Below are positions 1 to 64,000 of a stretch of 64,000 nucleotides of DNA, in pieces (position 1 is the stretch's first letter; the number at the start of each line of letters is the position of its first letter). Both the position numbers and the translations under genes were made by a program. The notes under the pieces were generated by a model. That model worked only from the letters and a program-made list of their open reading frames with translations. It searched no databases and was not told where the DNA came from. The stretch is from Paralichthys olivaceus (Eukaryota > Chordata > Actinopteri > Pleuronectiformes > Paralichthyidae), in contig NC_091110.1 of NCBI RefSeq assembly GCF_024713975.1, forward strand, positions 3,173,001 through 3,237,000, given 5' to 3'.

Positions 1-1632
1 CAATCCCACCTGAAGACTGGAGGAGGTACGACTGTGTGTTCCAGATCTCGGGTGTGAAGGAGGACATCGTCAAAAGACTGGACAAAGACTCAGTGGAGTC
101 CAACAGAGGTGAGACTTGAATCAGTGATGACGGTGGGAAACACACAATTCATTTCCAATAACAGTCCTGCAGGTCATGTATGCTGACGTGTAGCAGGAGA
201 CGTTTTCTCTCTGTTGGTTTTGGGTCATTTTCTTTCATCACTTTTTATCAATAAATTTAGATCAGTGTTAGAAACAACAGCCGGACAAAGAAACAGGTTG
301 ATTGTCTGTGTGTGTTTGTTGTGTCTATTGTACAGGATTGTGGTTCAGGAAGATTATTGTCGTCTAACCTGCTTCATCTGTTCAGGTTGTGATGCTTTGT
401 TTTTTTATTCCACTCAACAGAGAAGCCCACTGACATGACCACCATCATCATCATCATCGCTGCAGTGGTCGGTGTCGTCCTCGCTGTCGTCCTCGCTGTC
501 ATTGGATTCATCAAGTACAGGAAGAGGATTGGTGAGAGACCAACACAGAAGCTTTGTCCAATATTTTGCTGGTGTTTTTATTTCAGACTCTTTTAATGAA
601 TGCTTTGTCTGGATAATTCCTCACGAAACAAACTTCAGTTCCTCACACACAACATCTGTTTCAAGAGCTGCAGGGTTCACACAAAGTTTTCTAACTTCAC
701 TCTGCACCATAGATTGTTAATAAAAAGCTCTGCACACAACGTCCAGCACACAAATAAATAAAAGTGACAGTATATTGTGGATCGTTTGAGGAGGATCGCC
801 ACTAGAAAAAACAAAGACAAAATTCTGGTTGTTTTTTTAACTGTAATAACTGAAATTATTTGTATTTTCTTTTTATTTCAGTCAAATGTCTCCTGTGTTG
901 TAAGTAAAACTTCTATTTCTACTCTGTTTTCTTTTAATATTAGTATAAATCGCCACTAGAAAAAACAAAGGCAAAATTCTGGTCGTTTTTTTTTACTGTA
1001 ATAACTGAAATTATTTGTATTTTCTTTTTATTTCAGTCAAATGTCTTCCATCTCGTAAGTAAAACTTCTATTTCTACTCTGTTTTCTTTTTATACTAATA
1101 TGCTTTATTAGGACGTCACGTCACGTTGACACAGCAGCTGAAAGTACTAATGTCCAGTTTTATAAAACACCCTCAACTCCTATTTGGTCCACTTTTTATT
1201 GGTCCACACTGGCACCAGTCAGGGAGGCGTTATGTTTTCAGGCTGTTCATCTGTTCGTGCCCATCTTGTGAACACGATATCTCAAGAATGCTTTGAGGGA
1301 ATTTCTTCAAATTTGCCACAAATGTTCACTTAGGCCTTGTCCACACTACTGCCAATATTTATTTCAATGGATTTGAGGCTCCCCACAGGAACCTGACCCA
1401 GTGCAGGACTCTAGAAAACCCTCCTTAGATTAAATAGGCTTCATTTTGTGCTGAAGAGAGTTTTCAGGACTGTTCCCTGCAGTGTTGGTTGTTTGTAATA
1501 AAAGTGTCTGTTCAGAGGAGGATGGTCTCATGATGTGTTTCTGACCTCACAGCTGAAAATGATCCAAATGTCTTAAACACTCTGAATCCAGATGGACAAG
1601 TTTCTAATCCTCCAAGTGAGACGTCCTCCTGA
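1..1632 (+). CDS. MHC class I heavy chain, gene 1 (3' part only)
   Basis: This is the 3' end of a teleost U-lineage MHC class I heavy chain, a membrane protein that presents peptides with beta2-microglobulin. The window edge cuts it inside the alpha3 exon. Exons seen: alpha3 end 1-108, connecting/transmembrane 421-531, two small tail exons 882-899 and 1037-1054, and a last coding exon 1553-1632 ending in TGA. All junctions are phase 1 with GT/AG borders. The alpha3 part keeps the second Ig-fold cysteine (YDCVFQ). The membrane segment is longer than in genes 2 and 3 by 15 bp, giving an extra VVLA-type step. The tail ends NPPSETSS. A second possible C-terminus uses a GTGAGA donor inside the last exon and an acceptor at 1990, and stays open to TAA at 2077-2079. 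Family assignment is firm. Classical or non-classical status cannot be judged without alpha1 and alpha2. Confidence 0.9.
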
Positions 1633-2573
1633 ACACAGTGAGTTGCTCCATATGTTCAACAAAACTTAAACTAAGTGCAAAGTAACACGTTTGTGATCAT
1701 GTGTAAAACCTTTAATTAGAAAGAAAACAATCACTTGAGATGTTTAAGCGCAAGGCACAGATCAGAAACCTTCACGTTAACAGATTCAATGTTGAAATTA
1801 AAACTCAAATATCAGCAGTGACACAACAATTCAAATGTTGATAAACCAATTTGTTTTCCTGAGTAAAATTTGGTTTCACTGTTAAATGAAGGAATCATGG
1901 AAATATTAGGTGTCAATACTGCAAATACATAAAACACGTGGCTTTGTGGAACTGAACATTTAATCTTTCATTTTCTTTTTTTCACTTTAGGTGTATGGAC
2001 GTTTGGAACAAGAAGCAGTGTCACCACATTCTCCCCCTTACACTGGGAGTTCACTGATTATTCATCACTCACATCCTAAACTGATGTCAGTGTTACAATT
2101 TATTAGGAGATTGGTTTATTTATTTATTCTTGGGTTGAGGTGGAGTGTCAGGTGTAGATCGAGGCAATAGGGAGAGACTAATGTCCCACACAGGGGGGCG
2201 GGGTAATCTCTCTTTTAGTGGACAACCCGACGCACCTGGGGGGAACAAAAGGAGGAAAACCCAGAGGAGGAGGATTGAGGCAGAGACACCACGGAGCGTG
2301 ACTCCAAGAAGATACTCTTCCTAATCAGAGCAAGACCTTTTCTCAGACACTTTTCACTTTTCACTTTGCACGGTACAGCAGCGTCTGAGCTGCCGGAGCT
2401 CGGAGCCTGGCGTGGCATCAGGGGACGCCCAGCAGAAGACCACAGTAACGCAATTCCAAGTTTTATTTTTCACAGTGTAGAAACTGAATGTTGACATGTT
2501 GGGTTTTTATACATGAATGTTAAATAAAGCTGCTTTTCTGTTTCATTCCTTTTGTACTTCTGTTTTGAATAAA
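1633..2573 (+). other. 3' untranslated/flanking region of MHC gene 1 with polyadenylation signals
   Basis: AATAAA occurs at 2523-2528 and 2568-2573, and the second is followed by sequence shared by all three MHC copies. A strong acceptor (pyrimidine tract then TTTAG, to 1990) precedes a conserved terminal exon. The block from about 2000 to 2460 is shared with gene 2 but replaced by unrelated sequence in gene 3. No separate gene was found in it; minus-strand open frames there look like chance. Confidence 0.6.
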
Positions 2574-3230
2574 GTCCCTGATACTCTCTTGGATTTCTGT
2601 CTCTTTGTGATTCAATGTGTAGAAAAGTTGAACACATCTGTGAAAGTTCAAATGTTCATTATTGTCCCAGAGAATAAACAAATGTGGATTTGACCTGTAA
2701 GAGCAGCAAGGAAAAACCTATTTGGTCAAACCTGTGACTCTTTACAGGAAAAAGACAAAGACATTTTACACATGATGACAAAATGGTTGTGGTGGTTTTA
2801 TTGTGAAGTAATTTGGTCTTTTCTCACGTTTGATTTGCTGCTGTCTTTAACAACCTCGTTATTTTAGGAGGATCATTGTTGTTTTGTTGTCAAGTGTAAA
2901 ACCACTTTGTGATTGAGTGTTTTCATTATCAGACATGAGCAGATCCACTGATCTCTCGCTCACACTTAGTTTTAAGGCTGCTTCCACTCAACTAGCTGTA
3001 ACGTGCTGTGGGACACCCCGACAGAGACACACTCACCTGGACAGGTCCATCATATACAGTCAGACCAGACAACATGCAGATGTGAACCACTTCAGGCAAT
3101 GATGTGACACTTCTGCTCTCCTTCTTGTGGCCCAAACAAAATGGATGTGATTCTAAAGTTGCCCACTTGTAAAATAATATCACAAAACTAATTCAGGGTT
3201 GATTTGTGACTCAAACCTGGCGACCAGAGC
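2574..3230. other. Intergenic DNA between MHC genes 1 and 2
   Basis: This is the spacer of the MHC duplication unit. It is closely matched by the spacer after gene 2 (about 11,129-11,760) and, in part, by the stretch after gene 3 (about 17,751-18,146). I see no coding sequence or RNA gene in it. Confidence 0.6.
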
Positions 3231-3235
3231 TTTAC

Positions 3236-3324
3236 TTTCACTTTCGTTAATAACCTCAGTTTGTTCACCCGGATTTAAGTGACTAGAGGCTGATCCTGAA
3301 TTCTCATTGGCTCAGATGATGTCA
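3236..3324 (+). promoter_or_regulatory. MHC class I promoter elements, gene 2
   Basis: An interferon-stimulated response element is present on the reverse strand as GAAAGTGAAA (3236-3245 read as TTTCACTTTC). It fits the GAAANNGAAA consensus bound by IRF/STAT complexes. An inverted CCAAT box (ATTGG, 3306-3310) and a CRE/X2-like box (TGATGTCA, 3317-3324) follow, about 125 bp before the start codon. These are the expected parts of an interferon- and NLRC5/RFX-responsive class I promoter. The CCAAT box lies upstream of the X2-like box, the reverse of the mammalian order. The motifs are seen; function is inferred. Confidence 0.65.
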
Positions 3325-3447
3325 CCTCCTCTCTGTGTGTCCTCTCGTCTTGTTGTTTTTTGTCTCTGCAGCCACAGTCCGTCTCTCTGTGGACAAAAGA
3401 CCTCATCTACCTTCAGTCCAGCCAAGAGAAATATACCACCGCTCACA

Positions 3448-6198
3448 ATGCACACTTTACTTTTCCTGCTTCTACTGGCAGGAACACACAGCGCAACGGC
3501 AAGTGAGTTCTAGTTTCTACTTGATTATTTCACACTCGGTTTTTCATGACGTGTCTCGTGTTTCATTTTGGTTTATAAAAAGTTGTGAAGAAATAACAGG
3601 TTCAGTCTGTTGATGTGAATCAATACTGTTATTGATGTAAATATATATATTTAAACATCTTTTTAATGGTTGATGATTCATTTCCCATCGCCTCAAACAC
3701 CTTAATTATTCATCTAAACTGGGGCAGCTGACAAATAAGGCGACGACTCAGTTTTGGTTTTTATTGGAGTCAGTTGGTGGCGCTGTTTCCACAGATACAG
3801 AAAGTGCTGAGGACAAACAGCTTCCTGCTTTGTTGGTTCAATATTCCACATTATTTAGGTTGATAAAGACCGTGAGTAACATGACTGACAGGACTTATTA
3901 CTAATGAATGATCTGTTATCAATGTGACCTCCTACTCCAATACAATCAGCACAATAATTACTAACACACAACACAAATTCATCTAGAATGTAAATGATAG
4001 AAGTGAAAAGAAGCAGGCAGACAACGACTCATGATGAGGCTGCCTCTATAATGAAGAAATGACAGATGTCTGTTACAGTTTTTTTCAGTCACTAACAAGC
4101 GTTTGTCCAACCAGTGGTCACATTTTCAAAACTCTAAACACAATTAGCACAGCATCTGTCTTTTGTGGCCATACCATTCACACATTTCATGTCGTTTTCA
4201 CACAATATGCAGTCAGTGAACACATTTCCACAATGCTTACATTTTCTTAACAGACAAGCTATACCTCCCAACAAAATTATGGACTGTTTTTGTAACATCC
4301 CACAATGGCAAAAACAATTTTTCAAACCTTATATACAGTCTAAAAACCTCTTCTGCAATGATATCAGTTCTAAAACAATATATCTCAGCTGATGATAAAC
4401 AAACAATTGAATAATTGACACACAGCAGATTTAAGTTGGGTAAATTGGGCAAACCACAGCTGATTCCAGTCTGGCTTAGACTCTGTGGCATTACTTATAC
4501 AGTAAAAGGAAGACTTTGAGGAGTGATGTTTTTGGAAACAGAAAAAGACAAACACTGTAATGTCTGAATGAGGAAGAGTTAGAGCAAGGGGCCCAGGGAG
4601 AAGAGCAGGCCCAGTGAGAGATGCAGTGAGAGGTGCGGTAAGAAGTGCAGGTGCAGCACAGTTGATGATTGCCAAGGGTGGATCCGACATTCCAAGCGGT
4701 TTTATCCCCGGTGCATCGCCTTAGATAATATCAGATGCGATGTTCATGAAAACATGTGGCCTAACCGTGAAGATTGCAGAGATTACATGCAGGAATTTTG
4801 TGCTTTTTTTAGTCCCCCCCCCCCCCCCCTTTTTATCTGGGCTTTTTGCCGTTGTTTATTTGTTCAGAATGCTCTTGTGTGATTCATGGATATTTTTTTC
4901 ATTGTAAGCAATACTGTAAAACTTTTTTACAGTATTGATACAGTAAAGGGAAAAAAACTGATTTGCTTTTTACTGGAATGCTTTTGAATGTGAACACTAC
5001 ATGTAAATGGTTGTATTTATATAGTGCTTTTCTAGTCTTGAAGACCACTCAACACTCTTTACACTACAGTTTGCCATTCACCCATTCACACACACAGTCA
5101 TACATACAGTGCTTCTATAACTAGCACTTTTTGTTGTTCTATTGGGCAGTTTTGGGGTTCAGTATCTTGCCCAAGGACACTTTGGCATGCAGATGGGAAG
5201 ACTGGGGATTGAACTTCCGACCTTCTGGTTGGAGGACGACCGCTCTACGCCACAGCCACCCCATGGCATGTGGACATGACATGTGGACATACAGTTTCCA
5301 ACCAAGACATTTAGTGTAAAAACAGTGGATTGCATGTTTTGCATGCAAATACCTGTAAAACTGAAACATAAAGTCTATGCAGCTTTTGTAATGTCAGCAA
5401 TAGCCAGTATTTTGAAACCTGGTGTACTTTGATTGACTGCATGTACCTTGTGAAGTGAAAACAAGAGTTATTCTCTGACAGAATAATTTAATTTTGAGTC
5501 AGATTTCCAGTGTTTTGGTAAAGTTAGTGTGTTCAGAGAAAGATGTGTTCTATTTTGAAATGAAGAGTTAGTATATATTTAACATAATGTGTTTTTGAGA
5601 AGAAAATTATCAATTTGGCCAATTGTGGTTTGTAGATGTGAGTCTATGTTAAGAGTTTAGAAAAAGTATCTGAAGTATGGGTAAGCACCTGTTAGCGATT
5701 GAAAAAAACTGTAAGAATTCAAAGTAAAGAGTGTCTGCACTCTGGAGCAGACGTTTTATCTATCAATGTATTTCTGTGTTTGTTTACCACACAACAGAGA
5801 TTCTGAAGTTGTCTTGAATGTACTTCATGTCTTCTTGACTCTGAGTGCAGTGATTTATTAAACATTCTGAAACTAAAGTCAGGACTTTAACTTTTTCTTG
5901 CAGGGACTCACTCTCTGAACTATATGTACACTGCATCCTCTCAAGTCCCAAACTTTCCAGAGTTTGTGGTTGTTGGTTATGTTGATGAAGTTCAGATGAT
6001 TCACTATGACAGCAACACAAAGAAAGCAGTACCCAAACAGGACTGGATGTTGAAGGCAACAGATTCACAGTACTGGGAGAGTCTGACTCAGAAGTATTTC
6101 GGTCACCAGCAGATCTACAAGAACAATATTGAAATCGCAAAGGAACGCTTCAACCAGACTGAAGGTTTGTTTGTTTGTTTCACTCTCTAATAATAACA

Positions 6199-6232
<34 letters not shown>

Positions 6233-7037
6233 ACACATACACACACACACACAAATTCACAACTTCATTTATTTTATTTGATCTCAAATATTTACTAATT
6301 AATCAAACATGTGATCAATAGATTTAAATATTTTAGTAAAATCTCAAATGTTTTGTGAAGATTCTTAAATTAATTAAATAATTAAATAATTAAATACAGT
6401 GACAGACATTTTCACTACTTTCTGATATTTGCTTCAGTTTAAACAAGTGATTGATTCATTAACAAAATACAGAATCAACAACAACCAGAATGATTAGTTT
6501 GAAAATTCAATTAAATATATCAAATCAACAGTAGAGCAACAAATTCATGTCACTGTGCTGACCACAGTGTGTCCACAAAATAAGAAACACACCAGAGAAT
6601 CACACGTTAGATTAGATTTACCCAAACACAGTGTCAAAGCCAGAAGACATTTATATACTGTAGTGCTGAAGAAGACATTTATTACTGGATCAGCAGAAAA
6701 TAATTATCAACAACTGTGAATTTGGTGTTAGCAGTAAACTGTGTGGATGGATGTGTTATGGGTCAGAGAAGAACTTTAAATTCAGGTGCAGATCAGAGGC
6801 TGATCCAGGAATATTTTCTGTCTCTTTTGGTTTTTCAACATTTTCCTTGATTTCCCAGAGTAACTCATGGTTCTTGTTAAAAAATAAGAGATGTTCAGTG
6901 ACTAATATTTATGAGTTTGTGCAATTTGGTCATAAAGATGTCTCTAGTGAATTTAAATGTGTTTTCATGAGGTGACTGTTGGGCCTTGGTGGAGGTTTGT
7001 GCTGGACTGAGTGATGTTCTAGTTTGATGCTACTAAA

Positions 7038-7090
<53 letters not shown>

Positions 7091-10000
7091 TGAAGGTGTG
7101 ATAATAACAGCTCAGATCTCTGTCTCTCTCTCAGGTATCCACATTATGCAGTGGATGTACGGCTGTGAATGGGACGATGAGACTGGAGAAGTTAAAGGTT
7201 ATGATCAACATGGTTATGATGGAGAAGACTTCATATCATTTGACCAGCAGACAGAGACGTATATCGCTCCAACACCACAGGCTGTTATCACCAAACTGAA
7301 GTGGGAAAATGATAAAGCTGAACTTGCATATTATAACAACTTCTACACCCAGGAGTGTCCTTCCTGGCTGAAGAAGTTCCTGGAGCATGGGAAGAGCTCT
7401 CTGCAGAGAACAGGTGAAATCATAACCTCCATGAACATGATGTTCCTCTTTCATTTCTTACTCTGTGGCATCACAGTGAACGTGAGCAAATACACAGACA
7501 CCTGCTGTGACTCAGTTTGTTCACTTTCTATCATCATCGCTCTGATTCCCTCTCCTTCCCTCCTTTCTTCTCTCTCTCTATCTCTCTCTCTCTCTCTCAA
7601 TGCGCTTTTTATGCCTCTGCTCCGGCGACACCTAGTGGCCGCTGGCATTATGTTCCCGGGTCGTCTGTCCGTCCCATCACTGTGAACACGATATCTCCAG
7701 AATGCCTTTAGGGAACTTCTTCAGATTTAGTACAAACATTCACTTTGAGTCAAAGATGAACGGATTAGAGTTTGGTGGTCAAAGGTCAAAGGTCAAGGTC
7801 ACGGTGGCCTCACAAAGTATGTTTATGTTTTTCTTGAACGTGATGTCATCAGATCAGCTTCAGATTTGGTACAAACTTTCACTTGGACTCAGAGATCGAT
7901 TAGTTATTGATTAGATTTTGGAGCCTGGAGGTCAAAGGTCAAGGTCACAGTGACCTCATGTTACTGTGAATGTGTTAGACTGAGACACAGCGGGAGTCTC
8001 CTCCCTCCTCACCCTCCGACTGACCTGCGCTCACTTTGCACTTTAACAAAAAATACCAACATGAACCAGAAGTTATCAGGACCTGTTCAGTACATGAGGT
8101 TTACTTTGTGTTTGTATAAAGAAAATAATTATCGTGATATAAAACCGTCACCTTTCAATAAATACTGTGATATTACTCTGATGTCATATCGTCCACCCCA
8201 GTGTCTTTGCATCACTTCAGCCTCTGTCTCGTTCACATCTCACAGTTCTTCACTTGTCTCGTATATTAACAGACATGACTAATGCTAAATCAATGGAATC
8301 AAACATGAATGGTATTATTAGTATACAATACATTAGAATAACCCATAAACTGTCTTTCTTCTTTGTCCACAGAGCTTCCCTGGATGTCTCTCCTCCAGAA
8401 GTCTCCCTCCTCTCCAGTCAGCTGCCACGCTACTGGTTTCTACCCCGACATAGCCATGTTGTTCTGGAGGAAAGACGGAGAGGAGCTTCATGAGGACGTG
8501 TACGTCGGAGAGGTCCTCCCCAACCATGACGGGACCTTCCAGATGAGCACTGACCTGCAGGTTTCATCAATCCCACCTGAAGACTGGAGGAGGTACGACT
8601 GTGTGTTCCAGATCTCGGGTGTGAAGGAGGACATCGTCAAAAGATTGGACAAAGACTCAGTGGAGTCCAACAGAGGTGAGACTTGAATCAGTGATGACGG
8701 TGGGAAACACACAATTCATTTCCAATAACAGTCCTGCAGGTCATGTATGCTGACGTGTAGCAGGAGACGTTTTCTCTCTGTTGGTTTTGGGTCATTTTCT
8801 TTCATCACTTTTTATCAATGAATTTAGATCAGTGTTAGAAACAACAGCCGGACAAAGAAACAGGTTGATTGTCTGTGTGTGTTTGTTGTGTCTATTGTAC
8901 AGGATTGTGGTTCAGGGAGATTATTGTCGTCTAACCTGCTTCATCTGTTCAGGTTGTGATGCTTCGTTTTTTTATTCCACTCAACAGAGAAGCCCACTGA
9001 CGTGACCACCATCATCATCATCGCTGCAGTGGTCGGTGTCGTCCTCGCTGTCATTGGATTCATCGTGTACAGGAAGAGAAATGGTGAGAGACCAACACAG
9101 AAGCTTTGTCCAATATTTTGCTGGTGTTTTTATTTCAGACTTTTAATGAATGCTTCGTCCGGATCAGTCCTCATGAAACAAACTTCAGTTCCTCACACAC
9201 AACATCTGTTTCAAGAGCTGCAGGGTTCACACAAAGTTTTCTAACTTCACTCTGCACCATAGATTGTTAATAAAAAGCTCTGCACACAACGTCCAGCACA
9301 CAAATAAATAAAAGTAACAATATATTGTGGATCGTTTGAGGAGGATCGCCACTAGAAAAAACAAAGACAAAATTCTGGTTGTTTTTTTAACTGTAATAAC
9401 TGAAATTATTTGTATTTTCTTTTTATTTCAGTCAAATGTCTCCTGTGTCGTAAGTAAAACTTCTATTTCTACTCTGTTTTCTTTTAATATTAGTATAAAT
9501 CACCACTAGAAAAAACAAAGGCAAAATTCTGGTTGTTTTTTTTTACTGTAATAACTGAAATTATTTGTATTTTCTTTTTATTTCAGTCAAATGTCTTCCA
9601 TCTCGTAAGTAAAACTTCTATTTCTACTCTGTTTTCTTTTTATACTAATATGCTTTATTAGGACGTCACGTCACGTTGACACAGCAGCTGAAAGTACTAA
9701 TGTCCAGTTTTATAAAACACCCTCAACTCCTATTTGGTCCACTTTTTATTGGTCCACACCGGCACCAGTCAGGGAGGCGTTATGTTTCCAGGCTGTTCAT
9801 CTGTTCGTGCCCATGTTGTTAACATGATATCTCAAGAATGCTTTGAGGGAATTTCTTCAAATTTGCCACAAATGTTCACTTAGGCCTTGTCCACACTACT
9901 GCCAATATTTATTTCAATGGATTTGAGGCTCCCCACAGGAACCTGACCCAGTGCAGGACTCTAGAAAACCCTCCGGAGATTAAATAGGCTTCATTTTGTG

Positions 10001-10182
10001 CTGAAGAGAGTTTTCAGGACTGTTCCCTGCAGTGTTGGTTGTTTGTAATAAAAGTGTCTGTTCAGAGGAGGATGGTCTCATGATGTGTTTCTGACCTCAC
10101 AGCTGGAAATGATCCAAACGTCTTAAACCCTCTGAACCCAGATGGACCAGTTTCTAATCCTCCAAGTGAGACGTCCTCCTGA
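3448..10182 (+). CDS. MHC class I heavy chain, gene 2 (complete)
   Basis: This is a complete teleost U-lineage class I heavy chain of about 369 aa. Exons: leader 3448-3502, alpha1 5904-6164, alpha2 7135-7413, alpha3 8373-8675, membrane 8988-9083, tail 9432-9449 and 9587-9604, last 10103-10182. All internal junctions are phase 1. The leader is a typical signal peptide (MHTLLFLLLLAG). Alpha1 begins RTHSLNYMYT with Tyr7 present, keeps QYW (Tyr59) and ends with the N-glycosylation site NQT. Alpha2 has the Cys pair (GCEW and EC) and the ITKLKW motif that in classical molecules holds the peptide C-terminus. Position 159 is Phe and 171 is Phe rather than Tyr. Alpha3 has both Ig cysteines (SCHATGF, YDCVFQ). 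The membrane segment is TTIIIIAAVVGVVLAVIGF. Intron 1 holds a mariner-like element and intron 3 an AGGTCA-rich repeat. It could be a classical molecule; polymorphism data would decide. Confidence 0.93.
4076..5711 (+). mobile_element. Mariner-like (Tc1/mariner) DNA transposon remnant in intron 1 of MHC gene 2
   Basis: The ends are inverted repeats of about 28 bp beginning CAGTTTTTTTCAGTC on the left and CAGTTTTTTTCAATC on the right strand. TA is present immediately outside each end (4074-4075, 5712-5713), as expected for a TA target-site duplication. An internal + strand frame at about 4677-4805 reads WIRHSKRFYPRC, then CDVHENMWPN, which resembles the C-terminal end of fish mariner-type transposases. 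Most of the transposase is missing, so the copy cannot move by itself. It is absent from intron 1 of gene 3, so insertion is specific to gene 2's lineage or was replaced in gene 3. Confidence 0.75.
5008..5265 (-). repeat. tRNA-derived SINE-like repeat nested in the mariner element
   Basis: Read on the minus strand, this begins with a tRNA-like head. It has an A-box-like TGGCGTAGAGCGGT and a B-box-like GGAAGTTCAATCCC, followed by a body containing GTGTCCTTGGGCAAGATACT, a segment common in fish SINEs. It lies inside the mariner copy and so inserted later. Borders are approximate because no clean target-site duplication was found. Confidence 0.5.
6198..6253. repeat. (CA)n microsatellite, intron 2 of MHC gene 2
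   Basis: Dinucleotide CA tract interrupted by a few TA steps just after the alpha1 exon. Gene 3 has a much shorter tract at the same place (about 13,899-13,915), so it varies between copies. Confidence 0.9.
7040..7090. repeat. (GT)n microsatellite just before the alpha2 exon of MHC gene 2
   Basis: An uninterrupted GT tract about 45 bp upstream of the alpha2 acceptor. The same position in gene 3 has a longer, partly interrupted GT tract. Confidence 0.9.
7640..7965. repeat. AGGTCA-rich interspersed repeat in intron 3 of MHC gene 2
   Basis: A repeated pattern, 'tgaacacgatatctc...' then 'cagattt.gtacaaac.ttcactt' then 'ggtcaaaggtcaaggtcac', occurs twice here in tandem, about 150 bp apart. A related fragment lies at about 1241-1345 downstream of gene 1's tail exons. 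Intron 3 of gene 3 lacks it. It is a recurrent teleost repeat whose family I cannot name. It contains a DR1 nuclear-receptor site (7929-7941) and a perfect palindromic AGGTCA-CAG-TGACCT site (7942-7956). Confidence 0.6.
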
Positions 10183-11128
10183 ACACAGTGAGTTGCTCCA
10201 TATGTTCAACAAAACTCAAACTAAGTGCAAAGTAACACGTGTGTGATCATGTGTAAAACCTTTGTTTTAATTAGAAAGGAAACAATCACTTGAGATGTTT
10301 AAGAGCAAGGCACAGATCAGAAACCTTCACGTTAACAGATTCAATGTTGAAATTAAAACTCAAATATCAGCAGTGACACAACAATTCAAATGTTGATAAA
10401 CCAATTTGTTTTCCTGAGTAAAATTTGGTTTCACTGTTAAATGAAGGAATCGTGGAAATATTAGGTGTCAATACTGCAAATACATAAAACACGTGGCTTT
10501 GTGGAACTGAACATTTAATCTTTCATTTTCTTTTTTTCACTTTAGGTGTATGGACGTTTGGAACAAGAAGCAGTGTCACCACATTCTCCCCCTTACACTG
10601 GGAGTTCACTGATTATTCATCACTCACATCATAAACTGATGTCAGTGTTACAATTTATTAGGAGATTGGTTTATTTATTTATTCTTGGGTTGAGGTGGAG
10701 TGTCAGGTGTAGATCGAGGCAATAGGGAGAGACTAATGTCCCACACAGGGGGGCGGGGTAATCTCTCTTTTAGTGGACAACCCAACGCACCTGGGGGGAA
10801 CAAAAGGAGGAAAACCCAGAGGAGGAGGATTGAGGCAGAGACACCACGGAGCGTGACTCCAAGAAGATACTCTTCCTAATCAGAGCAAGACCTTTTCTCA
10901 GACACTTTTCACTTTTCACTTTGCACGGTACAGCAGCGTCTGAGCTGCCGGAGCTCGGAGCCTGGCGTGGCATCAGGGGACGCCCAGCAGAAGACCACAG
11001 TAACGCAATTCCAAGTTTTATTTTTCACAGTGTAGAAACTGAATGTTGACGTGTTGGGTTTTTATAAATGAATGTTAAATAAAGCTGCTTTTCTGTTTCA
11101 TTCCTTTTGTACTTCTGTTTTGAATAAA
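10183..11128 (+). other. 3' untranslated/flanking region of MHC gene 2
   Basis: AATAAA at 11,078-11,083 and 11,123-11,128. The layout equals that after gene 1, including the conserved terminal-exon acceptor ending at about 10,545 and an alternative open tail ending ACATCATAA. No other gene seen. Confidence 0.6.
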
Positions 11129-12005
11129 GTCCCTGATACTCTCTTGGATTTCTGTCTCTTTGTGATTCAATGTGTAGAAAAGTTGAACACATCTGTGAAA
11201 GTTCAAATGTTCATTATTGTCCCAGAGAATAAAAAAATGTGGATTTGACCTGTAAGAGCAGCAAGGAAAAACCTATTTGGTCAAACCTGTGACTCTTTAC
11301 AGGAAAAAGACAAAGACATTTTACACATGATGACAAAATGGTTGTGGTGGTTTTATTGTGAAGTAATTTGGTCTTTTCTCACGTTTGATTTGCTGCTGAC
11401 TTTAACAACCTCGTTATTTCAGGAGGATCATTGTTGTTTTGTTGTCAAGTGTAAAACCACTTTGTGATTGAGTGTTTTCATTATCAGACATGAGCAGATC
11501 CACTGATCTCTCGCTCACACTTAGTTTTAAGGCTGCTTCCACTCAACTAGCTGTAACGTGCTGTGGGACACCCCGACAGAGACACACTCACCTGGACAGG
11601 TCCATCATATATATATACAGTCAGACCAGACATCATGCAGATGTGAACCACTTCAGGCAATGATGTGACACTTCTGCTCTCCTTCTTGTGGCCCAAACAA
11701 AATGGATGTGATTCTAAAGTTGCCCACTTGTAAAATAATATCACAAAACTAATTCAGGGTTGACTTGTGACCCAGATCTGGCAAAAAGGAGCAGACCACC
11801 CAAGTGCCATCATTCCCCACTGCATGTGGGCCCGATGTGGGATGTGACGGATGAGGGATGTAGGTCAAATCTGGACCAAAACAGTTTTCCTGTGTAGGAT
11901 TGTTCAAACAGCTGAAAATCACAAGTCATGACCATGAATGATCCTGTGGTTGTGGACCTCTGCTCTTCTTTCAACACAAACACATCCTCATGACCAGAGC
12001 TTTGC
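11129..12005. other. Intergenic DNA between MHC genes 2 and 3
   Basis: The first part, up to about 11,762, matches the spacer before gene 2. A stretch of about 220 bp (roughly 11,765-11,990) has no counterpart there and is an insertion of unknown kind. No coding sequence seen. Confidence 0.5.
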
Positions 12006-12106
12006 TTTCACTTTCGTTAATAACCTCAGTTCAGTTGGTGAGTTTCACCCGGATTTAAGTGACTATAGAGGCTGATCCTGAATTCTCATTGGCTCAGATG
12101 ATGTCA
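12006..12106 (+). promoter_or_regulatory. MHC class I promoter elements, gene 3
   Basis: The same module as in gene 2: ISRE as TTTCACTTTC at 12,006-12,015, inverted CCAAT (ATTGG) at 12,088-12,092 and TGATGTCA at 12,099-12,106. All three core motifs are unchanged from gene 2, so interferon response is likely retained. Confidence 0.65.
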
Positions 12107-12229
12107 CCTCCTCTCTGTGTGTCCTCTTATCTCGTTGTTTTTTGTCTCTGCAGCCACAGTCCGTCTCTCTGTGGACAAAAGACCTCATCTACCTTCAGTC
12201 CAGCCAAGAGAAATATACCACCGCTCACA

Positions 12230-14964
12230 ATGCACACTTTACTTTTCCTGCTTCTACTGGCAGGAACACACAGCGCGACGGCAAGTGAGTTCTAGTTTCT
12301 ACTTGATTATTTCACACTTGGTTCTTCATCACGTGTCTCATGTTTCATGTTGGTTTATAAAAAGTTGTGAAGAAATAACAGGTTCAGTCTGTTGATGTGA
12401 ATCAAGACTGTTATTGATGTAAATACATATATTTGAACATCTTTTAAATGATTGATGATTCATTTCCCATCGCCTCAAACACCTCAATTATTCATCTAAA
12501 CTGGGTCAGCTGACAAATAAGGCGACGACTCAGTTTTGGTTTTTATTGGAGTCAGTTGGTGGCGCTGTTTCCACAGATACAGAAAGTGCTGAGGACAAAC
12601 AGCTTCCTGCTTTGTTGGTTCAATATTCCACATTATTTAGGCTGAGAAAGACCGTGAGTAACATGACTGACATGCAAGAGGTCCTGGCTGCAGACCTCCA
12701 CTGTCAGGAGAGTAACGACCGTTAAAGCAGACTTTATTGGGGATACTCTCCAACCTCCCAGACATAGTGACAAAATAACAGGCTATGAAAATATCGATCG
12801 AGGCTATGAAAAATAATCAAGAAAAATAAACAGGAAGAAAACCTTCTAATAATCAAAACCCACTCCGAGGATTGAAAAACCCAGAAAATAAAGAGAAATG
12901 AACCAACAGAAAATCACTCCACTAGGAGGAAAACAAAAGGCTAAGAACTCAAAACTCAAAACACTCCCAAAGGAGGAGAACCAAACTTTTTTTCCTAAAA
13001 ATCGGAGGCTCTACTACTCTCTATGAAACATTTAACTAGAACAAAAAATTCAATTGTCTATTTGTAGCCTATTTGTAGTCTACTATAAAGCTGAGGATCT
13101 TGAAAAGAGGTCAAATAGTTGATCAATGAAAACATTGGAGGGCAGGAATAACACTGGTCAGTGCACACATCTTCTCTTAAGCTATTACTCATATTCACAA
13201 GCCATAAGATGTCATAAACCCAGCTCATATGCTGTGTTCAAAATGTTCATGATTTCACAATTTGAATTTTGTATATGATAATGAGGACTTTCAGAATAAA
13301 TGTCTCATGTAGTAACTGGAAATTGAAGTAGTTTTCACTTCACATGAAATAATCTGCAGTAGAAAATATTATTTTCTAATATTAAATATTTGAGTCGTTA
13401 GATTGAATCCATGTAGAATTCAAAGTAAAGAGTGTCTGGACTCTGGAGCAGACGTTTTATCTATCAATGTATTTCTGTGTTTGTTTACCACACAACAGAG
13501 ATGCTGAAGTTGTCTTGAATGTACTTCATGTCTTCTTCACTCTGAGTGCAGTGATTTATTAAACATTCTGAAACTAAAGTCAGGACTTTAACTTTTTCTT
13601 GCAGGGACTCACTCTCTGAAGAATTTCTACACTGGGTCCTCTCAAGTCCCAAACTTTCCAGAGTTTGTGTCTGTTAGTTTGGTTGATGAAGTTCAGATGA
13701 TTCACTATGACAGCAACACAAAGAAAGTAGAACCCAAACAGGACTGGATGTTGAAGGCAACAGATTCACAGTACTGGGAGAGGGAGACTCGGAACATTTG
13801 GCATTACCAGCAGTGGCTCAAAGACAACATTGAAAACTTAAAGGAACGCTTCAACCAGAGTGAAGGTTAGTTTACGTTTCACTCTCTAATTATAACAACA
13901 CACACACACACACAAATTCACAACTTCATTTATTTGATTTGATCTCAAATATTTACTAATTAATCAAACATGTGATCAATAGATTTACATTTTTTTGTAA
14001 AAATCTCAAATGTTTTGTGAAGATTCTTAAATTAATTAAATAATTAAATACAGTGACAGACATTTTCACTACTTTCTGATATTTGCTTCAGTTTAAACAA
14101 GTGATTGATTCATTAACAAAATACAGAATCAACAACAACCAGAATGATTAGTTTGAAAATTCAATTAAATATATCAAATCAACAGCAGAGCAACAGATTC
14201 ATGTCACTGTGCTGACCACAGTGTGTCCACAAAATAAGAAACACACCAGAGAATCACACGTTAGATTAGATTTACCCAAACACAGTGTCAAAGCCAGAAG
14301 ACATTTATATACTGTAGTGCTGAAGAAGACATTTATTACTGGATCAGCAGAAAATAATTATCAACAACTGTGAATTTGGTGTTAGCAGTAAACTGTGTGG
14401 ATGGATGTGTTATGAGTCAGAAAAGAACTTTAAATTCAGGTGCAGATCAGAGGCTGATCCAGGAATATTTTCTATCTCTTTTGGTTTTTCAACATTTTCC
14501 TTGATTTCCCAGAGTAACTCATGGTTCTTGTTAAAAAATAAGAGATGTTCAGTGACTAATATTTATGAGTTTGTGCAATTTGGTCATAAAAATGTGTCTC
14601 TAGTGAATTTAAATGTGTTTTCATGAGGTGACTGTTGGGCCTTGGTGGAGGTTTGTGCTGGACTGAGTGATGTTCTAGTTTGATGCTACTAAAACCTGGG
14701 GGTGGGGTTTATTATTGACAGACTGACTCACGATTGGTCGAGCGTGTGTACCAGTGAGACCTTGGTACCTTTGCTCCATAACCGATCGCTCTGGATGACA
14801 GCGTTCATATCTGTTGTATTTTGGCTTCGTTCCTGGACAGTGGGAGGAAGTGGAGACGTGTCGTCCATCTTTATAAACAGTCATGGTCTGTTCCTGCCGC
14901 TCACATGATGTCACCACCTTCAACAGAGTAGATGAACTGTGTGTGTGTGTGTGCTTGTGTGTCT

Positions 14965-15022
<58 letters not shown>

Positions 15023-17034
15023 TGAGGGTGTGATAATAACAGCTCAGATCTCTGTCTCTCTCTCAGGTGTCCACATTTACCAGTGGATGCACGGCTGTGA
15101 ATGGGACGATGAGACTGGAGAAGTTAAAGGTTATAATCAGGGTGGTTATGATGGAGAAGACTTCATATCATTGGACCTGCAGACAGAGACGTGGAACGCT
15201 CATAGACCACAGGCGGGTATCCTCAAACTGCAGTTGGATAATGATAAAGCTATACTTGCATATCTTAAGAACTACTACCTCCAGTTGTGTCCTTCCTGGC
15301 TGAAGAAGTTCCTGGAGCATGGGAAGAGCTCTCTGCAGAGAACAGGTGAAATCATGACCTCCATGAACATGATGTTCCTCTTTCATTTCTTACTCTGTGG
15401 CATCGCAGTGAACGTGAGCAAATACACAGACACCTGCTGTGAATTATTGTTAGACCACCCCTGAATTGAGACACAGCGGGAGTCTCCTCCCACCTCACCC
15501 TCCGACTGACCTGCGCTCACTTTGCACTTTAACAAAAAATACCAACATTAACCAGAAGTTATCAGGACCTGTTCAGTACATGAGGTTTACTTTGTGTTTG
15601 TATAAAGAAAATAAATATCGTGATATAAAACCGTCACCTTTCAATAAATACTGTGATATTACTCTGATGTCTTATCGTCCACCCCAGTGTCTTTGCATCA
15701 CTTCAGCCTCTGTCTCGTTCACATCTCATAGTTCTTCACTTGTCTCGTATATTAACAGACATGACTAATGCTAAATCAATGGAATCAAACATGAATGGTA
15801 TTATTAGTATACAATACATTAGAATAACCCATAAACTGTCTTTCTTCTTTCTCCACAGAGCTTCCCTTGATGTCTCTCCTCCAGAAGTCTCCCTCCTCTC
15901 CAGTCAGCTGCCACGCTACAGGTTTCTACCCCGACATAGCCATGTTGTTCTGGAGGAAAGACGGAGAGGAGCTTCATGAGGACGTGTACGTCGGAGAGGT
16001 CCTCCCCAACCATGACGGGACCTTCCAGATGAGCACTGACCTGCAGGTTTCATCAATCCTACCTGAAGACTGGAGGAGGTACGACTGTGTGTTCCAGATC
16101 TCTGGTGTGAAGGAGGACATCGTCAAAAGATTGGACAAAGACTCAGTGGAGTCCAACAGAGGTGAGACTTGAATCAGTGATGACGGTGGGAAACACACAT
16201 TTCATTTCCAATAACAGTCCTGCAGGTCATGTATGCTGACGTGTAGCAGGAGACGTTTTCTCTCTGTTGGTTTTGGGTCATTTTCTTTTATCACTTTTTA
16301 TCAATAAATTTAGATCAGTGTTAGAAACAACAGCCGGACAAAGAAACAGGTTGATTGTCTGTGTGTGTTTGTTGTGTCTATTGTACAGGATTGTGGTTCA
16401 GGGAGATTATTGTCATCTAACCTGCTTCCTCTGTTCAGGTTGTGATGCTTTGTTTTTTTATTCCACTCAACAGAGAAGCCGACTGACGTGACCACCATCA
16501 TCATCATCGCTGCAGTGGTCGGTGTCGTCCTCGCTGTCATTGGATTCATCGTGTACAGGAAGAGGATTGGTGAGAGACCAACACAGAAGACAAAATTCTG
16601 GTTGTTTTTTTAACTTTAATAACTGAAATTATTTGTATTTTCTTTTTATTTCAGTCAAATGTCTCCTGTGTCATAAGTAAAACTTCTATTTCTACTCTGT
16701 TTTCTTTTTATACTAATATGCTTTTTTAGGACGTCACGTCACGTTGACACAGCAGCTGAAAGTACTAACATGTCCAGTTTTATAAAACACCCTCAACTCC
16801 TATTTGGTCTTTTTATTGGTCCACACCGGCGCCAGTCAGGGAGGCGTTTGTGCTGAAGAGAGTTTTCAGGACTGTTCCCTGCAGTGTTGGTTGTTTGTAA
16901 TAAAAGTGTCTGTTCAGAGGAGGATGGTCTCATGATGTGTTTCTGACCTCACAGCTGAAAATGATCCAAACGTCTTAAACACTCTGAACCCAGATGGACC
17001 AGTTTCTAATCCTCCAAGTGAGACGTCCTCCTGA
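12230..17034 (+). CDS. MHC class I heavy chain, gene 3 (non-classical-like)
   Basis: Exons: leader 12,230-12,284, alpha1 13,605-13,865, alpha2 15,067-15,345, alpha3 15,859-16,161, membrane 16,474-16,569, small tail exon from 16,655, last coding exon 16,955-17,034. Frames are open through the membrane exon and all Ig and alpha2 cysteines are present, as is NQS at the end of alpha1. Residues that anchor peptide ends are changed: Tyr7 is Asn (SLKNFYT), and the Thr143/Lys146/Trp147 motif reads ILKLQL (Leu, Gln, Leu). Tyr59 (QYW) and Tyr159 (KNYYLQLC) remain. The small tail exon has lost its donor (GT to AT, ATAAGT). Reading through adds KCLLCHK and stops (about 339 aa), while skipping it joins in frame to the last exon (about 357 aa). 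The second copy of the tail exon found in genes 1 and 2 is absent. It is probably expressed but does not bind ordinary peptides; this is inference. Confidence 0.88.
12675..13415. other. Intron 1 segment specific to MHC gene 3
   Basis: Homology with gene 2 intron 1 stops near 12,672 and resumes near 13,415. The stretch between is unrelated to the mariner-containing intron of gene 2. I see no open frame, terminal repeats or recognised element, and its origin is unknown. Confidence 0.45.
14695..14935. repeat. Interspersed repeat fragment in intron 2 of MHC gene 3
   Basis: The sequence contains CGTCCATCTTTATAAACAGT, a variant of the 'ccatctttatatacagtctatgg' end found in a very common teleost repeat. 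It is absent from the same intron in gene 2, so it inserted after the copies split or was deleted from gene 2. Confidence 0.5.
14939..15021. repeat. (GT)n microsatellite before the alpha2 exon of MHC gene 3
   Basis: GT tract of about 80 bp with a few interruptions near its 5' end, at the same place as the tract in gene 2. Confidence 0.9.
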
Positions 17035-17750
17035 ACACAGTGAGTTGCTCCATATGTTCAACAAAATTCAAACTAAGTGCAAAGTAACACGTGTGTGATC
17101 ATGTGTAAAACCTTTAATTAGAAAGGAAACAATCACTTGAGATGTTTAAGAGCAAGGCACAGATCAGAAACCTTCACGTTAACAGATTCAATGTTGAAAT
17201 TAAAACTCAAATATCAGCAGTGACACAACAATTCAAATGTTGATAAACCAATTTGTTTTCCTGAGTAAAATTTGGTTTCACTGTTAAATGAAGGAATCGT
17301 GGAAATATTAGGTGTCAATACTGCAAATACATAAAACACGTGGCTTTGTGGAACTGAACATTTAATCTTTCATTTTCTTTTTTTCACTTTAGGCTTATGG
17401 ACGTTCGCCAAAATATGCAACTGCAGATCCAGAATCTCTGTCCTGTATTCAACCTGAACACTCACCTTCGTGACGTGAGGCCACGTTTCCCCTGATGAGA
17501 CGTGAGAGGTGTCACATCACAAACTTATTATTTTGTGTTTTGCCACCATAAATTCAGCAACTTTACAAATTTAACAAAGTAAAGTTAGTTGAAGAAAATA
17601 CTTTTACTACGTTTACAAATACTTTAAATTTCCTTTGTTTGTTATATTTTTTACAGTGTAGAAATTGAACGTTTAGTGTTGGGTTTTTATAAATGAATGT
17701 TAAATGAAGCTGCTTTGCTGTTTCATTTCTTTACTTCTGTTTTTAATAAA
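17035..17750 (+). other. 3' untranslated/flanking region of MHC gene 3
   Basis: AATAAA at 17,745-17,750. From about 17,400 to 17,650 the sequence differs completely from genes 1 and 2, then homology returns (cacagtgtagaa...). The alternative terminal exon from 17,393 is open to TGA at 17,455-17,457 but encodes an unrelated peptide. Confidence 0.55.
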
Positions 17751-18146
17751 GTCCCTGATACTCTCTTGGATTTCTGTCTCTTTGTGATTCAATGTGTAGA
17801 AAAGTTGAACACATCTGTGAAAGTTCAAATGTCCATTATTGTCCCAGAGAATAAACAAATGTGGATTTGACCTGTAAGAGCAGCAAGGAAAAACCTATTT
17901 GGTCAAACCTGTGACTCTTTACAGGAAAAAGACAAAGACATTTTACACATGATGACAAAATGGTTGTGGTGGTTTTATTGTGAAGTAATTTGGTCTTTTC
18001 TCACGTTTGATTTGCTGCTGACTTTAACAACCTCATTATTTTAGGAGGATCATTGTTGTTTTGTTGTCAAGTGTAAAACCACTTTGTGATTGAGTGTTTT
18101 CATTATCAGACATGAGCAGATCCACTGATCTCTCGCTCACACTTAC

Positions 18147-18310
18147 TTTCACTTCCGTTAATTACCTCAGTTTGTTCACCTGGATTTAAGTGACGTAGAG
18201 GCTGTACCTGAATTCTCATTGGCTCAGGTGATGTCACCTCCTCTCTGTGTGTCCTCTAGTCTCGTTGTTTTTTGTCTCAGCAGCCGCTCACAATGCACAC
18301 TTTACTTTTT
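18147..18310 (+). promoter_or_regulatory. Fourth MHC class I promoter, joined to the kinase array
   Basis: The MHC promoter module recurs: an ISRE with one change (TTTCACTTCC, 18,147-18,156), inverted CCAAT (18,218-18,222) and TGATGTCA (18,229-18,236). It continues into the 5' untranslated sequence and the start of the leader exon (ATG at 18,293). Relative to gene 2, about 300 bp before the ISRE and about 70 bp of 5' untranslated sequence are missing. Homology to the MHC gene ends at about 18,309 inside the leader exon, where kinase intron 8 sequence takes over. Confidence 0.75.
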
Positions 18311-18318
18311 TGTCGTAG

Positions 18319-18906
18319 ATGTATGAATTGAATAAGTTGTTGATTGATTCTTCACTGACTAATCTGCTGATTTGTGTTTTTTTCAGTGTAATGCATTGTC
18401 TGGACAGCATGGGGGTCTTAGACTTGGACGACTACGATGATGAGGAAGACTTTTGCTCAGATGTTGTGGCTGAGGAAGACCCCTGGGTGGAGGAGGCTTC
18501 AGTTGTACCACAGTCAGAGGACACAGGCTCAGCTCCTCCTCACTCCAGTGTCAGGGTTGAAGAGCTGGTTCCCCCATGTGATGAGACTGCAGCTGCTGGC
18601 TCATCAGATGTTGTGGCTGAGGAAGACCCCTGGGTGGAGGAGGCTTCAGTTGTACCACAGTCAGAGGACACAGGCTCAGCTCCTCCTCACTCCAGTGTCA
18701 GGGTTGAAGAGCTGGACCTCCCATGTGATGACACTGCAGCTGCTGGCTCAGATGCAGAGAAATCAGCTGAGAGCCAACAATTACCTGATGCAGCTCAAGA
18801 GACACAGCTCTGTGAAGACACTCGTCCTGCCAGAGTCAGCAGACTGAAGAGGATGAGGAAGTTTTTGGGCAGAATTGTAAAGAGAGTGAAGAGATTGTTC
18901 AAATGA
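18319..18906 (+). pseudogene. Orphan last exon of the tandem kinase behind an MHC promoter (possible chimeric gene)
   Basis: Only intron 8 (partial) and exon 9 (18,387-18,906) of the kinase unit remain; the kinase domain is absent. Exon 9 is intact, with both 49-residue acidic repeats and the basic end (RKFLGRIVKRVKRLFK). The intron remnant is open in the same frame, so an unspliced transcript from the MHC promoter could give a 195-aa protein starting at 18,319. Its first 23 residues would come from intron and include the hydrophobic run LTNLLICVFFS. The old MHC start codon at 18,293 would make a 12-codon upstream frame that overlaps this ATG. The acceptor at 18,386 is kept, so splicing from an upstream donor is also possible. 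It is either a fragment left by unequal crossing-over or an expressed fusion; expression data would decide. Confidence 0.7.
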
Positions 18907-20668
18907 ACGTGGATGAAGGACAAGTGGAAATGTATTTTTATTTTTCTAAATTGGAAAAAAGTCAATAAAAAGTGTTAATAAATAAATAAAAGTGTTAAGT
19001 AACATTTTCTTGTTTTGTTGTTTAACCAGTTACTTTAAAACTTAAAATACACATGTAATAATATTGGAAAAAAATAAGCAAAATTAAAAATCCTTATACA
19101 GTTACCATCGGATGTGTTTATTTCTAAACTGCCCCACATCATCAAGATGACCCTGAAACTTTGTGCATTGCCATCTAGTGGCTGTTACATTCGGCCACAA
19201 AAACATGTTCAGAGTTTTATTGCAAAATAAATATAATAGGAAAATAAGATGCAGTTGCTTCAGTTTTTCACTGGGCTGAGGCTGAAGTCAAAGATGGTGT
19301 CTGCTGTAACCCGCTTTCTCCTCCCAACCATGCACCATGCCCACCAACTTATAGAGGTGCCCTCCTCACCTTTTCACAAATGATAATGATAATTATTATT
19401 ATTTCAATTAGAGAGATGACTATGACTCTGACAGCAAATCCTAATGTAGACTTCACAAATGGTTCACTTGTATGTATAGTGGTCAAGTTTAAGAATTGAC
19501 AGAGTAGTACATTAAACATCAATTAACTGTGTATGACTACTTTAAGTCACTACCTAACCAGGTACATTCAATTCATTTATACTGAGTGAGTGTTGATAAA
19601 CATTAGCAAACTGTAAAATATGAAATATTATAGGTAGCTGTGCTTGCTAGCTACCAGCAACAATACCTATTTAACACAACACTACCACAAACAATACAAA
19701 CATTTTAATAACAACAAGCTTTCCTGAGAAGAAGAATACTAATAAGAATACTAACAGGCTTCCTCTGTCACATATGATTATTCTCCAAGTGCTCTGCATG
19801 CAGCATGACAACAGGGAACAGTGTCTTTCGTATTCATATTGTCCAACTAGGGCTGGGTATCGCCACTGATTTCCCACATCAGATATATTCACAAGGTCTC
19901 GATTCAGTGAAGTTTCAGATTGGATTCAATATCAATTTATATCAGGATGTTTCATTGTACAATACCAATTTAGCTTGGATATGAAAGAAGAACTAAAGTT
20001 GTAAATGGTGCAAGGAAACCTCTAACTTGGTGCAAAATTAAAATAATATGGTAGGTCTGTCACAATAGCAAATGTTGTTGTATATTATATTGACCCAGAA
20101 AATATTGTGATAAAAGATATCATTGTCATCACTTTGGAACCATTTCATACCACTGATATCATGAAAATATTATAGCACAATAATAATAACCCTTACAAAG
20201 TTGCAGCCTCAGCTTCATGATCAGTATTGATCAGTATTTGATTATTATGCAGTTGAATGACAGAGATGAGCTGATATTTCTGATTATATAAATTATATTA
20301 TGTACCTTTTTTTTAAAATAAATTCTTGGCATATTTGTGCTCATATTATCTGTTTTCTTAGGCTTGAATGGAAACCTGTTCCTACAGTGGTTTATTGTCG
20401 ACTTTGTTTCATGTTCATGGTTGTGATGACACACAAAAAGATAAATCTGAAGTAAAATGAATTAAATGTGTTTATTTATTTATTTATACCATATGTATTA
20501 ATTTGATTTGACTTTACACAATGTTGCTGTGAAAAATAATTCAGGTTGCATGTATACGTAGGTCATTTTGTGATGATATGTGATATGATACACAGACAAC
20601 AACATTATTGGTTTAAGTTTCAGTGAGAGTCCATCACTGTCCATCAGAGGATCAGTGGAAAGTAACAA
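18907..20668. other. Kinase-array spacer with interspersed repeat
   Basis: Polyadenylation signals (AATAAA, from about 18,964) directly follow the stop. The spacer contains a common fish repeat starting near 19,850 (GGGCTGGGTATCGCCACTGA) with AT-rich sequence after it. The same repeat recurs in every spacer (near 24,608, 29,344, 34,100, 38,729 and 43,327), so it was already in the ancestral unit. Otherwise I see no gene here. Confidence 0.6.
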
Positions 20669-20750
20669 TTTGATACATCAAAGGACTAGAGGCACAGGTT
20701 GCCTCTAGTCCAAAAGGGACAGGTTGCCTCTAGTCCTTTGATGTATCAAA
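20669..20750. repeat. 82-bp hairpin upstream of kinase copy 1
   Basis: Perfect 26-bp inverted repeats (20,669-20,694 and 20,725-20,750; arm starts TTTGATACATCAAAGG) flank a 30-bp loop. A further half-arm (TTGCCTCTAGTCC) in the loop could pair with the left arm instead. It ends 116 bp before the start codon. Equivalent hairpins lie at 25,426-25,507 (one arm mismatch), 30,162-30,243 and 44,144-44,225. Before copies 4 and 5 only the inner and right parts remain. Confidence 0.85.
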
Positions 20751-20866
20751 ACTGCACTTTGGGTATAGACTCCTTTACAACTGACTTTGAGAACGTCACT
20801 ACCTGCTGCAAACCACCGCTGGTGTAAGAAGAGAAACGTCAATTTCCACAGTACTCGAGATACGAA

Positions 20867-23661
20867 ATGGCAGAAAATCTAGTTTCACACAGCTGTTTGA
20901 CAGCAAATAAAGCTGGTATGTATATTTCAACACACAGTAACCGGGAATGATTAAGTACATTTACTCAAATGCACTACTATGAATGCTTTAACTATACGTA
21001 TCTAAGATTTCTTCTGCTTTATATCTCCAGGTAAATATGTCAAAGGAGCAGACTTTTGTTGAACAAAGTCAAAAAGTTGCATAATCCACAATGTGAAGAG
21101 ATTTGTTTAGTAGGAAAGAGATGAAGAAGCAGAATGTGTTGTTTAAAGTTCAGGGAACAACAGGGTTGATGATTTGTGTGTTCAGGGTTGATGAAGCTGG
21201 GTGAGGAAGGGGAATATGAAGCATTGAATGTTGGGCTAATGGCACCAGCTTTCACTCTGCCCCTGCTGACTCCATATTGTAACCTTCTTATGTTCTTCTT
21301 CTTGGTCACAGATGAACAGATGCAGTCAGGGGATTCTGAGGTGCCACAGAGCAACATACTGTGCAGTGGCACCAACAGCTACCTCATAACTGAAGTGTGC
21401 GGAGAGGGGGCCTTTGGCAAAGTTGTCAAGGCCGTAAACATGGCCACATCTCAAGAAGTGGCCCTCAAAATCCTCAAACGTGAGGATGCTGCTCCAAGAG
21501 AGGTATGTAATCTTGTTCATTTTGAGGTTTTTGTTTCACATTGTCTTACTCCTAACTTGTTTCTTAGAATAACTGTTGAGACCATGCTGTGTCATCTACA
21601 CCTCCTATATCCTGTTTCCTCTTTCCTCCACAGATGTGGATGCTTAAGGCAGTGAGCGCTCTTGACCCCACCAAAAGCAACGTGGTCGACTTCATTGAGC
21701 GGTTTCAGGACGGCGGACAGACCTGTCTGGTGTTTGAGCGGCTGGACATGAACCTGTACCAGCTGCTGCAACAACGACGTGGACATCCGTTGACTCTGAG
21801 TGAGATTCGGCCCATTGCTCACCAGGTAAACATGATGTGACTCCTTCATCAATCTATCATCGAGTGGTAACAAACCTGTATATCTTCTAGATCTGTAAAT
21901 AACATTTGACATTGTTTCTGCAGTTGCTGACAACTTTTGCCGCACTGGAGAGCATTGGGGTGATCCACACAGACCTCAAACCAGACAATGTGATGCTGGT
22001 GAACCACGAGAGGGAGCCCTTCAGGGTGAAACTCATCGATTTTGGTGTGTCCTTCATGAGGTCAGAGAACACACGTGGCATGAAAACCCAGCCCATAGGC
22101 TTCAGGTAGGATCGATGTGCCAACCTGTGCACTTGTGTGTTTGTGTTGTAAATGATCCAGCAGAAATTGTCTTCAGCAAACATGATGAATTTTACTTTGT
22201 ATTTATGTTGGTTCTTGTTTTCACTCACAGGTCACCTGAAGTCACCCTGGGCCTCCCTGTCTCAGAGGCCATTGATATGTGGGGTCTGGGCTGCATCCTC
22301 CTTTTCCTCTACCTCGCCAACCACCCGTTTTCAGTGGACTGCGAGTACCAGGGAGTAAGTATTCAAAGATTTAAATGCAACAACTGTTACATTCGGCCAC
22401 AAAAACATGTTCAGACCAACAGGAGACTTGATTTTGGCTGATGTGATTTTCGTTATTCTCTGTCCAGATGAAGGGAATTGTAGACATGCTGGGTCAGCCA
22501 GATGATGACTTCCTCAAGGCTGGAATATACAGCCACCAATTTTTCATGGAGGACAAGCACTGGTGCAACCCAGGGTGGTCGATAAAGGTATTTTAACCAG
22601 TTTTAGAATATTTTTCTCCCACTCAGACAATAGCTCTTTCCAATGTTGAACACATTATAAAGTAACTGACCAACATGTTTTCTTCCTGTAGACCCCAAGT
22701 GAGTTTGAAAGTGGGACTGGCATCCAGGTCAAGGAGTGGGCCGGTGACATTGGAAGCCTGAATGACCTGATCACAGTAAGTCATCCATTTCGTTACTAAA
22801 GAAAGAATAAGTACCAAGTTTCTCTGCTGTTGAGAGACATGAAGTAGTTCAACTGTCACCTACTTTGTTTTAAATCCAGCTTCACCCAGTGCTGAATGGA
22901 TCCATTGAGCTCCAGGACAGGAGAGCGTTCGTTAGTCTGCTCAAAGGCCTCCTTCAGATTGACCCCAGGAGGAGGCTAACGCCACAGAGGGGTCTCTCAC
23001 ACCCCTTTCTTACCATGGTCCACCTGATGGATAACATGGAAAGCCCATAGTAAGTAACTGGTTTCAGTCGTAGATGTATTAATTGAATGAGTTGTTGATT
23101 GATTGTTCACTGACTAATCTGCTGATTTGTGGTTGTTTTAGTGTAATGCATTGTCTGGACAGCATGGGGGTCTTAGACTTGGACGACTACGATGATGAGG
23201 AAGACTTTTGCTCAGATGTTGTGGCTGAGGAAGACCCCTGGGTGGAGGAGGCTTCAGTCGTCCCACAGTCAGAGGACACAGGCTCAGCTCCTCCTCACTC
23301 CAGTGTCAGGGTTGAAGAGCTGGACCCCCCATGTGATGAGACTGCAGCTACTGGCTCATCAGATGTTGTGGCTGAGGAAGACCCCTGGGTGGAGGAGGCT
23401 TCAGTTGTACCACACTCAGAGGACACAGGCTCAGCTCCTCCTCACTCCAGTGTCAGGGTTGAAGAGCTGGACCTCCCATGTGATGACACTGCAGCTGCTG
23501 GCTCAGATGCAGAGAAATCTACTGAGAGCCAACAATTACCTGATGCAGCTCAAGAGACACAGCTCTGTGAAGACACTCGTCCTGCCAGAGTCAGCAGACT
23601 GAAGAGGATGAGGAAGTTTTTTGGCAGAATTGTTAAGAGAGTGAAGAGATTGTTCAGATGA
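20867..23661 (+). CDS. HIPK/DYRK-like protein kinase, copy 1
   Basis: Nine exons: 20,867-20,915, 21,312-21,502, 21,634-21,825, 21,924-22,105, 22,231-22,354, 22,468-22,587, 22,692-22,775, 22,880-23,049 and 23,142-23,661, giving 543 aa in one open frame. The kinase domain (about residues 41-358) has GEGAFG (47-52), the ATP lysine in VALK (Lys69), IHTDLKPDN (catalytic Asp161), DFG (183-185), SPE (206-208) and EAIDMWGLGC. The pattern IHxDLKP plus LGLPxxEAIDMW is closest to homeodomain-interacting protein kinases. The HIPK activation-loop tyrosine is Lys here (KTQPIGFRSPE). The tail has an acidic start (LDLDDYDDEEDF), two 49-aa repeats (395-443 and 444-492) and a basic end (KFFGRIVKRVKRLFR). The start is chosen because exon 1 joins exon 2 in phase; an ATG at codon 20 is a possible alternative. 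Substrates are unknown. Confidence 0.88.
22383..22414. repeat. Short sequence shared by kinase intron 5 and the 3' spacer
   Basis: The segment TGTTACATTCGGCCACAAAA plus the following ACATGTTCAGA occurs in intron 5 and again in the 3' spacer of each unit (for example about 19,184-19,214 and 23,938-23,968). It is probably a leftover of an older repeat and may help misaligned pairing between copies. Confidence 0.6.
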
Positions 23662-25425
23662 ACGTGGATGAAGGACATGTGGAAATTTATTTTTATTTTT
23701 ATAAATTGAAAAAAAGTGAATAAAAAGTGTTAATAAATAAATAAAAGTGTTAACTAACATTTTCTTGTTTTGTTGTTTAACCAGTTACTTTAAAAACTTA
23801 AAATGCACATGTAATAATATTGAAAAGAAGAAGCAAAATTAAAAATCCTTATACAGTTACCATCAGATGTGTTTATTTCTAAACTGCCCCACATCATCAA
23901 GATGACCCTGAAACTTTGTGCATTGCCATCTAGTGGTTGTTACATTCGGCCACAAAAACATGTTCAGAGTTAGAATTTATTGCAAAATAAATGTAAAAGG
24001 AAAATAAGATGCAGTTGCTTCAGTTTTTCACCGGGCTGAGGCTGAAGTCAAAGACGGTATCTGCTATAACCCGCTTTCTCCTCCCAACCATGCACCATGC
24101 CCACCAACTTATAGAGGTGCCCTCCTCACCATTTCACAAACGATAATTATTATTATTTCAATTAGAGAGATGACTATGACTCTGACAGCAAATCCTAATG
24201 TAGACTTCACAAATGGTTCACTTGTGTGTATAGTGGTCAAGTTTAAGAATTGACAGAGTAGTACATTAAACATCAATTAACTGTGTATGACTACTTTAAG
24301 TGTAGCACTACCTAACCAGGTACATTCACTTTATTAATACTGAGTGAGCTTTGATAAACATTAGCAAACTGTCAGATGTGAAATATTATAGGTAGCTGTG
24401 CTTGCTAGCTACCAGCAACAATACCTATTTAACACAACACTACCACAAACAATGCAAACATTTTAATAACAACAAGCTTTCCTGAGAAGAAGAATACTAA
24501 TAAGAATACTAACAGGCTTCCCCTGTCACATATGATTAGTCTCAAAGTGCTCTGCATGCAGCATGACAACAGGGAACAGTGTCTTTCGTATTCATATTGT
24601 CCAACTAGGGCTGGGTATCGCCACTGATTTCCCACATCAGATATATTCACAAGGTCTCGATTCAGTGAAGTTTCAGATTGGATTCAATATCAATTTATTT
24701 CAGGATGTTTCTTGTACAATACCAATTTAGCTTGGATATGAAAGAAGAACTAAAGTTGTAAATAGTGCAAGGAAACCTCGAACTTGGTGCAAAATTAAAA
24801 TAATATGGTAGGTCTGTCACAATAGCAAATGTTGTTGTATATTATATTGACCCAGAAAATATTGTGATAAAAGATATCATTGTCATCACTTTGGAACCAT
24901 TTCATACCACTGATATCATGAAAATATTATAGCACAATAATAATAACCCTTACAAAGTTGCAGCCTCAGCTTCATGATCAGTCTTGATCAGTATTTGATT
25001 ATTATGCAGTTGAATGGCAGAGATGAGCTGATATTTCTGATTATATAAATTATATTATGTACCTTTTTTTTAAAACTAATTCTTGGCATATTTGTGCTCA
25101 TATTATCTGCTTTCTTTGGCTTGAATGGAAACCTGTTCCTACAGTGGGTTATTGTCGACTTTGTTTCACGTTCACGGTTGTGATGACACACAAAAAGATA
25201 AATCTGAAGTAAAATGAATTATTTGTGTTTATTTATTTATTTATACCATATGTATTAATTTGATTTCACTTTACACAATGTTGCTGTGAAAAATAATTCA
25301 GGTTGCATGTATACGTAGGTCATTTTGTGATTATATGTGATATGATACACAGACAACAACATTATTGGTGTAAGTTTCAGTGAGAGTCCATCACTGTCCA
25401 TCAGAGGATCAGTGGAAAGTGACAA
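23662..25425. other. Kinase-array spacer between copies 1 and 2
   Basis: It starts with the polyadenylation signal AATAAA at 23,719-23,724 and has the same layout as the first spacer, with the GGGCTGGGTATCG repeat. No gene seen. Confidence 0.6.
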
Positions 25426-25623
25426 TTTGATACATCAAAGGACAAGAGGCACAGGTTGCCTCTAGTCCAAAAGGGACAGGTTGCCTCTAGTCCTTTGATG
25501 TATCAAAACTGCACTTTGGGTATAGACTCCTTTACAACTGACTTTGAGAACATCACTACCTGCTGCAAACCACCGCTGGTGTAAGAAGAGAAACGTCAAT
25601 ATCCACAGTACTCACAATACGAA

Positions 25624-28393
25624 ATGGCAGAAAATCTAGTTTCACACAGCTGTTTGACAGCAAATAAAGCTGGTATGTATATTTCAATAAACAGTAACTG
25701 GGAATTATTGAGTACATTTACTCAAATACACTACTATGAATGCTTTAACTATACGTATCTAAGATTTCTTCTGCTTTATATCCATGTAAATATGTCAAAG
25801 GAGCAGACTTTTGTTGAACAAAGTCAAAAAGTTTCATAATCCACAATGTGAAGAAAAAGATTTGTTTAGTAGGAAAGAGATGAAGCAGAATGTGTTGTTT
25901 AAAGTTCAGGGAACAACAGGGTTGATGATTTGTGTGTTCAGGGTTGATGAAGCTGGGTGAGGAAGGGGAATATGAAGCATTGAATGTTGGGCTAATGGCA
26001 CCAGCTTTCACTCTGCCCCTGCTGACTCCATATTGTAACCTTCTTATGTTCTTCTTCTTGGTCACAGATGAACAGATGCAGTCAGGGGATTCTGAGGCGC
26101 CACAGAGCAACATACTGTGCAGTGGCACCAACAGCTACCTCATAACTGAAGTGTGCGGAGAGGGGGCCTTTGGCAAAGTTGTCAAGGCCGTAAACATGGC
26201 CACATCCCAAGAAGTGGCCATCAAAATCCTCAAACGTGAGGATGCTGCTCGAAGAGAGGTATGTAATCTTGTTCATTTTGAGGTTTTGTTTCACATTGTC
26301 TTACTCCTAACTTGTTTCTTAGAATAACTGTTGAGACCATGCTGTGTCATCTACACCTCCTATATCCTGTTTCCTCTTTCCTCTACAGATGTGGATGCTT
26401 AAGGCAGTGAGCGCTCTTGACCCCACCAAAAGCAACGTGGTCGACTTCATTGAGCGGTTTCAGGACGGCGGACAGACCTGTCTGGTGTTTGAGCGGCTGG
26501 ACATGAACCTGTACCAGCTGCTGCAACAACGACGTGGACATCCGCTGACTCTGAGTGAGATTCGGCCCATTGCTCACCAGGTAAACATGATGTGACTCCT
26601 TAATCAATCTATCATCGAGTGGTAACATACCTGTTTGTCTTCTAGATCTGTAAATAACATTTGACATTGTTTCTGCAGTTGCTGACAACTTTTGCCGCAC
26701 TGGAGAGCATTGGGGTGATCCACACAGACCTCAAACCAGACAATGTGATGCTGGTGAACCACGAGAGGGAGCCCTTCAGGGTGAAACTCATCGATTTTGG
26801 TGTGTCCTTCATGAGGTCAGAGAACACACGTGGCATGAAAACCCAGCCCATAGGCTTCAGGTAGGATCGATGTGCCAACCTCATTGTGTGCACTCGTGTT
26901 TGTGTTGTAAATGATCCAGCAGAAATTCTCTTCAGCATACATGATGAATTTGACTTTGTATTTATGTTGGTTCTTGTTTTCACTCACAGGTCACCTGAAG
27001 TCACCCTGGGCCTCCCTGTATCAGAGGCCATTGATATGTGGGGTCTGGGCTGCATCCTCCTTTTCCTCTACCTCGCCAACCACCCGTTTTCAGTGGACTG
27101 CGAGTACCAGGGAGTAAGTATTCAAAGATTTCAATGCAACAACTGTTACATTCGGCCACAAAAACATGTTCAGACCAACAGGAGACTTGATTTTGGCTGA
27201 TGTGATTTTCGTTATTCTCTGTCCAGATGAAGGGAATTGTAGACATGCTGGGTCAGCCAGATGATGACTTCCTCAAGGCTGGAATATACAGCCACCAATT
27301 TTTCATGGAGGACAAGCACTGGTGCAACCCAGGGTGGTCGATAAAGGTATTTTAACCAGTTTTAGAATATTTTTCTCCCACTCAGACAATAGCTCTTTCC
27401 AATGTTGAACACATTATAAAGTAACTGACCAACATGTTTTCTTCCTGTAGACCCCAAGTGAGTTTGAAAGTGGGACTGGCATCCAGGTCAAGGAGTGGGC
27501 CGGTGACATTGGAAGCCTGAATGACCTGATCACAGTAAGTCGTCCATTTCGTTACTAAAGAAAGAATTAGTACCAAGTTTCTCTGCTGTTGAGAGACATG
27601 AAGTAGTTCAACTGTCACCTACTTTGTTTTAAATCCAGCTTCACCCAGTGCTGAATGGATCCATTGAGCTCCAGGACAGGAGAGCATTCGTCAGTCTGCT
27701 CAAAGGCCTCCTTCAGATTGACCCCAGGAGGAGGCTAACGCCACAGAGGGGTCTCTCACACCCCTTTCTTACCATGGTCCACCTGATGGATAACATGGAA
27801 AGCCCATAGTAAGTAACTGGTTTCAGTCGTAGATGTATTAATTGAATGAGTTGTTGATTGATTGTTCACTGACTAATCTGCTGATTTGTGTTTTTTTCAG
27901 TGTAATGCATTGTCTGGACAGCATGGGGGTCTTAGACTTGGACGACTACGATGATGAGGAAGACTTTTGCTCAGATGTTGTGGCTGAGGAAGACCCCTGG
28001 GTGGAGGAGGCTTCAGTCGTCCCACAGTCAGAGGACACAGGCTCAGCTCCTCCTCACTCCAGTATCAGGGTTGAAGAGCTGGACCCCCCATGTGATGAAG
28101 ATGCAGCTGCTGGCTCATCAGATGTTGTGGCTGAGGAAGACCCCTGGGTGGAGGAGGCTTCAGTTGTACAACAGTCAGAGGACACAGGCTCAGCTCCTCC
28201 TCACTCCAGTGTCAGGGTTGAAGAGCTGGACCTCCCATGTGATGAGACTGCAGCTGAGAGCCAACAATTACCTGATGCAGCTCAAGAGACACAGCTCTGT
28301 GAATACACTCGTCCTGCCAGAGTCAGCAGACTGAAGAGGATGAGGAAGTTTTTTGGAAGAATTGTTAAGAAAGTGAAGAGATTGTTCAGATGA
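25624..28393 (+). CDS. HIPK/DYRK-like protein kinase, copy 2
   Basis: Exons: 25,624-25,672, 26,068-26,258, 26,389-26,580, 26,679-26,860, 26,990-27,113, 27,227-27,346, 27,451-27,534, 27,639-27,808 and 27,901-28,393, giving 534 aa. All kinase motifs listed for copy 1 are present. In the N-lobe it reads VAIK and DAARRE where copies 1, 3, 4 and 5 read VALK and DAAPRE, so copies 2 and 6 form a subtype. The tail lacks nine residues (a 27-bp deletion after the second acidic repeat). It ends KFFGRIVKKVKRLFR. The preceding hairpin has one mismatch. Confidence 0.88.
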
Positions 28394-30161
28394 ACGTGGA
28401 TGAAGGACAAGTGGAAATGTATTTTTATTTTTATAAATTGAAAAAAAGTAAATAAAAAGTGTTAATAAAAAAATAAAAGTGTTAAGTAACATTTTCTTGT
28501 TTCGTTGTTTAACCAGTAACTTTAAAAACTTAAAATGCACATGTAATAATATTGAAAAGAAGAAGCAAAATTAAAAATCCTTATACAGTTACCATCAGAT
28601 GTGTTTATTTCTAAACTGCCCCACATCATCAAGATGACCCTGAAACTTTGTGCAGCATTGCCATCTAGTGGTTGTTACATTCGGCCACAAAAACATGTTC
28701 AGAGTTAGAATTTATTGCAAAATAAATGTAATAGGAAAATAAGATGCAGTTGCTTCAGTTTTTCACCGGGCTGAGGCTGAAGTCAAAGACAGTATCTGCT
28801 GTAACCCGCTTTCTCCTCCCAACCATGCACCATGCCCACCAACTTATAGAGGTGCCCTCCTCACCATTTCACAAACGATAATTATTATTATTTCAATTAG
28901 AGAGATGACTATGACTCTGACAGCAAATCCTAATGTAGACTTCACAAATGGTTCACTTGTGTGTATAGTGGTCAAGTTTAAGAATTGACAGAGTAGTACA
29001 TTAAACATCAATTAACTGTGTATGACTACTTTAAGTGTAGCACTACCTAACCAGGTACATTCACTTTATTAATACTGAGTGAGCTTTGATAAACATTAGT
29101 AAACTGTCAGATGTGAAATATTATAGGTAGCTGTGCTTGCTAGCTACCAGCAACAATACCTATTTAACACAACACTACCACAAACAATACAAACATTTTA
29201 ATAACAACAAGCTTTCCTGAGAAGAAGAATACTAATAAGAATACTAACAGGCTTCCTCTGTCACATATGATTATTCTCCAAGTGCTCTGCATGCAGCATG
29301 ACAACAGGGAACAGTGTCTTTCGTATTCATATTGTCCAACTAGGGCTGGGTATCGCCACTGATTTCCCACATCAGATATATTCACAAGGTCTCGATTCAG
29401 TGAAATTTCAGATTGGATTCAATATCGATTTATTTCAGGATGTTTCATTGTACAATACCAATTTAGCTTGGATATGAAAGAAGAACTAAAGTTGTAAACG
29501 GTGCAAGGAAACCTCTAACTTGGTGCAAAATTAAAATAATATGATAGGTCTGTCACAATAGCAAATGTTGTTGTATATTGTATTGACCCAGAAAATATTG
29601 TGATAAAAGATATCATTGTCATCACTTTGGAACCATTTCATACCACTGATATCATGAAAATATTATAGCACAATAATAATAACCCTTACAAAGTTGCAGC
29701 CTCAGCTTCATGATCAGTATTGATCAGTATTTGATTATTATGCAGTTGAATGGCAGAGATGAGCTGATATTTCTGATTATATAAATTATATTATGTAACT
29801 TTTTTTTTAAATAAATTCTTGGCATATTTGTGCTCATATTATCTGTTTTCTTTGGCTTGAATGGAAACCTGTTCCTACAGTGGTTTATTGTCGACTTTGT
29901 TTCATGTTCATGGTTGTGATGACACACAAAAAGATAAATCTGAAGTAAAATGAATTAATTGTGTTTATTTATTTATTTATACCATATGTATTAATTTGAT
30001 TTCACTTTACACAATGTTGCTGTGAAAAATAATTCAGGTTGCATGTATACGTAGGTCATTTTGTGATTATATGTGATATGATACACAGACAACAACATTA
30101 TTGGTGTAAGTTTCAGTGAGAGTCCATCACTGTCCATCAGAGGATCAGTGGAAAGTAACAA
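28394..30161. other. Kinase-array spacer between copies 2 and 3
   Basis: AATAAA signals lie just after the stop, followed by the shared spacer repeat. No gene seen. Confidence 0.6.
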
Positions 30162-30356
30162 TTTGATACATCAAAGGACTAGAGGCACAGGTTGCCTCTA
30201 GTCCAAAAGGGACAGGTTGCCTCTAGTCCTTTGATGTATCAAAACTGCACTTTGGGTATAGACTCCTTTACAACTGACATGAGAACGTCACAACCTGCTG
30301 CAAACCACCAGATGTAAGAAGAGAAACATCAATATCCACAGTACTCACAATACGAA

Positions 30357-33149
30357 ATGACAGAAAATCTAGTTTCACACAGCTGTTTGACAGCAAATAA
30401 AGCAGGTATGTATATTTCAATAAACAGTAACTGGGAATTATTGAGTACATTTACTCAAATACACTACTATGAATGCTTTAACTATACGTATCTAAGATTT
30501 CTTCTGCTTTATATCCATGTAAATATGTCAAAGGAGCAGACTTTTGTTGAACAAAGTCAAAAAGTTTCATAATCCACAATGTGAAGAAAAAGATTTGTTT
30601 AGTAGGAAAGAGATGAAGCAGAATGTGTTGTTTAAAGTTCAGGGAACAACAGGGTTGATGATTTGTGTGTTCAGGGTTGATGAAGCTGGGTGAGGAAGGG
30701 GAATATGAAGCATTGAATGTTGGGCTAATGGCACCAGCTTTCACTCTGGCCTTGCTGACTCCATATTGTAACCTTCTTATGTTCTTCTTCTTGGTCACAG
30801 ATGAACAGATGCAGTCAGGGGATTCTGAGGTGCCACAGAGCAACATACTGTGCAGTGGCACCAACAGCTACCTCATAACTGAAGTGTGCGGAGAGGGGGC
30901 CTTTGGCAAAGTTGTCAAGGCCGTAAACATGGCCACATCTCAAGAAGTGGCCCTCAAAATCCTCAAACGTGAGGATGCTGCTCCAAGAGAGGTATGTAAT
31001 CTTGTTCATTTTGAGGTTTTGTTTTACATTGTCTTACTCCTAACTTGTTTCTTAGAATAACTGTTGAGACCATGCTGTGTCATCTACACCTCCTATATCC
31101 TGTTTCCTCTTTCCTCTACAGATGTGGATGCTTAAGGCAGTGAGCGCTCTTGACCCCACCAAAAGCAACGTGGTCGACTTCATTGAGCGGTTTCAGGACG
31201 GCGGACAGACCTGTCTGGTGTTTGAGCGGCTGGACATGAACCTGTACCAGCTGCTGCAACAACGACGTGGACATCCGCTGACTCTGAGTGAGATTCGGCC
31301 CATTGCTCACCAGGTAAAGATGATGTGACTCCTTCATCAATCTATCATCGAGTGGTAACATACCTGTTTGTCTTCTAGATCTGTAAATAACATTTGACAT
31401 TGTTTCTGCAGTTGCTGACAACTTTTGCCGCACTGGAGAGCATTGGGGTGATCCACACAGACCTCAAACCAGACAATGTGATGCTGGTGAACCACGAGAG
31501 GGAGCCCTTCAGGGTGAAACTCATCGATTTTGGTGTGTCCTTCATGAGGTCAGAGAACACGCGTGGCATGAAAACCCAGCCCATAGGCTTCAGGTAGGAT
31601 CGATGTGCCAACCTGTGCACTTGTGTGTTTGTGTTGTAAATGATCCAGCAGAAATTGTCTTCAGCAAACATGATGAATTTGACTTTGTATTTATGTTGGT
31701 TCTTGTTTTCACTCACAGGTCACCTGAAGTCACCCTGGGCCTCCCTGTCTCAGAGGCCATTGATATGTGGGGTCTGGGCTGCATCCTCCTTTTCCTTTAC
31801 CTCGCCAACCACCCATTCTCAGTGGACTGCGAGTACCAGGGAGTAAGTATTCAAAGATTTAAATGCAACGACTGTTACATTCGGCCACAAAAACATGTTC
31901 AGCCCAACAGGAGACTTGATTTTGGCTGATGTGATTTTCGTTATTCTCTGTCCAGATGAAGGGAATTGTAGACATGCTGGGTCAGCCAGATGATGACTTC
32001 CTCAAGGCTGGAATACACAGCCACCAATTCTTCATGGAGGACAAGCACTGGTGCAACCCAGGGTGGTCGATAAAGGTATTTTAACCAGTTTTAGAATATT
32101 TTTCTCCCACTCAGACAATAGCTCTTTCCAATGTTGAACACATTATAAAGTAACTGACCAACATGTTTTCTTCCTGTAGACCCCAAGTGAGTTTGAAAGT
32201 GGGACTGGCATCCAGGTCAAGGAGTGGGCCAGTGACATTGGAAGCCTGAATGACCTGATCACAGTATGTCATCCATTTCATTACTAAAGAAAGAATTAGT
32301 ACCAAGTTTCTCTGCTGTTGAGAGACATGAAGTAGTTAAACTGTCACCTACTTTGTTTTAAATCCAGCTTCACCCAGTGCTGAATGGATCCATTGAGCTC
32401 CAGGACAGGAGAGCGTTCGTTAGTCTGCTCAAAGGCCTCCTTCAGATTGACCCCAGGAGGAGGCTAACGCCACAGAGGGGTCTCTCCCACCCCTTTCTTA
32501 CCATGGTCCACCTGATGGATAACATGGAAAGCCCATAGTAAGTAACTGGTTTCAGTCGTAGATGTATTAAGGGAATGAGTTGTTGATTGATTCTTCACTG
32601 ACTAATCTGCTGATATGTGTTTTTTTCAGTGTAATGCATTGTCTGGACAGCATGGGGGTCTTAGACTTGGACGACTACGATGATGAGGAAGACTTTTGCT
32701 CAGATGTTGTGGCTGAGGAAGACCCCTGGGTGGAGGAGGCTTCAGTCGTCCCACAGTCAGAGGACACAGGCTCAGCTCCTCCTCACTCCAGTATCAGGGT
32801 TGAAGAGCTGGACCCCCCATGTGATGAGGATGCAGCTGCTGGCTCATCAGATGTTGTGGCTGAGGAAGACCCCTGGGTGGAGGAGGCTTCAGTTGTACAA
32901 CAGTCAGAGGACACAGGCTCAGATCTTCCTCACTCCAGTGTCAGGGTTGAAGAGCTGGACCTCCCATGTGATGACACTGCAGCTGCTGGCTCAGATGCAG
33001 AGAAATCAGCTGAGAGCCAACAATTACCTGATGCAGCTCAAGAGACACAGCTCTGTGAAGACACTCGTCCTGCCAGAGTCAGCAGACTGAAGAGGATGAG
33101 GAAGTTTTTTGGAAGAATTGTTAAGAAAGTGAAGAGATTGTTCAGATGA
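30357..33149 (+). CDS. HIPK/DYRK-like protein kinase, copy 3
   Basis: Exons: 30,357-30,405, 30,801-30,991, 31,122-31,313, 31,412-31,593, 31,719-31,842, 31,956-32,075, 32,180-32,263, 32,368-32,537 and 32,630-33,149, giving 543 aa. The second residue is Thr (MTENLV) where the other copies have Ala. Exon 7 uses a GTATGT donor. From exon 2 onward its protein equals copy 4. The tail is the long form, with SDLPHSS in the second acidic repeat. Kinase motifs are complete. Confidence 0.88.
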
Positions 33150-34983
33150 ACATGGATGAAGGACAAGTGGAAATGTATTTTTATTTTTATAAATTGAAAA
33201 AAAGTAAATAAAAAGTGTTAATAAAAAAATAAAAGTGTTAAGTAACATTTTCTTGTTTCGTTGTTTAACCAGTAACTTTAAAAACTTAAAATGCACATGT
33301 AATAATATTGAAAAGAAGAAGCAAAATTAAAAATCCTTATACAGTTACCATCAGATGTGTTTATTTCTAAACTGCCCCACATCATCAAGATGACCCTGAA
33401 ACTTTGTGCAGCATTGCCATCTAGTGGTTGTTACATTCGGCCACAAAAACATGTTCAGAGTTAGAATTTATTGCAAAATAAATGTAATAGGAAAATAAGA
33501 TGCAGTTGCTTCAGTTTTTCACCGGGCTGAGGCTGAAGTCAAAGACGGTATCTGCTGTAACCCGCTTTCTCCTCCCAACCATGCACCATGCCCACCAACT
33601 TATAGAGGTGCCCTCCTCACCATTTCACAAACGATAATTATTATTATTTCAATTAGAGAGATGACTATGACTCTGACAGCAAATCCTAATGTAGACTTCA
33701 CAAATGGTTCACTTGTGTGTATAGTGGTCAAGTTTAAGAATTGACAGAGTAGTACATTAAACATCAATTAACTGTGTATGACTACTTTAAGTGTAGCACT
33801 ACCTAACCAGGTACATTCACTTTATTAATACTGAGTGAGCTTTGATAAACATTAGCAAACTGTCAGATGTGAAATATTATAGGTAGCTGTGCTTGCTAGC
33901 TACCAGCAACAATACCTATTTAACACAACACTACCACAAACAATACAAACATTTTAATAACAACAAGCTTTCCTGAGAAGAAGAATACTAATAAGAATAC
34001 TAACAGGCTTCCTCTGTCACATATGATTATTCTCCAAGTGCTCTGCATGCAGCATGACAACAGGGAACAGTGTCTTTCGTATTCATATTGTCCAACTAGG
34101 GCTGGGTATCGCCACTGATTTCCCACATCAGATATATTCACAAGGTCTCGATTCAGTGAAATTTCAGATTGGATTCAATATCGATTTATTTCAGGATGTT
34201 TCATTGTACAATACCAATTTAGCTTGGATATGAAAGAAGAACTAAAGTTGTAAACGGTGCAAGGAAACCTCTAACTTGGTGCAAAATTAAAATAATATGA
34301 TAGGTCTGTCACAATAACAAATGTTGTTGTATATTGTATTGACCCAGAAAATATTGTGATAAAAGATATCATTGTCATCACTTTGGAACCATTTCATACC
34401 ACTGATATCATGAAAATATTATAGCACAATAATAATAACCCTTACAAAGTTGCAGCCTCAGCTTCATGATCAGTATTGATCAGTATTTGATTATTATGCA
34501 GTTGAATGGCAGAGATGAGCTGATATTTCTGATTATATAAATTATATTATGTAACTTTTTTTTTAAATAAATTCTTGGCATATTTGTGCTCATATTATCT
34601 GTTTTCTTTGGCTTGAATGGAAACCTGTTCCTACAGTGGTTTATTGTCGACTTTGTTTCATGTTCATGGTTGTGATGACACACAAAAAGATAAATCTGAA
34701 GTAAAATGAATTAATTGTGTTTATTTATTTATTTATACCATATGTATTAATTTGATTTCACTTTACACAATGTTGCTGTGAAAAATAATTCAAAAATAAT
34801 AACAAGAGGCACAGGTTGCCTCTAGTCCAAAAGGGACAGGTTGCCTCTAGTCCTTTGATGTATCAAAACTGCACTTTGGGTATAGACTCCTTTACAACTG
34901 ACTTTGAGAACGTCACTACCTGCTGCAAACCACCGCTGGTGTAAGAAGAGAAACGTCAATTTCCACAGTACTCGAGATACGAA
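33150..34983. other. Kinase-array spacer between copies 3 and 4 (deleted hairpin arm)
   Basis: The same layout as other spacers, but a deletion ending near 34,803 removes the left hairpin arm and about 130 bp before it. The same deletion junction is found before copy 5 (near 39,431). Confidence 0.6.
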
Positions 34984-37777
34984 ATGGCAGAAAATCTAGT
35001 TTCACACAGCTGTTTGACAGCAAATAAAGCTGGTATGTATATTTCAACACACAGTAACCGGGAATGATTGAGTACATTTACTCAAATACACTACTATGAA
35101 TGCTTTAACTATACGTATCTAAGATTTCTTCTGCTTTATATCTCCAGGTAAATATGTCAAAGGAGCAGACTTTTGTTGAACAAAGTCAAAAAGTTGCATA
35201 ATCCACAATGTGAAGAGATTTGTTTAGTAGGAAAGAGATGAAGAAGCAGAATGTGTTGTTTAAAGTTCAGGGAACAACAGGGTTGATGATTTGTGTGTTC
35301 AGGGTTGATGAAGCTGGGTGAGGAAGGGGAATATGAAGCATTGAATGTTGGGCTAATGGCACCAGCTTTCACTCTGGCCTTGCTGACTCCATATTGTAAC
35401 CTTCTTATGTTCTTCTTCTTGGTCACAGATGAACAGATGCAGTCAGGGGATTCTGAGGTGCCACAGAGCAACATACTGTGCAGTGGCACCAACAGCTACC
35501 TCATAACTGAAGTGTGCGGAGAGGGGGCCTTTGGCAAAGTTGTCAAGGCCGTAAACATGGCCACATCTCAAGAAGTGGCCCTCAAAATCCTCAAACGTGA
35601 GGATGCTGCTCCAAGAGAGGTATGTAATCTTGTTCATTTTGAGGTTTTGTTTTACATTGTCTTACTCCTAACTTGTTTCTTAGAATAACTGTTGAGACCA
35701 TGCTGTGTCATCTACACCTCCTATATCCTGTTTCCTCTTTCCTCTACAGATGTGGATGCTTAAGGCAGTGAGCGCTCTTGACCCCACCAAAAGCAACGTG
35801 GTCGACTTCATTGAGCGGTTTCAGGACGGCGGACAGACCTGTCTGGTGTTTGAGCGGCTGGACATGAACCTGTACCAGCTGCTGCAACAACGACGTGGAC
35901 ATCCGCTGACTCTGAGTGAGATTCGGCCCATTGCTCACCAGGTAAAGATGATGTGACTCCTTCATCAATCTATCATCGAGTGGTAACATACCTGTTTGTC
36001 TTCTAGATCTGTAAATAACATTTGACATTGTTTCTGCAGTTGCTGACAACTTTTGCCGCACTGGAGAGCATTGGGGTGATCCACACAGACCTCAAACCAG
36101 ACAATGTGATGCTGGTGAACCACGAGAGGGAGCCCTTCAGGGTGAAACTCATCGATTTTGGTGTGTCCTTCATGAGGTCAGAGAACACGCGTGGCATGAA
36201 AACCCAGCCCATAGGCTTCAGGTAGGATCGATGTGCCAACCTGTGCACTTGTGTGTTTGTGTTGTAAATGATCCAGCAGAAATTGTCTTCAGCAAACATG
36301 ATGAATTTGACTTTGTATTTATGTTGGTTCTTGTTTTCACTCACAGGTCACCTGAAGTCACCCTGGGCCTCCCTGTCTCAGAGGCCATTGATATGTGGGG
36401 TCTGGGCTGCATCCTCCTTTTCCTTTACCTCGCCAACCACCCATTCTCAGTGGACTGCGAGTACCAGGGAGTAAGTATTCAAAGATTTAAATGCAACGAC
36501 TGTTACATTCGGCCACAAAAACATGTTCAGCCCAACAGGAGACTTGATTTTGGCTGATGTGATTTTCGTTATTCTCTGTCCAGATGAAGGGAATTGTAGA
36601 CATGCTGGGTCAGCCAGATGATGACTTCCTCAAGGCTGGAATACACAGCCACCAATTCTTCATGGAGGACAAGCACTGGTGCAACCCAGGGTGGTCGATA
36701 AAGGTATTTTAACCAGTTTTAGAATATTTTTCTCCCACTCAGACAATAGCTCTTTCCAATGTTGAACACATTATAAAGTAACTGACCAACATGTTTTCTT
36801 CCTGTAGACCCCAAGTGAGTTTGAAAGTGGGACTGGCATCCAGGTCAAGGAGTGGGCCAGTGACATTGGAAGCCTGAATGACCTGATCACAGTATGTCAT
36901 CCATTTCATTACTAAAGAAAGAATTAGTACCAAGTTTCTCTGCTGTTGAGAGACATGAAGTAGTTAAACTGTCACCTACTTTGTTTTAAATCCAGCTTCA
37001 CCCAGTGCTGAATGGATCCATTGAGCTCCAGGACAGGAGAGCGTTCGTTAGTCTGCTCAAAGGCCTCCTTCAGATTGACCCCAGGAGGAGGCTAACGCCA
37101 CAGAGGGGTCTCTCCCACCCCTTTCTTACCATGGTCCACCTGATGGATAACATGGAAAGCCCATAGTAAGTAACTGGTTTCAGTCGTAGATGTATTAAGG
37201 GAATGAGTTGTTGATTGATTCTTCACTGACTAATCTGCTGATATGTGTTTTTTTCAGTGTAATGCATTGTCTGGACAGCATGGGGGTCTTAGACTTGGAC
37301 GACTACGATGATGAGGAAGACTTTTGCTCAGATGTTGTGGCTGAGGAAGACCCCTGGGTGGAGGAGGCTTCAGTCGTCCCACAGTCAGAGGACACAGGCT
37401 CAGCTCCTCCTCACTCCAGTATCAGGGTTGAAGAGCTGGACCCCCCATGTGATGAGGATGCAGCTGCTGGCTCATCAGATGTTGTGGCTGAGGAAGACCC
37501 CTGGGTGGAGGAGGCTTCAGTTGTACAACAGTCAGAGGACACAGGCTCAGATCTTCCTCACTCCAGTGTCAGGGTTGAAGAGCTGGACCTCCCATGTGAT
37601 GACACTGCAGCTGCTGGCTCAGATGCAGAGAAATCAGCTGAGAGCCAACAATTACCTGATGCAGCTCAAGAGACACAGCTCTGTGAAGACACTCGTCCTG
37701 CCAGAGTCAGCAGACTGAAGAGGATGAGGAAGTTTTTTGGAAGAATTGTTAAGAAAGTGAAGAGATTGTTCAGATGA
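34984..37777 (+). CDS. HIPK/DYRK-like protein kinase, copy 4
   Basis: Exons: 34,984-35,032, 35,429-35,619, 35,750-35,941, 36,040-36,221, 36,347-36,470, 36,584-36,703, 36,808-36,891, 36,996-37,165 and 37,258-37,777, giving 543 aa. It differs from copy 3 only at residue 2 in the translated exons, and introns and 3' flank also match closely at a constant 4628-bp offset. This is the youngest duplication in the array, or an assembly duplication. Motifs are as in copy 1. Confidence 0.87.
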
Positions 37778-39611
37778 ACATGGATGAAGGACAAGTGGAA
37801 ATGTATTTTTATTTTTATAAATTGAAAAAAAGTAAATAAAAAGTGTTAATAAAAAAATAAAAGTGTTAAGTAACATTTTCTTGTTTCGTTGTTTAACCAG
37901 TAACTTTAAAAACTTAAAATGCACATGTAATAATATTGAAAAGAAGAAGCAAAATTAAAAATCCTTATACAGTTACCATCAGATGTGTTTATTTCTAAAC
38001 TGCCCCACATCATCAAGATGACCCTGAAACTTTGTGCAGCATTGCCATCTAGTGGTTGTTACATTCGGCCACAAAAACATGTTCAGAGTTAGAATTTATT
38101 GCAAAATAAATGTAATAGGAAAATAAGATGCAGTTGCTTCAGTTTTTCACCGGGCTGAGGCTGAAGTCAAAGACGGTATCTGCTGTAACCCGCTTTCTCC
38201 TCCCAACCATGCACCATGCCCACCAACTTATAGAGGTGCCCTCCTCACCATTTCACAAACGATAATTATTATTATTTCAATTAGAGAGATGACTATGACT
38301 CTGACAGCAAATCCTAATGTAGACTTCACAAATGGTTCACTTGTGTGTATAGTGGTCAAGTTTAAGAATTGACAGAGTAGTACATTAAACATCAATTAAC
38401 TGTGTATGACTACTTTAAGTGTAGCACTACCTAACCAGGTACATTCACTTTATTAATACTGAGTGAGCTTTGATAAACATTAGCAAACTGTCAGATGTGA
38501 AATATTATAGGTAGCTGTGCTTGCTAGCTACCAGCAACAATACCTATTTAACACAACACTACCACAAACAATACAAACATTTTAATAACAACAAGCTTTC
38601 CTGAGAAGAAGAATACTAATAAGAATACTAACAGGCTTCCTCTGTCACATATGATTATTCTCCAAGTGCTCTGCATGCAGCATGACAACAGGGAACAGTG
38701 TCTTTCGTATTCATATTGTCCAACTAGGGCTGGGTATCGCCACTGATTTCCCACATCAGATATATTCACAAGGTCTCGATTCAGTGAAATTTCAGATTGG
38801 ATTCAATATCGATTTATTTCAGGATGTTTCATTGTACAATACCAATTTAGCTTGGATATGAAAGAAGAACTAAAGTTGTAAACGGTGCAAGGAAACCTCT
38901 AACTTGGTGCAAAATTAAAATAATATGATAGGTCTGTCACAATAACAAATGTTGTTGTATATTGTATTGACCCAGAAAATATTGTGATAAAAGATATCAT
39001 TGTCATCACTTTGGAACCATTTCATACCACTGATATCATGAAAATATTATAGCACAATAATAATAACCCTTACAAAGTTGCAGCCTCAGCTTCATGATCA
39101 GTATTGATCAGTATTTGATTATTATGCAGTTGAATGGCAGAGATGAGCTGATATTTCTGATTATATAAATTATATTATGTAACTTTTTTTTTAAATAAAT
39201 TCTTGGCATATTTGTGCTCATATTATCTGTTTTCTTTGGCTTGAATGGAAACCTGTTCCTACAGTGGTTTATTGTCGACTTTGTTTCATGTTCATGGTTG
39301 TGATGACACACAAAAAGATAAATCTGAAGTAAAATGAATTAATTGTGTTTATTTATTTATTTATACCATATGTATTAATTTGATTTCACTTTACACAATG
39401 TTGCTGTGAAAAATAATTCAAAAATAATAACAAGAGGCACAGGTTGCCTCTAGTCCAAAAGGGACAGGTTGCCTCTAGTCCTTTGATGTATCAAAACTGC
39501 ACTTTGGGTATAGACTCCTTTACAACTGACTTTGAGAACGTCACTACCTGCTGCAAACCACCGCTGGTGTAAGAAGAGAAACGTCAATTTCCACAGTACT
39601 CGAGATACGAA
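37778..39611. other. Kinase-array spacer between copies 4 and 5
   Basis: It matches the spacer between copies 3 and 4 almost base for base at an offset of 4628 bp, including the deletion that removes the left hairpin arm. Confidence 0.6.
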
Positions 39612-42379
39612 ATGGCAGAAAATCTAGTTTCACACAGCTGTTTGACAGCAAATAAAGCTGGTATGTATATTTCAACACACAGTAACCGGGAATGATTGAG
39701 TACATTTACTCAAATACACTACTATGAATGCTTTAACTATACGTATCTAAGATTTCTTCTGCTTTATATCTCCAGGTAAATATGTCAAAGGAGCAGACTT
39801 TTGTTGAACAAAGTCAAAAAGTTGCATAATCCACAATGTGAAGAGATTTGTTTAGTAGGAAAGAGATGAAGAAGCAGAATGTGTTGTTTAAAGTTCAGGG
39901 AACAACAGGGTTGATGATTTGTGTGTTCAGGGTTGATGAAGCTGGGTGAGGAAGGGGAATATGAAGCATTGAATGTTGGGCTAATGGCACCAGCTTTCAC
40001 TCTGGCCTTGCTGACTCCATATTGTAACCTTCTTATGTTCTTCTTCTTGGTCACAGATGAACAGATGCAGTCAGGGGATTCTGAGGTGCCACAGAGCAAC
40101 ATACTGTGCAGTGGCACCAACAGCTACCTCATAACTGAAGTGTGCGGAGAGGGGGCCTTTGGCAAAGTTGTCAAGGCCGTAAACATGGCCACATCTCAAG
40201 AAGTGGCCCTCAAAATCCTCAAACGTGAGGATGCTGCTCCAAGAGAGGTATGTAATCTTGTTCATTTTGAGGTTTTTGTTTCACATTGTCTTACTCCTAA
40301 CTTCTTTCTTAGAATAACTGATGAGACCATGCTGTGTCATCTACACCTCCTATATCCTGTTTCCTCTTTCCTCCACAGATGTGGATGCTTAAGGCAGTGA
40401 GCGCTCTTGACCCCTGCAAAAGCAACGTGGTCGACTTCATTGAGCGGTTTCAGGACGGCGGACAGACCTGTCTGGTGTTTGAGCGGCTGGACATGAACCT
40501 GTACCAGCTGCTGCAACAACGACGTGGACATCCGCTGACTCTGAGTGAGATTCGGCCCATTGCTCACCAGGTAAAGATGATGTGACTCCTTCATCAATCT
40601 ATCATCGAGTGGTAAAATACCTGTATATCTTCTAGATCTGTAAATAACATTTGACATTGTTTCTGCAGTTGCTGACAACTTTTGCCGCACTGGAGAGCAT
40701 TGGGGTGATCCACACAGACCTCAAACCAGACAATGTGATGCTGGTGAACCACGAGAGGGAGCCCTTCAGGGTGAAACTCATCGATTTTGGTGTGTCCTTC
40801 ATGAGGTCAGAGAACACACGTGGCATGAAAACCCAGCCCATAGGCTTCAGGTAGGATCGATGTGCCAACCTGTGCACTTGTGTGTTTGTGTTGTAAATGA
40901 TCCAGCAGAAATTGTCTTCAGCAAACATGATGAATTTGACTTTGTATTTATGTTGGTTCTTGTTTTCACTCACAGGTCACCTGAAGTCACCCTGGGCCTC
41001 CCTGTGTCAGAGGCCATTGATATGTGGGGTCTGGGCTGCATCCTCCTTTTCCTCTACCTCGCCAACCACCCGTTTTCAGTGGACTGCGAGTACCAGGGAG
41101 TAAGTATTCAAAGATTTAAATGCAACAACTGTTACATTCGGCCACAAAAACATGTTCAGACCAACAGGAGACTTGATTTTGGCTGATGTGATTTTCGTTA
41201 TTCTCTGTCCAGATGAAGGGAATTGTAGACATGCTGGGTCAGCCAGATGATGACTTCCTCAACGCTGGAATATACAGCCACCAATTTTTCATGGAGGACA
41301 AGCACTGGTGCAACCCAGGGTGGTCGATAAAGGTATTTTAACCAGTTTTAGAATATTTTTCTCCCACTCAGACAATAGCTCTTTCCAATGTTGAACACAT
41401 TATAAAGTAACTGACCAACATGTTTTCTTCCTGTAGACCCCAAGTGAGTTTGAAAGTGGGACTGGCATCCAGGTCAAGGAGTGGGCCAGTGACATTGGAA
41501 GCCTGAATGACCTGATCACAGTAAGTCATCCATTTCATTACTAAAGAAAGAATTAGTACCAAGTGTCTCTGCTGTTGAGAGACATGAAGTAGTTAAACTG
41601 TCACCTACTTTGTTTTAAATCCAGCTTCACCCAGTGCTGAATGGATCCATTGAGCTCCAGGACAGGAGAGCGTTCGTTAGTCTGCTCAAAGGCCTCCTTC
41701 AGATTGACCCCAGGAGGAGGCTAACGCCACAGAGGGGTCTCTCACACCCCTTTCTTACCATGGTCCACCTGATGGATAACATGGAAAGCCCATAGTAAGT
41801 AACTGGTTTCAGTCGTAGATGTATTAAGGGAATGAGTTGTTGATTGATTGTTCACTGACTAATCTGCTGATATGTGTTTTTTTCAGTGTAATGCATTGTC
41901 TGGACAGCATGGGGGTCTTAGACTTGGACGACTACGATGATGAGGAAGACTTTTGCTCAGATGTTGTGGCTGAGGAAGACCCCTGGGTGGAGGAGGCTTC
42001 AGTCGTCCCACAGTCAGAGGACACAGGCTCAGCTCCTCCTCACTCCAGTGTCAGGGTTGAAGAGCTGGACCCCCCATGTGATGAGACTGCAGCTACTGGC
42101 TCATCAGATGTTGTGGCTGAGGAAGACCCCTGGGTGGAGGAGGCTTCAGTTGTACCACACTCAGAGGACACAGGCTCAGCTCCTCCTCACTCCAGTGTCA
42201 GGGTTGAAGAGCTGGACCTCCCATGTGATGAGACTGCAGCTGAGAGCCAACAATTACCTGATGCAGCTCAAGAGACACAGCTCTGTGAAGACACTCGTCC
42301 TGCCAGAGTCAGCAGACTGAAGAGGATGAGGAAGTTTTTTGGCAGAATTGTTAAGAGAGTGAAGAGATTGTTCAGATGA
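39612..42379 (+). CDS. HIPK/DYRK-like protein kinase, copy 5
   Basis: Exons: 39,612-39,660, 40,057-40,247, 40,379-40,570, 40,669-40,850, 40,976-41,099, 41,213-41,332, 41,437-41,520, 41,625-41,794 and 41,887-42,379, giving 534 aa. The 5' part, up to about intron 2, is copy-4-like. The 3' part, including the last exon, resembles copy 1 (PHSEDTG) but with the 27-bp deletion, so this copy is a mosaic. Private changes: Cys in DPCKSN (Thr elsewhere) and Asn in FLNAGI (Lys elsewhere). Kinase motifs are complete. Confidence 0.88.
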
Positions 42380-44143
42380 ACGTGGATGAAGGACATGTGG
42401 AAATTTATTTTTATTTTTATAAATTGAAAAAAAGTGAATAAAAAGTGTTAATAAATAAATAAAAGTGTTAACTAACATTTTCTTGTTTTGTTGTTTAACC
42501 AGTTACTTTAAAAACTTAAAATGCACATGTAATAATATTGAAAAGAAGAAGCAAAATTAAAAATCCTTATACAGTTACCATCAGATGTGTTTATTTCTAA
42601 ACTGCCCCACATCATCAAGATGACCCTGAAACTTTGTGCATTGCCATCTAGTGGTTGTTACATTCGGCCACAAAAACATGTTCAGAGTTAGAATTTATTG
42701 CAAAATAAATGTAAAAGGAAAATAAGATGCAGTTGCTTCAGTTTTTCACCAGGCTGAGGCTGAAGTCAAAGACGGTATCTGCTGTAACCCGCTTTCTCCT
42801 CCCAACCATGCACCATGCCCACCAACTTATAGAGGTGCCCTCCTCACCATTTCACAAACGATAATTATTATTATTTCAATTAGAGAGATGACTATGACTC
42901 TGACAGCAAATCCTAATGTAGACTTCACAAATGGTTCACTTGTGTGTATAGTGGTCAAGTTTAAGAATTGACAGAGTAGTACATTAAACATCAATTAACT
43001 GTGTATGACTACTTTAAGTGTAGCACTACCTAACCAGGTACATTCACTTTATTAATACTGAGTGAGCTTTGATAAACATTAGCAAACTGTCAGATGTGAA
43101 ATATTATAGGTAGCTGTGCTTGCTAGCTACCAGCAACAATACCTATTTAACACAACACTACCACAAACAATACAAACATTTTAATAACAACAAGCTTTCC
43201 TGAGAAGAAGAATACTAATAAGAATACTAACAGGCTTCCCCTGTCACATATGATTAGTCTCCAAGTGCTCTGCATGCAGCATGACAACAGGGAACAGTGT
43301 CTTTCGTATTCATATTGTCCAACTAAGGCTGGGTATCGCCACTGATTTCCCACATCAGATATATTCACAAGGTCTCGATTCAGTGAAATTTCAGATTGGA
43401 TTCAATATCAATTTATTTCAGGATGTTTCATTGTACAATACCAATTTAGCTTGGATATGAAAGAAGAACTAAAGTTGTAAATAGTGCAAGGAAACCTCGA
43501 ACTTGGTGCAAAATTAAAATAATATGGTAGGTCTGTCACAATAGCAAATGTTGTTGTATATTATATTGACCCAGAAAATATTGTGATAAAAGATATCATT
43601 GTCATCACTTTGGAACCATTTCATACCACTGATATCATGAAAATATTATAGCACAATAATAATAACCCTTACAAAGTTGCAGCCTCAGCTTCATGATCAG
43701 TATTGATCAGTATTTGATTATTATGCAGTTGAATGGCAGAGATGAGCTGATATTTCTGATTATATAAATTATATTATGTACCTTTTTTTTTAACTAATTC
43801 TTGGCATATTTGTGCTCATATTATCTGCTTTCTTTGACTTGAATGGAAACCTGTTCCTACAGTGGGTTATTGTCGACTTTGTTTCACGTTCACGGTTGTG
43901 ATGACACACAAAAAGATAAATCTCAAGTAAAATGAATTAATTGTGTTTATTTATTTATTTATACCATATGTATTAATTTGATTTCACTTTACACAATGTT
44001 GCTGTGAAAAATAATTCAGGTTGCATGTATACGTAGGTCATTTTGTGATTATATGTGATATGATACACAGACAACAACATTATTGGTTTAAGTTTCAGTG
44101 AGAGTCCATCACTGTCCATCAGAGGATCAGTGGAAAGTAACAA
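42380..44143. other. Kinase-array spacer between copies 5 and 6
   Basis: A full-length spacer with AATAAA signals from about 42,437, the shared repeat near 43,327, and an intact hairpin at its end (44,144-44,225). No gene seen. Confidence 0.6.
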
Positions 44144-44340
44144 TTTGATACATCAAAGGACTAGAGGCACAGGTTGCCTCTAGTCCAAAAGGAACAGGTT
44201 GCCTCTAGTCCTTTGATGTATCAAAACTGCACTTTGGGTATAGACTCCTTTACAACTGACATGAGAACGTCACTACCTGCTGCAAACCACCGCTGGTGTA
44301 AGAAGAGAAACGTCAATTTCCACAGTACTCGAAATACGAA

Positions 44341-47075
44341 ATGGCAGAAAATCTAGTTTCACACAGCTGTTTGACAGAAAATAAAGCAGGTATGTATATT
44401 TCAATAAACAGTAACTGGGAATTATTGAGTACATTTACTCAAATACGCTACTATGTCTACGATATCTCCAGGTAAATATGTCAAAGGAGCAGACTTTTGT
44501 TGAACAAAGTCAAAAAGTTGTATAATCCACAATGTGAAGAAAAAGATTTGTTTAGTAGGAAAGAGATGAAGCAGAATGTGTTGTTTAAAGTTCAGGGAAC
44601 AACAGGGTTGATGATTTGTATGTTCAGGGTTGATGAAGCTGGGTGAGGAAGGGGAATATGAAGCATTGAATGTTGGGCTAATGGCACCAGCTTTCACTCT
44701 GCCCCTGCTGACTCCATATTGTAACCTTCTTATGTTCTTCTTCTTGGTCACAGATGAACAGATGCAGTCAGGGGATTTTGAGGCACCACAGAGCAAAATA
44801 CTGTGCAGTGGCACCAACAGCTACCTCATAACTGAAATGTGCGGAGAGGGGGCCTTTGGCAAAGTTGTCAAGGCCGTAAACATGGCCACATCCCAAGAAG
44901 TGGCCATCAAAATCCTCAAACGTGAGGATGCTGCTCGAAGAGAGGTATGTAATCTTGTTCATTTTGAGGTTTTGTTTCACATTGTCTTACTCCTAACTTG
45001 TTTCTTAGAATAACTGTTGAGACCATGCTGTGTCACCTACACCTCCTATATCCTGTTTCCTCTTTCCTCCACAGATGTGGATGCTTAAGGCAGTGAGCGC
45101 TCTTGACCCCACCAAAAGCAACGTGGTCGACTTCATTGAGCGGTTTCAGGACGGCGGACAGACCTGTCTGGTGTTTGAGCGGCTGGACATGAACCTGTAC
45201 CAGCTGCTGCAACAACGACGTGGACATCCGCTGAATCTGAGTGAGATTCGGCCCATTGCTCACCAGGTAAACATGATGTGACTCCTTAATCAATCCATCA
45301 TCGAGTGGTAACATACCTGTTTGTCTTCTAGATCTGTAAATAACATTTGACATTGTTTCTGCAGTTGCTGACAACTTTTGCCGCACTGGAGAGCATTGGG
45401 GTGATCCACACAGACCTCAAACCAGACAATGTGATGCTGGTGAACCACGAGAGGGAGCCCTTCAGGGTGAAACTCATCGATTTTGGTGTGTCCTTCATGA
45501 GGTCAGAGAACACGCGTGGCATGAAAACCCAGCCCATAGGCTTCAGGTAGGATCGATGTGCCAACCTGTGCACTTGTGTGTTTGTGTTGTAAATGATCTA
45601 GCAGAAATTGTCTTCAGCAAACATGATGAATTTGACTTTGTATTTATGTTGGTTCTTGTTTTCACTCACAGGTCACCTGAAGTCACCCTGGGCCTCCCTG
45701 TGTCAGAGGCCATTGATATGTGGGGTCTGGGCTGCATCCTCCTTTTCCTTTACCTCGCCAACCACCCGTTTTCAGTGGACTGCGAGTACCAGGGAGTAAG
45801 TATTCAAAGATTTAAATGCAACAACTGTTACATTCGGCCACAAAAACATGTTCAGACCAACAGGAGACTTGATTTTGGCTGATGTGATTTTCGTTATTCT
45901 CTGTCCAGATGAAGGGAATTGTAGACATGCTGGGTCAGCCAGATGATGACTTCCTCAAGGCTGGAATATACAGCCACCAATTTTTCATGGAGGACAAGCA
46001 CTGGTGCAACCCAGGGTGGTCGATAAAGGTATTTTAACCAGTTTTAGAATATTTTTCTCCCACTCAGACAATAGCTCTTTCCAATGTTGAACACATTATA
46101 AAGTAACTGACCAACATGTTTTCTTCCTGTAGACCCCAAGTGAGTTTGAAAGTGGGACTGGCATCCAGGTCAAGGAGTGGGCCGGTGACATTGGAAGCCT
46201 GAATGACCTGATCACAGTAAGTCGTCCATTTCGTTACTAAAGAAAGAATAAGTACCAAGTTTCTCTGCTGTTGAGAGACATGAAGTAGTTCAACTGTCAC
46301 CTACTTTGTTTGAAATCCAGCTTCACCCAGTGCTGAATGGATCCATTGAGCTCCAGGACAGGAGAGCATTCGTCAGTCTGCTAAAAGGCCTCCTTCAGAT
46401 TGACCCCAGGAGGAGGCTAACGCCACAGAGGGGTCTCTCCCACCCCTTTCTTACCATGGTCCACCTGATGGATAACATGGAAAGCCCATAGTAAGTAACT
46501 GGTTTCAGTCGTAGATGTATTAAGGGAATGAGTTGTTGATTGATTGTTCACTGACTAATCTGCTGATTTGTGTTTTTTTCAGTGTAATGCATTGTCTGGA
46601 CAGCATGGGGGTCTTAGACTTGGACGACTACGATGATGAGGAAGACTTTTGCTCAGATGTTGTGGCTGAGGAAGACCCCTGGGTGGAGGAGGCTTCAGTC
46701 GTCCCACAGTCAGAGGACACAGGCTCAGCTCCTCCTCACTCCAGTGTCAGGGTTGAAGAGCTGGACCCCCCATGTGATGAGACTGCAGCTGCTGGCTCAT
46801 CAGATGTTGTGGCTGAGGAAGACCCCTGGGTGGAGGAAGCATCAGTTGGAGCACAGTCAGAGGACACAGGCTCAGCTCCTCCTCACTCCAGTGTCAGGGT
46901 TGAAGAGCTGGACCCCCCATGTGATGACACTGCAGCTGAGAGCCAACAATTACCTGATGCAGCTCAAGAGACACAGCTCTGTGAAGACACTCGTCCTGCC
47001 AGAGTCAGCAGACTGAAGAGGATGAGGAAGTTTTTTGGCAGAATTGTAAAGAGAGTGAAGAGATTGTTCAGATGA
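44341..47075 (+). CDS. HIPK/DYRK-like protein kinase, copy 6 (last)
   Basis: Exons: 44,341-44,389, 44,754-44,944, 45,075-45,266, 45,365-45,546, 45,672-45,795, 45,909-46,028, 46,133-46,216, 46,321-46,490 and 46,583-47,075, giving 534 aa. It is the most divergent copy at the N-terminus: LTENKA in exon 1, then GDFEAPQSKI and TEMCGEG before the glycine loop. It shares VAIK and DAARRE with copy 2. The second acidic repeat reads EASVGAQSED. Catalytic motifs are unchanged. Its 3' flank diverges from the array soon after the polyadenylation region. Confidence 0.88.
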
Positions 47076-47345
47076 ACTTGGATGAGGGACAAGTGGAAAT
47101 TAATTTTAATTAAAGTATAAATGTAAATAAATTAAAAAAAAATAAATAAAAGTGTTAAGTAACATTTTCTTGTTTTGTTGTTTAACCAGTCACTTTAAAA
47201 ACTTAAAATACACATGTAATAATATCGAAAAAAATAAGCAAAATTAAAAATCCATATACAGTTACCATCAGATGTGTTTATTTCTAAACTGCCCCACATC
47301 ATCAAGATGACCCTGAAACTTTGTGCAGCATTGCCATCTAGTGGC

Positions 47346-49366
47346 TTTGGTGAGGTACTCAGGGTACCTTTCTTTCTGCCTTTAACCGGATTTAATCAAA
47401 TGTCTCTTTGAAGAAGGATACATTCAAATATTTTATATGATGATTCCAGTCACCCCAACATTGAAACTGTCTGATAACCACAGCTAAAGCAACACTTAAA
47501 CAAAACAAGTTCATACAGTCAAAGAAAACCATTGAAATATCCAAGACTCTGTTAAGTTTCTGAACAATCCATTAATTCCATACCACTGATGAACAGAATA
47601 ATGAGGGGTAGACAGGGGCATCTTTACAAAAGAGGAAACATCCTTAAAGCAAAATGGCTTGAAAGCAGCAGGAAAGAAACAGCCGAGGTCCTAAAGGTCA
47701 AAATGGAATACAATCTAATAAATACAGACTAAAACTCAGTTCTACTCGCTAAATATTTAATCTAATGTTGAGAGAGTAAAAAGCCCAAGAACACACCCTC
47801 TCCCCTTTCAAATGTGGCCACATGAAAAAGAATCTATGTGGTCATCATAATGAAGAACCTGGTGGGATGGCTGGCTGTAATACTTGATGCACCCCCAACC
47901 TGCTCCAAACTCTAGGTAACTGGGTTTTTCCTTGGTACCACCCTCTTACTGGTTTTGCTCTATTTTCTGTTTGGACCAAGGTTCATTGATTCACAGTTTC
48001 TATACTACAAGTTATTTTCTATTTTGACTGCAGCAAAAAAAAACAGGTTCAGACTGAATGATACTGTGACAGGTTGAGAGGATCTCATTCGTTTTTGGAA
48101 TGATCAGATCCATCGTTTGCATGTTTGGATAGCATGCACATAAATTGTCTTGTTTGTGCTGTAAATTGAAAATATAGGGAAAATAAATTCCATGATTTTG
48201 AGTTATATGCCATCATTAAACATTGTGTGTGAAGCTACAGTAAAATGAAGAGCTGTTTGGGCAATGATCCATATAAATCAGCACTGTATTTTTGTTTCAT
48301 ACAAAGTTAAGTGTCTTGTCTTTATGCTGAGCTGCTACAGTAAGAAAAAAGATGTGACCCTCATCATTACTCTTATGAGACACACAGTATGGTATTAGCC
48401 AATGAGAAAATCTATTTAAAGAAATCATGGTTGAACTTTTAGGTTCAGTTCTGTGAGTCTGCACTAATACAATCATTTACTAATATTCACCATAACATGG
48501 CAACGTGCCACACTCTCATAACGGGGCTACTATAACTATGCAGCTATGTATGAGAAAAAATGTCAACATAACTGCACTCTGAGCACTTGAGTCTACTTCT
48601 TAGTGAAAACCTTCCACATAACGATGAACTACATGATGGTCACCACTTGGAGACTTTTACAGTAAAGCGGCTGCATGGAAATAACAATAACAGTACACAC
48701 ATGGGCACAGTAGTGAAGTACCCATGTCAAAAAGAAATGAAAAAAATAGATAGATTAAAAAAGAAAATGCAATCAGAGCCTGAAAAGAAGGTGTTTCCAA
48801 GAAAAGAGTCTTGACGACAGCCCAAGGCCCAAGAGCATTGCGTTGCGTTAGTTCATGCAGGACTTGGAGTCATGTGCTCAGCTGTCAGCTACTGATAGGT
48901 TTAAGGGTGCTCGCCAGCCACCCACCAATCACAGCCCATGCTCACCAAAACGGTCTTTTTAAATACCACCTCATCCTCACTGATCCCTGCTCAGCTACAC
49001 TGCCACCCACACCTGCTGCCGGCAACTTGCCTCCACCACCCCAGCCTCCACCTTTTAAGCACTGAGTCCAAACACGGTCGTGGTAAACGATATTCATTTT
49101 AAACAAACGTACATTACCTGCTACACCCAACAGGGGTTCTACATATGTTCCTTGTTTTATCTAAGCACCCTGCTCGGCTAATCCAGGGAACATCCAAAGA
49201 ATGGAGCCTTCAGCACCAATCATAACTGTATCCCCATTTGCAACAAATGGGTAAATCATGACAAAGTGTTCCTGACTGAATTAGCTTTTCTGACCAAATT
49301 TGAAATGTGTGGGGTCAAATGTTTTTTACCCCAGTACCGTACCTTGAAGGTTATAGTAGTTTTCCC
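47346..49366. other. Intergenic DNA between the kinase array and ckmt2
   Basis: Single-copy, AT-rich sequence after the array border. I found no exon with recognisable protein similarity, no RNA gene and no clear transposon ends. Small open frames near 48,590 and 48,811 look like chance. Confidence 0.5.
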
Positions 49367-49725
49367 TAAAGGTTCAGTGTGTAGAATTAAGTAACATCTA
49401 GTGGTGAATTTGCATGTTGTTACACTTCACCTCATCCCTCTCTTCCAAACATGACAGAGAACCTGTGGAAACCTTCAGTTGTTTTAAAAACTCAAAAGTT
49501 TGTCCAGTTTGGACTACTGTAAAAACATGGCGGCCTCCGTAGAGTGGACCCACTCCAGATGTAAATATAACATATTTAAATATAAAGGGGCAAATTCAAG
49601 AGTAAATAAAACACTAATCCGTACAATTTATATGAAACACACAGGTGAAAACATCACTAGGGTTATTTCATATTGAATTTCTGCCAATAGATTGTTTCAC
49701 TTAAATCTTACACACTGAACCTTTA
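49367..49725. mobile_element. Non-autonomous DNA element (MITE), copy 1
   Basis: The ends are imperfect inverted repeats: TAAAGGTTCAGTGTGTAGAA on the left, and CACACTGAACCTTTA on the right. The interior is non-coding and includes ACATGGCGGCCTCCGTAGAG. It is the same family as the copy at 57,448-57,821, which lies in the opposite orientation. The family name is not known to me. Confidence 0.7.
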
Positions 49726-49976
49726 AATAAATTGTCTCCATTCTCCTGGAAGAATGAAGGAGGATTTATGAGACAAACACATTAGATGAAGTAAGAGAAG
49801 TCAAAAATACAGTCTAATTTTTTAAATATTTTTGATTTTAATGAAAGTCAGGGTTACAATGAAGACCTTAACGTGAGGTAGAATTCCCCCTAACAGCAGA
49901 TCATGTCTAGCATAAGACCACCCTAAAGATTTGTGGGAGGAGTAAGTAAGGACCTCCTCTGCAGCAGTGGACAGTT

Positions 49977-49982
49977 TTTATT
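49977..49982 (-). promoter_or_regulatory. Likely polyadenylation signal of ckmt2
   Basis: AATAAA on the minus strand (TTTATT on the + strand), 82 bp past the stop codon. Another AATAAA overlaps the stop codon itself. Which one is used is unknown. Confidence 0.5.
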
Positions 49983-50063
49983 CTGAGGTTTCTCCACAGG
50001 CTGAGTGTGGCAGGGAGCACCGAACAGAGCGCTGACCTCCATCTAACACAGTGAGTCCAGCTT

Positions 50064-58213
<8,150 letters not shown>

Positions 58214-60190
58214 CTCTCTGCTCGTTTTTCAGACTCTGTCAGTAGCAAAAGAGCTGCAGAGAAAGAGAGTCAGTGTATTGTTAAACTCTTCAAATATGAT
58301 GTACTGTATGCAGAACAAGGAAAACAGTGTGGAAGTTTATGCTACAGCATAAGAAGCAGATTAGAAGGATTGACTGAAGCCTTTTCATTCATGCTTCAGA
58401 GTCACGGGGTTACATCTGCAGCTACCAGCCAACTGGCCACGTCCAATCATATTCGTGTGGGTGTACAGCAAAATCTTTATATTTTCACTATGTCACACCA
58501 CTACAAATTATTTTTTAGAACCGTTGATTCATTTTTGTCTGTCATTATACAGTTCCGTGTTATGCTTCCTGAATGCTAATCATTAATTGTAGCTTCCATG
58601 TTGCATTGCAGTGGCATTAACACATTTCAACATATAGAACACCAAGCATGCAAAGTGCACTTCCCAGGTCGTAACCACAAGCTCACAGCTTCCATCTCCA
58701 GACAATATGGCCAACTGCTGCTGAGACGACCCCCCCCCAGGTACAGGTTTTTGTACGATACATTAACAAGATTAGAGGACAGGAACGTGGCAGATGCTCT
58801 TAGCCTCTTAGCATTATCACAGACTCACAGTCCCAAAGAATGGCAGGTTTCATATGACCACTTACACTTCAGTCATTACTAATACCCAAAGAAGTTTCAG
58901 AGGGAGGAAAGAGGAGGCAGCTCTCATCTAGAAATTAGACCATAATCTCTGAGTCCATAAAAACTGATTAAAAATGATACATGTGATTAGTTTTTATGAA
59001 ACTTGTGACTGGAAGGTCATCTTCCAGCTCGTCCTTCACAGAGACCATGCGACTGTGTCTTAATATAGAGGGAAGCTGTGAAGACGTCATTACTCCTGTT
59101 AATCCTGGTCAGAGGTGAGACAATCAGTTTCCTGCACTGCTAAGTGAGGTGAAACGCATTCACCCAGTAATTCATGTGATTGTTTTATTTACTGACTCTT
59201 TATCCCCCCCCGCCCTACTCTTTTTCCTGTCTCAGTCTGTGGAGGTGAAGCACTCTGGACTCTTTGGGTGAATGATAATATTATTTATAGATCACTGGAG
59301 GGCAGTTGTGCTGCCAGGATCCACTGCCAAGACCAAAACCGTCTCTGGCTCATGACTCTGTGACATTCAGAACTGAACACAAGACCGGACCCTCATGAGG
59401 CCAAGTCAACTGGACAGAGGGATGGAAACGGGGAAGGAGGCAGAGAACATGGAACAGCAGAGATGGTAATAAAAAAAATATAGGATAAAGAGAATTATCT
59501 CCATCTCTTTGTAGACATTGTTATGTAAGTTGCAACAGGAGACATCATCCCTGGCTGCGTGATACATGTGTCCTCTGGCGGTAAAGCCCCGACTGCTAAA
59601 TGACACAGTGGATCATATGGTCTTATGGTCAGGATTACACCAAAACCACCAGACTCAGCCTCGCCTCCCCCTGATCAGTGTGACCTTTTAACTCCCAGGG
59701 AGGTGGGGTGGGGGTTTGGGGGGGGGGGGGGGGGGGGGGGGGGGGTTTACGTGCCGGACAGGACGTAAGACCAGCCTCGTCCTCTCCAAAGGACACGGAT
59801 GAGTTAACAACGCCTATTTAAAATGATTAAGATTCAAAGAGGAAAGGGAAAGATTTTCATAGTAACTGTGAAAGAAAAGAAAAATATGTGTATATACACA
59901 TATATATTTTTATATACTTTTTTCTTTCTTGCTTCACACTACAACATGTATTTGTATTTTCACAGCTACATATCAAGTCATCATCACATGCCTCTATCTT
60001 CGATCCACCTTTGACATCTTAAACATAGTAACATCACAAGCATACAAAGATATCTAAAATAATTTAAATACAGCCTATATCTTCTTTGATGCATAATCTA
60101 CAGCTGATTTCAGACAATTTGAGATGTACTTGTAAGTACAGGAAGCTAATTAAGTGTCTGTGAGAGAAATAAGAAAAGAAGGTACGGTAC
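58214..60190 (-). other. Intron 1 of ckmt2, with 5' untranslated part of exon 2
   Basis: The acceptor (TACTGACAG) lies about 22 bp before the start codon. The rest, to 60,190, is intron. It contains a 28-base G tract (59,718-59,745), and I see no other gene in it. Confidence 0.6.
59718..59745. repeat. Poly-G tract
   Basis: 28 consecutive G residues in ckmt2 intron 1, next to other G runs. It could form a G-quadruplex or could partly reflect sequencing length error. Confidence 0.85.
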
Positions 60191-60335
60191 CTGTGGAGAA
60201 GTTGCTCTGACTGAAGGTCTCTTGTTAAAGAGCTTTTCACGCTCCACTCACTGGGGGCTCCACCCCCTCATGCAGGATTAAAAACTAGAGGCCAATCATA
60301 AGTTCAGAAACACGCAGTTATAAACCAATAGAGGG
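60191..60335 (-). promoter_or_regulatory. ckmt2: ckmt2 first (non-coding) exon and core promoter
   Basis: On the minus strand a consensus donor (CTTCTCCACAG then GTACCG) ends a likely 5' untranslated exon at 60,191. Upstream are an AT-rich TTTTTAAT element (near 60,278-60,285), a CCAAT box in minus-strand orientation ATTGG near 60,292, and another near 60,324. The transcription start is inferred, not seen. A CAGCTG E-box lies at 60,431-60,436, which fits a muscle gene but is weak evidence. Confidence 0.45.
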
Positions 60336-60516
60336 CCGCAGACATGAGGCCTGCAACAGCCCAGGCCGCTCATGTTGAGCCATGACCACCAAGGGTCCGA
60401 TATCACTCTCCAGTTTGACCTTGATTATTTCAGCTGATGCCGCTCACACATACACATGATCTCCCTCCTACTTCTCCACTTCTTACAGTTCCTGTTCTCC
60501 CCTGTGACCCTGACAC

Positions 60517-60518
<2 letters not shown>

Positions 60519-60590
<72 letters not shown>
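60519..60590. repeat. (AC)n microsatellite
   Basis: About 36 uninterrupted AC repeats upstream of ckmt2. Confidence 0.95.
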
Positions 60591-60592
<2 letters not shown>

Positions 60593-61037
60593 CAACTTCA
60601 GAAAACACATGCAAATATAAAAGAAGGTAAACTGTTTTCATCAATTTGGCAACAAAAGTGATATTTAAAGTGCTGGAAAATATAGAAAACACATGTAAAT
60701 GCAAAGAATGTTAAGTAAGATAAACCACAATCAAATAGAACTGGGTTACAAACAAAGCAAGTTTCCAGGGGTTTGAGGTTTATGGAGTTATTGATGTTGA
60801 CAAACCATGAGTGGTAATTACAGCTTGATTCAGGATTCTTATTGTGATATTCAGACATTAGTTGTCTACCAATCAACTAGCCCTGGCCTTGGTAGCCCCA
60901 TAGTCATTGTTAGCTCATCTCCCAACAGGAACCAAACCAGGGCAAAAATAACATGGATGTCTGTGTGTTTATTTTTCAGTGTCCTCTTGAAATGTCTATT
61001 GGAATTCACCAGCACCAAACTTCAACATGCTGTAGAT
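60591..61037. other. Intergenic DNA upstream of ckmt2
   Basis: No gene, RNA or clear repeat was recognised between the AC tract and the hAT element. Confidence 0.5.
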
Positions 61038-61427
61038 CCGGGGGCTCAAACTCAATTTACCTGGGGGCCGCTGGAGGTAGAGTCTCGGTGAGGCTGGGCT
61101 GCATCAAGTACTCCACAAAAAAAGGGTTTAAGGCATTCCAAAATGTACAACTTACCCAATCTACTCAATCTTTATGATGAAAAGTTCTTCAACATGAACG
61201 GTTCTTCAGAACGGAATCACGTTTCAAACAAGTGACTAACGCTGCTAATTCGCTTTGGCTAACTTGACAACAAACTCCACCGGAAGATGTCAGGGCAACT
61301 GACTAGACAAAAAGGTGTGTTTGAGAAAAACGAGCTGGCCGCACTAACACTATACTTTGATGTCAAGTAGGGGGCCACAAAATATTGTCCAGCGGGCCAA
61401 AATTGGTCCGCGAGTTTGAGACCCCTG
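61038..61427. mobile_element. hAT-family non-autonomous element with 8-bp target duplication
   Basis: The 8-bp direct repeat CTGTAGAT flanks the element (61,030-61,037 and 61,428-61,435), the size typical of hAT insertions. The ends are CCGGGGGCTCAAACTC on the left and, on the other strand, CAGGGGTCTCAAACTC on the right. Near each end are GGGGGCC and GGGCCA motifs typical of fish hAT elements. 390 bp, non-coding. Confidence 0.85.
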
Positions 61428-61667
61428 CTGTAGATGGATCGCGAATCATAGATCATGATGGTGGATCCTGATCCTAAGGGTGGAATGTTGATTGTGATAG
61501 TTGAGCCGGCTGTTAGTGGATCATGATCGTGGATTAAGATTACAACTAGATTTCTTATGTATGCAACATGCCTACTCACATATACAAATACTATTGGACA
61601 TAACTCTGTCATTACAATTGGCAGTACTACTCCCTCCCACCTTGCTAAGCCCCATGAGGCAAATTGT

Positions 61668-61930
61668 TTCCCACGATTGCAATTGTTTGTTGGGTTGTTT
61701 TCAGTGTCTGGTTGTGTGTTCTGTGTTAAGTCGTTTTTACTGGGTTGTGTTTCCTCAGTTTGGTTGTGTTTCCCACAATTGCAAGTTTTTTGGTTTGTTT
61801 GTTTGTTTGGATGTTCCCTGTGTTTGGTTGTGTTTCCCACAATAGCAAGTTTATTTATTTGAGTTTTTTTGTTTGTTTGGTTATGTTTCCATGTTAAGTA
61901 GTTTTTTTCTGTGTTTGGTTGTGAAGCACA
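61668..61930. repeat. Degenerate tandem repeat (minisatellite-like)
   Basis: A unit of about 60-75 bp built on GGTTGTGTTTCCCACAAT followed by TGCAAG and GTTTGTTT is repeated four to five times with changes. The long minus-strand open frame across it is a product of the repeat, not a gene. Confidence 0.6.
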
Positions 61931-63756
61931 TTTCCTTTGTTGATAACTTGGTGTCTCCACTAATTTTATTAGGACAACAATTCGCAACTGTATTAAAATT
62001 CAAATTTTGCCTTTATTTTTAAGCCTGGAGTGTGTAAATGTCTTTACATTACACATGGAAAAGAATGAGAAAAGACAACAGCAGTAGAATTTCAAAGAAT
62101 ACAGTGGTGTAAGAAATCAAGGGTCTTGTACATTAAAGGGTTTGAAGATTCCTGACATCAGGAACAGAAAAAAAATATGATGAACCTATTAGAACTCTGT
62201 TACAGTCTCCTACCAGGAGGACAGTAATCTGAAGGGAAGAGGGGAGAACATGCTATATTCATGCTAGAAACAAGTTTAGAGTCTAAAGACTTTCATTAAA
62301 AATCAATAGTTAGACATTACTATTTAACTAATAAGACAACAACGTTTAAAATATGATTAAATGATCACATGACAAGGAACTAATAATAACAGTGATACAT
62401 ATAAAATAAATTTAGTTGTTGGGTTTTGTAGAATGTCAGAAACCTTTAGAGCAGACATGAAGACTCTTTCTGTACAAAATGACTAATATAAGAAGAACAG
62501 ACATGATTGGAAGCCATTGATATGTTTTTGACTGTCAAGCTGAATAACAATGTGTTCTATCAGTGAAAAGCATATTTTCAGTTTCGGAATGTTTTTAAGC
62601 AATTTTTGCTTTAACATGCAACAGAATATAAACTGGAACAACACAAAAAATTGTGTTAACAAATGATGAAGATATAAAAATGTTGGAATGAAGCCAAAGT
62701 CAACATCTCCTGTGACTCTGAGCATCAACACTAACAGACATACGAGCCAGTACAAATACAGGTAGATTAAATATTTGAACTGTACTCTGTACAGCTGTTT
62801 AGATAACCCTTCACACAACAGGCGGGACTAACAAGTGACAGACTCAGCCAAGGACCCAGACTCTCAGATCCCCACAACCCCTTGTTGAAGACATTTGGGT
62901 ATCAAACTTTTGAAGTTTTAAGACTATTATTATTTCTCTATTAAAGCTCCCAGGAACAGCATTGCTCTGTGGGGAAATGTTTGCATGGTGTCAACAATAA
63001 AAATAGCAGAATATGTGATACAAAATAGATTTAAAAAATGACCTAATTTCCCCAAATACGGGACAGAATTAAAAATAAAAGGTGGGTTATGGAAGATATT
63101 CTTTAGGAAAATTCTAAAGGATATGCCTGGAACACAGCCCTCTACTGACAATTTTGCACTATGGGTTGTGTCTCTAAAGGCTGGTGTCATGTATTTTGTT
63201 GCAATAGAGAAAATAAAAGAAATGACCACAACATACGTTTACATCCCGTGCAGCTGCTGAGCTCCCGTAGTGCATCTTGGAAAAGGATTTTGGAAGCAAC
63301 AAGTGGGGCCTTGTAATATACCAGCATATAGACATTGCACCAGTCACACAGAGACGGTTAGTACGGGCCCAGCAGCTCACTTTGTCCTTCAAGCAGGTTA
63401 ATCCGGCCATGATCAAACGAACAATACAAAACTCGTCCGACAGTGTTTATGTGCTAGACTACAGAGGCAGATTGTTTGGTATGTACAGTGTGTAGCAGCA
63501 ATTGGGTACTTTCTAGTGCCACGTAGCTAACATGTTGTGTCTACAGTCATTACTGTATGATTGTATGGCAGAGTTGTGTATGTTTCACAGTCCGTTCTGT
63601 TTACTAAATATACACATCAGATATTCATACAACAAGGCACATTTTCTCCTGAGTTTCCTAAGCACGATAACTGGCAGTGTTTCCTGCTTTATCTCGAGTT
63701 GTTGGCCTGTGTTTACACTGGAAAACATGGTTGTTTGTGTGTATTTAAAGTTGTAA
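61931..63756. other. Intergenic DNA / likely rasgrf2 3' untranslated region
   Basis: AT-rich sequence downstream (minus strand) of the rasgrf2 stop codon; an unknown part is probably its 3' untranslated region. No other gene recognised. Confidence 0.45.
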
Positions 63757-64000
63757 CTAGCCAGGTGGTACCCGGGGTTCAATCTTCAGTGACAGCTCAT
63801 AGAGGGTATCTTCATCCATCACTAGCGTCTTATCAAGGAGGAACTGAGTCACCTAGGGTTGGGAGGACGGAGGAGACAGTAAAAACCCAATCATTCATTC
63901 CACCAAAAAAAAAAGTTCGTAATGTTAAAGGGCAGTGGTTTCAAAGGTATTTTTGGACGCACCTTGGGTTGGTGCTCTATCCTGTAAGGTGCTTGCTGGA
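63757..64000 (-). CDS. rasgrf2: Ras guanine-nucleotide-releasing factor 2, last two exons (partial)
   Basis: The protein is a calcium/calmodulin-responsive exchange factor for Ras and Rac. Here only the C-terminal end of the CDC25-type RasGEF domain is seen. The last exon is 63,852-63,757 (32 codons with stop), reading [20 protein letters not shown] and then [11 protein letters not shown]. The exon before it runs from the window edge to 63,963 and reads [12 protein letters not shown]. The sequence YRIxxQPK...[24 protein letters not shown] is that of the RASGRF1/2 C-terminus. RASGRF2 lies directly upstream of CKMT2 in the same orientation in mammals, and the same order is seen here, which favours rasgrf2 over rasgrf1. 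Confidence 0.8.

Follow-up and report, generated by a model that had tools for sequence, protein, structure and literature searches.

In the assembly, a class I promoter is fused to the orphan last exon of a kinase gene. The join lies in the window, by which we mean the whole stretch of 64,000 nucleotides that was analysed (G000:C18:3173001-3237000, within a 588-Mb assembly of 25 contigs; coordinates are on the + strand). To judge from its class I sequences, the DNA probably comes from a bony fish. We interpret the locus as a breakpoint between a class I block and a HIPK-type kinase array, and the chimera found there as a non-functional relic, with a probability of about 0.72.

The join and its three scars

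To locate the parents of the chimera, we compared positions 17000-19500 to the window by blast. Positions 18143-18285 are homologous to a class I promoter, with class I intergenic and promoter homology reaching 18285, and positions 18284-18309 are homologous to the class I leader. Kinase homology begins at 18312 and continues rightward. Read in order, the join consists of the leader ATG...ACTTTT, two odd T and then GTCGTAG of the kinase intron. These homology breaks at 18309 and 18312 confirm the sequence-only reading, in which a class I promoter and leader codons run into a kinase intron near 18,309. We keep the terms 'exon 9' and 'intron 8' from that reading as labels, not as a count of the kinase exons. 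The features at the join are the following.

18143..18149, + strand: scar 1, about 266 bp missing compared to the class I copy U3 (at 3232), directly upstream of the ISRE, estimated from blast offsets
18147..18156, + strand: ISRE-like TTTCACTTCC, the same variant as in five other aligned class I copies
18191..18197, + strand: TGACGTA, which we take to be an X2/CRE-like motif
18218..18222, + strand: inverted CCAAT (ATTGG), kept in all 11 aligned copies
18229-18236, + strand: TGATGTCA, downstream of the inverted CCAAT
18284..18285, + strand: scar 2, where 67 bp between promoter core and leader ATG are deleted
18293..18331, + strand: class I leader ATG and 12-codon frame with its stop at 18329-18331, in a frame different from that of exon 9
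18310..18311, + strand: scar 3, the fusion point, two bases that fit neither parent exactly
18312..18386, + strand: remnant of the last kinase intron, with the acceptor retained
18319..18906, + strand: open frame of 195 aa, which begins with 68 bases (22 codons and two bases) of former intron
18387..18906, + strand: orphan last kinase exon (K0), with two acidic 49-aa repeats and a basic end
18964..18969, + strand: AATAAA polyadenylation signal

All three scars, that is the 266-bp gap, the 67-bp deletion and the fusion point, lie inside 170 bp. Scar 1 has a short TTA microhomology, as judged by eye. The 67-bp deletion is unique to the stub copy U5 (1 of 11 aligned promoters), and the lost bases are presumably class I 5' untranslated sequence; 17 leader bases survive, ending at 18,309. 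As in a chimera formed at a breakpoint, the class I 5' part and the kinase 3' part are joined in the same orientation, and the join sits at the edge of duplicated blocks with parent copies elsewhere. The last kinase exon after the join is intact, as had been proposed: its acceptor is kept and it is open through 18906.

In genome searches, the intron remnant and last exon are 92-98% identical to ten other genomic places, and the whole 760 bases (18147-18906) are matched only in the window itself. A query of 86 bases spanning the join gave at least one match, the sole one among the matches listed; the half-matches of the two parents were not among them, so the sensitivity of this query is limited. 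Neither the 760-base nor the 86-base query revealed a second site of the class I/kinase junction among the matches listed.

Class I and kinase arrays around the join

We mapped the surroundings of the join with short probes over 124 kb, where the intactness of the copies is known only from mapped pieces, the K1 translation and lists of open reading frames. The order is J1-J4, U1-U4, the stub U5, K0 and K1-K6, all on the + strand, where J and K are kinase copies and U are class I copies. Repeated class I units thus extend as far as the junction, and repeated kinase units start at 18312, which supports a breakpoint. The main units in the window are listed here.

3232..9100, + strand: class I copy U3, with promoter, leader, alpha-1, alpha-2, alpha-3 and membrane parts
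12044..16586, + strand: class I copy U4, nearest to the junction among those with every mapped part
18312..47346, + strand: tandem HIPK-type kinase array, K0 and then K1-K6, with a unit of about 4.7 kb

The identity of both families is supported by protein comparisons. U3 matches Pfam MHC_I and C1-set, and its best PDB match is 5h5z, 'MHC class I antigen' (E 2.7e-51). Each of K1-K6 contains three kinase-part probes; translation and comparison refer to K1, whose spliced domain best matches HIPK2 (E 1e-71), followed by HIPK3. K0 resembles this family in that its exon is the last exon of the kinase copies. Unlike the HIPK family kinases, it has no kinase domain, since only the last exon is present; that the product would lack this domain had been predicted correctly.

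A second kinase array with four copies (J1-J4, G000:C18:3142601-3160064) lies left of the class I block. J4 and K6 end in a common terminal unit (3159000-3160064 compared to 3219862-3220902 on C18; 95.3% identity over 1,065 positions), and their flanks beyond the general unit end align over 559 positions with 97.1% identity. Past this 559-bp flank the two copies differ in their neighbour, which is the class I block for the left one and other DNA for the right one. As the two flanking kinase arrays share a terminal unit and flank, a duplication breakpoint is favoured over selected promoter capture, and a location between two arrays whose flanks are duplicated accounts for the structure with no need to invoke function.

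When K0 is divided into pieces of 400 bases, the first piece is nearest to J4 (98.75%) and J2 (98.0%), and the next three are nearest to J2 or J3. Of the last eight pieces, seven are most similar to a K copy, in some cases equally so to J2. This is compatible with a K0 end derived from the left kinase array. K0 is more divergent than the other units, which would fit reduced homogenisation of a copy at the edge.

Two observations are awkward for the breakpoint model. First, class I sequence must have joined the left flank only, because the right flank leads to other DNA. Second, there are two weak class I-like traces. One is a stretch of 143 bp at the left kinase edge (G000:C18:3141322-3141464), 94-96% identical to DNA of the class I block; the other, of about 100 bp at 3126269, is 72% identical to it. 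We take both for dispersed repeats.

We also considered two insertion scenarios and found neither supported. Had the kinase array landed within the fifth class I copy, the remaining exons of that copy should lie to the right of the array. Positions 1-18311 (the class I side) have no match in 18312-47300 or 47300-64000, so no alpha domains were seen after the stub. A search for class I exons had no hit in 47300-64000, in the 10 kb that follow or in the 18 kb preceding the first kinase array on its left. If the class I block had been inserted into one kinase gene, its left neighbour should be the front part of that kinase; it is instead a terminal unit with last exon and flank.

An assembly misjoin of the two arrays would also account for the junction, and we consider it very improbable. 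The kinase array is long and near-identical inside (99.15% over 7.4 kb in part), which makes it error-prone for assemblers; however, changes absent from the copies compared occur on either side of the join, there is no N in the 124 kb around the join, and the second kinase array also adjoins the class I block, on its other side.

Further observations concern the kinase array and its neighbourhood. Window positions 30178-42242 contain two overlapping kinase-array stretches of about 7.4 kb, and their high identity suggests that kinase copy number there may be variable or misassembled. Right of the array, at 50240-54796 on the - strand, lies a guanido kinase gene in two pieces (Pfam PF00217), which we take to be of the creatine kinase type.

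Searching the genome with the tail detected three related tails, one on C18 (5.007 Mb), one on C3 and one on C14. Kinase pieces adjoin all three, as judged by eye from blast pieces, and none of these sites (L015-L017) gave an independent free-tail gene; L024 gave no match. In the single kinase relatives L015 and L016 the kinase parts look damaged, while the tail retains long open stretches: by eye, the blast pieces show a frame change inside one kinase exon of L015 (around 4034-4830) and an in-frame stop in the kinase pieces of L016. Many more class I promoter copies are present at G000:C20:1.48-1.94 Mb and C24:3.2-3.3 Mb. The tail search returned no kinase tail on C20 or C24 among the matches listed.

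Promoter, reading frames and divergence of the orphan exon

To judge the state of the promoter, we aligned 11 of the copies in the genome, five from the C18 block and six from C20 and C24. The ISRE, CCAAT and X2-like boxes that had been noticed in the sequence are present, and the core motifs are intact in the alignment; transcription from the stub is thus plausible. The ISRE had been described as carrying one change. The variant TTTCACTTCC is indeed there, but it is not peculiar to the stub: six of the 11 promoters carry it (U1, U5 and four on C20), five of them without the join, whereas four have TTTCACTTTC at this position and one lacks the region. We thus rule out a defective ISRE. For the X2-like box, the six C20/C24 copies have TGACGTA (four) or TGACGTC (two), and U1-U4 have neither form.

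As in interferon-stimulated genes, an ISRE is found in the proximal promoter of the K0 tail; this assignment is supported by its homologous position and not by the motif alone. ISRE-like patterns are common, with 33 matches in 124 kb in a crude scan. In the 2 kb preceding the first mapped exon, the same scan gave two such matches for J1 and none for any of K1-K6. From the absence upstream of K1-K6, interferon input on the kinase tail, if any, is probably new.

The motifs can be compared to those of other fish. Many teleost class I promoters are reported to carry W/S, X2 and Y motifs, and the class I response to interferon-gamma in salmon cells was attributed to IRF1 and not to the enhanceosome (PMC7573153). 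U5 resembles the promoters in that account by the ISRE, X2-like and CCAAT motifs upstream of its leader, and differs from them by the loss of the 67 bp before the leader and by having no class I exon past the stub.

Four ATGs lie near the join, at 18293 (12 codons), 18319 (195), 18391 (171) and 18409 (165). The latter three share the exon 9 frame. The leader ATG at 18293, which has A at -3, does not, whereas a functional protein-coding gene would be expected to have it in frame. Since its 12-codon frame overlaps the ATG at 18319 and ends downstream of it, the 195-aa product would need leaky scanning, and the context at 18319 is weak (T at -3, T at +4).

The intron remnant had been noted as open in the exon 9 frame. 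This is correct for K0, but the start depends on a private change: the equivalents of the 18319 ATG read ATG TAT TAA in all ten other copies, whereas K0 reads TAT GAA, so that a single T-to-G at 18325 opens the frame. The remainder is not special to K0, as the ten other copies are already open across the 21 codons preceding the equivalent of the 18391 ATG. Furthermore, a second frame of 141 aa is likewise open through exon 9, which makes openness alone weak evidence.

The predicted 195-aa frame has the proposed hydrophobic N-terminus, but this starts in the former intron. Its most hydrophobic 19 residues (mean 2.0) are residues 16-34, which straddle the old intron end and the exon 9 start, and the part reading ICVFFS is the translated splice-acceptor tract. 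Residue counts agree with the proposed acidic repeats and basic end: positions 37-165 contain 37 acidic and 3 basic residues, and the last 24 residues have a net charge of +12. The helical moment of these 24 residues is reached by 3.4% of shuffles in one post hoc test. The frame has no Pfam match at E 0.01, in which it also differs from the HIPK family kinases.

The repeats correspond to a 147-bp (49-aa) tandem duplication within the last kinase exon (window 18457-18750) that is present in all 11 aligned kinase copies. J4, K2, K5 and K6 lack nine codons beyond this duplication.

We next consider divergence. Over gap-free columns of the 11 kinase copies, K0 has 3/493 private changes in exon 9, 2/75 in the intron and 5/256 in the flank; among the bases peculiar to K0 are 18325, 18334, 18504, 18507 and 18902. 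Comparing exon 9 to intron and flank combined (7/331) gives a Fisher p of 0.10, or of 0.035 when a pair of nearby changes that agree with the other internal repeat is merged, which is a post hoc choice. The edge-type copies also have fewer changes in the exon than in the flank (K6, 3 vs 20; J4, 0 vs 5), so the pattern of K0 is not peculiar. By codon, K0 has two private synonymous changes and one private nonsynonymous change. Mean NG86 values over all 11 copies are dN 0.017 and dS 0.044 for the ten pairs with K0, compared to dN 0.018 and dS 0.022 for the 45 other pairs. The lower dN/dS in K0 is the opposite of what a plain relic would show, and rests on very few changes. The ratio of K0-to-others to others-to-others distances is 1.46 in the intron, 1.35 in exon 9 and 1.91, 1.97 and 1.23 in the flank pieces; nine of the 11 copies were used here, with J4 and K6 dropped for their different flank type. 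Taken by sequence, exon 9 of K0 leans slightly to constraint or gene conversion, with counts too small to decide.

An open exon 9 with few private changes, a lower dN/dS and an intact promoter core count against a relic. They would fit a working chimeric gene, in which an interferon-responsive RNA yields a free kinase tail that competes with full-length kinases for partners. Translation would begin either at 18319 through leaky scanning, giving 195 aa, or at the exon 9 ATG at 18391 after the 12-codon frame, giving 171 aa. Such a gene would draw on an ISRE variant common to five other copies and on a splice acceptor, frame and AATAAA that are all kept, and K1-K6 have no ISRE-like match of their own in the 2 kb scanned, though J1 has two. 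However, the first ATG opens a different frame that overlaps the 18319 start, the context of this start is weak, 67 bp upstream of the leader are gone, and the selection comparisons involve too few changes to be decisive (3/493 in exon 9). We consider a working gene unlikely.

Even less likely is a locus that is transcribed and non-coding, giving an RNA that shares about 520 bases with kinase mRNAs and that would act, if at all, as RNA. The intact promoter core and the 92-98% identity of intron remnant and exon 9 to ten kinase copies would allow for it, but none of our results points to an RNA function. We give very little credence to a newborn interferon-responsive gene in which the class I promoter drives the free tail as a decoy for HIPK-type kinases or as a lookalike of a cationic-peptide pro-form; this idea invokes the layout of a hydrophobic start, an acidic middle and a cationic amphipathic end (+12 over 24 residues).

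Origin of the chimera

We thus favour a breakpoint relic. The join, its array context and three scars are all present in the assembly; the order and type of events are what we infer. A duplication or deletion would have fused a kinase copy, cut within its last intron, to the leader of a fifth class I copy. What remained would be the promoter with its leader stub on one side and the last kinase exon alone on the other. The break probably arose while the kinase block duplicated, and two small deletions occurred next to it. RNA may still be driven from the class I promoter through exon 9, downstream of which lies AATAAA, most likely without a selected protein product.

Chimeras of this kind have been described in Drosophila yakuba. 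There, tandem duplications that ignore gene boundaries are reported to have formed 76 chimeric genes, 24 of which showed raised expression over at least half of the exonic sequence of a 5' or 3' segment (PMC5460883). Compared to that account, the present locus similarly joins a 5' segment and a 3' segment that come from different genes, with parents nearby and a change in expression possible. It differs in that its 5' part is a promoter with 17 out-of-frame leader bases, and in that the tandem-duplication step is one that we infer. By its anatomy, the locus fits the breakpoint chimeras as described there. Judged from titles and the starts of abstracts in the open-licence literature, we found no paper on an arrangement of a class I promoter and a kinase exon.

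Should the locus be expressed, it would clearly illustrate how the rearrangement of arrays can hand an immune promoter to a kinase fragment while related parent copies remain in place. Otherwise, it is a well-marked breakpoint that sheds light on the way in which the class I and HIPK-type kinase arrays became interleaved.
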